Shown here piece by piece: positions 1-59,955 of a stretch of 59,955 nt of DNA; the first letter of the stretch is position 1; every line of letters begins with the position of its first letter. The translations under genes were made by a program, and so were the position numbers. The DNA comes from Phycisphaerae bacterium. Its GTDB lineage: Bacteria; Planctomycetota; Phycisphaerae; Phycisphaerales; Phycisphaeraceae. The notes beneath the pieces are model-generated. The model saw only the letters and a list, made by a program, of their open reading frames with translations. It was not told where the DNA came from and did not search any database. The stretch lies in contig JAUIGU010000024.1 of the NCBI GenBank assembly GCA_030432595.1, positions 1 through 59,955 on the forward strand. The letters run 5' to 3'.

Positions 1-190
1 TACGCCTTGCGTGCGAGCATCCACTCGCCGGGCGCACCACCCAATCCCATCCACGCAGCGGACCCCGCGTTTCACCAGAACACGGCCTCACCGACCTGGA
101 ACCCCGCGACAACCTGCGGGCCCCCCGGAAGTGTTGACTCCCGAGGGCTTACGTCGGGGCGCGGACGCACGTTGTTGCGCAGCAAGAGAA

Positions 191-228
191 ACCACGGAGG
201 CGCGGAGGACGCGGAGACCACTGAGACA
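191..228. repeat. Dispersed CCACGGAGG-type repeat
   Basis: The text ACCACGGAGGCGCGGAGGAC followed by GCGGAGACCACTGAGAC is a run of degenerate nine-base units of the type CACGGAGGA. I recognise this as a style of low-complexity intergenic repeat seen in many environmental genomes; that is recollection, not a search. It lies directly beside the palindrome at 245-319. Confidence 0.5.
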
Positions 229-244
229 CAAAGCTTTATGTTTT

Positions 245-319
245 CAGCCGCAGTCCAACGGACTGCGCGCCGGGCGTCAGAAACCTGCGCAGGGTGCGCA
301 GCCCGTTGGGCTGCGGCTG
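245..319. repeat. Long imperfect palindrome (REP-like)
   Basis: Left arm 245-268 (CAGCCGCAGTCCAACGGACT then GCGC) pairs with right arm 296-319 (GCGCAGCCCGTTGGGCTGCG then GCTG), with only a few mismatches. Each arm is itself nearly palindromic around CCAACGG / CCGTTGG, which is the layout of a REP doublet. It lies just downstream of the minus-strand gene ending at 357 and may fold in its mRNA. Confidence 0.6.
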
Positions 320-356
320 GCAGTCATTCCATCGATCGATGTGTTGACGAGATACT

Positions 357-3300
357 TCAGTTTCGAGGGCGACGCCGGAGTGCGAGCGACGTGAAAAGCC
401 AGAGCGCGGCGGCGGGTTCGGGGACGGTGCTGCCGGTGAAGTCGGGGGCGGTGGTGTCGCCCCAGTTGGTGAGGACGAGGTCGAGTTCGGTCTGTTCGAC
501 CTGGCCGTCGATATCGCCTCCGGGCAGGCCGGCGAAGTTGGTCCAGGCGGTGACGTCGGAGACGTCGGTGTCGCCCCAGTTCTGGAGGACGAAGTCGAGG
601 TCGGCCTGCTCGACCTGGCCGGAGTCGTTGTAGTCGCCGAAGACGGCACCGAGGGAGACGACTTCGAGGGCGACGCGGTTGGTTTCATAGAGGACGTCGA
701 AGCCCAGGCCCGCGGCGAGGGCGGGCAGGTCGAGCGTGTCGAAGGTGCCGGTGACGCCGGTGCCGGCGGTGATGAGTTCGTAGACGCTGCCGACAGTGAG
801 GGCGAGGGGGTCGTCGGTGGTGACGGCGAGGTTGCCGGCGACGGTGGCGGTGCCGGCGACGTCGAGGAGGTCGGCGGTGCCGGCCGTGGTCTCGATGCCC
901 AGGGCGAGCGTGCCTTCGGAACGCAGGTTGAGGTTGGAGACGGCGGAGGTGTTGACGACGGTGAGGTCGCCGAAGTTGTCGAGGGTGCCGGTGACGTCGG
1001 CGTCGATGAGGATGAGGTCGCCGTCGGGGTTGTTGACCAGGGCGACGTCGAAGGTTGCGTCGCCTTCGGCGATGACGAAGGTGCCGGAGTTGGCGCCGGT
1101 GGCGGCGGCGACGGAGCCGCGGGCGACGGAGACGACGCCGGTGGCGGTGACGAACAGGCCGTTGGAGATGGTGATGGCCTGGTTGTCGTCGACGGTGAGG
1201 GTGTTGCCGAAGATGCCGGCGGGGGTGACGACGACGCCCGAGTTGGTGAAGTTGAGGGTGCCGGCGTCGAAATCGACGTTGGCGAAGTCGGCGGCGGTGA
1301 TGGAGCCGAGGCTGAGCGTGCCGCCGTTGACGCGCAGGGGGGCGGTGAGAAAGGCTTCGCCGTCGACGGCGAGGTGTTTACCGGCGTCGAGGACGGCGGG
1401 GTTGCCGTTGAAGAGGTTGGACAGTGCGGCGGTGTCGAGGGTTTTGCCGGCGGGGTCGGTGAAGCGGAGCAGGCCGGCGTTGTAGTTGAGGGTGGGGACG
1501 GGGGTGTAGCTTGCGCCGCCGAAGTCGAGGAAGATGAGGTCGTTGGCGATGAGTTCGCCGCCGTTGAGATTGATGGTGCCGCGGTCTTTGAGGTAGAAGT
1601 TTCCGGCGACGTTGAGGCGGCCGTTTTCGAGGAGGTTGAGTTCGGAGGACCCGGAGCTCTGGCTGCCGGCGGAGGAGGCGTGGTTGGTGCTGCCGGACAT
1701 GATGAAGTCGTTGCCGACGTCCCAGGTGGCGAGCGCGCCCGGGCCGCCGAGGTCGACGCGTCCGACGTTGGTGGAGGCGCGGCCGATGTAGCCGAGGCCG
1801 CCGTTGGTGACGGTGCCGCCGTCGCGGATGATGAGCTGTCCGTCGACGCGGAGGTTGGAAGCGCCCGCGGCGACGGAGAGGTCGCCGCCGACGTTGAAGG
1901 TCGAGCCGGCACCTTCGACGGTCATGATGTTGTCGGCGTCGCCGGCGGCGCCGACCTCGGCGAACTCGGTGATGGTGATGTTGCCGCCGTCGCGGATGTT
2001 GACGATGCCGGAGGCGTTGGTCTGCTCGCCGAGGTTGAGGTAACGGGCCTCGACGCGGGAGCCGGCGCCGGTGACGTCGATCTGGCCGTTGCCGCCGGAT
2101 TCGTCGCCGACGATGAGGAAGCCCTGGGTGAGGATGTTGTTGCTTCCGTCGCGTTGGACGGCCTGGAGTACGCCGCCGTTGGAGACGATGAGTCGGGCGC
2201 GGTCGCCGTTGCTGCCGCCGGAGAGGCCGACGCTGACGCGTTCGGTGCCGAAGTAGTCGACGCGGGAGCCGGGGCCGTCGATGGTGAGGACGGAAGCGTC
2301 TGCCGCGGCACCGTTGCCGATGACGAGGCGGTCGGCGGAGCTGCCGCCGCCGTTGGTGGCGACGTTGATGCGTCCGCCGTTGGTGACGTTGGCGAAGCCG
2401 CGGTCGGAGTCGCCGACGAGCAGGCGGGTGGCGATGTTGAGGACCGAGCCGGGGCCGTCCACGTCGAGTTGGCTGTTGAACGAGCCGAGGGCGTCGGCGA
2501 CGAAGACGCCGTTGGCGTTGACGGTGCCGCCGTCCGTGACGTCGAGGTTCCCGGTGCCGATGTAGCCGACGAGGATGAGGTCGCCGTTGGCGTCGAACTG
2601 TGAGTTGGCGCCGGAGACGGTGAGGGTGCCGTTGGCGTTGGCGTCGTGCCCGATGATGACGCGGGAGGCCGAGATGCCGCGGCCGCCGTCGAGGATGTTG
2701 GCGGTGCCGGTGCCGCCGTTCTCGTTGCCCGAGCCGCCGATGAACCAGCCGCCGGTGGCGTTGGTGGTTTCGACGAGGGAGTTGTTGCCGGTGACGGTGA
2801 GGGTGCCGACGCCCTCGTCGTCGTCGCCGAGGGTGATGGTGTTGACCGCGGCGGTGACGCCGGTGCCGGCGCCCGCGCCGGTGAAGGTGGCGGTGGCGCC
2901 GTTCTGCACGGTGACGTTGGCGGTGGTGCCGACGCCGGTGCCGTTGCCGGCGAAGAGGAAGGCGGCGGTGAGGGTGGTGGTGCCGCCGTCGAGCAGGACC
3001 GTGCCGTCGGCGCCGTTGGCCAGGCCGACGTGGACCTCGTCGCCGACGGTGATGGTCGCGCCGTTGCGGGCCTCGAAGATGCCCTTGCCCTCGTTCCCGA
3101 CACTGAGGTCGCGGCCGATGTTGGCGGTGGCGTTCATGCCGCTGACGACGACGGTGTTGTCGCCGTTGTTGCCGATCTCGTCGGCGATGAAGAGGTCGAC
3201 ATCGACCTGGAGCTGGCCGAAGCCGACTTCGTTATCGTTGAGGTCGCGGCCGATGTTGAGGAAGCCCAGGCCGGCGTCGCCGACGATGAGAGAGTTGTCG

Positions 3301-4496
3301 ACGTCGAAAAGCGACGCGTTAGTGCCGCTGCCGTGGACGGCCATCTTGCCGTCGGAGCCGGCGTTGATGCCGAGGATCGCGTCGCCGACGGTTGTGCCCT
3401 GGGTCTGGGTGCGGGCGACCGCGCCGTTGCGGATGTCGAGGGTGCCGGTGCCCGAACCGCCGACGAAGATGGACCGGCCTTGCAGCAGCGAGTCGTTGCC
3501 GTCGACGACGCCGGTGCCGGTGGACTTGGCGCCGTTGAAGCCGTCGTTCGCGCCGAACTGGGCGTCGGGGCTGCCGTTGGTGCCGCCGTCGGTGAGGATG
3601 ACCTGCCCGCCGTTGGTGATGTTGAGGAAGCCGACGCCGCCGGCGATGCCGACGTTGAGGTCTTCGGTTTCGACGAACGCGCCCGCGCCGTTGACGTTGA
3701 GCGTGCCGGTGGAGGTCGTGGCGGTGCCGGCGACGGCGTCGTCGAGGTGTCCGCCGACCCAGATGTCGTTGCCGGAAACGCTGGAGGTGAGCAGTTGTGC
3801 GCCGGCCTGGACGTTGATCGTGCCGGTGCCGCCGTCGTAGCCGAGGGTGATGATGCCCCAGTTGTCGTTGTAGGTGCCGGTGAGCGTGGTGCCCGTGCCG
3901 TTGAGGGTGATCTCGCCGGTGCCGCCGGACTGGTTGCCGACGCGGATGATCTCGGCGGCGACGGTGCTGCCGCCGTTGATGAGCAGCGACCCGGTGCCGA
4001 CGCTGCCGACGATGAGCGGGTTGTCGTCGCCGACGGTGGTGAGCGGGTCGGAGATGTTCCAACTCATGCCGTCGATGATCTGGAGCAGCGTGCCGTTGCC
4101 CAGGGTCGTGCCGGTGGGGTCGTCGATGAGGGCGAAGTCGGCGGTGGTGAGGTCGCCGCCCGTTAGGCCGGAGAACACCCAGAGGTTGTTCGCGACGGTG
4201 AGGTTGTTCACCTCGGCGCCGGCGTTCATGAGGATGGTGTTGCCGCCGTTGTTGATCTGGAACAGCACGTTGTCGCCCAGGTCGGGCGTGTTGACCGGGT
4301 CCCAGTTTGTGTCGGTGTTGAAGACCAGCAGGCCGACCGGGTCGGGGTTGGTCCACTCAAGGTCGACGGCGTGGGCGGGCGACACGGCCAGCGTCGCGCT
4401 CAACCCGGCGGCTGCCGACAGCACAGCACACGAGACACGGCGGGGGAACAGCGTCGAGCCGGCAACGCCGCGCTCGCGGGGGTCGGGGGTGGTCAT
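357..4496 (-). CDS. Secreted beta-helix repeat protein with dockerin-like module and PEP-CTERM tail
   Basis: 1379 aa. The frame stays open upstream to 4877, but the ATG at 4496 follows a purine-rich GAGAGGAAGACG and gives a clean signal peptide of about 43 residues ending SPAHA, so I start there. The body is a long run of imperfect repeats built on LxVGxxGxGxLxIxNGG and VxGxGSxxxxx. This matches the known T5SS/PEP-CTERM-associated repeat pattern, expected to form a parallel beta-helix outside the cell. Near the end come two dockerin-like loops (GDYNDSGQVEQADLD and DIDGQVEQTELD), then VPEP, a short hydrophobic stretch and RRRPRN, a PEP-CTERM sorting tail. It is the only member of the group on the minus strand. 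Function is unknown; a surface or matrix role is inferred. Confidence 0.85.
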   Translation of the reverse strand: MTTPDPRERGVAGSTLFPRRVSCAVLSAAAGLSATLAVSPAHAVDLEWTNPDPVGLLVFNTDTNWDPVNTPDLGDNVLFQINNGGNTILMNAGAEVNNLTVANNLWVFSGLTGGDLTTADFALIDDPTGTTLGNGTLLQIIDGMSWNISDPLTTVGDDNPLIVGSVGTGSLLINGGSTVAAEIIRVGNQSGGTGEITLNGTGTTLTGTYNDNWGIITLGYDGGTGTINVQAGAQLLTSSVSGNDIWVGGHLDDAVAGTATTSTGTLNVNGAGAFVETEDLNVGIAGGVGFLNITNGGQVILTDGGTNGSPDAQFGANDGFNGAKSTGTGVVDGNDSLLQGRSIFVGGSGTGTLDIRNGAVARTQTQGTTVGDAILGINAGSDGKMAVHGSGTNASLFDVDNSLIVGDAGLGFLNIGRDLNDNEVGFGQLQVDVDLFIADEIGNNGDNTVVVSGMNATANIGRDLSVGNEGKGIFEARNGATITVGDEVHVGLANGADGTVLLDGGTTTLTAAFLFAGNGTGVGTTANVTVQNGATATFTGAGAGTGVTAAVNTITLGDDDEGVGTLTVTGNNSLVETTNATGGWFIGGSGNENGGTGTANILDGGRGISASRVIIGHDANANGTLTVSGANSQFDANGDLILVGYIGTGNLDVTDGGTVNANGVFVADALGSFNSQLDVDGPGSVLNIATRLLVGDSDRGFANVTNGGRINVATNGGGSSADRLVIGNGAAADASVLTIDGPGSRVDYFGTERVSVGLSGGSNGDRARLIVSNGGVLQAVQRDGSNNILTQGFLIVGDESGGNGQIDVTGAGSRVEARYLNLGEQTNASGIVNIRDGGNITITEFAEVGAAGDADNIMTVEGAGSTFNVGGDLSVAAGASNLRVDGQLIIRDGGTVTNGGLGYIGRASTNVGRVDLGGPGALATWDVGNDFIMSGSTNHASSAGSQSSGSSELNLLENGRLNVAGNFYLKDRGTINLNGGELIANDLIFLDFGGASYTPVPTLNYNAGLLRFTDPAGKTLDTAALSNLFNGNPAVLDAGKHLAVDGEAFLTAPLRVNGGTLSLGSITAADFANVDFDAGTLNFTNSGVVVTPAGIFGNTLTVDDNQAITISNGLFVTATGVVSVARGSVAAATGANSGTFVIAEGDATFDVALVNNPDGDLILIDADVTGTLDNFGDLTVVNTSAVSNLNLRSEGTLALGIETTAGTADLLDVAGTATVAGNLAVTTDDPLALTVGSVYELITAGTGVTGTFDTLDLPALAAGLGFDVLYETNRVALEVVSLGAVFGDYNDSGQVEQADLDFVLQNWGDTDVSDVTAWTNFAGLPGGDIDGQVEQTELDLVLTNWGDTTAPDFTGSTVPEPAAALWLFTSLALRRRPRN

Positions 4497-4747
4497 GGCG
4501 TTGCTCGTCTTCCTCTCAAGATGTCGCCGACACCGGCGCGGTCGGGCAGAACGCCCTACGGACACGGGATACGCCCGGGCCTGCTCCCCACGGCCAGATG
4601 AATTGGACCGCAAAACCCGCACCGACGCAAGGAAAAAGCCCGATCCCGCGGCTTTTCCAAGCCGGTCCGTGCGGGCAAGACCGGCCCCGGGAAGCTGGGG
4701 CGTGGCCGGCACGCACTGTCTCGCGTGTTGGCCCGCGGGTTGGAAAG

Positions 4748-5830
4748 ATGGGGAACCGTGCCCGCGTGGCCGACCTCGGCGTAACCTCGCCGTACGCTGT
4801 AGAGCGACCCGCCGTGAAAAAGCCCCCGCGCCCAGACCCGAACCCCGCCGAGGCCGACGCCGCGCCGATCGAGCCAATCGAGCGATCCGCGCCGCCCGAG
4901 CCGCTGATCCCCGGCGCGTCCAAGGTCTCCTCCGCCATCGCCCGCGCGGTGCTGCGCGGCGGGAACTACCCCTGGCTCAAGATCGCCGGGGCCCGCGTCC
5001 GCGAGAAGTCCCGCCGGCGCGGCGGCCGGCGCTTCGTCGTCCGTCGGCCCGACGGCGTCACGCTCGACGCCTGGCTCTCGCCCCGTGACGCCGGCACCGG
5101 GCTCGACGGCGGCACGCGCTCCCGCATCCCCGTGGTCATCTGCCACGGCATCTTCGAGTTCAAGGAACGACACTTCGACCGCGCCGCCTGGCTCAACGAA
5201 CGCGGGCACGACGTCATCCTCTTCGACCACCGCACCCACGGCCGATCCACCGGCAAACGCCTGACCTTCGGCGTCCACGAACGCGAAGACGTCCGCGCCG
5301 TGATCGACCTCGCCGTCACCCGCGGCATGGTCCCCCCCGGAAGTGGGCACAATGACCTTCCCCAAGTCGTCACGCTCGGGTTCTCACTCGGCGGCGGCAC
5401 GGTCCTTCAACACGCCGCGACCGACGAACGCGTCGCCGGCGTGATTGCGCTCGCGCCGTTCTGCGACTTCCGTACGGCGGTCAACACGTTCCGGCTGTGC
5501 TTCACGCCGTGGATGGACGAGGCCTGGCTGCAGCGCGGCTTCGACACCGCCGCCGCCGAGGCCGGCTTCGAAATGGAGCAGGCCTCCGCGCTCGACGCCA
5601 TCGAACACATCGACGCGCCCATCCTCCTGGCCGAAGGCGGCAAAGACCCGTTCCTCCCGCCGGGCATCCATAGCGAACAGTTGAAGCGCCGCCGCGGCGA
5701 CAACCGCTTAACGGTGATTCGCGTGGACGACGCGCACCACGTCTCCCTCGTGCGCCGCCGCTGGCCGCAACTGGATGATGCGATCGCGGTGTTTCTGGAC
5801 CAGCTGGAAACCACCGATGGACACGGGTGA
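4748..5830 (+). CDS. Alpha/beta hydrolase
   Basis: 360 aa from the ATG at 4748. The fold is shown by VVICHGIFEFKERHF (oxyanion region), FDHRTHGRS, the nucleophile elbow GFSLGGG, the acid-loop region LLAEGGKDPFLPP and the late histidine in DDAHHVSL, so Ser, Asp and His are all present. It resembles the cytosolic alpha/beta hydrolases related to YheT-type esterases; the substrate is unknown. No signal peptide is visible. A GTG at 4814 (VKKPPRP) is an equally good start because the ATG has no well-spaced ribosome site. The last codons (TTDGHG and the stop) lie inside a dispersed repeat, so the C-terminus has probably been rewritten. It is divergent from the repeat protein upstream. Confidence 0.82.
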   Translation: MGNRARVADLGVTSPYAVERPAVKKPPRPDPNPAEADAAPIEPIERSAPPEPLIPGASKVSSAIARAVLRGGNYPWLKIAGARVREKSRRRGGRRFVVRRPDGVTLDAWLSPRDAGTGLDGGTRSRIPVVICHGIFEFKERHFDRAAWLNERGHDVILFDHRTHGRSTGKRLTFGVHEREDVRAVIDLAVTRGMVPPGSGHNDLPQVVTLGFSLGGGTVLQHAATDERVAGVIALAPFCDFRTAVNTFRLCFTPWMDEAWLQRGFDTAAAEAGFEMEQASALDAIEHIDAPILLAEGGKDPFLPPGIHSEQLKRRRGDNRLTVIRVDDAHHVSLVRRRWPQLDDAIAVFLDQLETTDGHG

Positions 5831-5869
5831 ACGCGGATTTGAACCGCCAAGACGCCAAGAACGCCAAGG
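5811..5869. repeat. Two dispersed repeats, left flank of the 5926-6336 gene
   Basis: 5811-5839 reads CCACCGATGGACACGGGTGA then ACGCGGATT, and 5842-5869 reads AACCGCCAAGACGCCAAGAA then CGCCAAGG. Both look like short texts that recur between genes in many bacterial genomes (recollection). The second block recurs inverted at 6425-6459, so the pair brackets one small gene. The hydrolase stop codon at 5828-5830 is inside the first block. Confidence 0.6.
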
Positions 5870-5925
5870 GAGCAAGACATAGTTCATGCCGTCTTGCGGG
5901 CGTGAAAGCCGAACCGTTGTCTTCG

Positions 5926-6336
5926 TCATTTCACCGTCTTAGATCTTGACCACAGCGTGCGTCGGTTTTCCTCGAATGCCGGGTGCATCACCTCGTAATA
6001 CCACTGTGGCGGGAACTCCGGATAGCGTTTATTCAAAGCGTCCATCAACTCAGGGAAGCCGATGTCTTCTTCCCTGATTTCAAACCACCCGCCGCGTGTC
6101 ACGAACGCAAGGCAGATCATGTCGTACGTCAACAAGTCGATCTTGTAGGTCTCGATGTGCGTGACATCGTCCCAATAGAAAAGCTCATACCGGCGGCTGT
6201 TTCGCTGATGCCGGATCACGCCGACTTCACTGATACTGAGGACCGGAACATCACGCCGGTACTTATCTCGATCAATCTGCGCTTGAGAAGGCATACGCAT
6301 GTTGAGCAAAGGACTCAATAGCTTGACCAGCATCAT
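5926..6336 (-). CDS. Hypothetical protein, AT-richer than neighbours
   Basis: 136 aa; I do not recognise the family. There is no signal peptide or membrane segment. The sequence is rich in aromatic and charged residues, with a central ELFYWDDVTHIETYKIDLLT and a later GGWFEIREEDIGFPELMDAL. This pattern, an alternating strand followed by a short helix, is reminiscent of small PH-like or immunity-type domains, but that is only an impression. A second start at MRMPSQ is possible. Base composition is near 50% G+C against about 70% around it, and the gene sits between two inverted copies of a CGCCAAGA-type repeat, which suggests insertion as a unit. Confidence 0.6.
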   Translation of the reverse strand: MMLVKLLSPLLNMRMPSQAQIDRDKYRRDVPVLSISEVGVIRHQRNSRRYELFYWDDVTHIETYKIDLLTYDMICLAFVTRGGWFEIREEDIGFPELMDALNKRYPEFPPQWYYEVMHPAFEENRRTLWSRSKTVK

Positions 6337-6424
6337 GTGATTTTACGATCCGTCAATCTCAAACTTCTCAAGAAGCTCCAAACTTTCGACGTAAACAATC
6401 CCCGGATGGTCTTTCGTTCTTAGT

Positions 6425-6459
6425 CTTGGTTCTTGGCGCTCTTGGCGTCTTGGCGGTTC
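6425..6459. repeat. Inverted copy of the CGCCAAGA-type repeat
   Basis: CTTGGCGCTCTTGGCGTCTT then GGCGGTTC is the reverse complement of the block at 5842-5869, with a small extension (TTGGTTCTTGG). It ends at the alanine racemase stop codon (6458-6460), so the repeat supplies or borders the end of that gene. Confidence 0.65.
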
Positions 6460-7816
6460 AGCCCACATACACGCGCGGCACGCGGGGATTTATGCGGCAC
6501 ATCAGTTCGTACGCGTGGGTCTTGCAGGTCTTGGCGAGTTTGGGGACGGCGTTGGGGGCGGCCGGGTCGTTGCTGTAGACCTCGACCTCGCAGCCGCGCA
6601 CGGCATCCGGGTCGAGCTTGGTTTTCTGCACGGCGGTGGTGAGGTCGATGATGAGCTGGTCCATGTTGACCCGGCCGACGAGTTTGCAGGTGGCGATGCG
6701 CGGCGCAGCGCTCGACTCAGCCCCGGAAGCGCTTCCGGGGCTATCCGGTGAACCCGGCAGCGCCACGCGGACGTTCGCCTTGTTCGACAGCGCCATCGGG
6801 TACCCGTCGCCGTAGCCGACGCTGACCAGGCCCAGGACGCTTTTGCGTTTGAGCGTGGCGGTCGCGCCGTAGCCGACTTTTGCGCCGGGCTCGACGGTGC
6901 GGACGTGCGTGATGCGCGAGCACCACTTCATGACCGGCAGCAACTCGGGCGTGTCGATGGTGTCCGCTTCGCCGTCACTCACGCCGTCTTCCGGGGGCGC
7001 GGGCAGCTCGGCGATGATCGGGCCCGGCGGGAGCATCGCCTGCGCGTAGCCGTAGAGCCCGACGCCGGTGCGGACGACGTGGCGGTGGAACCGGCGGTCG
7101 CGCAGCGTCGCGAAGCTGTTGCCCACGTGCAGCAACAGGTCGCGCGGCAGCGGCGCGGCGTCTTCCAGGCGTGACAACACGTCGTCGTAGGTGTCGCTTT
7201 GTTCACAAGCAAAGTCGTAGTCGTCGTCCGCGGTGGCGAAGTGGGTCATGAGCCCGGCGACGCGCAGGCCGTGCATCTTCAAGAGCTCGGGCCAGAGTTC
7301 GGCGGCCTCGTCGGGCGACATGCCTTCGCGGGTCATACCGGTGTCCACGAACAGGTGGACGGGCATCTTCAAACCCAGCCGGCGGAACGCGTCGTCGAGT
7401 TTGCGGGCCTGCTCGGCGGTGTGGAGCGTGAGGTGCAGCCCGCCGGACGACGCGGCGCGGTAGAGCGCGGCGGTGCGGGTGAACTCGTAGAGCGGGCAGA
7501 GCAAGAGCGCGGGAAACGCCTCGCCCAGCGCGATGCCGCCGGCCACGAGTTCCTCGGCCTCGTCGGGCGAGTACACGGCGGCCATGCCCGCGCCGGCCTG
7601 CTGGAGGCGGCGGGTGACCTGGCACGCGCCCAGGCCGTACGCGTTTTTTTTGACGACGCCGCAAACCACCGAGCCTGCGACAGTGCCGTTGGCCCGGTCG
7701 TCGCCGCGCGTGATCGCCAGCACGCCGGCGACGTTGTCGGCGAGTCGGCCCAGGTCGACCTCGAGCCAACTGGGCGTGCTGGGTTTTCCCTGGCTGGGGT
7801 GGGCGCGTGGGTTCAT
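6458..7816 (-). CDS. alr: Alanine racemase
   Basis: 452 aa from the ATG at 7816. It interconverts L- and D-alanine with pyridoxal phosphate, supplying D-Ala for peptidoglycan. The PLP lysine is K56 in VVKKNAYGLG; the catalytic tyrosine lies in VGYGDGYP; the C-terminal beta domain has LVGRVNMDQ and ends INPRVPRVYVG. Between VRVALPG and RIATCKLVGRV there are about 17 extra residues rich in Ser, Gly and Ala, where relatives have a short turn. The DNA there contains a perfect 24-bp palindrome (6719-6742), so this is an in-frame repeat insertion. The stop codon falls in a dispersed repeat. It is divergent from the FG-GAP gene. Frame and motifs are intact, so it is probably functional. Confidence 0.93.
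   Translation of the reverse strand: MNPRAHPSQGKPSTPSWLEVDLGRLADNVAGVLAITRGDDRANGTVAGSVVCGVVKKNAYGLGACQVTRRLQQAGAGMAAVYSPDEAEELVAGGIALGEAFPALLLCPLYEFTRTAALYRAASSGGLHLTLHTAEQARKLDDAFRRLGLKMPVHLFVDTGMTREGMSPDEAAELWPELLKMHGLRVAGLMTHFATADDDYDFACEQSDTYDDVLSRLEDAAPLPRDLLLHVGNSFATLRDRRFHRHVVRTGVGLYGYAQAMLPPGPIIAELPAPPEDGVSDGEADTIDTPELLPVMKWCSRITHVRTVEPGAKVGYGATATLKRKSVLGLVSVGYGDGYPMALSNKANVRVALPGSPDSPGSASGAESSAAPRIATCKLVGRVNMDQLIIDLTTAVQKTKLDPDAVRGCEVEVYSNDPAAPNAVPKLAKTCKTHAYELMCRINPRVPRVYVG
6719..6742. repeat. 24-bp perfect palindrome inside alr
   Basis: Half-site AGCCCCGGAAGC followed by its exact reverse complement. It encodes part of the SPGSASGAE segment of alanine racemase. The same outline (AGCCCCGCAAGC half-site) forms the terminator hairpin at 39615-39638, so the two are members of one palindrome family. 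Confidence 0.8.
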
Positions 7817-7971
7817 GGCGTTTTTGTGGCCGGCCGACCCGTTGTACCGCGCGTGAATGCGCTGGGAATCTCGCGGGGCGGGTGTAGAATCGGGGGCGGG
7901 GACTGTGCCGGGCGGGGGTCGTGGCGGGTGGGGCGGACGATGGACCTTGTGTTTGCGGAGACTTGGGAAAG

Positions 7972-10071
7972 ATGCGGCGTTTGGGTTTGAGTTGCGCGTC
8001 GTGGGCACCGGTGGCGGTCGGCCTGATCGTCGGGCGGGCGGCGGCGGTCACCTTCACCGACGTCACCAACGCCGCCTTCCTCATCCACACGCAGTCGTCG
8101 TTGCCGGTCGATCCGGGCCTGGCGGGCGTGGAGTACTTCTCCGGCGGGGTGGCGGCGGGCGACTTCGACGGCGACGGGTGGACCGACCTGGTCTTCACCC
8201 GCCTGGGCGCGGCCGACGTCTTCTACCACAACAACGGCAACGGCACGTTCGATCCGCGCACCTTCCTCGCCGGCTTCAACGACGCGACGTACACCAGCGG
8301 CGTGGTGTCCGGCGACGTCGACAACGACGGCGACCTGGACCTCTACATCACGGGCACCGCCAACGCGACCCGCAACTACCTCTACCTCAACGACGGCAAC
8401 GGCTTCTTCACCGACGCGGGCACCGCCAACCCCGTCGCCCAGGCCACCGGCGTGCCGCGCGCCGGGCAGGGCGCGAGCTTCGGCGACGTCAACCACGACG
8501 GCTACCTCGACCTGCTCACCTCCGACTGGGGCAACGGCGTCGCGTCCAGCCAGTCGGCGCTGCTCATCAACCGCGGCGCGTCCGACCCGGGCGTCTTCGA
8601 TGACGCCACCGCCGCCGCCGGTCTGGACGTGTACCGCGAAGACATCGCCTACCGCTTCTCCCCGCGCTTCGTCGACCTGGACCGCGACGGGCACCTCGAC
8701 GTCACCTTCGCGTCCGACTTCGAGACCAGCCAGCTGTTCTGGAACAACGGCGACGGCACGTTCACCGACGGCACGCTGCCCGCCGGCGTCGGCACGGACT
8801 ACAACGGCATGGGCACCACCTTCGCCGACTACGACCGCGACGGCGACCTTGACTGGTTCATCACCAACATCACCCAGGACCCCGAGCACCCCGGTCCCTT
8901 CGGCGGGTTCAACCGCCTGTACCGCAACGACGGCAACCGCCAGTTCACCGACGTCACCCTCGAAGCCGGCGTGCGCGATTCGCGCTGGGCCTGGGGCACC
9001 AGCTTCTTCGAGGCCGACAACGACGGCGACGTCGACCTCATCGCCACCAACGGGTTCAACGGCGACGGCTGGATCGACGACCGCACCTACTTCTGGACCA
9101 ACGACAACGGCGTGTTCACCGACGTGTCCGACGCCGCGGGCATCACCGACACCCAGCAGGGCCGCGGCCTGATCCACCTGGACTACGACCAGGACGGCGA
9201 CCTCGACATCGTCATCGTCAACAACGGCGAAGAACCCATCCTTTACCGCAACAACACCATCGAGTCCGGCGACACCAACGACTACCTCCGCATCCACACC
9301 GAAGGCACCGAGTCCAACCCGCACGGCATCGGCGCGTTCATCACCGTCACGCCCGACCTGGACAACCCGCAGGACCGCCAGGTCTGGGAGATCGACGGCG
9401 GCAGCAGCTTCCTCAGCCAGAACGAACACACCGCCCACTTCGGGCTGGGCGAGCTCGGCGGCGACGGCGAGACCGTGGACCTCGTGACGATCCAGTGGGA
9501 CCGCGGCATCGTGCAGCACCTGCACGGCGTGACCGCGAACCAGACGCTCACGGTCGTCGAAACCGACGTGCCCGCCGCGCCCGGCGACATCAACTTCGAC
9601 GGCAGCGTCGACGCCGACGACATCGACTGGCTGCGCCTCGCGCTCCAAGACGCCGCGCTCTACGCCGCGGTGTTCGGCATGCCGACGCACGACGCGTGCG
9701 ACCTCACCGGCGACGACGGCGCGAACGCCGGCGACGTCGACTACCTCGTGCAGACGATCCTGGGTTCACTCCAAGGCGACGCAAACCTCAGCGGCCAGGT
9801 CGAACAAGGCGACCTCGACGCCGTGCTGCAGAACTGGGGAAGCACGCAGGGCGTGGGCTGGGCCACCGGCGACCTGAATGGTTCCGGGCAGGTCGAACAG
9901 GGGGATCTGGATCTGGTGCTGCAGAACTGGGGGAGCGCGGCCGCGCCGGACTTCGGCGGCGCGAGCCTTCCGGGGGTGCCCGAGCCGGCGACGCTGGGCG
10001 TGTTTGGCTTGGCGCTGGCGGCGCGCCGCCGCCGGCCTCGTGTCCGGAAGTCGGTGGGGCCGTGCCGATAA
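7972..10071 (+). CDS. FG-GAP/VCBS repeat protein with ASPIC/UnbV domain, four dockerin-like loops and PEP-CTERM tail
   Basis: 699 aa from the ATG at 7972; an earlier in-frame start at 7921 would bury the signal peptide (MRRLGLSCASW...GRAAA, about 25 residues). The body is a series of FG-GAP/VCBS repeats with calcium-loop signatures such as DFDGDGWTD, DVDNDGDLD, DYDRDGDLD and DYDQDGDLD, expected to form a beta-propeller. It is followed by an ASPIC/UnbV-like stretch (FGLGELGG...VTIQWDRG). Next come one canonical dockerin-like pair (GDINFDGSVDADDID, DLTGDDGANAGDVD) and then two variant loops (GQVEQGDLDAVLQNWG, GQVEQGDLDLVLQNWG). The end is VPEPATLGVFGLALAA plus an Arg-rich tail. Exported, probably surface-bound; ligand unknown. 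Confidence 0.88.
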   Translation: MRRLGLSCASWAPVAVGLIVGRAAAVTFTDVTNAAFLIHTQSSLPVDPGLAGVEYFSGGVAAGDFDGDGWTDLVFTRLGAADVFYHNNGNGTFDPRTFLAGFNDATYTSGVVSGDVDNDGDLDLYITGTANATRNYLYLNDGNGFFTDAGTANPVAQATGVPRAGQGASFGDVNHDGYLDLLTSDWGNGVASSQSALLINRGASDPGVFDDATAAAGLDVYREDIAYRFSPRFVDLDRDGHLDVTFASDFETSQLFWNNGDGTFTDGTLPAGVGTDYNGMGTTFADYDRDGDLDWFITNITQDPEHPGPFGGFNRLYRNDGNRQFTDVTLEAGVRDSRWAWGTSFFEADNDGDVDLIATNGFNGDGWIDDRTYFWTNDNGVFTDVSDAAGITDTQQGRGLIHLDYDQDGDLDIVIVNNGEEPILYRNNTIESGDTNDYLRIHTEGTESNPHGIGAFITVTPDLDNPQDRQVWEIDGGSSFLSQNEHTAHFGLGELGGDGETVDLVTIQWDRGIVQHLHGVTANQTLTVVETDVPAAPGDINFDGSVDADDIDWLRLALQDAALYAAVFGMPTHDACDLTGDDGANAGDVDYLVQTILGSLQGDANLSGQVEQGDLDAVLQNWGSTQGVGWATGDLNGSGQVEQGDLDLVLQNWGSAAAPDFGGASLPGVPEPATLGVFGLALAARRRRPRVRKSVGPCR

Positions 10072-11399
10072 TCCCGCACTTTGTCGCTGCGCTCGTTCTG
10101 ACCGGAGTTGCGGCGGGCGTCGCGCGGGCCACGCCCACGGGGTTGATCACGCTCGACCCGGACATGGCGCACGAAACCAGCGGCGTCTTTGTCGATGCCG
10201 AGACCGCGTACCTCTCCACCGACACCGGCGTCTGGACCGTGACCGATACAGGTTCGACGTTTACGCCGATTGTGCATCCGACGTTCGGGCCAGCTTTTTT
10301 CTTGTCGGCACCAGTGAAAGGCTCAGATGGGGATGTCTATATAGGTGGCGTATCTCTTAACTTTACATTTGAAGAAACGTCGGCTTTGTTTCGCCTACTT
10401 ACTTCTGATAATCCGGTTGTAGATTGGGGAAACCCCGGTTCGTCAAGCACGATAGTCCGTGCATTCGACAGCAATTTGGACGGTTATGGAACAGTATCCG
10501 GTGCGTTTGCAGCAAAGTTCTTTTTTGACACTAGCATCACTGCCCTCCCTTCTCCACCGGGTTTTTCAGGCGGAAGTGTTTTGGACACCTCATTGTCCGG
10601 GGTAGCAGTTGGGCTTAATTCACGCCCGGGAACCACGGCTGCACCTGCGATCTGGAAGGATTCCGGACTCTCCTTTCTTGATCCCGCTTTGAATGGCTCG
10701 ATCTTCTCCGTTCGCGACAGCACCGAAGGCTCGCTCAACTTCGGTGCCGTCCTCGAGGACCAGGCGTACGTGCAGTTGGGCGCCCGCCCGCTCACGCCGA
10801 TCGTGGACGAGCTCGGCGACCCGCTGCTGGCCGACGAGGTGTTCGTCGCCGAGACGAACGTCGCGCTGATCAATCCGCGCAGCGGCGTCAACGGCGAGGT
10901 CCACGTCTACTACCCCGGCATCACGGCGACGCCCGGGCAGGCGTTGCCGTTGTCGTCGGTGTTCCCGTCGTTGTCGGGCACGTCGTTCAGTTCGGCCGGT
11001 CGGCCCGCGGCGGACGGCGGGTTGGTGTACCTGCCGCTGGACGACGGCGTGCACCTGTTCGTCGCGGCCGACCCGAGCCTGGCGTTCGGCCTCGGCGACT
11101 ACAACGCGTCGGGTCAGGTGGAGCAGGGCGACTTGGACCTCGTGCTGCAGAACTGGGGGCTGGACACGGATACGGCCGGCGTCCCTTCGGGCTGGCTACA
11201 CGACCTGCCTTTGGGCCTGATTGAGCAGGCCGAACTGGATCGGGTATTGCTGAACTGGGGCAGCAGTGCGACGCCGGACTTTGGCGGGTTTGGCTTTCCG
11301 GGGTTGCCCGAACCGTCGGCCGTGTCGGTGGTGGGGATCGGGCTGGTTCGTTTGCCGCATCGGCGGCGCAATAGGGCGCGCCCGGGTTGCGCGGCCTGA
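10062..11399 (+). CDS. Exported protein with dockerin-like module and PEP-CTERM-like tail
   Basis: 445 aa from a GTG at 10062, preceded by GGTGGGG and overlapping the previous gene by 10 nt, so the two are likely translationally coupled. The first 23 residues (ending GVARA) are a signal peptide. The middle has no family I recognise, though short repeats such as ETAYLSTDTGVWTVTDTG suggest a beta-propeller-like fold. Two dockerin-like loops follow (GDYNASGQVEQGDLD and GLIEQAELDRVLLNWG), then LPEP, a weak hydrophobic stretch and a basic end. The interior 10290-10720 is markedly AT-richer than both ends, with codon use unlike its neighbours; this points to a transferred or recombined segment. Confidence 0.75.
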   Translation: MPIIPHFVAALVLTGVAAGVARATPTGLITLDPDMAHETSGVFVDAETAYLSTDTGVWTVTDTGSTFTPIVHPTFGPAFFLSAPVKGSDGDVYIGGVSLNFTFEETSALFRLLTSDNPVVDWGNPGSSSTIVRAFDSNLDGYGTVSGAFAAKFFFDTSITALPSPPGFSGGSVLDTSLSGVAVGLNSRPGTTAAPAIWKDSGLSFLDPALNGSIFSVRDSTEGSLNFGAVLEDQAYVQLGARPLTPIVDELGDPLLADEVFVAETNVALINPRSGVNGEVHVYYPGITATPGQALPLSSVFPSLSGTSFSSAGRPAADGGLVYLPLDDGVHLFVAADPSLAFGLGDYNASGQVEQGDLDLVLQNWGLDTDTAGVPSGWLHDLPLGLIEQAELDRVLLNWGSSATPDFGGFGFPGLPEPSAVSVVGIGLVRLPHRRRNRARPGCAA

Positions 11400-11520
11400 A
11401 TCCGGGTGTTTCTTCGCGGGCGAACCTTCCTTTGGTCAACGTACAGGGCTAACATCCGGGCACGCGGCGGGGCGTTGTTGGCCGGCCGTGAATTCGCATT
11501 GTTCGCAGGAGGTTTGCGCC

Positions 11521-13404
11521 ATGGGACGCCGGGAAAGATGGTCGCGCGAGGGGGCGGTGGTTCGGGGCGTGTGGGGGTTGGCGGCGGTCGCCGCGGTGAC
11601 CCCGACCGGGTCGGCGGGGACGTTCGTGGAGCTTGCGCGGACGGGCGACCCCGAGCCGGGCGCGACGAGCGGGGCGGTGATCGCGGAAGGTTTGGCGACG
11701 CCCCTGCTGGGAGACGACGGCACGGCCGTGTTCGGCGCGGACTTTCGCATCAACGGGTTTGCGGACGGCGCGGGGTTGTTGTTCACCGATCCGGCGTCGC
11801 CGGGCGGGGCGTTGACGCTGGTGCTGCGCTCGCCGGACCCGACGCCCAACGTGGACGGGAACTACCAGGCACCTTTCCTGCCTAGTGCGCTGCCGGACGG
11901 CGACATCCTTTCCGGCGCGTTCATCCAGAGTTCACTGATCGCCAATGGGCTGTACGGCTTGTATCGCGTGGACGGTCACGCGTCGGCGACGACGGGCGCG
12001 ACGGCGGAGCTTGCGCGGTCGGGTTCCACGACGACGGCGCAGGGCGGGTCGTTATTCCAGATCGCGTTTTCGGGGTTGAGTGCGCCGCAGCAGGTGGCGT
12101 CGGGGAACGTGTACGCGTTCGGGGCGGTGCTGGGCGGTACGCTGCCGGGCGCGACGACGTTGCGGATCACGCCGGGCGGCACGGTGGAGCAGGTGTTCAC
12201 CAGCGGCGAGTCGCTGGCGGCGTTCCCCGGGCAGTTGGTGACGGGCGTGCCACGCATGCCGCAGGTCAACGACCAGGACACATTGGCGCTGTACGGGCGC
12301 ATCCTCGACTCGACCGGCAGCGGCACGATCAACACCGGCAACGACGAGGGCATCCTGCTGCGCACCGATGCCGACGGCCTGCACCGCGTGGTGATCGAAG
12401 GGCAGGCGGAGCCGGGCGGCAATGGGGCGTTCGGCAACGCGCCGGCCGTGGCGTTCGGGCAGGTGTTCACGGACCCGACGCTGAACAATCGAGGCGACCT
12501 CGCGTTCGCGGCACAGCTCACCGGGACGTCGGGCGGCTCGCTCGATGACGACGGCGTGTTCCGACGCAACGCGGACGGCAGCCTCGACACGCTGGTGCGG
12601 GGCGGCGACTTCGCGCCCGGCGGCGACGGCCGGTTCACGAACCTGTTGCAGGAGGGCTTCGAGCGCACGGTGATCAACGACCGCGGCAGCGTGGCCTTCT
12701 TTGCCGGACTCTCGGGGGCCAGCGGCGGCTCCACGTCGGGCGTCTTCCTGCACACCGATGTCGGCGGCCTTGATGAGGTGACCCGGCTGGGCGCGGCGGT
12801 CCCCGACGGCACCGGCACGATCAGTTTCCTCGACAACTTCGCGTTCAACGACCGCGACGAGCTCGCGTTCCTGGCCGTGATCGACACCGGCGGGTTCGGC
12901 ACGGAGACGGCGCTGCTGCGCTACAGCCCGATGTCGGGCCTGGAAACGCTGGTGCGGCAGGGCGACGCGCTGGCGGGCGGGACGGTGTCCGACCTTCGGT
13001 TTGAGGCGACCGCGCTGTCCGAGGGGAGCGACCGCGACGGGCTGAACAACGCCGGGCAGATCGCGTTTCAGGCGGTGATCGCCGGGCAGTTCGTCAACCT
13101 GCTGTGGTCCCCGGACCTGATCCCCGGCGACTACAACGGCAGCGGCCAGGTTGAACAAGGCGACCTCGACCTCGTGCTCCAGAACTGGGGCGACGACACC
13201 GACGCCAACGGCGCGCCCACGGGTTGGACCAATGACCTGCCGCAAGGCCTGATCGATCAGGCGGAACTCGACGGCGTGCTGTTGAACTGGGGTGACACGG
13301 CGTTGCCGGATTTGAACGGGTCGGCGGCCGTCCCCGAGCCCGTCGCATTGAGTCTCTGGGCGGCCGCGGCGGCGTGGGGGGGCCGCCCGCGCCGGCTTCG
13401 TTAA
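11521..13404 (+). CDS. Exported DUF7453-like repeat protein with dockerin-like module and PEP-CTERM tail
   Basis: 627 aa. The ATG at 11521 has a strong AGGAGG site and a signal peptide of about 33 residues. The body repeats motifs such as LNNRGDLAFAAQLTG, INDRGSVAFFAGLSG, FNDRDELAFLAVI and LNNAGQIAFQAVI, separated by VFRRNADGSLDTLVRGGD-type strands. This is the choice-of-anchor repeat pattern I associate with DUF7453, of unknown function. The C-terminus has GDYNGSGQVEQGDLDLVLQ and then NDLPQGLIDQAELDGVLLNW, VPEPVALSLW and an Arg-rich end. From about 13218 onward the DNA is nearly identical to the end of the next gene although the bodies are unrelated. Confidence 0.85.
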   Translation: MGRRERWSREGAVVRGVWGLAAVAAVTPTGSAGTFVELARTGDPEPGATSGAVIAEGLATPLLGDDGTAVFGADFRINGFADGAGLLFTDPASPGGALTLVLRSPDPTPNVDGNYQAPFLPSALPDGDILSGAFIQSSLIANGLYGLYRVDGHASATTGATAELARSGSTTTAQGGSLFQIAFSGLSAPQQVASGNVYAFGAVLGGTLPGATTLRITPGGTVEQVFTSGESLAAFPGQLVTGVPRMPQVNDQDTLALYGRILDSTGSGTINTGNDEGILLRTDADGLHRVVIEGQAEPGGNGAFGNAPAVAFGQVFTDPTLNNRGDLAFAAQLTGTSGGSLDDDGVFRRNADGSLDTLVRGGDFAPGGDGRFTNLLQEGFERTVINDRGSVAFFAGLSGASGGSTSGVFLHTDVGGLDEVTRLGAAVPDGTGTISFLDNFAFNDRDELAFLAVIDTGGFGTETALLRYSPMSGLETLVRQGDALAGGTVSDLRFEATALSEGSDRDGLNNAGQIAFQAVIAGQFVNLLWSPDLIPGDYNGSGQVEQGDLDLVLQNWGDDTDANGAPTGWTNDLPQGLIDQAELDGVLLNWGDTALPDLNGSAAVPEPVALSLWAAAAAWGGRPRRLR

Positions 13405-13566
13405 TCCTGCTTCCATAACCCATTTCAGACTTAGTACTTTCCCGGAAGCCATTTCGCGGCGGGGTTCGGACCGTTAGGCTTAGACGGTTCACGTTTGTCG
13501 TCGGGCGTGCATCGGCTTTGGGTGATCTGGATCGCGGGGCGGGCTTACTACAAGGAGGGGAGGCGT

Positions 13567-16500
13567 ATGCGTCACATCGCGTTGAATCGCTGGTTGTGGG
13601 GTTGGTGTGTGGTCGTGCTGGTCGTGGTGCCTTGGGCGAGGGGCCAGAACCGGACGTGGTTCGGCCCCGACGACGGGTTGTGGAGCGATGCGCCGAACTG
13701 GCTGCCGGCCAACGTCCCGGACACGAACACCGAGAACGCGACATTCGGCGGCGGCGTCGGCGGGGTCGTGTTCAACGGCGGCTTCGTCATCAACGAGTTC
13801 CGTGAAAGCGGCGGTCACCACACCTTCTACGCGGACGGCCCGACCGCCGCGCCCACGCTGTCCGTCGCCGGCGACGCAATCATCGCCCGGTCCGGCCTCG
13901 GCACGTCATTAACGCTGGCCCAAACGGTGTCCGGGACCGCCGCGGTCAACCTCGACGTGGCCGGCGAGTTGGGGGTGTACGGCGACGGCGCGTTCCACCT
14001 CGCCGACGGTGCCGAGGCCGACGCGGCGACGTTCGGGTTGGGAAACCGCAGCACGGGTGACGGCGAGGCCAGCGTCGATGGCTCCGGGTCCAACCTGACG
14101 ATCAGCGGGTCCGCAGAGATCGGCGCCCAGACCAGCACGGGCACGCTCACCGTCAGCAATCTCGGCTCGGCGGTCTTCCTGAACGGATTGGATGTCGTAA
14201 CCGGGACCAACACCGATTCATCCGCGGTGATCAACGTCCAGAGCGGCGGCGGGGTCTTCGCCAGCGGCGATGTCAACCTCGGCACGGGGACCGGCACAGA
14301 CCAGACGACCACACTGACGGTGACCGGTGTTAATGGCCCGAGTCCGAGTTTCTTTACGCACACCGGCTCGGGCGCGCTGACCTTCGGCAACGCCTCCGCC
14401 CCCCAGAACACCCTCGTCGATATCAACGACGGCGCGGTGTTCCAGACCGGCAACGGGCAGGTGACCGTGGCCGGCGGGGGCGAAGTGCGGGTCAGCAACG
14501 CGACGCTTCAGGTTTTTGGCGACCTGACCGTCAACGGGCGCGTCGATCTCCAGGTGGGTTCCGTGTTTGAACTCGCCGCGGGGCGGGACCTCACGCTCAC
14601 CGGCGGCGGCGACTTCCTCGCGGACACCGACGTGACCATGAACGGCGGCCGGCTGGTCCGCGGGGTCGGCACGTCGAGCTTCGAACTCGCCGACGGTCGC
14701 ACGTACTTCGCCAACGGCGTCGATGTTGATCTGTCGGGCGTGTACACCCTCAACGGCGGCGCGACCTTCGACATCCGCAACGCGTCGACGCTGTCTGCGA
14801 GCATGTCCATCGGGCTCAACTCCGACGGCACGCTGATCGTGGACGGCGTGGGCACGTCGATGACCAGTTTTCCTTTTGCTAATCAGTGGGGCACCGGTGC
14901 CGCGGCCGACGTGACATTCCGAAACTTTGCCGTCGCCAACCTCGGCTTCGTTGACATGGCCGAGAGTGCGGTCGCGGGCACCGTCGCCAACCTGAACATC
15001 GAGTCCAACGCGGACGTCACGGTGAGCACGTTGAACCTCGCGACGCAGGGCGGATCCACCACCGCCGGTCGGATCGATATCACCGGCGGCGGCGACCTCA
15101 CGCAAACCGGCGCCGCCACCCTCAACGTCGGCCACGCCTTCCAGGGCTCGGCCGAAATCCGCATCGACGGCCCGGGCAGCACCTTCACCACCGGCACGGG
15201 CAATATCACCGTCAACACCACCGGCCTGATCGAAGCCCTCAACGACGGCGTATTCGAGGCGAACGGCAACGTGGTCCTCAACGGCGGCACCCTCCGCACC
15301 GCGACCACCACCGGGCCCGACGCCGGCACGTTCACCCTCGCCGACGGCAAGAACCTGACCGCAACCAACGACGCCCAGATCGAGTTGCCCGGTTTCAGCA
15401 TCCTCGATCAAGACTGGAACATCCAGAACGGCTCGGACCTGCGGGTCCGCGAACTCAACCTGGTTGTCGGCAACCGACGAGAAGGCACGCTGACCGTCGA
15501 TGGCATCGACGGGACCGACACCTCTGTCGTCGTCGATGCGTTCGGGTTGGTCGTCGGTGTCTCCAGCCTCAGCCAACCGGGGCAGGGCACCGTCACCGTC
15601 CGTGACGGCGGCCGCATCGACCTCGACGACCCGGTCGGGGGCAGCCTGCAGATCGCCACGGACAACGCCGACGGCACCGTGGGCACGGTGAATATCGAGG
15701 CGGGCGGCACCGTCAACGTCGCCAGCACCGTCAGCGTCGCGATCCTCGGCGGCGCGAACACCATTGGAATCCTCGACGTCCGAGACGGAGGCACGCTCAC
15801 GCAAACGGGGTCGGGCTTGTTCCGCCTCGGGCAGGTCGGTGGCGGCACTCAGGCCCGCGTCAACCTCTTCAACGGCGGCGTTGTGTCCACCGGCACCGGT
15901 GCGGTCACCCTCGAACAAGACGCCGAGCTCAACCTCAACGGCGGGCCCAACTTCGGCGACACGCCCGGCGTGTTCATCGCCAACGGGCCCATGACCGTCC
16001 GCGGCCAGGTCAACGTCCCGCAGTTCGACGGCGTGGTCACCGATCCGGGCGGCCGGCTCGTCGTCAACGCCGGCATGACCATCGACGCCGGCTACGTCCA
16101 GATGTACAAGGGCGCGATCGAGGCAGACGCGATCACCCTCACCAACGGCGGCACGTTCGACTTCACCGGCGGCACGCTGACCGTCGACACGTTCACCGGC
16201 ACGCTCGATCAGGAGGGCGGCACGCTCGCCCCCGGCGACTCGCCTGGCGTCACTACCATCTCGGGCGATTACCTCTTCAACGCCGGCTCACTCGCCATCG
16301 AGATCGGTGGCACCACGCCCGGCGCGCAGCACGACCGTGTCGAGGTCGCCGGCTTCGCGACGCTGCTGGGCACGCTCGACGTGACCTTGATCAACGGTTT
16401 CACGCCCACGCTCGGCGACAGCTTCGCGTTCCTGTTTGCCAACGGGGGGTTCAACGCCGGCTTCAGCGCGTTGAACCTTCCCGACCTCTCGGGACAGGGT

Positions 16501-16857
16501 CTGGACTGGCAGCTCAGCCCCGGCGGCGCAACACTCTTCTTGAACGTCGTGGCCACTGCAAGCCTCCTGGGCGACTACAACGACTCGGGCCAGGTCGAGC
16601 AGGGCGACCTCGACCTCGTGCTGCAGAACTGGGGCCTCGACACCGACGCCAACGGCGTGCCCACGGGTTGGACCAATGACCTGCCGCAAGGCCTGATCGA
16701 TCAGGCGGAACTCGACGGCGTGCTGCTCAACTGGGGCGACACGGCCGCGCCGGATTTGAACGGGTCCGCAGCCGTCCCCGAGCCCGTCGGAGTGTGGTTC
16801 GTCGCGAGCGGTTGGGGGCTGCTGCGTCGGCGATTGCGCCGGGTTCGGGCGGGGTGA
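13567..16857 (+). CDS. Exported T5SS/PEP-CTERM-type repeat protein with dockerin-like module
   Basis: 1096 aa. The ATG at 13567 follows AAGGAGGGGAGG, the best ribosome site in the cluster. The signal peptide is about 26 residues, ending WARGQ. The N-terminus of the mature protein (TWFGPDDGLWSDAPNW) is the strand that commonly opens autotransporter-type beta-helix passengers. Many GxLTVSNLGS, GTVNIEAGGTVNV and GTVTVRDGGRI repeats follow. A late segment (NAGSLAIEIGGTTPG...DRVEVAGFATLLGTLDV) is the usual capping region of such passengers. Then come the dockerin-like pair (GDYNDSGQVEQGDLD, GLIDQAELDGVLLNWG), VPEPVGVWFVASGWGLL and RRRLRR. There is no translocator barrel, so a PEP-CTERM route is inferred rather than autotransport. 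Confidence 0.86.
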   Translation: MRHIALNRWLWGWCVVVLVVVPWARGQNRTWFGPDDGLWSDAPNWLPANVPDTNTENATFGGGVGGVVFNGGFVINEFRESGGHHTFYADGPTAAPTLSVAGDAIIARSGLGTSLTLAQTVSGTAAVNLDVAGELGVYGDGAFHLADGAEADAATFGLGNRSTGDGEASVDGSGSNLTISGSAEIGAQTSTGTLTVSNLGSAVFLNGLDVVTGTNTDSSAVINVQSGGGVFASGDVNLGTGTGTDQTTTLTVTGVNGPSPSFFTHTGSGALTFGNASAPQNTLVDINDGAVFQTGNGQVTVAGGGEVRVSNATLQVFGDLTVNGRVDLQVGSVFELAAGRDLTLTGGGDFLADTDVTMNGGRLVRGVGTSSFELADGRTYFANGVDVDLSGVYTLNGGATFDIRNASTLSASMSIGLNSDGTLIVDGVGTSMTSFPFANQWGTGAAADVTFRNFAVANLGFVDMAESAVAGTVANLNIESNADVTVSTLNLATQGGSTTAGRIDITGGGDLTQTGAATLNVGHAFQGSAEIRIDGPGSTFTTGTGNITVNTTGLIEALNDGVFEANGNVVLNGGTLRTATTTGPDAGTFTLADGKNLTATNDAQIELPGFSILDQDWNIQNGSDLRVRELNLVVGNRREGTLTVDGIDGTDTSVVVDAFGLVVGVSSLSQPGQGTVTVRDGGRIDLDDPVGGSLQIATDNADGTVGTVNIEAGGTVNVASTVSVAILGGANTIGILDVRDGGTLTQTGSGLFRLGQVGGGTQARVNLFNGGVVSTGTGAVTLEQDAELNLNGGPNFGDTPGVFIANGPMTVRGQVNVPQFDGVVTDPGGRLVVNAGMTIDAGYVQMYKGAIEADAITLTNGGTFDFTGGTLTVDTFTGTLDQEGGTLAPGDSPGVTTISGDYLFNAGSLAIEIGGTTPGAQHDRVEVAGFATLLGTLDVTLINGFTPTLGDSFAFLFANGGFNAGFSALNLPDLSGQGLDWQLSPGGATLFLNVVATASLLGDYNDSGQVEQGDLDLVLQNWGLDTDANGVPTGWTNDLPQGLIDQAELDGVLLNWGDTAAPDLNGSAAVPEPVGVWFVASGWGLLRRRLRRVRAG

Positions 16858-17069
16858 TAACGGGTGATGCGACGGGACCCGCGACATCCCGTGTCGCAAT
16901 CGGTCTTTTCGTCATTTCAGGAAAGTTGTTTCGCCTGGGCGGGCGCGGCGTTATTTTGGGGCGGCGGGTCCGGCTCTCGGGTACGCGGTGTTTGGGTGGG
17001 TACCGGCATCTCCACGTCGTTGACGCCGGCGTTCCCGTGAGGATCAACAGGGCGAGAGGAAAGAGGACG

Positions 17070-20000
17070 ATGGCAAAGTGCATGGCGGTCGTGGCGTCGT
17101 GGACGCCGAGGCGGTGCGTGGCGGCGGGCGTCTGGGCCGCGGTGGCGATCACGGCGGGCTCGGCGTCGGCGCAGACGGCGTACTTCTCGCTCGAGGGCGA
17201 CTTCAACACCGCGGGCGACCAGCTCGATTTTTCGGTCGATGTGAATTGGGGCAACGTGTCGTCGGCAGACGACCTGGGATTCCAGACGCTCGCCGACAAC
17301 GGCGGCACGAACCGAGCGGGCGACACCGTCGCGTCCGGCGGGATCGACTCGATCCTCGAGCTGCTCAACTCGTTCACCCCCGGCGACTCGTACGGCATCA
17401 ACGACGACTACGACTCGATCAACGTCGGGCTCGACTCGTTCCTGACCTGGCCCGGCAACACGCCCAACCCTGCGGGCGCGAACGTCCCGCTCGACGAGAA
17501 CGACCTGCCCCCCGGCGGCGGCGACTTCGTCCGCATGACCACGTTCAACAACAACGGCACCGGCACGTGGGCGCTGGACCTGTTCGGCCCGGCGACCGAT
17601 TTCGCGCTGGGCGACATGTTCAACTCGACGCTCAGCAGCGGCACCGCGACCTTCGACTCGCTCAAGTTCGGCACCGACGGCGGGGCAGGCACCGCGACGG
17701 TCACGCTCCGCCTGAACCACACGTTCCTCGGCGACGTCGTCGTCGGTGAGACCGGGCGCGGCCGGCTGGTCATCGTGCCCTTCAACCCGTCGGACAACAG
17801 CAACGTCATTACCGTCAACGGGCTGCTCCGCGCCAATACCGTCGACCGCATCGAACTCACCGGCGGCACGCTCCAGGCCAACGGCGGCGTGTCCATCGTC
17901 GGCGGCATCTTCGAGAAAACCGGCGGCACCCTCAACCTCGGCAACGGCGAAACCTTCAGCGTCAGCAGCAACGGCGTCGCCAACGTCACCGGCGACCTGG
18001 TTATCGACAACGACGAGACCTACCTCGCCGAGTCCGGCGGCGACCTGACCGTCACCGGCGAGCTGCGCGTCGGCGACAACGGCCAGGCCGGCACGCTCAC
18101 CGTCGACAGCCTCGTCCTCGAGTCGATCCTGACCGCCACCGGCGGCGTCACCCGCGTCGGGGCGTTCGGCTCGACCGGCACGCTCAACGTCCGCGGGCAG
18201 GACGCCCGGGCCGACCTCGCCCTGCTCGCGGTCGCGCGCGACAACGCGACCGGCGCCACAGACGGCACGGTCAACATTGAGGACGGCGCCGACGTCACCG
18301 TGACGGCGCTATCCATCGGCAACTTTGCCGGCAACGTCGGCACGGGCGCCGTCACCGTCACCGACAACCCCAACGACGACCCTTCCACCCTGACCGTCAC
18401 CGGCGCCGCCGCCACCGTCATCGGCAACACCGCCGGCGACGGCGCCCACACCCTCAACGTCCACAGCAACGCCGCCTTCGTCTCGGGCAGCGGCGACACC
18501 CACGTCAACGCCTCCGGCACCGTCAATGTCACCTCCAACGCCAGCATCGCCATCAACGGCGACCTCAACGTCGACGGCGGCGCCTTCAACAGCATCGCCG
18601 CCGGTTTCGACCTCGCCGCCAACCGCACGGTAACGGTTTCCAACGACGGCCAACTCAACCTCAACACCGGCGTGTACACGCTCTTCAACGGCCGAACCTT
18701 CAGCGTCAACACCGGCGGCGACGTGACGACGACCAACGGGCTCGACATCGGCAGCGCCAACACCGGCACGGTCACCATCGACGGCGACGGCTCGACCCTC
18801 GACGTCGGGCCGGGCAACACCTTCTGGGGCCTGTTCGGCGGCAATGGGTCGGTCACCCTGAGCAATCAGGCCGCCGGCGACGTCGCCAGCACCATCCAGC
18901 TCGCCATCCTCGGCGACGACTCGACCGGCACGATCACCGTCGAGTCCGACGCGGACCTGAACATCCACGGCCTCCGCATGGCCACCGGTCAGTCCAACGC
19001 CACCGGCACCACCGCGACCGTCACTGTCACCGGGGCCGGCTCCACGATCACGCAGCTCAGCCAGACCGTCCTCGAAGTCGGCGGCCCCGGCGCCGGCAGC
19101 ACCGCCACGCTGAACATCAATGACGGCGGCGTCTTTACCACCAGCATCGGCGACAGCTTCGTCCGGCCCACCGGCGCGATCAACCTCGGCGGCGGCACGC
19201 TCAACGTCAACCACCAGCTCTACATCGACGGCGGCACCTTCAACCAGACCGCCGGCGACCTCAACCTGACCGCGGGTGAGTCGTTGATCGTCCGCGAAGG
19301 CGGCCTTTTTGATTGGACCGGTGGCGGCGGCAATTCGCTCGAACTCGATGTCGCCGGCTCGGTCGTCCGCGTCCAGGACGCGGGCTCGCTCTTCCGCGCC
19401 AAAAGCGGCGGCGACGGCATGCTCGTGCTCCTCAACGGGACTTCGATCAACGTCACCAACACCGCCACGCTCGAAACCGACGAACTCTTCCTCAACCACG
19501 GCTCACTCGTCGTCGACAACGCCACCCTCACCGCCACCACCGGCGGCACGGCCAATGGCGGCGTCGGCTTCCACCAGATCGGGTTCAACACCGACGGCAG
19601 CCTCACCGTCCGCAACAGCGCCGCCGCCGACCTCCGCCTGCCCGGCGCCAACCCGGGCGTGCTCCTCGGGCAGTTCTCCGCCAACGGCGACAGCGAGATC
19701 ATTGTGCAGTCCGGCGGCACGCTCGACCTCGACACGCTCGAGTTCTCCAGCGGCGAAGCCCTCATCGAAGGCACCGGCTCGCGCATCACCCAGACGCCCG
19801 GCTCCGCCTTCACCGTCGGCACCAACGGCACCGACCCCGAAGACTTGGCGCTGTTCACCGTGCGCGACGGCGGCACCTTCAACGCCGGCGCCGGGGCCGG
19901 CACCAAACGCATCCGCCCCAGCGGCGTGGCCCGCGTCAACGCCGGCGGCCTGCTCGACCTCAACGGCACGCTCACCAACGACGGCCTGCTCCGCGGCAAC

Positions 20001-20765
20001 GGCGGGATCATCGGCGACCTCCACAACCAGAGCCTGGTCATCCCCGACACCGACAACACCGCCGGCTTCGTGGGCCTGACCATCGAAGGCGCCTACACCC
20101 AGACCACCGACGGCACGATCCAGTTCGGGCCAATCCCGGGCAACACCAACTTCTTCCTCGACCTGGTCACCGTGACGCAGGGCCTCGACCTGGCCGGACT
20201 CATCAACTTCGTCGACGACGGCGGCGTCCCGCCCACGATCACCGAAAACCAAAACGGCGGCGAAAGCAAAGGCGACGCCAACGGCGGCACCGGCGCGTTC
20301 GAGACCTTGCCGACCTACACCGAGCTGACGCTGATCGATGTCACGAACCTCGTCCCGCTCGACAGCGTGTTCGAGAACGTGTCGGGTCACATCCTCGGCG
20401 ACGGCACCGCGATCGCCGTGCTCTACACGAGTCAAGACGTCGTCGCCCAGCGCGTGCTCTACGGCGACGGCGACCTGAGCATGCAGATCGAACAGGCCGA
20501 CCTCGACGCCGTCCTTCAGAACTGGGGCAAGACCTCCACCGACGACGGCATCTCGTGGGTGACCGGCGACTACAACGGCAGCGGCCAGGTCGAGCAGGGC
20601 GACCTCGACGCCGTGCTCCAGAACTGGGGCGACCAACTCAACGCGCCGGACTTCACCGGCTACGAGGCGTTCGCGGTGCCCGAGCCGGCGGCGCTGCCGG
20701 TCTTGTTGGCGCTGGCGGGCGCGGGGGTGCGTCGTGGCCGCCCCCGGCGGTTCGCCCGGGATTGA
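17070..20765 (+). CDS. Exported repeat protein with dockerin-like module and PEP-CTERM tail (paralogue A)
   Basis: 1231 aa. The ATG at 17070 follows GCGAGAGGAAAGAGGACG; the signal peptide of about 34 residues ends SASAQ. Residues 35-210 form a non-repetitive domain (AYFSLEGDFNTAGDQLDF, later GTGTWALDLFGPATDF) shared with the next gene, faintly like the DVUA0089 exported domain. The rest is beta-helix-type repeats (GTLNVRGQ, GTVNIEDGADVTV, GSLTVRNSAAADL). The end has YGDGDLSMQIEQADLDAVLQ and GDYNGSGQVEQGDLDAVLQ, VPEPAALPVLLALAGAGV and RRGRPRR. From 20499 its DNA is almost the same as the end of the following gene, which shows recent duplication or gene conversion. Confidence 0.86.
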   Translation: MAKCMAVVASWTPRRCVAAGVWAAVAITAGSASAQTAYFSLEGDFNTAGDQLDFSVDVNWGNVSSADDLGFQTLADNGGTNRAGDTVASGGIDSILELLNSFTPGDSYGINDDYDSINVGLDSFLTWPGNTPNPAGANVPLDENDLPPGGGDFVRMTTFNNNGTGTWALDLFGPATDFALGDMFNSTLSSGTATFDSLKFGTDGGAGTATVTLRLNHTFLGDVVVGETGRGRLVIVPFNPSDNSNVITVNGLLRANTVDRIELTGGTLQANGGVSIVGGIFEKTGGTLNLGNGETFSVSSNGVANVTGDLVIDNDETYLAESGGDLTVTGELRVGDNGQAGTLTVDSLVLESILTATGGVTRVGAFGSTGTLNVRGQDARADLALLAVARDNATGATDGTVNIEDGADVTVTALSIGNFAGNVGTGAVTVTDNPNDDPSTLTVTGAAATVIGNTAGDGAHTLNVHSNAAFVSGSGDTHVNASGTVNVTSNASIAINGDLNVDGGAFNSIAAGFDLAANRTVTVSNDGQLNLNTGVYTLFNGRTFSVNTGGDVTTTNGLDIGSANTGTVTIDGDGSTLDVGPGNTFWGLFGGNGSVTLSNQAAGDVASTIQLAILGDDSTGTITVESDADLNIHGLRMATGQSNATGTTATVTVTGAGSTITQLSQTVLEVGGPGAGSTATLNINDGGVFTTSIGDSFVRPTGAINLGGGTLNVNHQLYIDGGTFNQTAGDLNLTAGESLIVREGGLFDWTGGGGNSLELDVAGSVVRVQDAGSLFRAKSGGDGMLVLLNGTSINVTNTATLETDELFLNHGSLVVDNATLTATTGGTANGGVGFHQIGFNTDGSLTVRNSAAADLRLPGANPGVLLGQFSANGDSEIIVQSGGTLDLDTLEFSSGEALIEGTGSRITQTPGSAFTVGTNGTDPEDLALFTVRDGGTFNAGAGAGTKRIRPSGVARVNAGGLLDLNGTLTNDGLLRGNGGIIGDLHNQSLVIPDTDNTAGFVGLTIEGAYTQTTDGTIQFGPIPGNTNFFLDLVTVTQGLDLAGLINFVDDGGVPPTITENQNGGESKGDANGGTGAFETLPTYTELTLIDVTNLVPLDSVFENVSGHILGDGTAIAVLYTSQDVVAQRVLYGDGDLSMQIEQADLDAVLQNWGKTSTDDGISWVTGDYNGSGQVEQGDLDAVLQNWGDQLNAPDFTGYEAFAVPEPAALPVLLALAGAGVRRGRPRRFARD

Positions 20766-21017
20766 GGCCGTTTATGCGCATGTGGCCTAAGGCCCGCAGG
20801 CGACCCGGCTTCGCCAGGTTCCGGGGCAGCGCGGCGCGGGTCTTCGACAAGGCACACTCGTGGCCACTTTTCGTTGGGTTTTTACGCCCCGAGCGGTACG
20901 CTGAACGGGCAACAGACTGCGCCGGGTCCGGCGATGCGGGTGCGCGGAAGGTTTCCGTTGCGCCCGGCCGCGGGTCCATGTCCATCCGGCCTGGCCGGGA
21001 CGAGAGGAACAACCACG

Positions 21018-24000
21018 ATGAGCGTTCGACATGACGGCGGGGCGGTTCGGGCGTCGGTTTGGTCGGCGGTCGCGTGCGCGGCGGTGGTGGGCGGCTTCGT
21101 CGCTCCGTCGGCCAAGGCGCAGAAGGCGTTCTTCTCGTTCGAGGGCGAGGTGGTCACGGCCGGCGACCAGTTCGACTTCGACATCAACCTGAGCCGCGCC
21201 GTCGACAACACACAGCCGTTGGCGTTTCAGACGTTCCTGCACGGCGGCGGGACCAACGCGGCGGGCGACACGTTCACGCCGCCGGGCGTTGCGCCGTTCG
21301 CCATCGACCCGGATCTGCGTCTGTTCGACAGCGTGCCCAACGAGATCGCGCGCAACGACGACGGCAACCAGGGTGTGACCGGTTTCGATTCGCTGCTGTC
21401 GTGGGCGGGCGTCGCGCCCAACCCCAACGGCGGCACGCCGATCCCCTCGCCCCTCGCGGCCGGGGACTACGCGGTGAACCTCCAGGAACTGGGCAACGAC
21501 AACACCGGGGTGTGGGCGCTGGACCTGGTCGGCCCGGCCGACGCGCTGTCGCTCTCGGGCGTCACCGCCGCCGGCCCCGCGACCGGCGTGATCTCGTCGC
21601 TGAAGTTCGGCACGATCGACACCGGCATGGGCGTCGCGCCGGCGGTGCTCAACAACGCGACCGACCTCACCCTCGCCGGGCCGCTCGTCGTCGGGCAGTC
21701 GGGGCAGGCCGTGTTCAACCACATCGGCGGCACGCTGACGCTGGAGGATTTCTCGCGCGTCGGCGGCTCCGGGCTGGGCGTCGGCACGATGAACATCGAC
21801 GCCGCGGTGAACATGGCCGGCTTCGCGACCCTGCAGGCCGGCGGTTTCGGGCCCAACAGCGACGGCACCATCAACCTCAACAGCGGCGGCACCTTCACCG
21901 GATCGATCGGTGCCCAGGACACCGGCACCCTCAACGTCAACGCCGGCGGCGTCCTCCACGCCACCTCGACGCTCGTCCTCAACGAGGGCGACCTCAACCT
22001 CGCCGGCGCCGGCATCCTCACTTTCGCCGCCGACACCGGCATGAACGCCATCGACGGCGCCGCCGTGGACTTCGCGCAGTCTTACAACATCGACAACGGC
22101 ACGACCTTCCTGTTCAGCGGCGCCGCAACGTTCACCGGCAACAGCTACATCGACGTCGGCAGCGGCTCGGACGGCACACTGACCATCAGTGGTCAGGACA
22201 CCGTGTTTACCACCAACACGGACCTTGCCACCCACATCGACTGGGGCATCGGCGGGGGCACCGCCAGCATCAACGTGTCCAATCTCGCGCACGCCGACTT
22301 CCGCGCCGCGCGCATCGACTTGGCCAACGACGGCGACGCCGGCTCCACCGCCACGCTGAACGTGATCTCCGCCGCGACCGTCACCACCAACAACCTCGCC
22401 CTCGCGGACGGCACCGCCGCAGGCACCGCCGGCATCACCGTCTCCGGCAACCCCACGGGCTTCGGGCCCGCCACCCTCACCCAGAACGGCGCGTCCACCC
22501 TCGTCATCGGCGGCACCGGCACCGGCTCCGCGTCCGTCACCGTCTCGACCGGCGGCGTCTTCAACACCGGCACCGGCGGCACCGACGTCCACGGCAACGG
22601 CGAGCTCCTCGTGCTGGGCGCACAGTTCAACGGCAACGGCGACGTCACCTTTCACCCCGACGCCGAGCTCGTGGTGAACGCCGGCACGGCCACCGTCGTG
22701 GGCACGCTCGCCTTCGACCAGAACACCAAAGCCACGCTGTCCAACGGCTGGACCCTCGAGGCCGACGCCGTCGACTTCCTGGGCTACGGCGGGTTCGGCA
22801 GCAGCTCCCAGAGCATCAACGGCTCCTCCGACGGCCGGCTCCGCGTCAACCGCATCCGTAACACCGACATCGGCAGCGGCACCACCGGCTTCCACGGCAC
22901 CCTCGCCCTTGGCGTCGACCTGCCCGGCACCGGCGAGTCCGCCGCCACCCACACCGTCTCGGAAGGCAAGCTCTTCGAAGTCCGCGTCAACCTCGTCGTC
23001 GGCCACACCGCCGACGCCGCCTTCAACGTCACCGCCGGCTCCTTCGGCCCCGCCACCACCAACGTCACCCTCGGCGACCTCATCGTCGGCCAGTTCCCCC
23101 CGCCCCCGCCGATCACCACCGGCGACATCGCGCCGCTGCTGTCCACCGGCGCGACCGGCACCGTCACCCTCACCGGCGACAACGCCAGCGGCAACGAAGC
23201 CACCCTCAACATCGGCGGCGACCTCGACCTGCGCAACGGCACCGTCACCCTTAACGACGACAGCACCCTCACCGCCGCCGCGGGCACTGTCGGCGCGATG
23301 GGCACACTCGAAATGGTGCCCACCGATGTCCCCGGCTTCGGCATTGCACAGTTCACCGGCGACCTCACCATCGAAAACGGCGGAACCCTCGCCGGCAAGA
23401 CAAACCTCCAGGCCGTCACCGTCCACAACCACGGCACCGTCCGCCCCGAACACTTCGTCGACAGCGTCGGCAACGGATTCCTCATGTCCCTCGACGCCGA
23501 CTTCGTCCAATACGCCGACGGCCGGATCGAGATCGGCACCGCCAGCGACGCCACCGCCATCCCCAAAGTCTTCGACTACCTCGAAGCGCTCGACGCCACC
23601 GTCACCGGCCAACTCGCCTTCACGTCCACCGACCCGCTCAACGACTACAGCGCCTTCACCGCCTACGCCTTCGAAGAATCCCTGATCCTCGCCGACTCCG
23701 TGTCCGGCGTGTTCACCACCGTAACCGGCCACGTCCTCTCCGACGACACCGCGCTGGCCGTGCTCTACGACGGCTTCGGCGTCAACGTCCAGCGCGTGCT
23801 CTTCGGCGACGCCAACCTCTCCGGCCAGATCGAACAGGCCGACCTCGACGCCGTGCTCCAGAACTGGGGCAAGACCTCGACCACCGACGGCATCTCCTGG
23901 GTCACCGGCGACTACAACGGCAACGGCCAGGTCGAGCAGGGCGACCTCGATGCCGTGCTCCAGAACTGGGGCGACCAACTCAACGCGCCGGACTTCACCG

Positions 24001-24089
24001 GCTACGAGGCGTTCGCGGTGCCCGAGCCGAGTGCCGCGGTGCTGATGATCATGGCGTTGGCGGTGTGGCGACGCCGCGCGGCCGTGTGA
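21018..24089 (+). CDS. Exported repeat protein with dockerin-like module and PEP-CTERM tail (paralogue B)
   Basis: 1023 aa. The ATG at 21018 follows GACGAGAGGAAC; signal peptide about 34 residues ending SAKAQ. The first mature domain (AFFSFEGEVVTAGDQFDF ... NTGVWALDLVGPAD) is a clear paralogue of that in the preceding gene, but the repeat region has diverged. Repeats have the form GTINLNSGGTFTG, GTLNVNAGGVLHA and ASVTVSTGGVFNTG. It ends with FGDANLSGQIEQADLDAVLQ, GDYNGNGQVEQGDLDAVLQ and VPEPSAAVLMIMALAVWRRR. The hydrophobic stretch of the tail is only about 12 residues. The spacing and matching leader sequences suggest the two paralogues are expressed alike. Confidence 0.86.
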   Translation: MSVRHDGGAVRASVWSAVACAAVVGGFVAPSAKAQKAFFSFEGEVVTAGDQFDFDINLSRAVDNTQPLAFQTFLHGGGTNAAGDTFTPPGVAPFAIDPDLRLFDSVPNEIARNDDGNQGVTGFDSLLSWAGVAPNPNGGTPIPSPLAAGDYAVNLQELGNDNTGVWALDLVGPADALSLSGVTAAGPATGVISSLKFGTIDTGMGVAPAVLNNATDLTLAGPLVVGQSGQAVFNHIGGTLTLEDFSRVGGSGLGVGTMNIDAAVNMAGFATLQAGGFGPNSDGTINLNSGGTFTGSIGAQDTGTLNVNAGGVLHATSTLVLNEGDLNLAGAGILTFAADTGMNAIDGAAVDFAQSYNIDNGTTFLFSGAATFTGNSYIDVGSGSDGTLTISGQDTVFTTNTDLATHIDWGIGGGTASINVSNLAHADFRAARIDLANDGDAGSTATLNVISAATVTTNNLALADGTAAGTAGITVSGNPTGFGPATLTQNGASTLVIGGTGTGSASVTVSTGGVFNTGTGGTDVHGNGELLVLGAQFNGNGDVTFHPDAELVVNAGTATVVGTLAFDQNTKATLSNGWTLEADAVDFLGYGGFGSSSQSINGSSDGRLRVNRIRNTDIGSGTTGFHGTLALGVDLPGTGESAATHTVSEGKLFEVRVNLVVGHTADAAFNVTAGSFGPATTNVTLGDLIVGQFPPPPPITTGDIAPLLSTGATGTVTLTGDNASGNEATLNIGGDLDLRNGTVTLNDDSTLTAAAGTVGAMGTLEMVPTDVPGFGIAQFTGDLTIENGGTLAGKTNLQAVTVHNHGTVRPEHFVDSVGNGFLMSLDADFVQYADGRIEIGTASDATAIPKVFDYLEALDATVTGQLAFTSTDPLNDYSAFTAYAFEESLILADSVSGVFTTVTGHVLSDDTALAVLYDGFGVNVQRVLFGDANLSGQIEQADLDAVLQNWGKTSTTDGISWVTGDYNGNGQVEQGDLDAVLQNWGDQLNAPDFTGYEAFAVPEPSAAVLMIMALAVWRRRAAV

Positions 24090-24216
24090 GGGTTTCGTGA
24101 CTTCGTTCGCGTCTTGCATGAAGTCGGATCCCGCGATGAAGATTGGAAAAACCTTGGCCCGCGACTGCGTCGCGGTTATCCTCGATGTCCGTATTCGGCA
24201 TTGAGGAGACCGAACG

Positions 24217-27186
24217 ATGTGCACGTTCAAAGCAGGGCGGAAACCGCTCGGGGCATACCCGGCGGTGGGTGTTGCGTTGGCGGTGGGCCTGGGCATCGCC
24301 GGCGACGTTTGCGGGCAGACGTTCTTCTGGACCGCCGGCACCGGCGACTGGAGCAACGCCGGCAACTGGTCGGACCCGGGCTTCAACGACTACCCACGCT
24401 TCGCCAGCGACGCGGCCGTGCTTAACGGGCCCAACCTCCTCGCGTACCTGACCGAAACCATCAACATCGGCCGGCTCGAGATCCGCGACCGTGCGGACGT
24501 GCAGAACGGGCTCGTCTCTCTGCACCGCCTCGACGTGCTCGGCGAGACGCTGCTCGACGGCCCGGCCCCGACGCTGCGCATCTTCGACTCGCTCGCGTCC
24601 GTCGACTTCCAGACCGACACGCTCACGCTCAACAGCACGGGCACCGGCACCGACGGCGGCCTGATCCTCAGCCAGGGCGCCGTCGCCCAGGTCGACGTCG
24701 CCGCCATCATCACCGGCGGCATCGGGCTGCGCGGCGACGGCACGCTGCTGATGAACACCACCGGCGGCAGCCTCGACAACAGCGGGACGATCTTCGTCGA
24801 CGACGGCGACACCCTCCGCCTCGCGGGCACGGCCGGCAACACCGGCGTCTTCGACTGGGACGGCACCAGCGGGTCCGGCGTCATCGACATCCGCAACGGC
24901 GCGACGCTCGACATCGACCTGCCCCAGGGCAACGACGCCTTCGGCGGCACCATCCTCATGCGCGACGGTGCGGAGATGAGCAACGTCGTGCCCTGGACGC
25001 TGGACACCACCGGCGTGATCCGCACCGCCAACAACGTGTTCGGATTCGACGACGGGAGAATCCGCGGCACGGGCAGGATCACCAGCCGGGGCTGGCTTGA
25101 CGCGACCGACGGCGCGCTGAGCTTCGACCCCGAGCTCGAGGTGACGGGCGGCCGGGTCACGATCGGCTCGCCCACGGTGATGGGCATCCTCGGCGTGTCC
25201 GACGGCATCATCCGGCCGGCCGCGACCGTCGAGTTCGTCAACGGCAACTTCGCCGTCGGGACTAACGACACGTTCACCATCGACCAGACCGGCAAGCTCT
25301 TCGACTGGGACGGCAACAACGGCGCGATCGCCACCGTGATCAACGGTGGATCCGACCTGACCATCATCGCCAGCACTATCAACCCCAACACCGGCGCGTC
25401 CACCACCAACCGCTACGCCGGGTTCATCCGCCTCGACGGCAATCTCGCCGTCACCGGCATCGGGCCGGACCTGCTGATCGCCAAGACGACCGGCGGGCTC
25501 GGCGACGCGACCGTCACGATGCTCGGCCAGACCGACCCGGCCGACTACCCGACCTACGACGGCGTGCCCATCGTCTTCGGCGGCAGCAGCACCTTCCGGA
25601 TGGTGCCGGTCGGGGCCAGCGCGACCCGGTTCGGGCAGTTCAACGCCCCGGCGAGCTTCGACGGCGGCACGGTCGAGCTCAACCCCAACACCGGCGTCCT
25701 CTTCAACGACCGCGTCGATTTCCGCTCGAACACGATCAACTTCGTCGGCGGCGCCGACGGGACGCTGCGCTTCGCCGACGAGTTCTACGCGAACACCACG
25801 TCGCTCACCATCCCGTTCGCCACCGAGTTCGCCGACGCCAGCCAGACCACCGTCGTCCCCGCCACCGCGCTCAACCTCAACGGGCCCGTCACCCTCGAGG
25901 GCGGCGACTTCTTCGGAGGGCCCGGACGCACCGTCAACCTCAACGGCCCGATCACCGTCTCCCCGCTGGGCGACACGCTGGTCAACCTCGCGAACTTCAA
26001 TTTCAACGGCCCAACCACGTTTCAGGGCGGCGACTTCATCACCCCGCCCGGCACCGTCTTCAACTTCAACAACACCGTCACCGCCGCCGCCGGCTTCACC
26101 CAGGTCACCGTCGACGTGATCAACCTCGACGGCGCCGGCGCCACGCAGATCAACGTCAACCCCGGCGCCGTCCTCGAACTCGACGCTACACGTCTCGACG
26201 AACCGGCCGACCCCTTCGACGGCGGACTCTTCGTCGGCGGCACGCTCAACGTCCGCACCGACGCCGGCCTTTGGGAAAGCCGCGGCGTCGTCACCCTCAC
26301 CAACGGTACGCTCAACGGCCCCGACCGCTTCCGCAACCTCGGCACCCTCAAAGCCAACGGCACCTCCACCCTCAACGCCCCCGTCACCCTCGCCAACGGC
26401 TCGACCAACCACATCAACGGCACACTCAACCTCACCGGCCCCGAGTCGAAGTTCATCGAAGACACCGCCGCGTTCACCGGCGCCGGCACGATCGCCAATA
26501 ACGGGAACGGGTTCCTTGTCCTCGACGACGTCAACACCGGCACCGTCTCCCTCCGCAACGCCGGCCCGCTCGAACTGGGCGACATCTCCGCCGACCCCGA
26601 CATCATCACCGTCCACGCCTTCACCCAGACCGCCGCCGGCACGCTCTTCATCGACCTGCGCGGCACCGCTTCGGCGAACTACGACCGCATCCAGAACAAC
26701 GCCGGCGCCTCCATCGACGGGGCTTTACGCGTCTTCCTCGGCGGCGGCTTTTCCCCGAGCCTGGGCGACAGCTTCGCCGTCGTCAGCGGCGGCACCCGCA
26801 CCGGCCAGTTCGCCAACGCCACGCTGCCGGCGCTCGGGCCCAACCGCGTCTGGGAGATCCGCTACCTCAGCAACCGCGTCGATCTTGCCGTTGTGGCCGG
26901 CATCGCCGGCGACTACAACGACTCCGGCCAGGTCGAGCAGGGCGACCTCGACCTCGTCCTCACCAACTGGGGCAGCGACGTGCGCGTCACGGGTGTCCCG
27001 GCGCTGTGGATCAACGACCTGCCCGTCGGGTTCATCGAACAGACCGAACTGGACAAGGTGTTGATCAACTGGGGCAGCACCACCGCGCCCGACTTCCGCG
27101 GGCTGACCAACGTGCCCGAGCCGGGGGCGGGTCTCGTCTTGGTGCTGTTAACGAACGTGGTCTGCTGTCGCCATCGCCATGTCTGA
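24217..27186 (+). CDS. Exported autotransporter-passenger-like protein with dockerin-like module and PEP-CTERM tail
   Basis: 989 aa. The ATG at 24217 has GAGGAG seven bases upstream. The signal peptide is about 33 residues, ending DVCGQ. The mature start (FFWTAGTGDWSNAGNWSDPG) is the typical first rung of beta-strand-repeat passengers. The centre contains strands such as NGPVTLEGGDFFGGPG, NGPITVSPLGDT and NGPTTFQGGDFITPPG, in tandem with a period of roughly 35 residues. A capping segment (TLFIDLRGTASANYDRIQ...GALRVFLGGGFSPSLGDSF) resembles the cap of the gene at 13567. The end has GDYNDSGQVEQGDLDLVLTN, GFIEQTELDKVLINWG, VPEPGAGLVLVLLTNVV and a short CCRHRHV tail. Confidence 0.85.
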   Translation: MCTFKAGRKPLGAYPAVGVALAVGLGIAGDVCGQTFFWTAGTGDWSNAGNWSDPGFNDYPRFASDAAVLNGPNLLAYLTETINIGRLEIRDRADVQNGLVSLHRLDVLGETLLDGPAPTLRIFDSLASVDFQTDTLTLNSTGTGTDGGLILSQGAVAQVDVAAIITGGIGLRGDGTLLMNTTGGSLDNSGTIFVDDGDTLRLAGTAGNTGVFDWDGTSGSGVIDIRNGATLDIDLPQGNDAFGGTILMRDGAEMSNVVPWTLDTTGVIRTANNVFGFDDGRIRGTGRITSRGWLDATDGALSFDPELEVTGGRVTIGSPTVMGILGVSDGIIRPAATVEFVNGNFAVGTNDTFTIDQTGKLFDWDGNNGAIATVINGGSDLTIIASTINPNTGASTTNRYAGFIRLDGNLAVTGIGPDLLIAKTTGGLGDATVTMLGQTDPADYPTYDGVPIVFGGSSTFRMVPVGASATRFGQFNAPASFDGGTVELNPNTGVLFNDRVDFRSNTINFVGGADGTLRFADEFYANTTSLTIPFATEFADASQTTVVPATALNLNGPVTLEGGDFFGGPGRTVNLNGPITVSPLGDTLVNLANFNFNGPTTFQGGDFITPPGTVFNFNNTVTAAAGFTQVTVDVINLDGAGATQINVNPGAVLELDATRLDEPADPFDGGLFVGGTLNVRTDAGLWESRGVVTLTNGTLNGPDRFRNLGTLKANGTSTLNAPVTLANGSTNHINGTLNLTGPESKFIEDTAAFTGAGTIANNGNGFLVLDDVNTGTVSLRNAGPLELGDISADPDIITVHAFTQTAAGTLFIDLRGTASANYDRIQNNAGASIDGALRVFLGGGFSPSLGDSFAVVSGGTRTGQFANATLPALGPNRVWEIRYLSNRVDLAVVAGIAGDYNDSGQVEQGDLDLVLTNWGSDVRVTGVPALWINDLPVGFIEQTELDKVLINWGSTTAPDFRGLTNVPEPGAGLVLVLLTNVVCCRHRHV

Positions 27187-27213
27187 CGTTACCTGCCCAC
27201 GGAGGAAACAACG

Positions 27214-27852
27214 ATGCCGTCAAAACGGAGTTTGGGAATCATTGCGGTGTCCATGGCCTTGAGTACGTCGGCGTCATCCACGCCCGTCACGTTCTCGTAC
27301 GAGGCGATCCCGAGTTGGTTTATGTTCGTCGAAGACACGCCCCAGCTTTTGGCTGCGTTCGACGTCTTGAACGGAACCCCGGCCCGGATTGACTTTACAT
27401 TCGATCCGGACAATCCAAACACCTCGTCTCCCCTGGCCGGCGACTACGGCCCCCTCGATTCCGTAGTGCTCACCGTAGATGGTCACAGCTTCACCGGGGA
27501 TGTCGGCAGCTACATGTACATCGCAGACGGCCAGATCGATGCATTCGGCGTCAACTCACCGCTTTCGGGTTCAGGGTTTGACGGCCGCGGGTACACGGTC
27601 GTCGGCGTCGAGTTCGACATCTACGATGAGACCGGTGAGGCGCTGAACTCCGAAGACCTCCCCAGCACGCCGTTTGACCCGAGCTTGTTCCCCGGCGCAG
27701 AACTCACCATCAACTTGATTGACATTAACGGTGTGTTCGGTGCGATAAATACGACGGGGCCGTTCATCCTTGTCCCCGAACCAGCCGTCGGGGCGGCGCT
27801 GACGCTGCCCGGGTTTTTGTTCAGACGAACGCGCCCGATGACCCGACGCTGA
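27214..27852 (+). CDS. Small PEP-CTERM exported protein
   Basis: 212 aa, the smallest of the group and the only one without the dockerin-like module. The ATG at 27214 has GGAGGA nine bases upstream and starts 27 bases after the previous gene, so it is probably co-transcribed. The signal peptide is about 22 residues, followed by a mature domain (PVTFSYEAIPSWFMFVEDT...) like the small immunoglobulin-like PEP-CTERM proteins of unknown role. It ends VPEPAVGAALTLPGFLFRR and a basic tail. G+C is lower than in its neighbours. Confidence 0.75.
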   Translation: MPSKRSLGIIAVSMALSTSASSTPVTFSYEAIPSWFMFVEDTPQLLAAFDVLNGTPARIDFTFDPDNPNTSSPLAGDYGPLDSVVLTVDGHSFTGDVGSYMYIADGQIDAFGVNSPLSGSGFDGRGYTVVGVEFDIYDETGEALNSEDLPSTPFDPSLFPGAELTINLIDINGVFGAINTTGPFILVPEPAVGAALTLPGFLFRRTRPMTRR

Positions 27853-27869
27853 TCTCGTTCCGCGAATCC

Positions 27870-28733
27870 TTATCTGATGGATTCTTCCGCGAAGTGCTCG
27901 CGCAGCCACCGCTTCATCGCGCCCCAGGCGCGCGGCTCGGCGGTCTCGCTGTACTTCGCGCCGGGGTGGAAGCTGCCGTCGGCTTCGGGGTTGGTGAAGC
28001 TGTGGACCGCGTGGCCGTAGAGGGCAACCTCGTAGTCCACCTCCGAGAGCTCGAGCGCGTCGACGGCCTTGCGGAGTTTGTCGAGCGGGTCGAACGGGTC
28101 GGCCGCGCCGTGGCAGATGAGCACCGCGGCCTGGATGTCGTCCAGCTCGTCCTGGGCCGGGACCACCGGGCTGCCGTGGAACGACACGACCGCGCTCAGG
28201 TCCGCGCCGCCGTAGGCGAGCTGCTGCACGGTCGCGCCGCCAAAGCAGAACCCGATCGCGCCCAGCTTCGTGCTGTCCACGGTCGGCTGCGCGGCCAGCA
28301 CTGACAGCGCCGCCTGCCCCCGCGCCCGCCAGGTCGTCACGTCGTCGTAGAGTTCGCGCGCCCACGCCGACGCCTGGCTGCCCTCGGTCGTGACGCGCGG
28401 GCTGCCGTCGTCTTCGAGCCCGTACATGTCGGCCGCAAACGCGACGTAGCCCAACTCGGCGAGCTGGTCGGCACGGGCCTTGGCGTAATCGTTCAGGCCC
28501 CACCACTCGGGCACCACCAGCACGCCGGGCGCGGGTTGATCCACCGTGACCTGCTCGCTGTCGTACACGAGGTAGCCCCGGCACGGCAGCTCGTCGTGGC
28601 TGTAGTCGATCTGCTGGCGGACCAACTCGGCGGCGGCGGGTGCGGTCAACCCGGTCGTGAGCACCGGCACCACCAAGACCGACAAAGCGAAACCGAAACA
28701 GGCGCGGCCGGCGGGGTGGGGGCGTGAGTGCAT
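27870..28733 (-). CDS. Exported dienelactone hydrolase family protein
   Basis: 287 aa. A signal peptide of about 34 residues (ending APAAAE) means it acts outside the cytoplasm, unusual for this mostly cytosolic family. The catalytic triad of the family is visible: Cys in IGFCFGGATVQ, Asp in GAADPFDPLD and His in GHAVHSFTNP; the conserved VVPEWWGLNDYAKARADQL is also present. Members hydrolyse dienelactones or related esters; the actual substrate here is unknown. It converges on the small PEP-CTERM gene with only 17 bases between the stops, and no terminator is visible there. Confidence 0.88.
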   Translation of the reverse strand: MHSRPHPAGRACFGFALSVLVVPVLTTGLTAPAAAELVRQQIDYSHDELPCRGYLVYDSEQVTVDQPAPGVLVVPEWWGLNDYAKARADQLAELGYVAFAADMYGLEDDGSPRVTTEGSQASAWARELYDDVTTWRARGQAALSVLAAQPTVDSTKLGAIGFCFGGATVQQLAYGGADLSAVVSFHGSPVVPAQDELDDIQAAVLICHGAADPFDPLDKLRKAVDALELSEVDYEVALYGHAVHSFTNPEADGSFHPGAKYSETAEPRAWGAMKRWLREHFAEESIR

Positions 28734-28947
28734 GGCGGTTCTCTGCGGGTAGACGTGGTGGGGCGTGCCGGTCGATTCACGTCAGATGCGGGGGAGCAGG
28801 CGGCCGGCGTTGCGAACGCGGGATTTTAGGCGATACCGGGCTACCGCTCGTTGGGGGCCGGGTTTAGGATGAAACGGACGCACCGCGACGGTGTTTTCGC
28901 CGCGACGCGGATCCAACTCCAATCGGCTCAACTTCAAGGGGCTTCAC

Positions 28948-31230
28948 ATGCCGGCCAACCAGGAATCGAACCAGAGAACACACAAGACCGGGTACATCAA
29001 ACCGCGTCTCGGCGCGGCCCGCCGGTGGATGATGTATTCGCTCGTGCTTTCCTGGGCGTGGGTCGTGAGCGCCGCGGCGGACGTCGATGCATTGCTCGAA
29101 CGCGTCCCGGCCGGGTCGATCGCGGTGTTCACCTGGCAGGGCTTTGACGACGCCGACCCGGCGTACGCAGACTCGACCTTCAAGGCGATGCTCGACGACA
29201 CGGACCTGGTCGCGCGCTGCGCACGGTTTCTCGGGGCCATCGGCGAGCGCGCGGCGCAGGAGCAGGGCGGCGACGCCGAAAACGACCTCGCCGCGTGGAC
29301 CGACGCCGTCCGCGAGCTGTGGCAGAGCCCGGCGGTGCTCTACTTTGGTGGCGTGGACTTCGGCGACGCGGTCGCCGTCGAAGGCGAACCCCGGGTCAAG
29401 CCCAGCCTGTCGTTCGGCGTGCTCCTGGAAGTCGACGGCGAGGCCGCGGCCCCGTTCCGCACGTTCTTCAACCGGGCCGTGGAAGACATGCAGAACGAGA
29501 GCGACCTCGCCGAGACACAGGTCGAGCTGATCGACGCCGACGGCGTCATCGGGTTCCGCGCGTCCAAGCCCGGCAACGAACCGCCCGCGTCCATCACGAC
29601 CGACGAACGCTACACAGGCGCCTTTGACCACGGCGACGCGACGCGGCACATGTCGTTCTACCTCGACGTGCCCGCCGGCCTCGCGGCGCTGCGGGAGACC
29701 GTCGCCTTCGACAACGGCGAGGAAGACCTCGCCGATTTCGACCGCTTCGTCCAGGGCTTCGGCGTCGACGGGCTCGGCCGGTTCGCCGGCGCGTCGGGCT
29801 TCGTCGATCGGCAGTGGCAATCCACGCTCACGCTCGAAGCGCCGGCCCCGCGGCGCGGCTTCATCCGGCTGCTCGACCAAGGACCGCTCCGCACCGACAC
29901 GCTGAAACTCACCACCAAAACCTCCCCCTGGGCGCGGACGTTCCGGTTCGATGCGCTCCACACCTACGACACGGTCATCGGCACGATCCGCGGACTGCTC
30001 GAAGAGCCGGAAGTGGAAGAGATGGACCAAGACCTGGCTCAATTCCGGGAGCAGCTCGGCTTCGACCTGCGCGACGACCTGCTCGCGCTGCTGGGGGCGG
30101 ACTGGCTGGTCTACGCCGACGCGTCCTTCGGCGGGATGTACGGCACGGGCCTCGCCGTCGTCCACGACGGCCTCAAGGACCCCGAAGCGCTCGACGCGCG
30201 GCTGCACGACCTCACGAAAAAGTTCAACGCCGAGGGCCAGCGCAACGGCATGCCGTTCCAGTGGATGCCCGTCACGGTCGGCGAGCTGGACGTGCAGACA
30301 CTGCCGATCCCGATCTTCAGTCCCAGTTGGGTGATCGCCGACGGCCGGCTGGTGTTCGCGAACTCGCCGCAGTCCGTGTTCGCCGCCGTGCAGGCCGCGC
30401 GCGACCCGGAACGCCACATCGAAACCAGCGACGCCTTCGCCGCCGTGTCGCCATGGTTCGAAGACGTGGCCGGCAACCCGCAGGCCAAACTCACCAGCCG
30501 GATGGTCGTCGATACGCAGCGCACCGCGGTCACCGTGCACCAGACGATCACCATGTTCGCCGCGATGCTCGGCGGCGAGGTGCAGCGCGAACTGGGCGTC
30601 AGCCCGCTCGAAGCCATCCCCCCGCTCAACACGCTCACGCCGCACCTCGGACCCGCCGGGTCCGTGTCGTGGGTCGACGACGCGGGCTTCCACAGCCGCA
30701 GCCGCATGCCCTTCCCCGGCGCGACGCTGCTCAGCCCCGAGGCGTACTTCTACAACACCGAGCCGGCCGTCCTCGCCGCCGGCACCGGCATCATGCTCCC
30801 CGCCCTGGGCGCCGCCCGCCGCGAAGCACGCCAGACCGCCGCGATGAGCCACATGCGCCAGATCCTCATCGGCATGCACACCTACGCCGTCGACCATGAA
30901 GGCCGCTTCCCCCCCAACCTCGACGTGCTGCACACCGACGATTACCTGCCCAACGATGACGTGTTCCGCCACCCCGCCGACGAACGGCCCTTCGCGGAGC
31001 CTTCGTTCCTGCTCGTCTTGCCCGGCGCCCGGCATGAAGACGTAGAACAAGCCGGCCAGACCATCGCGCTCATCGAACGCGAAGACTTCGATGGCGACGG
31101 CATGATCAACGTCGGATACGCCGACGGCCATGTCGAACGACACACCCTCGAACACGCCGACGAGTTGCTCACCGAACAGACCGGCCGGTCCCTCGAACAG
31201 TGGGCCAACGCCGGCCTGAAACTCGACTGA
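28948..31230 (+). CDS. Large exported protein with H-X9-DG-like prepilin-type C-terminus
   Basis: 760 aa. I prefer the ATG at 28948 (MPANQES, AAGGGG upstream) over the in-frame ATG at 28891. A long N-region precedes a signal/anchor (MMYSLVLSWAWVVSAAA). The first 500 residues start DVDALLERVPAGSIAVFTWQ and resemble the DUF3352 type of exported proteins (recognition by eye). The last 170 residues are different: GIMLPALGAARREARQTAAM, then MRQILIGMHTYAVDHEGRFP and VGYADGHVE. That is the pattern of planctomycete prepilin-like proteins just after the cleaved helix and at their H-X9-DG end. The gene looks like a fusion of these two parts. Role unknown. Confidence 0.72.
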   Translation: MPANQESNQRTHKTGYIKPRLGAARRWMMYSLVLSWAWVVSAAADVDALLERVPAGSIAVFTWQGFDDADPAYADSTFKAMLDDTDLVARCARFLGAIGERAAQEQGGDAENDLAAWTDAVRELWQSPAVLYFGGVDFGDAVAVEGEPRVKPSLSFGVLLEVDGEAAAPFRTFFNRAVEDMQNESDLAETQVELIDADGVIGFRASKPGNEPPASITTDERYTGAFDHGDATRHMSFYLDVPAGLAALRETVAFDNGEEDLADFDRFVQGFGVDGLGRFAGASGFVDRQWQSTLTLEAPAPRRGFIRLLDQGPLRTDTLKLTTKTSPWARTFRFDALHTYDTVIGTIRGLLEEPEVEEMDQDLAQFREQLGFDLRDDLLALLGADWLVYADASFGGMYGTGLAVVHDGLKDPEALDARLHDLTKKFNAEGQRNGMPFQWMPVTVGELDVQTLPIPIFSPSWVIADGRLVFANSPQSVFAAVQAARDPERHIETSDAFAAVSPWFEDVAGNPQAKLTSRMVVDTQRTAVTVHQTITMFAAMLGGEVQRELGVSPLEAIPPLNTLTPHLGPAGSVSWVDDAGFHSRSRMPFPGATLLSPEAYFYNTEPAVLAAGTGIMLPALGAARREARQTAAMSHMRQILIGMHTYAVDHEGRFPPNLDVLHTDDYLPNDDVFRHPADERPFAEPSFLLVLPGARHEDVEQAGQTIALIEREDFDGDGMINVGYADGHVERHTLEHADELLTEQTGRSLEQWANAGLKLD

Positions 31231-31300
31231 CCCCGCGCTTCCGCCTTCACTTCCCCGGACCCCCGTTCCGCATTCCACAACCGCCGACACGGAACCACGC

Positions 31301-32653
31301 ATGAACGTTCACCCCACCCCCCGCCGGCCCGGACGCTTCGCCCGCTGCGCCGCCGCCACGCTGCTCGCCGCCTCCGCCGCGCTCCACGCCCGCCCGCTCG
31401 ACGTCGGCGACCCCGTCACCTTCGCCGCCATGACCACGGCCGACGACTTCCGTCAGGCCCACGACTACCGCGGACGCCTGCTGGTGGTGCACTTCTGGGC
31501 GAGCTGGCACCCGCCGTCCGTCGCCCACTTCGAGACGCTGCAACACGCCGTCACGCACACCTCGGCCGACGGTGTCCGCCTGCTGGGCGTCTGCCTCGAC
31601 GACCTCGCCCGACGCGACGCCGCCGAAAGCGTCATCGCACGCTTCCACCCCGACCCCGAACTCACGGGAAGCCAACCCGGCGCGTGGGAACACACGTTCA
31701 GCCGGCTCCAGACCCCGCCGCTGGACACCCGCTTCTTCGATGAGGCGTACCCCATCCCGACGTGCTGGCTGATCGGTCCCGACGGCGCCGCGCTGTGGCA
31801 AGGGCACCCCGCCGACCTGCCCGCCCAACTGCAAACCCAACTCGTCGCCCTCGCCGATCAACTCAACCCCGACGACACCGCCACGGCCGACACCACGGAC
31901 GCCACCGATCCGCCCGACCCCGACACCCCCACAACCACCGCCGCGACCGATGACGACGACGGCGGCTTCGCGTTCGGCGGCCCCGACGACACCGCGCCCG
32001 AGGCCACGGTCGATTCCGCCAAGGCCGCGCTGCTGAACGCCGAGGACGCCCGCCTCGCCGACCCGCCGGATTTTGACGCCGTGCTCGCGGCGCTGGCGTC
32101 GATCGACGCGCGCCTGCACACCGACCCGCTGATCGCCGCGCACGGCCAGCGCTGGCGTCGGCTGCTCAGCGACCTCAACGCCGACGGCCAGACGCTGTTC
32201 GTCGCCGCGCGCGACGCCGACCCGGCGGCGGGCCTGTCCGTCGACCGCTTCCTGCAGAGCACCGCCCGCATCGACGCGATGGAGGGCCAGGCCCCCGCCG
32301 ACGCCGCCCGCGTCGAACTGAAGATGAACGGCGCCCGGCGCGACCGGGAGCGCGGCCGGGACCTCGACGCCTACGACGACTTCGTCTGGGCGGTCACCGT
32401 CGCCCGCGGCACGCCCGTCGCCGACGACGCGCTGATCGCCGTGCTGCGGTACGAGGCCGACGACGAGTTCATGGCCCTGTTCGCCGCCGCCGAGGCCGAG
32501 TCACAAGCCCAGGCCAAGCTCTCGATGGCCAACGGCTACATCGTCAGCTTCAACGAAGACCAGGCCGAAGTCTTGCTCCGCGAGATCCTCGCCGACTTCC
32601 CCAACACCGACGCGGCGAAGGAAGCGAAGAAGATGCTGGACGAGCTGCGGTGA
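31301..32653 (+). CDS. Exported thioredoxin-fold protein lacking the CxxC site
   Basis: 450 aa, with a signal peptide of about 30 residues (ending LHARP). Residues 35-190 follow the TlpA/AhpC-like plan: LLVVHFWASWHPPSVAHFETL, GVRLLGVCLDD and YPIPTCWLIGPDGAALWQG. Where redox-active relatives have WCxPC this protein has ASWHPPS, so both active cysteines are missing and disulfide chemistry is unlikely. A low-complexity Thr/Asp/Pro linker (about 190-225) leads to a helical, Ala-rich C-terminal half that may be TPR-like (LLREILADFPNTDAAKEAKKML). It lies 70 bases after the preceding gene, and its stop overlaps the next start. Confidence 0.72.
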   Translation: MNVHPTPRRPGRFARCAAATLLAASAALHARPLDVGDPVTFAAMTTADDFRQAHDYRGRLLVVHFWASWHPPSVAHFETLQHAVTHTSADGVRLLGVCLDDLARRDAAESVIARFHPDPELTGSQPGAWEHTFSRLQTPPLDTRFFDEAYPIPTCWLIGPDGAALWQGHPADLPAQLQTQLVALADQLNPDDTATADTTDATDPPDPDTPTTTAATDDDDGGFAFGGPDDTAPEATVDSAKAALLNAEDARLADPPDFDAVLAALASIDARLHTDPLIAAHGQRWRRLLSDLNADGQTLFVAARDADPAAGLSVDRFLQSTARIDAMEGQAPADAARVELKMNGARRDRERGRDLDAYDDFVWAVTVARGTPVADDALIAVLRYEADDEFMALFAAAEAESQAQAKLSMANGYIVSFNEDQAEVLLREILADFPNTDAAKEAKKMLDELR

Positions 32654-33105
32654 GCGAACCGCCGGACGACCACGATCTGCTCAGGCAATACCTCGCCCTG
32701 CGAAACGAAGCGTGCCCACGCTGCGGCTACAACCTCCGACAACTCACAGGAAACACCTGCCCGGAATGCGGGGATGAACTCCGGCTCAAAGTCGGGCTGG
32801 TCGAACCCAAACTCGGTGCGTACCTCACGGCTTTGGTATCGACCGCGGTTGGATTCGGAGGATCGGGCTTTCTTACCGTGTTGGCAACAATTCAGTTGCT
32901 GAATAGTTACAACCTATTCAGGGACCGATGGGTTTGCGCGATACCGATCATGGCCGTTTTGTGCCTGATCTTCGGGCTGATCCTGATCAGGCGTCGATGG
33001 TTCACCGCCAAACCCATACAAACCCAGTGGGCCATTGCGGGATCGGTTTTTGTCCTTGTTTTTCTGGCATATGCAAGCCTGCTGTATTTCATGGTCTTGT
33101 CTTAA
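32650..33105 (+). CDS. Zinc-ribbon membrane protein
   Basis: 151 aa from a GTG at 32650 whose GTGA overlaps the preceding stop, so the two genes are translationally coupled. Residues 22-41 hold a four-cysteine zinc ribbon (CPRCGYNL...CPECG), a hallmark of many small planctomycete membrane proteins. Three hydrophobic segments follow, roughly at 57-82, 95-113 and 126-149. The second half of the gene is AT-richer than the first. No enzymatic motif; function unknown. Confidence 0.75.
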   Translation: MSEPPDDHDLLRQYLALRNEACPRCGYNLRQLTGNTCPECGDELRLKVGLVEPKLGAYLTALVSTAVGFGGSGFLTVLATIQLLNSYNLFRDRWVCAIPIMAVLCLIFGLILIRRRWFTAKPIQTQWAIAGSVFVLVFLAYASLLYFMVLS

Positions 33106-33142
33106 ATGCAAAGATCAGTACGACCATAAGAGACGGCTTCAT

Positions 33143-33877
33143 CTAGGTCCCACCATGTCGCCGAATCGTTTCCGCCACTTCCGAGCGCCGCTCCCCGAGT
33201 TTCTCGCACCGCATCAACGGCGACCACGCGTCCGGCTCGTTCGGGCAGTCGGCGTTGACGTCGACGCCGGCATCGATCAGCACGAGCGCCGCGGCGTTGG
33301 CGGCGGCGTCACTCACGCCTTCTTCCGACCGGATCGCTTCGTGCAGCGGCGTCCGGCCCGCGGCGTTGCGCGGGTCCAGCGCGGCGCCGGCGTTGACCAA
33401 CGCGTTGACCGCCTCGGCGTGGCCGTGCCGCGCCGCCAGGTGCAGCGGGCGGTCCGCGCGGGCGTCCAACACCTCCAGGTCTGCGTCCGCATCCAGCAGC
33501 GCCGCGATCACCGGCACATACCCCCGCCGCGCCGCCAGGTGCAGCGGCGTCTGCCGGGCGTGGTGCGGCGTGTCGAAACGCGTCCGGCAGTCCGGCCGAA
33601 CACGCAGGTCCAATAACCACGCAACCACTTGCGCTGCGCCCGCGTCGGCGGCGAAGTGCAGCGGCATCCACATCTCCTGGCCCCACGCCACAGGCTGCGT
33701 CACGAACTGGTTCGCCCGACCCGGCTTCTCTTCCAACATCCCACGGACCGCCGCCACCTCGTCCTTGCACAACGCCGCGACCCACGCGTCGGCTTCCCGC
33801 ACGCGCAGGTGCTCCCGTGCCGCGCCTTCAAGCGCTTCAGCATCTTCTTGAGCGTCGGGGGCGTGGTCGTCGTGCAC
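33143..33877 (-). CDS. Ankyrin repeat protein
   Basis: 244 aa. Four to five ankyrin units are visible by their TPLHLAA signature: MPLHFAADAGAAQVVAWLL, TPLHLAARRGYVPVIAALL, RPLHLAARHGHAEAVNALV, TPLHEAIRSEEG with LVLIDAGVDVNAD, and a final SPLMRC. There is no signal peptide or membrane segment, so a cytosolic protein-binding role is likely. It is divergent from the glycogen synthase gene, sharing a 153-base intergenic region. Confidence 0.85.
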   Translation of the reverse strand: MHDDHAPDAQEDAEALEGAAREHLRVREADAWVAALCKDEVAAVRGMLEEKPGRANQFVTQPVAWGQEMWMPLHFAADAGAAQVVAWLLDLRVRPDCRTRFDTPHHARQTPLHLAARRGYVPVIAALLDADADLEVLDARADRPLHLAARHGHAEAVNALVNAGAALDPRNAAGRTPLHEAIRSEEGVSDAAANAAALVLIDAGVDVNADCPNEPDAWSPLMRCEKLGERRSEVAETIRRHGGT

Positions 33878-34030
33878 AATTCGAGGCCGGCCAAGGGTCG
33901 TGCGGGCCGGCCCGACCGCGGGGTTTCCTTTGACGGTCCGGCGCAGCGCTGGCCGATGTTAGTCCCACGGCAAGGCGCTGGTTCGTTTCTCCCCGCCGCG
34001 TCCGATAGTTTCACGGAGGTCCGCCCCGGC

Positions 34031-35941
34031 ATGGCCGAAATCGACGACGGCATCTACGACGAGTCCGGCACGTCCGCGGAAGACGACGGCAACGGCCACG
34101 GTCAGGGCACCGGCGTCCGGTCGACCAGCCCGCGCGTCGCCGCCGTCACCGCGCGCCGCCGCGCCGAGCCGCTGCTCATGGAGATCGCCTGGGAGGCGTG
34201 CAACCAGGTCGGCGGGATCTACACGGTGCTGCGGTCCAAGACGCCGACCATGGTCCGCCGCTGGGGGAGCCGGTACTGCCTGGTCGGGCCCTACGACGCC
34301 CGCAGCGCCCAGGTCGAGTTCGAGCCCGCGCCGCTGGTCGGGCCGGTCGGCAAGGCCGTCAAAAAGATGCACGAGATGGGCTACGGCGCCGAGTACGGCC
34401 GGTGGCTCATCACCGGCCGCCCGCACATCGTGCTGCTGCACCTGGGCGACGCGTACCGCTACCTCGATGATGTGAAGTACCGCCTTTGGGCCGACCACCA
34501 CGTGCCCACGCCCGGCGACGACGCGCTGCTCAACGACGTCGTCGCGTTCAACGAAGTCGTCCGCGTGTTGCTCACCGCGCTCGGCGAGCAGGAGGGCCAA
34601 CGCCGCAAGCTCGTCGCCCACATGCACGAGTGGATGGCCGGCGGCTGCATCCCCATGCTCCGCAAGGAGGGCTGGCCGGGCTCGATGGTGTTCACGACCC
34701 ACGCGACCCTGCTGGGCCGGTACCTCGCGATGAACCACCCGGTGTTCTACGACCACCTGCCGTTCTTCAACACCCACGACGAGGCGCGCCGGTTCAACGT
34801 CGAGTGCCAGCACGGTCTCGAACGCGCCGCGGCCCACGGGTCGCACGTGTTCACCACCGTCTCCGACGTCACCGCCGACGAGTGCCAGCACATCCTCGGG
34901 CGCAAGGTGGACATGGTCCTGCCCAACGGCATCAACATCGACCGCTTCGCCGCCGTCCACGAGTTCCAGCACCTCCACGACCAGTACAAGCAGAGCATCC
35001 ACGAGTTCACCATCGGGCACTTCTTCCCGCATTACACCTTCGACCTGGACCGCACGCTCTACATGTTCACGTCGGGTCGGTACGAGTACCGCAACAAGGG
35101 CATGGACCTGTCGATCGAGGCGATGGCCCGGCTGAACCACCGGCTCAAGTCCGCCGAGACGCCCGCGACCGTCGTGTTCTTCATCGTCACCAAGGCGCCG
35201 CGCCACGGCATCAACCGCCGGGAACTCCAGAGCAGCGCCATGCTCCAGGACTTCCGCAAGATCATCGAACGGTTCCAGGAGCAGATCGGCGAGAAGCTGT
35301 TCTTCGAAGCCACCGCCGGCCGCATCCCCGACCTCAACCTGCTCGTCGACGACTACTGGCGGCTGCGCTTGCGGCGCAACCAGCAGGCCTGGCAGCGCGA
35401 GGGCATGCCCGCGATCGTCACGCACGACCTCATCGACGACGCGAAAGACCCGGTGCTCAACAAGCTGCGCGAGTGCCAACTGTTCAACGCCGCCGAGGAC
35501 CGCGTCAAGGTCGTGTTCCACCCCGACTTCATCACGGCGACCAACCCGCTGTTCGGGCTGGACTACGACCAGTTCGTGCGCGGCTGCCACCTGGGCGTGT
35601 TCCCGAGTTACTACGAGCCGTGGGGCTACACGCCGCTCGAGTCCATCGCCCTGGGCGTGCCGGCCGCGACCTCCGACCTGTCCGGGTTCGGCAGCTACGT
35701 GCAGCACATGGAGCTCAAGGACGCGGGCCGGGGCCTGTTCAACGTCCCCCGCCGCGGCACGCACCCGCACGACTCGGCCGAGGCGTTGACGGACTACCTC
35801 TTCGAGTTCTGCCAGTCCAGCCGCCGCGACCGCATCAACCTCCGCAACGCCGTGGAAGACTTCGCCCAGCACTTCGACTGGAACAACCTGGGCCGGCGCT
35901 ACGACGAAGCCCACGGGCTGGCGATGGACCGGCTGGGGTAA
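34031..35941 (+). CDS. Glycogen synthase, GT3 (eukaryotic-type) family
   Basis: 636 aa from the ATG at 34031 (MAEIDDGIYDESG); the frame is open upstream but not protein-like. It would transfer glucose from a nucleotide sugar (UDP-glucose in the characterised GT3 enzymes) to glycogen. Recognisable blocks are MEIAWEACNQVGGIYTVLRS (the donor-side GGIYTV), VFTTHATLLGRYLAMN, TTVSDVTADECQHILGR, VLPNGINIDRF and the nucleotide-sugar end motif YYEPWGYTPLESIALGVP followed by TSDLSGFG. The first 45 residues are acidic and of low complexity. Bacteria more often use the GT5 enzyme GlgA, so a GT3 enzyme is notable. The MNT gene begins nine bases after its stop. Confidence 0.92.
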   Translation: MAEIDDGIYDESGTSAEDDGNGHGQGTGVRSTSPRVAAVTARRRAEPLLMEIAWEACNQVGGIYTVLRSKTPTMVRRWGSRYCLVGPYDARSAQVEFEPAPLVGPVGKAVKKMHEMGYGAEYGRWLITGRPHIVLLHLGDAYRYLDDVKYRLWADHHVPTPGDDALLNDVVAFNEVVRVLLTALGEQEGQRRKLVAHMHEWMAGGCIPMLRKEGWPGSMVFTTHATLLGRYLAMNHPVFYDHLPFFNTHDEARRFNVECQHGLERAAAHGSHVFTTVSDVTADECQHILGRKVDMVLPNGINIDRFAAVHEFQHLHDQYKQSIHEFTIGHFFPHYTFDLDRTLYMFTSGRYEYRNKGMDLSIEAMARLNHRLKSAETPATVVFFIVTKAPRHGINRRELQSSAMLQDFRKIIERFQEQIGEKLFFEATAGRIPDLNLLVDDYWRLRLRRNQQAWQREGMPAIVTHDLIDDAKDPVLNKLRECQLFNAAEDRVKVVFHPDFITATNPLFGLDYDQFVRGCHLGVFPSYYEPWGYTPLESIALGVPAATSDLSGFGSYVQHMELKDAGRGLFNVPRRGTHPHDSAEALTDYLFEFCQSSRRDRINLRNAVEDFAQHFDWNNLGRRYDEAHGLAMDRLG

Positions 35942-35950
35942 ACTCTTGGC

Positions 35951-36289
35951 ATGGGCATCTTTTCCGAAAAGGTGAATCACGTCTGTCGCAGGCTGGATGC
36001 CTGTGTTGATTTGAAAGACGAGATCATCGTCTTTGGTTCGCAGGTTGAGAATCAGCAAGCCAGAGCAGACAGCGATTTGGATGTCATGATCGTTACGGGG
36101 CGAGACGTCCGGACGCAGGAAGAGACGCGTCGCATCTACTCCGTGCTCGGCGGGACACAGCCTTTTGTTGATTTACTGGTGGTTCCGCGCCACCGTTTCG
36201 ACACCTGGAAGAACACGCCTTGCACTGTTTATCACGACGCAGACCAGAAAGGAGTCAGGCTTGAGCGACATCTCTCCCCTGGCACCTGA
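35951..36289 (+). CDS. MNT-type minimal nucleotidyltransferase (antitoxin-like)
   Basis: 112 aa. The nucleotidyltransferase core is seen in IIVFGSQVENQQARADSDLD: the GS motif followed by the DxD metal site (one residue longer than the usual spacing), with a third acidic strand in PFVDLLVVP. In MNT/HEPN pairs the MNT protein is the antitoxin and can AMPylate its partner; this is known for the MntA/HepT type and inferred here. It overlaps the next gene by 29 nt. Composition is AT-richer than that of the flanking genes. Confidence 0.82.
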   Translation: MGIFSEKVNHVCRRLDACVDLKDEIIVFGSQVENQQARADSDLDVMIVTGRDVRTQEETRRIYSVLGGTQPFVDLLVVPRHRFDTWKNTPCTVYHDADQKGVRLERHLSPGT

Positions 36290-36653
36290 ACTGCTACTCA
36301 AAGCGCGGGGCGATCAATACGCAGCAGACAAATTGCTGACCGACAAGAACGCCCCGCCCTGGGTTGGTGCGTTTCACGCACAGCAGGCGGTCGAAAAATC
36401 CATCAAGGCGGTGCTTGCCCGCCACCGAGTCGAATTCCCATACACCCATCAGATTAACGTGCTGATCGATCTGCTCCGGGCACATCAACTCGCTCTCCCG
36501 CCGCACGCCGACGAGGTCGATGCGCTGACGCCGTTTGGCGCACCGAAACGCTACGAACCTGTCACGTTTGGGGACGCCGAAGCCCTCGATCACGACGCGG
36601 CTTTGGGCTGGGTACATGACGTTCTACAGTGGGCCGACCACCAGTGCCGATAG
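36261..36653 (+). CDS. HEPN domain protein (toxin-like partner of the MNT gene)
   Basis: 130 aa from a TTG at 36261, chosen because AGGAG lies seven bases upstream and the codons before it belong to the preceding gene's frame. The HEPN helices are seen in LLLKARGDQYAADKLL, GAFHAQQAVEKSIKAVL and HQINVLIDLLRAHQL. An arginine and histidine spaced R-x6-H (RVEFPYTH) could be the RNase-type site of HEPN toxins. It overlaps both the MNT gene (29 nt) and the next gene's start (10 nt). It might act with MNT in an abortive or stress response, but HEPN proteins also have other nucleotide roles. Confidence 0.8.
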   Translation: MSDISPLAPELLLKARGDQYAADKLLTDKNAPPWVGAFHAQQAVEKSIKAVLARHRVEFPYTHQINVLIDLLRAHQLALPPHADEVDALTPFGAPKRYEPVTFGDAEALDHDAALGWVHDVLQWADHQCR

Positions 36654-37777
36654 CCACCACCGCTTTTACGATCCTCGCCGTCGCTCCGCCGCCGCCCGCC
36701 GACTTCGTGCCCCGCGCGGTCACCTCGACCGACTGGGTGCTGCTGGGTGTCTACCTCGCGCTGGCGATCGGGGTGTCGTTTCTGTGCTCGATGCTCGAAG
36801 CCGGGCTGCTGTCGCTGCCGCGCAGCTACGTCGCGGCGCTGCAGAAGGAAGGCGGCAAGACCGGGGCCCGCCTCGACCACATCAAGACCAAGCTCGACCG
36901 GGCGCTCGCCGCGATCCTCACGCTCAACACCATCGCCCACACCATCGGCGCCGCGGGCGTCGGGGCCCAGGTGCTCATCATCTTCGGCAGCGAGTGGGTG
37001 GCGCTCGGGTCGGCGGTGATCACGCTGCTGATCCTCGTGCTCAGCGAGATCATCCCCAAGTCCATCGGCGCGTCCTACGCCCGGCCGCTCGCGCCGTTCA
37101 CGGCCCTGACCATCACCGTGATGATGTGGGCGCTGCTGCCGATCCTCGTCCCGCTCAACTGGGTCAGCAAGTGGTTCGGCGGCGGGCACCACGCGCCGGT
37201 GTCGCGCGACGAGATCGCGTCCATGGCCGAGCTGGGCCTCACCGACGGGGCGCTCGACCTCGACGAGTCGCGCGTGATCCGCAACCTGCTGTCGCTGACG
37301 CAGGTCTACGCCAAGGACGTCATGACGCCGCGTCCGGTTCTGTTCGCGCTGCCCGAAACCATGACCGTCAACGACGTCGTCAACGAGCACGGCCGGCTCC
37401 GCTTCTCCCGCATCCCGCTCTACACCGGCGACATCGACCACATCACCGGCAAGGTCACCCGGCACGGCATCCTCCACGCCTACGCCGAAGACCGCGGCGA
37501 CGTCCCGCTCTCCGCCATCAAACGCGACCTGCCCGTCATCCCCGAGACCGCCCGCCTCGACCAGGCCCTCGACCGCTTCATCCGTGAGCAGCGCCACGCC
37601 ATGCTCGTCGTCGATGAGTTCGGCGGCACCGCCGGCATGCTCACCCTCGAAGACTGCGTCGAGACCCTGCTGGGCGTCGAGATCGTCGACGAGACCGACA
37701 CCGCCGCCGACATGCGCGAGCTCGCCCGCCGGCTCATGGAGCGCCGCAAGAAGCAGCACGACAACGACGACGACTGA
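36644..37777 (+). CDS. CNNM/CBS-domain (HlyC/CorC-type) membrane protein
   Basis: 377 aa from a GTG at 36644, overlapping the HEPN stop; a GTG at 36629 is the alternative. The N-terminal CNNM (DUF21) part has three to four membrane helices (WVLLGVYLALAIGVSFLCSM; LTLNTIAHTIGAAGVGAQVL; VITLLILVLSEIIPKSIGAS). The next part starts VIRNLLSLTQVYAKDVMTPR and carries a CBS pair ending HAMLVVDEFGGTAGMLTLED. Families of this plan are linked to magnesium or cobalt efflux. The C-terminal CorC/HlyC domain of the longer relatives is missing; only a charged tail follows the CBS pair. Confidence 0.9.
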   Translation: MPIATTAFTILAVAPPPPADFVPRAVTSTDWVLLGVYLALAIGVSFLCSMLEAGLLSLPRSYVAALQKEGGKTGARLDHIKTKLDRALAAILTLNTIAHTIGAAGVGAQVLIIFGSEWVALGSAVITLLILVLSEIIPKSIGASYARPLAPFTALTITVMMWALLPILVPLNWVSKWFGGGHHAPVSRDEIASMAELGLTDGALDLDESRVIRNLLSLTQVYAKDVMTPRPVLFALPETMTVNDVVNEHGRLRFSRIPLYTGDIDHITGKVTRHGILHAYAEDRGDVPLSAIKRDLPVIPETARLDQALDRFIREQRHAMLVVDEFGGTAGMLTLEDCVETLLGVEIVDETDTAADMRELARRLMERRKKQHDNDDD

Positions 37778-37846
37778 CCCGGCAAACCCCGACGGTTCAA
37801 GCATCTCTCCCGCACGCCCCACCCGCATCGCCGATACCATCGCCCC

Positions 37847-39577
37847 ATGCCCGACGCGCCCCCCGACAAACCCAACGCCATCGGTTCGTTCTGCCTGGTG
37901 TTGCACGGCCACCTGCCCTACGTCCTGCACCACGGGACCTGGCCGCACGGCGAGGACTGGCTCTACGAGGCCGCCGCCGAGACCTATCTGCCCATCCTCG
38001 CGATGCTCGACGCGTGCGAGTACCTCAACGCGTTCCCCAAGCTCACCATGGGCCTCACGCCCGTGCTGCTCGAACAGCTCCACCACGAACACTTCAAAAA
38101 AGGCTTCGAGCACTACCTCAACGACCGCGCCGAGAAGGCCCGGCAGGACCAGAAAGAGTTCGACAAGATCGGCAACGGCCACCTCAAGTGGCTCGCCGAG
38201 CGCTGGGAACAGATGTTCACCAAGCTGCTCGCGCAGTTCGAGGACATCGGCCGCGACATCCCCAAGGCCTACGCCGAGCACGTCAAGGCCGGCCGCGTCG
38301 AGCTGCTCACGTCCAACGCGACCCACGCCTACATGCCCCTGATGCTCAACGACGCCAGCATCCGCGCCCAGATCCGCGCGGGCGTCGCCAGCTCCGAACG
38401 CATCCTCGGGTTCAAGCCCGGCGGCATGTGGTTCCCCGAGTGTGCCTACCGGCCCAACGGCCAGTGGCACCCGCCTATCCAGTGGGGCCACCCCCACAAC
38501 CGCTGCGGCCTGGAACACCTCGCCGCCGACGAAGGCATCCACCACTTCTTCGTCGAGTCCCACCTGGTCACCGAATCCAAGTCCGAGCAGGTCTTCAACG
38601 ACGGCATGTGGTGCAAGGTCGGCTGGGACGAGGCCGCCAAGTACCCCCACCGCGGCTGGCGCTCCGTCAACGAGGGCCACGGCGTCAACTCCGACGGCAA
38701 CGGCCTCGCGCGCTTGTGGGTCCTCGCCCGCGACCAGGAAGCCTGCGAAAAGGTGTGGTCCGGCGACATCGGCTACCCCGCCTCCGGCGAATACCTCGAG
38801 TTCCACAAGCAGTGGGGCCCCCGCCGCGGCCTGCGCTACTGGAAGATCACCGGCGCCAAAACCGACCTCGGCGACAAGCATCTTTATTACCCGCAAGACG
38901 TCGAAGGCAAGCTCCACGAGCACGTCTCGCACTTCTGCTCGGTCATCAAGCAGCGCCTCCACCACCACCGCAACCTCACCGGCCGCAACGGCGTGGTCGT
39001 CGCGACCTTCGATGCGGAACTCTTCGGCCACTGGTGGCACGAGGGCGTCGACTTCATCAAGAACGTCATGCTTTCGCTCAACTCCGACCCGGAAGTCAAG
39101 CTCCAGACTTCCATGGAGTACCTGCACGACGTCTTCGTCGACAAGGTCGTCACCCTGCCCGAGGGTTCCTGGGGCGAAGAGGGCGACCACCGCGTCTGGA
39201 CCAACGATCAGGTCAACTGGATGTGGGAGATCGAGTACCGCTGCGAGTCCACCTTCGGCCGACTCACGCACGAGCTGGATTGGGAGAACAACAAAGAGGT
39301 CGAATCACTTTTGAAGAAGGCCGGCCGCGAGTTGTTGCTGCTTCAGGCGAGCGACTGGCCGTTCGTCATTCGGCGGGGCCAGGCCGTGGACTACGGCATC
39401 AAGCGGTATATGCAGCACGTCTCGCGTTTCGAGACCCTCACCGACCTGGCCGAGAAGGTCGCACAGGACTCGAAGTACCTCGGCGGGCTGACCGAGGTCG
39501 AGAAGCACGAGATCGCCGACGCCGACCTGCACGACGTGATCTTCCCCGAGATCGACCTGAACTGGTGGAGCGTGTAA
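37847..39577 (+). CDS. GH57 family enzyme, probable 1,4-alpha-glucan branching enzyme
   Basis: 576 aa, ATG at 37847. GH57 motifs are in order: CLVLHGHLPYV near the start, the nucleophile block GMWFPECAYRP (Glu), and TFDAELFGHWWHEG (the acid/base Asp). The helical C-terminal region (SLLKKAGRELLLLQASDWPF) is typical of GH57 branching enzymes, which form alpha-1,6 branches in glycogen; an amylase-type activity cannot be excluded. It lies 69 bases after the CNNM gene, in the same block as the GT3 glycogen synthase, so synthesis and branching are plausibly coordinated. A strong terminator follows at 39615. Confidence 0.88.
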   Translation: MPDAPPDKPNAIGSFCLVLHGHLPYVLHHGTWPHGEDWLYEAAAETYLPILAMLDACEYLNAFPKLTMGLTPVLLEQLHHEHFKKGFEHYLNDRAEKARQDQKEFDKIGNGHLKWLAERWEQMFTKLLAQFEDIGRDIPKAYAEHVKAGRVELLTSNATHAYMPLMLNDASIRAQIRAGVASSERILGFKPGGMWFPECAYRPNGQWHPPIQWGHPHNRCGLEHLAADEGIHHFFVESHLVTESKSEQVFNDGMWCKVGWDEAAKYPHRGWRSVNEGHGVNSDGNGLARLWVLARDQEACEKVWSGDIGYPASGEYLEFHKQWGPRRGLRYWKITGAKTDLGDKHLYYPQDVEGKLHEHVSHFCSVIKQRLHHHRNLTGRNGVVVATFDAELFGHWWHEGVDFIKNVMLSLNSDPEVKLQTSMEYLHDVFVDKVVTLPEGSWGEEGDHRVWTNDQVNWMWEIEYRCESTFGRLTHELDWENNKEVESLLKKAGRELLLLQASDWPFVIRRGQAVDYGIKRYMQHVSRFETLTDLAEKVAQDSKYLGGLTEVEKHEIADADLHDVIFPEIDLNWWSV

Positions 39578-39614
39578 GCGCACAGGGGTTGACTCAAAAC
39601 CAACTGCCGCACAT

Positions 39615-39642
39615 AGCCCCGCAAGCGCTTGCGGGGCTTTTT
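39615..39642 (+). terminator. Rho-independent terminator after the GH57 gene
   Basis: Perfect 24-base palindrome (half-site AGCCCCGCAAGC) followed by TTTTT. It is one base different per half from the palindrome inside alr at 6719-6742, so a repeat family seems to serve as terminator here. Confidence 0.85.
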
Positions 39643-39672
39643 CGCTGTTTCACCTTTCCCGTCTTCTCCCTC

Positions 39673-39719
39673 AGCCGGAGCGTGACACGCTCCGGACCGG
39701 AACCCGCCGGGTTCCGGCT
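39673..39719. repeat. Double-hairpin palindrome
   Basis: Hairpin 39675-39695 (CCGGAGCG, loop TGACA, CGCTCCGG) and hairpin 39697-39717 (CCGGAACCCG ... GGGTTCCGG) lie side by side, and the outer AGCCGG (39673) pairs with CCGGCT (39714). Two small hairpins within a larger stem is the layout of a REP doublet. Confidence 0.65.
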
Positions 39720-39800
39720 ATCCGTGCAAAGGACACGGACGATTCTGGGGACGACAACGCCCCTCGGATTCACTTGTGAAAGAACCCCGTGTGCGCTTCT

Positions 39801-39869
39801 GAGCGAGCCGGGCCGTGTCGGCCCGGTTCCCGTCATTCGGAAATTCGGGGTGACACACCCCGGCTCGCT
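39801..39869. repeat. Double-hairpin palindrome
   Basis: Outer arms AGCGAGCCGGG (39802-39812) and CCCGGCTCGCT (39859-39869) enclose two hairpins: 39808-39826 (CCGGGCCG, TGT, CGGCCCGG) and 39846-39862 (CGGGGTG, ACA, CACCCCG). Same architecture as the element at 39673 with different sequence. Confidence 0.65.
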
Positions 39870-40202
39870 TCGAAACAAACCCGGGGCGGGACCGCCGTCA
39901 CGATCCTCAGACCCCCGGCCGGCGTCGGTTTTTCAACCCGCCGTCACCGCGTTTCGGATGGGACTCACTCGGGGGGTTCCGGCGGGAGCGGCATGCAATC
40001 GGATTCCATTCCGACCCACCCGCGTCCAAGGCCACACGGCAATTCGTGATTAAGGAACTCAAGCCCTCACCCACCTGGCACCCACGCGGAGGCCACGCTC
40101 TTCTCTCGGTGAATACATTTTACCCGCGCGTTGAACGGTCATCGCCGAGGTACCGGGCACACCGTGCGCAGAAAACAAACTTCAACGTCATCGGATGATC
40201 CT

Positions 40203-40279
40203 TCAGAGCCGGGAGCGTGAGCGACCGGTTTGCCCCGACGGCCGGGCACCGGACCGGTCGCTGACGCTCCCGGCTCTGA
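40203..40279. repeat. Long inverted repeat, 26-base arms
   Basis: Arm 40203-40228 (TCAGAGCCGGGAGCGTGAGC then GACCGG) pairs with 40254-40279 with a single mismatch. The 25-base middle is GC-rich. Probably an intergenic mobile or REP-type element; no coding capacity. Confidence 0.7.
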
Positions 40280-40379
40280 TCCTGCGGCCGACGGAGAACG
40301 AGGCTTGGCTTGGGGGCAACCCTTGCCGAAGGTGACGGGAGCCTGTGCAATCTGCGTGGTCTGCGGTTAGTTTTTTGCC

Positions 40380-41078
40380 ATGAACGTTCTGCTCGCCACG
40401 TCGAACCCGCACAAGTTGGAGGAGATCACGGCGGTGATTGATACGCCGGCGCTTCGGTGGCGGACGCTGGATTGGTTGGCGCGGGAGTACGGGGATCGGT
40501 TCACGGAGCCGGTGGAGGACCGAGACACGTTTGAGGGGAACGCGCTGAAGAAGGCGGCGCATTACGCGGGGCAGTCGGGGTGGGTGGCGGTGGCGGACGA
40601 CAGCGGGTTGGCGGTGGATGCGCTGGGCGGGGCGCCGGGGGTGATCTCGGCGCGGTACAGCGGGGTGTCGGGGCCGCGCAGCGAGGTGGATCCGGCGAAC
40701 AACGCGAAGTTGTTGCGGGAACTGGAAGGCGTGCCGGTGGCGGAGCGCACGGCGCGGTTTGTGTGTGTGATGGCGATGGTGTGGCCCTCCCGGAAGGGTG
40801 ATGTTGGAGAGCATGAGCCGTTGGTCGTGCGGGGCGAGGTGGTGGGTCGGATCCTGTTGCCCGAGGAGGCGGACGATGTGGAGCGGCCGGAGCGCGGGCG
40901 GGGGGATCAGGGGTTCGGGTATGACCCGTTGTTTGTGTTGCCGGACGAGCATCCGGAGTTTCCGGGGACGACGACGGCGGAGTTGACGGCGGCGCAGAAG
41001 AACGCGTTGTCGCACCGGGGGGTGGCGTCGCGGGCGCTTCTGGCGGCGCTGGTGGAGCGCGGGGTGGTGACGGGTTAG
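40380..41078 (+). CDS. rdgB: XTP/dITP diphosphatase
   Basis: 232 aa, ATG at 40380. Hydrolyses non-canonical purine triphosphates (dITP, XTP) to the monophosphates, keeping them out of DNA and RNA. The Ham1/RdgB signature is complete: ATSNPHKLEEI (SxNxxK), FEGNALKKA, the metal/catalytic VADDSGLAVDALGGAPGV, ARYSG, GFGYDPLF and LSHRGVASRALL. The segment about 125-165 (MVWPSRKGDVGEHEPLVVRG...EEADDVERPERG) is somewhat longer than in most relatives. The TAG stop lies in the left arm of a 25-base palindrome, so the C-terminus may have been trimmed or extended by that element. Confidence 0.93.
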   Translation: MNVLLATSNPHKLEEITAVIDTPALRWRTLDWLAREYGDRFTEPVEDRDTFEGNALKKAAHYAGQSGWVAVADDSGLAVDALGGAPGVISARYSGVSGPRSEVDPANNAKLLRELEGVPVAERTARFVCVMAMVWPSRKGDVGEHEPLVVRGEVVGRILLPEEADDVERPERGRGDQGFGYDPLFVLPDEHPEFPGTTTAELTAAQKNALSHRGVASRALLAALVERGVVTG

Positions 41079-41151
41079 CTGCGACGCCACGCGTCGCAGG
41101 GCGGTGGGTGAATCGAGGTGGTGCGGCTGCGACGCGTGGCGTCGCAGCTAA
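41075..41151. repeat. Perfect inverted repeat, 25-base arms
   Basis: Arm 41075-41099 (TTAGCTGCGACGCCACGCGT then CGCAG) is matched exactly by 41127-41151. The 27-base centre is unpaired. The outer TTAG provides the rdgB stop codon. It could act as a transcription barrier or be an inserted palindromic element. Confidence 0.8.
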
Positions 41152-41333
41152 CGACAAGCAACGGGTCTGCGTGGACGGCGTGAATCGTCGAGGTTTTTTC
41201 GTGGGTTGGTGGGGTTATCGGGCGTGTTTTTCGGGGGTTTTGGCCGGGTGGGGCCGGGCGGCGGGCTGGGTCGATACCGGCGGTGCCCCGCGTGTTGCGA
41301 GCGAGGGGGGTGCCTTCTTTCGGAGACCCTGCG

Positions 41334-42749
41334 ATGACGACGGACCTGAATCAACGACGGACGCTTGTTTGGCTGGTGCTCGCGCTGGGCGCGTTGTGGC
41401 TGGCGGGCTGTTCGAGTCAACCCACGAGCGACACGGTCGCGCACCGGTGGGACGCGCCGCGGGCGGTGAACCGGGACCGGGCGATCGTCGGCGACACGCC
41501 GTCGGCGTTGGAGTCGCTGGTGATGTACGAGTTGAACCTGCGGGCGTTCAGCGACAGCGCGGACCTGGCGGGGGCGACGGCGCGGCTGGACGACCTGGAC
41601 GCGTTGGGGATCGACGTGGTGTGGCTGATGCCGATCCAGCCGGTGGGGAAGGAGCGGGCGGTGGGCGCGTTGGGTTCGCCGTACAGCATCGCGGACTACA
41701 CGGCGATCAGCCCGGAGTACGGGACGGCGGACGATTTGAGCACGTTTATTGATCAGGCGCACCAGCGCGACATGCGGGTGATCCTGGACTGGGTCGCGAA
41801 CCACACGGCGTGGGACCACCCGTGGACGTTGAACGAGGGTTGGCACGTGCGCGACGCGGCGGGCGAGATCATTTCTCCGCCGGACACGCAGTGGGGCGAC
41901 GTCGCGGAGTTGAATTACGACAACCCGGAGCTGCGCACGGCGATGGTGGAGGCGATGCGTTACTGGCTGGACGAGTACGCGGTGGACGGGTTCCGGTTGG
42001 ACTACGCGGAGGGCGTGCCGTTGGACTTCTGGTCGGACACGATCACGACGCTCGAGGCGCACGCGGGCCGTGAGTTGCTGGTACTGGCGGAGGGCGCGGA
42101 CCCGGCGTTGTACGACGCGGGCGCGGACGTGACGTTCGGGTGGGATTTTTACGGGACGCTCAAGGCGGTGTACGGCAGCGAGCAGCGGTCGGCGAAGGAG
42201 GTCGCGCTGGCGCACGAGCGGGAGTACGGCGAGGTGCCGGCGGGCAAGCAACGGCTGCGGTTCACGACGAACCACGACGAGACGGCGTGGGACGCGACGC
42301 CGGTGGCGCTGTTCGGCGGGGAGGCGGGGGCGTTCGGGGCGTTCACGCTGGCGGCGACGTACGGCGGGGTGCCGCTGGTGTACAACGGGCAGGAGATCGG
42401 CTGGCCGCGGCAGACGTCGTTCTTCGACCGCGACCCGATCGACTGGTCGTACGAGGGCCCGTCGCTGATCCGGTACCGCAAGCTGCTGGCGACGCGCGAG
42501 GATCACCCGGCGTTGCAGGCCGGCGAGCGGGACGACTTCAGCAACGACGACGTCGCGGCGTTCACACGGACGGTGGCGGGCGACACGGTGCTGGTGGTGG
42601 CGAACACGCGCGACCGCGCGGCGTCGGTTTCATTGCCCGCGTCGTTGCGGGGGCGGCGTGCGGTGGACACGTTCAGCGACCAGGCGGTGGCGCTGCCCGC
42701 GACGCTGACGCTGAAGCCCCACGCGAGCCATGTGCTGGCGGTGGAGTAG
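41334..42749 (+). CDS. GH13 alpha-amylase family lipoprotein
   Basis: 471 aa. The ATG at 41334 follows CGGAGA and begins a lipoprotein signal with lipobox LAGC, so the mature protein is lipid-anchored at the cell envelope. GH13 blocks: GIDVVWLMPIQPVG, VILDWVANHTAWDHPW, DGFRLDYAEG (nucleophile Asp), LVLAEGAD (acid/base Glu) and TTNHDETAWD (third Asp). The domain is compact, and the usual C-terminal beta domain is short (DTVLVVANTRDRAASVSLPA). Substrate is probably an alpha-1,4-glucan; the exact specificity is not evident. It is convergent with the TolC-family gene, with a shared terminator between them. Confidence 0.9.
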   Translation: MTTDLNQRRTLVWLVLALGALWLAGCSSQPTSDTVAHRWDAPRAVNRDRAIVGDTPSALESLVMYELNLRAFSDSADLAGATARLDDLDALGIDVVWLMPIQPVGKERAVGALGSPYSIADYTAISPEYGTADDLSTFIDQAHQRDMRVILDWVANHTAWDHPWTLNEGWHVRDAAGEIISPPDTQWGDVAELNYDNPELRTAMVEAMRYWLDEYAVDGFRLDYAEGVPLDFWSDTITTLEAHAGRELLVLAEGADPALYDAGADVTFGWDFYGTLKAVYGSEQRSAKEVALAHEREYGEVPAGKQRLRFTTNHDETAWDATPVALFGGEAGAFGAFTLAATYGGVPLVYNGQEIGWPRQTSFFDRDPIDWSYEGPSLIRYRKLLATREDHPALQAGERDDFSNDDVAAFTRTVAGDTVLVVANTRDRAASVSLPASLRGRRAVDTFSDQAVALPATLTLKPHASHVLAVE

Positions 42750-42778
42750 CGGGGAAGGGTTTGGAAGCCACCTTGGTT

Positions 42779-42824
42779 AAACACCGAAGCCCACAGATTG
42801 AATCCGTGGGCTTCGGTGTTTTGC
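42779..42824. terminator. Bidirectional terminator
   Basis: Arms 42779-42794 (AAACACCGAAGCCCAC) and 42806-42821 are exactly complementary over 16 bases with an 11-base loop. The outer A and T tracts serve the amylase transcript on the plus strand and the TolC-family transcript on the minus strand. Confidence 0.85.
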
Positions 42825-42842
42825 GGTTGGTGGTTGTTGGTT

Positions 42843-44600
42843 TTATTCGCCTTGCGTCGGGTCGTCGAAGCGGACGCCCATGTGGTCCAGCAGCGTACCC
42901 TGGGTGCGGTAGAGCTCGCTGATGGCGGTCATGTAGCCGGTGAGGGCGGAGGCTTCCTGGGTCTCGGCGTCGGCGAGGCGTTGCTGGGCGGAGAGCTTGA
43001 GGTCGAGGAGGAACTCGGGCGTGAGCGCGACGCCGGCGTCTTCCTGGGCCTGGATGGCGCGGAGGTTGTCGGCGGCGGCGCGGCGGGCGGCGCGGGCGGC
43101 GCCGATGAGCTCGTACTGCGTGACGATGTCGCGCAGCGCGCCCTTGACCTCGAGCACGACGTCCTGGGACAGCCGGCGGTAGTCGAGGACGGCCTGCTCG
43201 TTTTCGTAGCGCCGTTGTTCGGCCAGGGCTTCGGGTCCGCGGTTGCCCAGCGGGTAGGCGAAGTCCAGGCCCAGCAGGAAGTCGAGGTAGTCCGCGTCGC
43301 TGAGTTGTTCGTAGGCGCCGGCGGCGTTGTCGATGTCGACGCCGTTGAGTCCGACGCCGGCGGTGAGGTCGAGCTGGGGGAGCTTGGCGTTGTCGGCGAC
43401 GCGTTGGCGGACGAGCGTGTCGTCGATGGCCAAGGCGGCGGCGCGCAGCTCGGGGCGCTCGGCCAGCGCGGTGGTCACGGTGTCCAACAGCGAGAACGAC
43501 AGCGGCGCGTCGAGCGGCTGGTCGGCGGGGATGATCAGGGTTTCGTCGGCCAGCGGCAGGTCGTCCGCGTTGATCAGGCGTTTGAGCTGGTCGGACGCGG
43601 CACGCCACTGTTGACGGGCGCGGATCACGTCGCTGCGGCGCAGCTCGACGAAGCTGTTGGCTTCGGTGAAGCGGACCTTGGAGACGTCGAACTCGAGGCG
43701 TTCCTTGATGCGGTCGCGGTCGTCGACGGTGCGTTCGAGGAGTTTGGACTGGATCAGCAGTTGCTGCCGGGCGAAGAGCACGTCCCAGTACGCCTGGATC
43801 ACGGCGTCGACGAGGTTGATGGTCGAGGCGCGGAGGTCCTGGACGGCGGCGTCGCGCGCGTTGCCGGCCAGGGCGACCTGCGCCTCGGTGACGTCCCGGC
43901 CGAAGTTGCGCAGCAGCGGCTGCTCGAGGGTGAGCAACAGGTCCGCGTCGTAGAACGGCGCGACGCCGGCGAGGCTGGGGTCGTCGTTGGTGCGCGTCGC
44001 GGTGGTTTCGAGCTGGACGCGCCCGCCGGTGGCGCGGATCGTCTGGCGGATGCCGGTGGTCAGGGCGGTGGTTTCGCTCTGGCGGTCGCCCGAGAGCCCG
44101 GGGACCAGCCCGGTCGAGGGCCCGGGCGTGTCGAGGTTGGAGTACTCGAGGTTGGCGAACAGCTCTGCGTCGAAGACGGCGTCGGCCTGATCGAGCTGGC
44201 GGTCGGCGATGACGGGCGTCAGCCGCGCGGTCGCCAGGTCCAGGTTGTTCTCGACCGCGAGGCGCACCGCGCGCTGCAGGGTCAACGCCACCGACGCTTC
44301 TTCCTGTTCGCCCAGCAGGTCCATGCCCGCGTCGGCGGGGCGGTCCTCGTACGCGCCCATGCCTGACATGGTGTCGAGTTCCTGGCGCTGTTGTTCGGTG
44401 AGCCCGGCCTCGACGTCGCTGGCGTCGCGCTTGAGCTCGACGATGCCACCCTCGGCCAGGGGCGCGAGGAACGCGCGCTGCGACTGCACGACCGCCTGCC
44501 GCACCGCCTCGTCGCGCGAACGGTCCAGCGGCGACTCGCAACCAGCCGCGACGACCGCCGACACCGCCACGCCCGCCAACATCACTGCCCGTGGTTTCAT
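42843..44600 (-). CDS. TolC-family outer membrane efflux lipoprotein
   Basis: 585 aa. The signal peptide carries lipobox VAAGC at residues 17-21. The long helical body shows the duplicated TolC/NodT plan: ALTLQRAVRLAVENNLDLATA and later ALAERPELRAAALAIDDTLV each open a half, followed by coiled-coil helices (ERTVDDRDRIKERLEFDVSK; AARAARRAAADNLRAIQAQED) and DLKLSAQQRLADAETQEASA. Such proteins form the outer-membrane channel of tripartite efflux or type I secretion. No inner-membrane pump or adaptor gene is adjacent, so its partner is elsewhere. The Fur-like regulator sits 61 bases upstream on the same strand. Confidence 0.9.
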   Translation of the reverse strand: MKPRAVMLAGVAVSAVVAAGCESPLDRSRDEAVRQAVVQSQRAFLAPLAEGGIVELKRDASDVEAGLTEQQRQELDTMSGMGAYEDRPADAGMDLLGEQEEASVALTLQRAVRLAVENNLDLATARLTPVIADRQLDQADAVFDAELFANLEYSNLDTPGPSTGLVPGLSGDRQSETTALTTGIRQTIRATGGRVQLETTATRTNDDPSLAGVAPFYDADLLLTLEQPLLRNFGRDVTEAQVALAGNARDAAVQDLRASTINLVDAVIQAYWDVLFARQQLLIQSKLLERTVDDRDRIKERLEFDVSKVRFTEANSFVELRRSDVIRARQQWRAASDQLKRLINADDLPLADETLIIPADQPLDAPLSFSLLDTVTTALAERPELRAAALAIDDTLVRQRVADNAKLPQLDLTAGVGLNGVDIDNAAGAYEQLSDADYLDFLLGLDFAYPLGNRGPEALAEQRRYENEQAVLDYRRLSQDVVLEVKGALRDIVTQYELIGAARAARRAAADNLRAIQAQEDAGVALTPEFLLDLKLSAQQRLADAETQEASALTGYMTAISELYRTQGTLLDHMGVRFDDPTQGE

Positions 44601-44661
44601 GGTCGAATGGTCGGCGGCGGCACGGCACCCGTCAAATCGCGGGACGCGCCGGTGCTTCGGT

Positions 44662-45147
44662 TCAGGCGTCTTCCGCCCGGGTGGTGTAGATCACCAGGCG
44701 GTGCGACACGGCCGAGACGCCGTGCTCGTCGCAGACCCGCCGGATGAAATCGTTGAGTTCGCCGGTGGGGAACTCGGTGACGACGAACGCGTCGCCGTCG
44801 GCCTGGACGAGGTGTCCGACGTCCGGCTGGCCGTAGGTCAGTTGGTAGTGGGCCCGCGTCGAGTCGAGCAGGACCTCGGTGATGATGCCCGCCTCGATCA
44901 GGTGCTTGAGCGTGCGGTAGACCGTCGCCTTGGACACGCGGTGCTGGGGGTGGGACTGCTTGAGGTCGTCGATGAGTTCGTCGGCCTCGAAGACGCCGGC
45001 ACGGTTGAGCACGGCGTCGAGGATGACGGCCCGCTCGGTCGTGAACTTCAGGCCCTGCTCCTTGAGGAACCGGCGGAAGATCGCGCACAGCGGCGGGGCG
45101 AACCCGGGCGTCGCGGCGGGCGGGGGTTGGCTGGGCACCTTTGTCAC
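44662..45147 (-). CDS. Fur-family transcriptional regulator, divergent
   Basis: 161 aa. The winged-helix DNA-binding half is clear: GLKFTTERAVILDAVLN, FEADELIDDLK and VSKATVYRTLKHLIEAGIIT. The C-terminal dimerisation half has RAHYQLTYGQPDVGHLVQAD. The metal-site HHDHxxC of ordinary Fur proteins is reduced to GHLVQAD, and no CxxC zinc pair is present. A metal-sensing role is therefore uncertain. It is the upstream neighbour of the TolC-family gene and may be co-transcribed with it; it is divergent from homoserine dehydrogenase. Confidence 0.85.
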   Translation of the reverse strand: MTKVPSQPPPAATPGFAPPLCAIFRRFLKEQGLKFTTERAVILDAVLNRAGVFEADELIDDLKQSHPQHRVSKATVYRTLKHLIEAGIITEVLLDSTRAHYQLTYGQPDVGHLVQADGDAFVVTEFPTGELNDFIRRVCDEHGVSAVSHRLVIYTTRAEDA

Positions 45148-45250
45148 GCCCCCAGTGTACGCGCGTTCAACCCGGGGCGGTCGCCCGGCCTGCTATCGTG
45201 ACGGTTCGTCTTGTACCGACCGCCGACCGCACACCGCAGGAGTCCCCCGC

Positions 45251-46579
45251 GTGCCCGATCCATTAAGCCAATCCACCCCGCTGGGCGTCGGGCTCATCGG
45301 CCTGGGCACGGTCGGCGGCGGCGTCGCGCAGATGCTGACCGAGCACGCCGGGCTTTACGCGAAGCGCTGCGGCCGACGGATCGAGCTGCGGCGCGTCGTG
45401 GTGCGCAACGTGGACAAAGCGAAAAAAAGCGGGCTGGTCGATCCCGGCATCGTCGGCGATGACGTGTCCGCGTTGCGGGGCGACGACGTGGACGTGGTGA
45501 TCGAAGTGGCCGGCGGCGTGGACACAGCGAAGGGCTACGTCGAGCAGGCCCTCAGCGCGGGCAAGCATGTCGTCACCGCCAACAAGGCGCTGCTCGCCGC
45601 GCACGGCCCGGCGCTGTTCAAATTGGCCAGGTTGAAAGGCGTGTCGATCGCATTCGAGGCGAGTTGCGGCGGCGGGATCCCGTGCGTGACCGCGCTTCAG
45701 TTCGGGCTGATGAGCAACGCGGTGCGCGGGCTGTACGGCATCCTCAACGGCACGTGCAACTACATCCTCACCGAGATGACGCAGAAAGGCCGGACGTACG
45801 CCGAGGCGCTCGCGGACGCAAAGGCCAAGGGCTACGCCGAGGCCGACGAAACCCTCGACGTCAGCGGCGCCGACGCGGCGCAGAAGCTGGCGATCCTCGC
45901 GTCGCTCGCGTTCGGCGTCTCGCTCACCGGCGACGACGTGCCCTGCGAAGGCATCGACACGCTCGACCTGACGGACGTGACCTTCGGCGACGAGCTGGGC
46001 TACGACGTCAAGCTCATCGCGGCCGCGGAGGACGACGGGCGGGGCGGCTTGTTCCTTTCCACCCGGCCGTGCTTCGTGCCCAAAGACGCGCAGCTCGCGC
46101 AGGTCCACGGCGCGTTCAACGCGCTGTCGGTGGTCGGCGACGCGGTCGGGCACGTGATGCTCTACGGCGCCGGTGCCGGCCGCGGGCCCACGGCGTCGGC
46201 GGTGGTCAGCGACCTGCTCAACGTCGCGAGCGGGTGGTACCCCAAGGCGTTTGCCGACATGGGCCTCATGCCCGACCTGCACGAACCCGCCACGCCACAG
46301 CCAACGGACGACGCGCAGAGCCGGTTCTATTTACGCCTCTCCGTGCGCGACGTGCCCGGCGGCTTCGGGCGCATCACGACCATCCTGGGCGAGCACGGCA
46401 TCTCGCTCTCGGCGGCGCTGCAACACGAAGCGACTCACACCGGCGACGACTTCGTGCCCGTGGTCATCACGACCCACCGTTGCCGACAGGGTGATCTGCA
46501 CGCGGCGTGTGCCATGATTGCGAACCTCGACGCGGTCTCCGGCCCGCCGGTGGTGCTGCGAATCCTGGACGCAACCTAG
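45251..46579 (+). CDS. hom: Homoserine dehydrogenase
   Basis: 442 aa from a GTG at 45251, with AGGAG ten bases upstream. Reduces aspartate-4-semialdehyde to homoserine with NAD(P)H, for threonine, methionine and isoleucine. The Rossmann start is VGLIGLGTVGGGVAQML. The conserved catalytic and substrate blocks follow: HVVTANKALLAAHG, FEASCGGGIPCV, GILNGTCNYILTEM and GADAAQKLAILASLAFG. Residues about 355-440 form an ACT domain (LRLSVRDVPGGFGRITTILG), so threonine feedback is likely. Length is normal for the monofunctional ACT-containing type. The last codon overlaps the convergent gene's stop in one shared CTAG. Confidence 0.94.
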   Translation: MPDPLSQSTPLGVGLIGLGTVGGGVAQMLTEHAGLYAKRCGRRIELRRVVVRNVDKAKKSGLVDPGIVGDDVSALRGDDVDVVIEVAGGVDTAKGYVEQALSAGKHVVTANKALLAAHGPALFKLARLKGVSIAFEASCGGGIPCVTALQFGLMSNAVRGLYGILNGTCNYILTEMTQKGRTYAEALADAKAKGYAEADETLDVSGADAAQKLAILASLAFGVSLTGDDVPCEGIDTLDLTDVTFGDELGYDVKLIAAAEDDGRGGLFLSTRPCFVPKDAQLAQVHGAFNALSVVGDAVGHVMLYGAGAGRGPTASAVVSDLLNVASGWYPKAFADMGLMPDLHEPATPQPTDDAQSRFYLRLSVRDVPGGFGRITTILGEHGISLSAALQHEATHTGDDFVPVVITTHRCRQGDLHAACAMIANLDAVSGPPVVLRILDAT

Positions 46580-47565
46580 CGGCGCGACGGGGTTTCGATC
46601 CGGATGCCCAGGCTGTTCGCGACCGGGCGTAGTCGCCGCGGAATCTTGGTGTGGCACGGACGGTTCAGCACACACAAGCCACCGTCGGGACCGAGCCCGA
46701 CCATGGTTGCCGAGCCGCCGCCGTCCATTTCGATCGCGTCCGAGACGCCTTGGGCTTTGAGCCACGTTGCCAGCGCGTGGAGTGTCATCCCCTCGCTGTA
46801 ACGCGGTTGTTTTCCGTCAACCACGATCCAGTAGAGCCGGTTCCCGCCTGCGTCGAGGCCGATCACGGTGCGCGGGTACGGATCGCCACCGTTGGTGACC
46901 GCGATCTCGCCGTCACGGACAAGCCAGGACCGCCCCGCGTAAACAAGTGAGCCGTCGGCGGGTTCCACGGAAATCGAAACGCTCGGTCGTTCGTGGCCTC
47001 CGTGATCAATAGTCACACGCGGCCGACTCTTCATATGCACGCCCCCTTCGACGCCGTGGCTGCGCGTCGGGCCGATCGGCTCGACCAGGTCGCCGGTGTG
47101 CGGGTAGTAGCTGAAAGGGTGCGACTCACGGAACGGCCGAAAGAAGCTCATGTTGATGGCCGCGTCGGCGTGAACCTGCCGGGCGAACGCTTCGGTCGTA
47201 TCAGCGGCGTAGTGAGGCGTGTCGCCGGTAACGGCCCACGGACTGCCGACGAAGCTGAGCCCCGGCGTGTTGAGTTCAATGCGGAGCACATGCATCACGG
47301 CCGGGTGTGGCTGATCCAACAAGACGCGTTCGTAGACGATCCCCCGCGCGATCTGACGGGTTTCCGTGTTGCGAATCGGGAAGGCCCAGCAAGCGGCCAA
47401 GTAGCCACCCAACGCAAGGGGCGGGAATGACGTCAGCAGGCCAATGGCCACGACGCATCCCGCCGGCCAGCGGCGACCGTACCGCCGGACCCAACGGGCC
47501 AAACCCCACGCGACCAATAGAGAGCCCAGGCCAATCAGCAAGCTCACCCACATGGTGGTCAACAT
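46576..47565 (-). CDS. Membrane-anchored phosphodiester glycosidase (NAGPA) domain protein
   Basis: 329 aa from the ATG at 47565; an in-frame TTG at 47637 lies inside the upstream gene and is less likely. Two N-terminal hydrophobic segments (SLLIGLGSLLVAWGLA and GCVVAIGLLTSFPPLALGGY) anchor it. The rest is the NAGPA/phosphodiester glycosidase fold: INMSFFRPF, then RTVIGLDAGGNRLYWIVVDG, GMTLHALATWLKAQGVSDAI and MDGGGSATMVG. Characterised relatives remove GlcNAc-1-phosphate caps or act on exopolysaccharides; the substrate here is unknown. Its stop overlaps that of homoserine dehydrogenase. Confidence 0.86.
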   Translation of the reverse strand: MLTTMWVSLLIGLGSLLVAWGLARWVRRYGRRWPAGCVVAIGLLTSFPPLALGGYLAACWAFPIRNTETRQIARGIVYERVLLDQPHPAVMHVLRIELNTPGLSFVGSPWAVTGDTPHYAADTTEAFARQVHADAAINMSFFRPFRESHPFSYYPHTGDLVEPIGPTRSHGVEGGVHMKSRPRVTIDHGGHERPSVSISVEPADGSLVYAGRSWLVRDGEIAVTNGGDPYPRTVIGLDAGGNRLYWIVVDGKQPRYSEGMTLHALATWLKAQGVSDAIEMDGGGSATMVGLGPDGGLCVLNRPCHTKIPRRLRPVANSLGIRIETPSRR

Positions 47566-47608
47566 GGTGACATCTACGACGGTTGGTTCGGCGGGTTCGG
47601 TTTGGCGG

Positions 47609-47980
47609 TTATGGGGCACCCGCAATGGCACGGACAATACCGGCCAGCCCGGCAGCGAACTGACCCCGCGCCAGCGCTTCGTCCGCGCCGGCTTCGCGGG
47701 CCGATTTCAGTGTGCCGGTGTCTACGTGCGGGCCGAAGGCGATCACCCGCGGCCTCGGCGTGTGTGCGTCCGCCAATGCGATCAGGTCGAGCGCATCCTC
47801 ACGGGTGAGTTCCACGAACACCGCCGCCACCGCATCGTTTGCCTTCCCGTCGTCCACGCGGTCCAGCCGGGCCCGCAGCATGTCGAGGCTCCGCGCGGGT
47901 CGCGCCGCAACGCCCAGTGCGTCGCACGTCGAGCCGATCTTCGTCGCGAACATCAGGTCTTCACAGGCGTAGACGATCAT
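47609..47980 (-). CDS. Degenerate response-regulator receiver-like protein
   Basis: 123 aa. The alternating strand-helix plan matches a CheY-like receiver: MIVYACEDLMFATKIGSTC, AAVFVELTREDALDLIALAD, RVIAFGPHVD and AREAGADEALARGQF. However, the phospho-acceptor Asp is replaced (AVFVELT), the acidic pair after strand 1 is lost, and the conserved Lys-Pro near the end is ARG. It is therefore a pseudo-receiver, if it is a receiver at all. No output domain is attached. It ends 43 bases before the NAGPA gene on the same strand. Confidence 0.65.
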   Translation of the reverse strand: MIVYACEDLMFATKIGSTCDALGVAARPARSLDMLRARLDRVDDGKANDAVAAVFVELTREDALDLIALADAHTPRPRVIAFGPHVDTGTLKSAREAGADEALARGQFAAGLAGIVRAIAGAP

Positions 47981-48064
47981 CGGCCGATGATAGACGTACC
48001 ATGCGGCGGCACGTCCGTGGTTACCGGTTTCAAACGTGGTTCACTTTTCCTGCTGGAGTGGTTC

Positions 48065-49369
<1,305 letters not shown>

Positions 49370-49376
49370 TGCTCCT

Positions 49377-49505
49377 CCCTCTCCCTTGCAGGGAGAGGGC
49401 CGGGGTGAGGGTCTGGCTTTCCAACGACTGGTCGCGGCACCGGTTTGAGTTCGCCCCACCCCCACCGACCCGCTTCGCGGGCCACCTCCCCCTGAGAGGG
49501 GGAGG
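49377..49505. repeat. Three hairpins of dispersed-repeat type between convergent genes
   Basis: 49377-49399 (CCCTCTCCC, five-base loop, GGGAGAGGG), 49469-49481 (CCCGC-TTC-GCGGG) and 49485-49505 (CCTCCCCCT-GAG-AGGGGGAGG). They occupy the whole gap between the glutamate dehydrogenase and SGNH stops and could end transcription from both sides. The GGGAGAGGGCCGGGGTGAGG text is one I recall from intergenic regions of unrelated genomes. Confidence 0.65.
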
Positions 49506-49510
49506 GAGTT

Positions 49511-50659
49511 CTACTCGCCCAATGCTTCGCGTAGCACCGGCTCCAGCGCATCGGCCATGCGCATCATGCCTAAGTCCGAGGGGTGGGAGCCGTCGGTGGT
49601 GGCTTCGTGGTCGTCGCCGAGCAGGCCTTTGCCTTCGACGTAGAACAGGCCCGTGACGCCTTCGGCTTTCAGACGATCGAAGGTGCGTCGCATCGACGCA
49701 CGTTTCTCGTCGTGGATGGCTTCACGGCCGGCGACCAGGTCCGAGCTCGACCACGAGCGCGACTCGACCATGACGATCGGCGTGTCGGGGTGCGCCGCGC
49801 GCCAGAGCTTGACCACGTCGTAGGAGCGTTCTTCCACCACCTCGCGCGGGGTGTTGGGCATGCAGTCGAGCACGAACACCGCCGGGTCCAGCTCGGCGAG
49901 GAACGACGCGACCTCGGTCTCCATCTTGCCGTTGCCCGAGAACCCGAAGTTGAGCATCGGGCGGTCGAGGCGTCGGCCGAGGATGTTGACGAACGCCATG
50001 CCCGGGCGCGAGGCGCACGCGCCGTGTGTGATCGACGTGCCGTAGAACAGGATGGGTTGGGTGTTGCGCGGCGACAGGCCTTCAAAGGTGGCGCCTTCGG
50101 GGACGCCGATCTTCAGCGACTTCACGCCGTTGTAGAGCGGCAGGTACATGAGGTACTCCCGGCCGTCGGGCGCCGACGCGAGCGCTTCCACGAGCGTGCC
50201 CTGCAGCGGGTTGCGCCTCGGGCGGAACACGCTCGCCCAACGCCAGGCGCCGTCTTGTTTGGTGTAGAGGTCGAGCCCCGACACGCCGGTCGCGGGCATG
50301 TGCGGCATGTCGAGCGAGTCTTCGGTGAGTTCGCAGTCGATGTCGATGCGGGTGGCGTTGGTGCGGAAGCGCACGGCCATGCCGGACGCGTCGCGAGAGA
50401 GTTCCCAGACCTTCGGGCGCACGACGGACTCGGCCCGCGCGGGCAGGCGGTCGAAGTACGAGGCGGTGTCGTCGAAGCCCTTTCCTTCGATGCCCCATTC
50501 GGTGACGTCGTGCCAGACGATCGCGGGCTCGGCGGGGGCCTTCGGTTCGGCCTCGGCCGGGTTGTCGGCGGGCGGCACTTGGTCGGCATGGGGCATGGCG
50601 CACGCCGAGGTCGCGAACGAGACGAGAATGGCTCCGATCAGGGAAACACGTCGTTGCAT
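49511..50659 (-). CDS. Exported SGNH/GDSL-type hydrolase
   Basis: 382 aa. I choose the ATG at 50659 (MQRRVSLIG) because GGGAG lies eight bases upstream; the in-frame ATG at 50674 adds five residues. The signal peptide ends near SACAMP and could be a lipoprotein signal (SFATSAC). Residues about 45-170 are a beta-sandwich-like N-domain; the catalytic part has ILFYGTSITHGACASRPG (Ser), LNFGFSGNGKME (Gly/Asn block), VFVLDCMPN and TTDGSHPSDLG (Asp-His). This is the two-domain layout of CE2-like or related acetyl esterases on polysaccharides; the substrate is inferred, not shown. Confidence 0.87.
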   Translation of the reverse strand: MQRRVSLIGAILVSFATSACAMPHADQVPPADNPAEAEPKAPAEPAIVWHDVTEWGIEGKGFDDTASYFDRLPARAESVVRPKVWELSRDASGMAVRFRTNATRIDIDCELTEDSLDMPHMPATGVSGLDLYTKQDGAWRWASVFRPRRNPLQGTLVEALASAPDGREYLMYLPLYNGVKSLKIGVPEGATFEGLSPRNTQPILFYGTSITHGACASRPGMAFVNILGRRLDRPMLNFGFSGNGKMETEVASFLAELDPAVFVLDCMPNTPREVVEERSYDVVKLWRAAHPDTPIVMVESRSWSSSDLVAGREAIHDEKRASMRRTFDRLKAEGVTGLFYVEGKGLLGDDHEATTDGSHPSDLGMMRMADALEPVLREALGE

Positions 50660-50731
50660 CAGAAACTCCCGCATGAAGAAGGCGAAACAGGGCGGACCAG
50701 CAATCTCGATCCGGAAAAGATACCCCGCCCG

Positions 50732-50809
50732 CGTTTAGCGGGTGACGCGCAGCGTCCCGCGGGTGTCGGGCCGGGGGTGACGCGGGCGGCTGCGCCGCAC
50801 CCGCTAAAC
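50732..50809. repeat. Long imperfect palindrome
   Basis: GTTTAGCGGGTG at 50732-50743 pairs exactly with CACCCGCTAAAC at 50798-50809, and the inner ACGCGCAGCGTC and GGCGGCTGCGCC extend the stem imperfectly. It lies between the SGNH start and the HslU stop. Its inner sequence resembles the CGACGCG cores of the element at 41075. Confidence 0.7.
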
Positions 50810-50821
50810 AGGAAAAGAACG

Positions 50822-52201
50822 TCAGAGCACGAAGTGCGACAGGTCGGGGTCGTCGACGATGCCGGCCACCTGTTCACGCACGTAGTCGGCGGTGACGTGA
50901 AGCGTCGTGTCGCTGGCTGCGACGCGCTGCGGGGCGTCGAAGTTCACCTGCTCGAAGACCTTCTCGATGATCGTCATCAGCCGGCGGGCCCCGATGTTTT
51001 CGAGCGACTGGTTCGCGCGGGCGGCGAGTTCGGCGATGGCATCGATCGCGCCGTCTTCAAATTCAACAGTCAGGCCCTCGACGCCGAGCAGCATCTGTTG
51101 CTGGGTGGTCAGCGCGTTCTTGGGTTCGGTGAGGATGCGTTTGAAGTCGTCCTTGGTCAGGGCTTGGAGCTCGACGCGGATCGGGAACCGGCCCTGCAAC
51201 TCGGGCATGAGGTCGCCCGGCGAGGCGACGTGGAACGCGCCGGCGGCGACGAAGAGGATGTGGTCGGTGTGGACGACGCCGTAGCGTGTGGTGACGGCGC
51301 TGCCCTCGACAATGGGCAGCAGGTCGCGCTGCACGCCCTGTCTAGACACATCCGGTCCCCCGCCAGACTTGCCTCCGCCCTTGTCTCCGCTTCCGGGGGT
51401 GGCGATCTTGTCGATCTCGTCGAGGAAGATGATGCCGTCGTTGCTCGCGCGGTCGACGGCCTCGGCGGCGATGGCGTCGGGGTCGAGGAGCTTCTCGGTC
51501 TCCTCCTCGGTGATGATGCGACGGGCCTCAGCGATCGTGACCCTGCGCGTTACGTTCTTCTCGGGCACGAGCTTCTCGAACATGTCGGCCATGTCCGGGT
51601 CCATCTGCTCGAGTCCCATGTTCGCGAACATGACCTTGGTCGGCGGGCGCTTGCGGACGGTGAGTTCGACCGTTTTGTCTTCGAGTTCGCCATCGTTGAG
51701 TTTTTTCCGGAGGCTTTCGGTGAGGCGCTGGCGGGCCTCGCCGGACTCGCCGGTGGCGGTGTACATGCCGGCCTGGTCGCGACGCTGATCCGGAAGCAGC
51801 AGGGCGAGCAGACGGTCATCGACGGCGTCTTTCGCTTTCTCTTTGACGCGCTCGGACTGCTCAACGCGGACGAGGGTGACGGCACGGTCGACCAGGTCGC
51901 GGACCATCGACTCGACGTCCCGGCCGTGGTAGCCGACCTCGGTGAACTTGCTGGCCTCCACCTTAATGAAGGGCGCATCGACGAGCTTGGCGAGGCGGCG
52001 GGCGATCTCGGTTTTGCCCACGCCGGTGGGCCCGGCCATGACGATGTTCTTGGGCGCGACTTCCTTGGCCATGTCGTCCGGTAACGCGCGCCGCCGCCAG
52101 CGGTTGCGGATGGCGACGGCGACCGCGCGTTTGGCGTCGTGCTGGCCGATGACGTAGCGGTCGAGCTCGTCGACGATCTGTTGCGGCGTGAGGTCGCGCA
52201 T
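50822..52201 (-). CDS. hslU: ATP-dependent protease ATPase subunit HslU
   Basis: 459 aa. The start is the ATG at 52201 (MRDLTPQQIVDELDRYVIGQ), which matches relatives; the ATG at 52210 would add three residues. It unfolds substrates for the HslV peptidase and belongs to the AAA+ family. Walker A is MAGPTGVGKTE, Walker B is GIIFLDEIDKIA, the I-domain lies between them, and the sensor region TTRYGVVHTDHILFVAAGAF and ELQGRFPIRVEL are present. The C-terminal tail used to contact HslV is present (DPDLSHFVL). The usual neighbour hslV is not next to it. Confidence 0.95.
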   Translation of the reverse strand: MRDLTPQQIVDELDRYVIGQHDAKRAVAVAIRNRWRRRALPDDMAKEVAPKNIVMAGPTGVGKTEIARRLAKLVDAPFIKVEASKFTEVGYHGRDVESMVRDLVDRAVTLVRVEQSERVKEKAKDAVDDRLLALLLPDQRRDQAGMYTATGESGEARQRLTESLRKKLNDGELEDKTVELTVRKRPPTKVMFANMGLEQMDPDMADMFEKLVPEKNVTRRVTIAEARRIITEEETEKLLDPDAIAAEAVDRASNDGIIFLDEIDKIATPGSGDKGGGKSGGGPDVSRQGVQRDLLPIVEGSAVTTRYGVVHTDHILFVAAGAFHVASPGDLMPELQGRFPIRVELQALTKDDFKRILTEPKNALTTQQQMLLGVEGLTVEFEDGAIDAIAELAARANQSLENIGARRLMTIIEKVFEQVNFDAPQRVAASDTTLHVTADYVREQVAGIVDDPDLSHFVL

Positions 52202-52528
52202 GCGGGGCATCGTAGTCGGGGTCAGATGGCAGTCGGGAGTAGGCCGTTGGGAGTCGGTTTCCGGTCAAAGGGGGTGGTGGTCACAGACGTTACAGATCCT
52301 CCGAACTGATTTCTCATCACAGGGAACATTCTCGGACGTGCTGTACTCGACGACTGCCGACTTCCTACTGCCGACTCCCGGCCCCCAACTCCCGACTGCG
52401 TGTCGCCTTCTGCCGGCTTCCCCCTTAACCCACCCGCACAATCCGTCGATGTCCCTTTCAAGCCCCGGCGTGTGCGCAGGCGACGTGGTCGCGTGCCGTG
52501 TGTCGGGCGGAGCTGTTTTGGGAGCGTC
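52202..52528. other. Divergent intergenic region with inverted dispersed repeat
   Basis: The block 52228-52258 (GGCAGTCGGGAGTAGGCCGT then TGGGAGTCGGT) and the block 52352-52398 (GACTGCCGACTTCCTACTGC then CGACTCCCGG...) are inverted, degenerate copies of a GGGAGT-type repeat. The part between them is AT-richer, and promoters for hslU and the pilus operon must lie within the region, but I cannot assign boxes with confidence. The ribosome site of pilM (GGGAG) is at its right end. Confidence 0.5.
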
Positions 52529-53635
52529 ATGGCCTTCGGAATCTCCAGCAAGGGGCGGGTCTCACCGATCGCGATCGACTTCGGCGCCGACGCGGTGAAG
52601 CTGCTGCAGATCGTGCCCGACGACACGAGCCAGCTTGTCGCGGCCGGCAGGGCGGTGATCCCCGAGGAGGCGCGGGGCGACATGCCGTCGCGCATGGCGT
52701 TCATCGAGGAAGCGGTCAAGCAGTTGATCCACGAGCTGCCGTTCCGCGGGCGCAAGGCGATCTGTGCGATCCCGGGGTTCCAGACGCTGGCGCACAACTT
52801 CATGGTCGCGCGGTGCGACCCCGAGGACATCGACGCGCTGATCGAGCTTCAACTCCGCGAACGCCTGGGGATCGAGCCGACGCGGATGATTTTGCGGAAC
52901 TTCCACGCGGTGGACCACTACCGGCACGGCGCGGCGCGCAGCGACGTGGTGTGCCTGGCGGCCAAGCGGGATTTGGTGATGCAGTACCTCGCGCTGGCGG
53001 GGCGTTGCCGGCTGGAGGTGGTCGGGATGCACCCCGAGCCGACGTGCGTGCTGCACGCGTTCGGGGACCTGATCGACGACGAGCCGGAGTGCGTGTGCTT
53101 TGTGGACATGGGCGCGGCGACGACGAAGGTCGTGGTCTGCAAGGGCGAGAAGCTGCTGCTGCTCAAGACGATCCACGCGGCGGGCGACCACTACAACCAG
53201 ATGCTCGCGCGCAGCGGGAACATGAGCTTCGACCAGGCGCGCAACACGCGGGCCAAGGGCGGCGGCGAGCTCGAATGGGAGAGCAGCCAGTCGGTCGCGA
53301 CCTCGGGCGTGCTCAAGGGCAAGGAGTCCGAGCAGCGGGCCGACGAGGTGACGCGCACGATTCTGGACGAGCTTCGGCTGGTGGTGCGGCACCACAACGG
53401 CCGGCACCCCGACTCGCCGATCCAGCGGTTCGTGCTGGTGGGCGGGGAGGCGAACCGCGGCGCGCTGTGCGGCAAGATCGCCGACACGCTGGGCGCGGCG
53501 GTGCAACGGGGCGACCCGTTCGAAGGCCTCTACAAGGTCGGCAGCGAAGACACGACCAAGGGCGTGAACGCCGACGCGCCGCAACCCGGCTGGGCCGTGG
53601 CCAAGGGCCTGTGCTTCAGCGAAGCGAACCTGTGA
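52529..53635 (+). CDS. pilM: Type IV pilus assembly protein PilM
   Basis: 368 aa from the ATG at 52529, with GGGAG upstream. An actin-like ATPase of the inner-membrane platform, lying in the cytoplasm and binding the N-terminus of PilN. The fold is visible in PIAIDFGADAVKLLQIVPDD (phosphate-1), FRGRKAICAIPGFQTLAHNF, CVCFVDMGAATTKVVVCKGE (phosphate-2) and FVLVGGEANRGALCGKIADT (adenosine motif). First gene of a five-gene block in order M-N-O-P-B, with short gaps and a purine-rich ribosome site before each. Confidence 0.88.
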   Translation: MAFGISSKGRVSPIAIDFGADAVKLLQIVPDDTSQLVAAGRAVIPEEARGDMPSRMAFIEEAVKQLIHELPFRGRKAICAIPGFQTLAHNFMVARCDPEDIDALIELQLRERLGIEPTRMILRNFHAVDHYRHGAARSDVVCLAAKRDLVMQYLALAGRCRLEVVGMHPEPTCVLHAFGDLIDDEPECVCFVDMGAATTKVVVCKGEKLLLLKTIHAAGDHYNQMLARSGNMSFDQARNTRAKGGGELEWESSQSVATSGVLKGKESEQRADEVTRTILDELRLVVRHHNGRHPDSPIQRFVLVGGEANRGALCGKIADTLGAAVQRGDPFEGLYKVGSEDTTKGVNADAPQPGWAVAKGLCFSEANL

Positions 53636-53683
53636 CCGACCGAACTGATTGTTTTGAACCCAGCCCCACGGGGAGTGACCACC

Positions 53684-54427
53684 ATGTCCATGAACGCCAG
53701 TTTCCTGCCGGAAGACTACCTGGCCCGCAAGCTCGCGCGGCGGAGCAACATCGTGTGCGTTTCGCTGTTCGCGGTCGTGCTGACCGGCGTGCTGGGCGCA
53801 TACTTCGTGAAGCTGCGCCAGCTCCAGGTCGCCGCCAAGGAGAACGGCACGGTCAACGCCGAGGTCGACGCCGAGGCCGCCAAGATCGACCAGGCCACCA
53901 AGCTCCAGCAGCAGCACCAGGAGATGATGCTCAAGGCCTCGATCACCAGCGCGCTGATCGACCCGGTGGACAAGTCCAACGTCCTGGCCGAGCTGATCAA
54001 CCACATGCCTGCGACGTTGTCGCTGACCGAGCTGAACCTCGAGACCGAGGTGGTCCGTGACGGCCCGCGGCCCAGCTCCGCGCTGGCAAAGGACACGCTC
54101 AAGACCCAGGCGAGCAAGAAGCCCGCGATCGAGATCCCCCGGACGCAGGTGAACATCGAGATGGTCGGCGTGGCGCCGACGGACCTGGAGGTCTCGCAGT
54201 ACATGACCGCGCTGAACCAGCACCCGCTGTTCGACGACGTGACGCTCGGCATCTCCGAGCAGTACCACCTCAACGACACCGAGATGCGCAAGTTCAAGGT
54301 CAAGCTCCGGCTGTCGGAGGAATTGACCATGGCCGAACTCCAGCCCACCCGCCGCAGCCGCGACATCGACGCCAACCCGCTCGGCGACACCATGACCATC
54401 GGGCCCAACGGTCCGACCCCGCGCTGA
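53684..54427 (+). CDS. pilN: PilN-like pilus assembly protein
   Basis: 247 aa from the ATG at 53684 (GGGGAG upstream). The start MSMNASFLPEDYLARKLARR fits the conserved PilN N-terminus that docks into PilM (usually INLLP; here SFLPEDY). One membrane helix follows at about 24-43, then a coiled coil (AAKIDQATKLQQQHQEMMLK) and a small periplasmic alpha/beta domain. It is longer than typical PilN owing to an inserted polar stretch near residues 128-158. Confidence 0.8.
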   Translation: MSMNASFLPEDYLARKLARRSNIVCVSLFAVVLTGVLGAYFVKLRQLQVAAKENGTVNAEVDAEAAKIDQATKLQQQHQEMMLKASITSALIDPVDKSNVLAELINHMPATLSLTELNLETEVVRDGPRPSSALAKDTLKTQASKKPAIEIPRTQVNIEMVGVAPTDLEVSQYMTALNQHPLFDDVTLGISEQYHLNDTEMRKFKVKLRLSEELTMAELQPTRRSRDIDANPLGDTMTIGPNGPTPR

Positions 54428-54487
54428 GCCCCGTTGCCCTGACTGAACCCCTGACTGCCCACCGGCCCGAACTACCGGAGACCCGCC

Positions 54488-55033
54488 ATGCGATTCGGCA
54501 TCCGTGAAATGCTCTACCTGCTCGTGCTGATCGGCGTGATGGTCGGCGCGTACTTCGTCGTGCTCTCGCCCATGGACGGCAAGATCCAGGCCTACAAGGA
54601 CGACACCGCCTCCAAGCACGTCACCCTCGGCGAGCTGAACAAGGCCAAGAGCACCTACCCCGACTTCGACGCCGAGATCAAGCGCCTCGAAGAGGCCCGC
54701 GAGGCGTTCGAGCGCAAGCTGCCCAATCGCCGCGAGGTCGAGGTGATCCTCGGGCAGATCTGGGAGATCGCCAAGGACCAGCGGCTGCAGGTCAAGAGCA
54801 TCGTCCCCGACAAGTCCATCGAAGCCGCCGAGTACGACGAGCTGCCCATCAAGGTGCAGATCGAAGGCGACTTCGACGGGTACTACGCCTTCATCAAGCG
54901 CATCGAGGAGCTGCCCCGCATCACCAAGATGCCGCGCATCCACATCGAGAAGATCAACAACGAGGCGGACGGCACGGTGCGGACCGAGCTGCGGCTGAGC
55001 ATCTTCTTCCGCGGCGAGAACTCGACCGCCTGA
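54488..55033 (+). CDS. pilO: PilO-like pilus assembly protein
   Basis: 181 aa, ATG at 54488. A single N-terminal membrane helix (MLYLLVLIGVMVGAYFVVLS), a coiled coil (EIKRLEEAREAFERKLPNRR) and a ferredoxin-like periplasmic domain with IKVQIEGDFDGYYAFIKRIE, the PilO signature, and a strand MPRIHIEKI. It dimerises with PilN in the platform that connects the cytoplasmic ATPase to the outer parts. Confidence 0.87.
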   Translation: MRFGIREMLYLLVLIGVMVGAYFVVLSPMDGKIQAYKDDTASKHVTLGELNKAKSTYPDFDAEIKRLEEAREAFERKLPNRREVEVILGQIWEIAKDQRLQVKSIVPDKSIEAAEYDELPIKVQIEGDFDGYYAFIKRIEELPRITKMPRIHIEKINNEADGTVRTELRLSIFFRGENSTA

Positions 55034-55097
55034 CCCGCGCCGCCACGCCACCCCACCCGCGCCCGACGCGCCACCCCGTGAGAAGACGGAGACCCGT

Positions 55098-55880
55098 ATG
55101 TTCAAGAACAAGTCCCAGGCCGACGACTTCGACGCCGTGCCGGAAAAGAACGGCGAAGACGCCGCCGTCAGCATGCCCCTGCTGGGGGCGCTCAACGGCA
55201 CCGGGCAGGACGACGTGGCCGGCGAGCTGGAGTTCGACGGCGCCGACGAGAACAAACGCATCGCCACGCAGTCGGCGCTGCTGATCGTCATCGTCGCGCT
55301 CATCGCGGGCGGGCTGTTGTTCGGCATGCGTCTGACGCAGCGCGGCAACAACGCCCAGACCGAGACCGAGCAGCTCACCAAGATCCAGACCTTCATCCGC
55401 AAGGCCGAGAACCCGGGCCTGGTCGATAAGACCGACGCGCAGCACCCCGACAACCTCAAGGGCCTGTTTGCCGACACCGACACCATCGTCAGCAAGATCG
55501 CCACCGAGTACCCCGAGAAGGCGGTCGATCTCGGCGACGTGCAGAAGAACCCGTTCCAGCTCGCCATGCTGGGCGGCGGCGACAGCGAGCCGACCCTCGA
55601 CGACACGGAGCGCCAGCGCGCCCAAGTCTTTACGGCGCTCGACAACGAGTTTCGCGGGTTCGAGCTGCAGAGCATCATGGGCTCGGGCCGGCGCAGCGTC
55701 GCCGTGATCGACGGCGAGATCTACCGCGTCGGTCAACGCATCGGCAGCTTCACCGTCGCCGGCATCCAGGCCGGACGGGTCGGGCTGCTCCCGGCGATCG
55801 TCGAAGACCGCCGGCCCGAAGACCCGCGCTACATCCTCGAGCTGCAGTCCGAGGCCGGCATCGACGCCGGGCTCCGCTAA
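55098..55880 (+). CDS. PilP/GspC-like pilus assembly protein
   Basis: 260 aa, ATG at 55098. An acidic cytoplasmic N-region of about 55 residues, one membrane helix (LLIVIVALIAGGLLFGM), then a periplasmic region. The end (ELQSIMGSGRRSVAVIDGEI and YRVGQRIGSFTVAGI) is the homology-region-like beta domain of PilP/GspC proteins that contacts the secretin. PilP is usually a lipoprotein without a membrane helix, so this one is closer to GspC in layout. No secretin gene is adjacent. Confidence 0.75.
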   Translation: MFKNKSQADDFDAVPEKNGEDAAVSMPLLGALNGTGQDDVAGELEFDGADENKRIATQSALLIVIVALIAGGLLFGMRLTQRGNNAQTETEQLTKIQTFIRKAENPGLVDKTDAQHPDNLKGLFADTDTIVSKIATEYPEKAVDLGDVQKNPFQLAMLGGGDSEPTLDDTERQRAQVFTALDNEFRGFELQSIMGSGRRSVAVIDGEIYRVGQRIGSFTVAGIQAGRVGLLPAIVEDRRPEDPRYILELQSEAGIDAGLR

Positions 55881-55920
55881 GCCGCGCCCCACGCACCGCC
55901 CGGGAAAGGGAGACCCCGCG

Positions 55921-57834
<1,914 letters not shown>

Positions 57835-57908
57835 CCCGCATCCGTTGAGCGGACACAAGGCCACCGACGCCATCGGCGACCGGGTACTCACCATCGCCGA
57901 TTCTCGAG

Positions 57909-57933
57909 AACCGCCGATACCACCGGCGGCTTT
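57909..57933. terminator. Possible weak hairpin between convergent genes
   Basis: CCGCCG (57911) and CGGCGG (57924) pair across a seven-base loop, followed by CTTTGT. Short and without a long T tract; its place between the pilB and membrane-protein stops is the main argument. Confidence 0.3.
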
Positions 57934-57946
57934 GTAAACGTCGCCT

Positions 57947-58465
57947 TCACGCGCGGTCCAGCGCGCACTCGACCGCGTCGCGCAGCGCGTGCATCTGGTC
58001 GTGGGCGATGCGGTGGCCCAGCCAGGACGCCCACCAGACCAGCAGCGACCCCAGCACGCCGCCCGCGGTGACCCACAGCGCGTGCGGGGGGTGTTTGAGC
58101 ATGAGCTGCGCGACGCCGAACATCGCGGCGAAGAACGCGGTGGTCAGCAGCGCGAGGTGCGTGAACATGATCGCGGTCCACAGGCTCGGGTGTGGTGAGA
58201 ACCGGCCGTGGACGCGGGTGCGCGAAGGGTTGGCGCTTGCGTCGGCTTCGGCCGCGCGGGGTTGCGCTTCGACGGTCAGCCAGGGCGACCAGAAATGTCG
58301 GTCCTGGTCCGGCACGGTGAGCATGAGGTGATGCCCGGCCCGGCGGCCGATGACCCGCCCGCCGGGGTGCCGAACGAGTTCGTCGAGCGCCGCGGCGACC
58401 TGCGCGGGGGTCAGGGACACGTCCAGGTCGAAGGTCGGCCGAACGGCCGGGGCGTGGAGCGACAT
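57947..58465 (-). CDS. Hypothetical two-helix membrane protein
   Basis: 172 aa. The first 95 residues are soluble, with VSLTPAQVAAALDELVRHPG and a beta-rich stretch (RVIGRRAGHHLMLTVPDQDR, FWSPWLTVE), followed by SPHPSLW. Two membrane helices follow (IMFTHLALLTTAFFAAMFGV and ALWVTAGGVLGSLLVWWASW), and the end is a short charged helix. I do not recognise the family. It converges on pilB. Confidence 0.7.
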   Translation of the reverse strand: MSLHAPAVRPTFDLDVSLTPAQVAAALDELVRHPGGRVIGRRAGHHLMLTVPDQDRHFWSPWLTVEAQPRAAEADASANPSRTRVHGRFSPHPSLWTAIMFTHLALLTTAFFAAMFGVAQLMLKHPPHALWVTAGGVLGSLLVWWASWLGHRIAHDQMHALRDAVECALDRA

Positions 58466-58675
58466 GGCCGGCCAGTGTCGTCGGGGCAGCGCGGCGATTC
58501 AAGGGCGTGAGGTGAGTTTTTTGTCCGTCAAATTGGGGTTTGTCCGGGGGGCTAAGCGCGCCTAAGGTCCGTTCGGTTTTCTCGATCAGACGGCCGCCCT
58601 CGACGGCAGAATCAGATACAGTCTCGATGACGTTCCCCGGGACCTTAATAACCACATTTTATGGAGGCAGGCGAG

Positions 58676-59955
58676 ATGAAAGATCCACGCAAGGGTACGG
58701 TTTCGCGCGAGGTTCGGTTCGAGACGCTGGAGCAGCGGGTGCTGCTTTCAGCGGACACCAACGCGGTTCTGCTGGGCGACTACAACGGATCCGGTCAAGT
58801 TGAGCAGGGCGATCTTGACCTCGTTTTAAGCAATTGGGGGCGTGACTTCGTCGAGGAGAACACCGCAGTACCGGCGGCCTGGGTCGTCGATCTGCCGACG
58901 GACCAGATCGAGCAGCGGGAACTGGACGCGGTGCTGCAGTTCTGGGGCCAGTCCGTGGCGCCCGACGCCGGGGACGGTAGGGTCTTGCCCCTGACCAGCG
59001 GCGAGTTCGTCCCGGCGATCCTCGGGTCGTCCAGCGATGTCGATACGTACTCCATCGACATGCAGGCCGGGGACGACCTGTTGGTGACGATCCGTGAGTT
59101 CGGCAACAACTTCACGACGATGGAAGCGACCCTCTTCGGGCCGGATAATCGCGCGGTGGAACGTGTGACATTCAACACCGGCGGTGACGTCGACCAAGTC
59201 TCCGTCACGCAAACCGGGACTTACAAGCTAGTGGTGCGCGACCCGGGCGGATCGGGTTCCGGCGCGTACCGGCTGACCGCGGTGGTGATAGACGACACCG
59301 TCGATGCCGGCAACGAAGTTCTCGACAGCGGCGAGACCTTCATCGGCACACTTAACTCCGGGGACATCGATACGTTTACCGTCGACGCGAACGTCGGCGA
59401 CGACCTGTTGTTCACCGTTCGTGAAAACGGCAACAATTTTACAACGATGGACATTTCGCTCTACGGCCCCGACGCCCAACTGATCCAGGCCGCCGAGTTC
59501 AACACCGGTGGCCGGCTCGACCGGTTCAACCTCACCCAGAGCGGGACCTACACCTACGTCGTTCGCGACAAAGAACGGACAGACACGGGGAGCTACCTCG
59601 TGACCGCGGTCGTGATCGACAACGTGATCGACACGGACAACACCGCACTGACCAGCGGCCGCACCTTAATCGCAAGCCTCGGCTCCTCGGATATCGACAC
59701 CTACACCATCGACGCCCAAGCCGGCGACGACCTGTTGTTCACCGTGCGCGAGGACGGCAACAACTTCACGACAATGGAGGTCTCGCTGTACGGTCCCGAC
59801 GCCGCCCTGATCGAGACCACCGAGTTCAGCACCGGCGGCCGGCTCGACCGGTTCAACCTCTCCCAGAGCGGGACCTACACCCTCGTCGTCAGAGACGAAG
59901 ACGGGTTCAACACCGGGCAGTACGTGGTCACCGGTGTGGTGATCGACTCTACGCC
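58676..59955 (+). CDS. LEPR-XLL surface protein with dockerin-like module and tandem 109-aa repeats (partial)
   Basis: The start is the ATG at 58676, with GGAGG upstream; the gene runs off the right edge with at least 426 aa. Residues 15-27 (RFETLEQRVLLSA) are a LEPR-XLL motif, found at the N-terminus of very large surface proteins in Planctomycetota and others. Directly after it comes the two-loop dockerin-like module otherwise seen at the C-terminus of the secreted proteins (GDYNGSGQVEQGDLDLVLSN; QIEQRELDAVLQFWG). Then come at least three tandem repeats of exactly 327 bp (109 aa), each with DTYxIDxQAGDDLLFTVRE, LYGPDA and QSGTYTLVVRD. They resemble bacterial pre-peptidase C-terminal (PPC) beta-sandwich domains. 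Confidence 0.85.
   Translation, partial: MKDPRKGTVSREVRFETLEQRVLLSADTNAVLLGDYNGSGQVEQGDLDLVLSNWGRDFVEENTAVPAAWVVDLPTDQIEQRELDAVLQFWGQSVAPDAGDGRVLPLTSGEFVPAILGSSSDVDTYSIDMQAGDDLLVTIREFGNNFTTMEATLFGPDNRAVERVTFNTGGDVDQVSVTQTGTYKLVVRDPGGSGSGAYRLTAVVIDDTVDAGNEVLDSGETFIGTLNSGDIDTFTVDANVGDDLLFTVRENGNNFTTMDISLYGPDAQLIQAAEFNTGGRLDRFNLTQSGTYTYVVRDKERTDTGSYLVTAVVIDNVIDTDNTALTSGRTLIASLGSSDIDTYTIDAQAGDDLLFTVREDGNNFTTMEVSLYGPDAALIETTEFSTGGRLDRFNLSQSGTYTLVVRDEDGFNTGQYVVTGVVIDST

Follow-up and report, generated by a model that had tools for sequence, protein, structure and literature searches.

Two alternative classes of putatively exported protein in a Phycisphaerae genome share one type of dockerin-like module, and the explanation we favour, at somewhat better than even, is that this module is a genome-specific docking tag by which both classes would be held by one putative receptor. 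The module precedes PEP-CTERM-like tails in most of the proteins sampled and stands behind LEPR-XLL, a putative sorting or export signal, in others. The parts are known, and the link between the signals and the genome-specific module type are undescribed within the open-licence literature searched, where no description was found of dockerin together with PEP-CTERM, and also none with planctomycetes, and where the literature naming LEPR-XLL appears unrelated by title. The window (the whole stretch of DNA analysed, 59,955 bases) is one entire contig, C42, of a genome (G000) of 4,386,089 bases in 73 contigs, and the gene that gave rise to the analysis lies at its end.

The window gene, its module and its likely C-terminal end

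The order of parts in the window gene is LEPR-XLL, then the dockerin-like module, then PPC-type repeats. Counted from ATG 58676, the LEPR-XLL motif lies within the first 30 residues, and nine residues separate its last leucine from the start of the module. The first-pass annotation had placed a dockerin-like module close behind LEPR-XLL in this gene, and the profile matches to both parts bear this out. The features are:

58663..58667, plus strand: Shine-Dalgarno-like GGAGG, eight bases 5' of ATG 58676
58676..59955, plus strand: window gene, starting at ATG 58676, 426 codons present, frame open to the contig end
58715..58762, plus strand: LEPR-XLL motif match, RFETLEQRVLLSADTN (NF012209 26.6 bits, cut-off 17; 30.3 bits in the genome scan)
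58769..58966, plus strand: dockerin-like module of two repeats (A1 profile, which itself includes this copy, 110.3 bits, E 1.8e-31; Dockerin_1 12.6 bits, under the 22.9 cut-off)
58775..58840, plus strand: module repeat 1, GDYNGSGQVEQGDLDLVLSNWG, with a complete EF-hand-like loop (sequence, alignment)
58889..58948, plus strand: module repeat 2, DLPTDQIEQRELDAVLQFWG, with a shortened loop (sequence, alignment)
58970..59955, plus strand: tandem PPC-type repeats, approximate boundaries (PF04151 39.7 bits, cut-off 25.9, three stretches; further repeats on contig C62)

The families nearest to the module are dockerins, and by its sequence it would be classed as divergent dockerin-like. PF00404 (Dockerin_1) matched 6 of 11 module copies at E <= 10 (best E 4.2e-6), and all of seven sequences comprising relatives and consensus types, four of them above the cut-off and one, a gene of G289, at 53.6 bits. 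Against solved structures, the module profile matched dockerin 2y3n (E 0.011) over nearly its full length; it also matched a portion of 2jnk (E 0.0048), and weak matches to calmodulin ranked below both. A predicted structure of the module was too weak a model to use (mean pLDDT 56). As in type I dockerins, there are two repeats, each an EF-hand-like loop with a helix. Unlike them, the window copy scores under the cut-off, has a shortened second loop, lacks a cohesin found to go with it and is tied to two sorting signals. In the alignment of the window genome's module type the first loop is complete and the second is the shortened one; in the window module the latter has probably lost its calcium ligands.

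A match to the T9SS type A sorting domain (TIGR04183, 31.6 bits, cut-off 23) at window 59423-59587 was set aside because it falls inside the PPC repeats, at residues 255-309 when numbered from 58661, and is not C-terminal. The upstream gene at window 55921-57834 resembles, by eye, a type II secretion or type IV pilus ATPase.

The rest of the window gene, including its C end, is very probably held on contig C62 (6,251 bases). The end of C62 is 90% identical to the window end over 453 bases, and this contig is the sole other place in the genome where the gene's PPC repeat family was found. The likely C end there is a Q/R-rich stretch, and a PEP-CTERM-like tail, looked for at this end, was absent. 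The full gene, which the first-pass annotation had seen only up to the contig edge, is recovered in this sense as far as a likely C end, through a join that we infer. The break (59829-59955 and C62, locus L010) falls within near-identical PPC repeats, and therefore the assembly may have lost or merged one repeat; the number of PPC repeats in the gene is uncertain.

LEPR-XLL proteins and the relatives of the window gene

In a survey of the window genome and 20 relatives, NF012209 gave 66 matches at E <= 0.01 in 15 of the 21 genomes. Of the 66 frames, 55 have 500-2,500 residues, with a median of 1,072, and the expectation that LEPR-XLL proteins are usually giant did not hold here. A module was detected anywhere in the frame (A1 profile, domain E < 0.01) in 14 of the 66, namely 6 of 10 in G000, 3 of 6 in the same-genus G001, 5 of 13 in G009 and 0 of 37 in the remaining 12 genomes. 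The same profile and threshold gave no module in the other 52 frames across the 15 genomes; some of the other frames, such as L030, L069 and L096, hold weaker dockerin-like stretches. In three of the 66, the distance from the start of the motif match to that of the module is 16 to 19 residues: the window gene, C69:93426-94982 with two modules in tandem, and L088 of G009, a weak case (E 0.035). In 9 of the 14 module-bearing frames it instead lies hundreds of residues past the motif. The first-pass wording of a module moved to the N-terminus thus names one option out of two. L034 and L104, orthologue-like by eye, each carry a half module some 100 residues past the motif. By simple arithmetic (about 150 copies in 4.39 Mb), some 0.02 in-frame modules would be expected by chance within 100 residues behind 12 LEPR matches, as against two modules, plus the half module at +98, observed in the window genome.

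The arrangement is found in several genes, as the first-pass annotation had proposed to survey: in a second gene of the same genome, in other genera and in three genes of another family. A homologue of the window gene in G766, which belongs to another genus, has LEPR-XLL (22.7 bits, cut-off 17), a dockerin-like pair and PPC repeats that are 46-55% identical to those of the window. A homologue search of 51 family genomes at E <= 1e-10 gave matches only in G000, G001 and G766. Those in G001 were to modules only, and the best 34 of 193 candidates there included no homologue of the window gene. The expectation that sister species would hold the orthologue with its module is borne out across genera, by G766, and not in the same-genus G001. 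In G289, of another family, three genes, which were found because they have the feature, carry LEPR-XLL (17.6 to 24.6 bits) followed directly by dockerin-like pairs:

L154/L208: G289 gene with LEPR-XLL and a dockerin-like pair
L211/L274: G289 gene with LEPR-XLL and a dockerin-like pair
L217/L275: G289 gene with LEPR-XLL and a dockerin-like pair

Farther out, LEPR-XLL was matched at E <= 0.001 in 8 of 149 phylum genomes, and the roughly 130 residues behind the motif were without a module in all six of the seven new loci that were inspected, which counts against generality. A combined profile of LEPR-XLL and module, scored on the best 14 candidates in each of 397 class genomes and not sensitive outside the family, matched mostly through its module part. 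A shorter version, equally insensitive outside the family and applied to the best 18 candidates in each of 392 phylum genomes at E <= 1e-6, was spanned in both parts only in the window genome. Dockerin-like stretches probably stand behind LEPR-XLL in Pirellulales as well. Compared with the LEPR-XLL domain as modelled by NF012209, the window motif is typical in scoring above the cut-off and lying near the N end; it is unlike in being followed immediately by a dockerin-like module and in belonging to a middle-sized protein.

Of the 12 closed LEPR-XLL frames in G009, nine show a late C-terminal pattern resembling LLGLWE; with two set aside that resemble another family, L068, L071, L072, L074, L079, L086 and L103 remain. 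The pattern was picked post hoc. Shuffled tails would be expected to give about 0.3 cases, and it was seen in 0 of 65 control frames and 1 of 50 LEPR-XLL frames from other genomes. In the genus of G009, LEPR-XLL may have a C-terminal partner in this pattern.

One module beside two signals

A dockerin-like module stands immediately before a PEP-CTERM-like tail in eight window genes, and seven copies from such genes are 55-66% identical to the module of the window gene. The copies used for comparison are:

441..644, minus strand: module copy before a PEP-CTERM-like tail
9769..9951, plus strand: module copy before a PEP-CTERM tail (PF07589 20.8 bits, cut-off 20.7)
11091..11279, plus strand: module copy before a PEP-CTERM-like tail
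13120..13311, plus strand: module copy before a PEP-CTERM-like tail
16564..16755, plus strand: module copy before a PEP-CTERM-like tail
23799..23993, plus strand: module copy before a PEP-CTERM-like tail (PF07589 16.7 bits, under cut-off)
26902..27093, plus strand: module copy before a PEP-CTERM-like tail

The PEP-CTERM-like module gene at window 360-4976 (minus strand) also contains 11 stretches of the T5SS/PEP-CTERM-associated repeat TIGR04393 (152.4 bits).

Tails were called by pattern and reading, from a PEP motif, a hydrophobic stretch and a basic end. All three were present by rule in 94 of 97 tails in G000, 37 of 38 in G766, 8 of 8 in G279 and 32 of 34 in G009, where one of the 34 (L094) was dropped afterwards. 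We name these tails PEP-CTERM-like because the curated models rarely reach them: PF07589 at E <= 0.1 recognises two of the eight window genes, with one just above the cut-off, and TIGR02595 recognises one, under its cut-off. The resemblance to PEP-CTERM/exosortase sorting (PF07589, TIGR02595), as set out in Haft 2006 (PMC1569441), lies in the window genome's two exosortases and in its sampled module frames, 97 of 104 of which end in such a tail. The differences are that the window gene's likely C end is without such a tail and that most module-linked tails are missed by the curated models.

The 201 module frames sampled across four family genomes comprised 176 with a PEP-CTERM-like tail, 18 with LEPR-XLL, none with both, four with neither and three unclassified. 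By genome these were 104 in G000 (97 PEP-CTERM-like, 7 LEPR-XLL), 46 in G766 (38 PEP-CTERM-like, 3 LEPR-XLL, 2 neither, 3 unclassified), 42 in G009 (33 PEP-CTERM-like, 7 LEPR-XLL, 2 neither) and 9 in G279 (8 PEP-CTERM-like, 1 LEPR-XLL). The zero overlap has a nominal chance below 1e-20, although this is qualified by relatedness among the sequences and by non-random sampling, mostly of top-scoring module places with LEPR-XLL loci deliberately added in G000 and G009. Four frames (L307, L336, L330, L232) were reassigned by hand to the PEP-CTERM-like class because a module boundary or contig edge hid the tail. L094, a 117-residue frame, has half a module but lacks such a tail and was moved from that class to neither. 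Among the LEPR-XLL frames, L039 (13.5 bits) and L321 (15.4) were counted despite the cut-off of 17, the other 16 being above it; L034 in the sample has half a module only. The first-pass idea that the module links two signals normally described separately agrees with these counts and with a module type that is mostly common to both signals within a genome.

The broader claim, that the module unites the whole exported set, fails on both sides. In 289,381 bases of the window genome (18 stretches, many of them chosen for holding modules), 12 of 54 PEP-CTERM-like tails, found with a tail profile trained on module-bearing proteins, had no detected module, as had the 52 LEPR-XLL frames above. The tail pattern occurred in none of 62 closed LEPR-XLL frames. 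Two LEPR-XLL loci, L031 (G000) and L107 (G001), have a late hydrophobic stretch and basic residues with the PEP motif absent; in the frame of L107 this is a helix and basic end scoring 13.5 bits on the tail profile. L317 and L331 (G766) and L320 (G009) end in the module without a PEP-CTERM-like tail or LEPR-XLL, and L317 and L320 have, by eye, an apparent N-terminal signal peptide. By a crude measure, 5 of 66 LEPR-XLL frames have a strong hydrophobic stretch close to the motif. Among PEP-CTERM-like frames such a stretch lies close to the start in 54 of 88 in G000, 20 of 24 in G009 and 20 of 32 in G766, a contrast in line with two export routes.

Module type by genome and what it may mean

Four profiles, each built from the PEP-CTERM-side modules of one genome, were scored against the LEPR-side modules, and in the clear cases the own-genome profile was the highest. 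The window module scored 99.0 with its own-genome profile versus 26.0, 3.3 and 43.0 with the others, and that of the G766 homologue 101.6 bits versus 8.0 (window genome's profile), 4.8 and 24.1. The N-terminal module of L088 was less distinct (58.3 versus 48.5), and L069 (G009) matches no type. A tree built from 73 modules required 5 changes for the genome labels (minimum 4) and 16 for the signal labels. The modules of G000 formed one group (98% support) and those of G766 another (94); the G009 group was unsupported, the G279 modules did not form one group (4 changes) and many forks were unresolved. This suggests that module type is mostly set by genome and not by signal. With the best 150 candidates scored in each genome, at least 152 A1-type matches were counted in the window genome and at least 158 in the same-genus G001, and 0 to 3 in seven other genera of the family. 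With a mixed-type profile the counts were at least 125 for G766, 105 for G009, 57 for G279 and 39 for G289. At least three loci of Phycisphaera sp. isolate IP29b_bin.17 have the same module type among the matches listed; no LEPR-XLL was seen in frames from two of these three.

It is unlikely, in our assessment, that the module serves passively as a folding cap or as a spacer close to a terminus, with no receptor and with its genome-wide type reflecting general constraint. Its position within 70 residues of the C end in 176 frames would suit such a role, as would the failure to find a cohesin with PF00963 in the window genome and six relatives. However, a spacer would have no need of one type per genome, and the types are strongly different even between G766 and G279, which are placed in one genus.

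Less likely still is a uniform type produced by duplication and gene conversion among module copies without any shared function. The large number of profile matches in the window genome, some of them clustered (contig C7), favours copying, as does third-position identity slightly above expectation, more so in G009. Yet four-fold third-position agreement in the window genome is barely above the prediction from base use (0.552, expected 0.519), with 0.573 (0.537) in G766 and 0.523 (0.423) in G009, and in the core repeat 0.3% of its module pairs are more than 95% identical at the DNA level. Median residue identity in the core repeat is 0.86 in G000, 0.83 in G766 and 0.82 in G009, values raised by the choice of core repeats by residue pattern. 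Synonymous sites are near saturation and recent copying therefore does not explain the uniform type, which is better explained by selection, least clearly in G009. The least likely alternative is that the module belongs to the sorting step, with the exosortase or the machinery of LEPR-XLL recognising it: it precedes the tail in 176 frames, and in the window gene, L033, L088 and the G766 homologue it follows LEPR-XLL directly, but each signal also occurs without it and it is hundreds of residues from the motif in most module-bearing LEPR-XLL frames.

Under the docking-tag explanation, one export class would have a signal peptide and a PEP-CTERM-like tail handled by exosortase, and the other a LEPR-XLL head that would itself direct export. 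Many proteins of both classes would carry the tag, at either protein end, with the window gene having it directly behind LEPR-XLL. One genome-specific putative receptor, at the cell surface or in the matrix, would hold the tagged proteins, possibly with calcium bound by the module. The sharing of one module type across signals suggests such a common receptor. PF00963 found no cohesin in the window genome at E <= 10, a search that would miss a divergent one, and in six relatives a single match at E 0.85, none being above the cut-off; the receptor would therefore be of another family or too divergent. The missing cohesin counts against the docking-tag reading, as do the shortened second loop, the module-less tails and LEPR-XLL frames, the four frames with neither signal, the few curated PEP-CTERM matches and the exceptions in G279, G009 and L069. 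The 'planctosome' proposed for freshwater Planctomycetes (PMC6461901) has cohesin and dockerin modules; it is similar in having planctomycete dockerin modules outside cellulosomes, and differs in its cohesins, of which none was found here. A parallel for the genome-specific type may be the species-specific cohesin-dockerin pairing in clostridia named by a title in the reference list of PMC11557425.

More tentatively, and with somewhat less than even confidence, these observations may point to a docking system of the planctomycete envelope, whose single dockerin-like code, specific to the genome, is carried by about a hundred or more proteins of two alternative export classes and switches wholesale between species while each gene keeps its signal. 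If the docking-tag reading is correct, a large set of surface proteins would share one receptor, and LEPR-XLL would stand beside PEP-CTERM as an alternative head for part of the tagged set. Because the docking code differs between species, the receptor could then be sought directly, and the genome-specific module type would permit a clean binding test.
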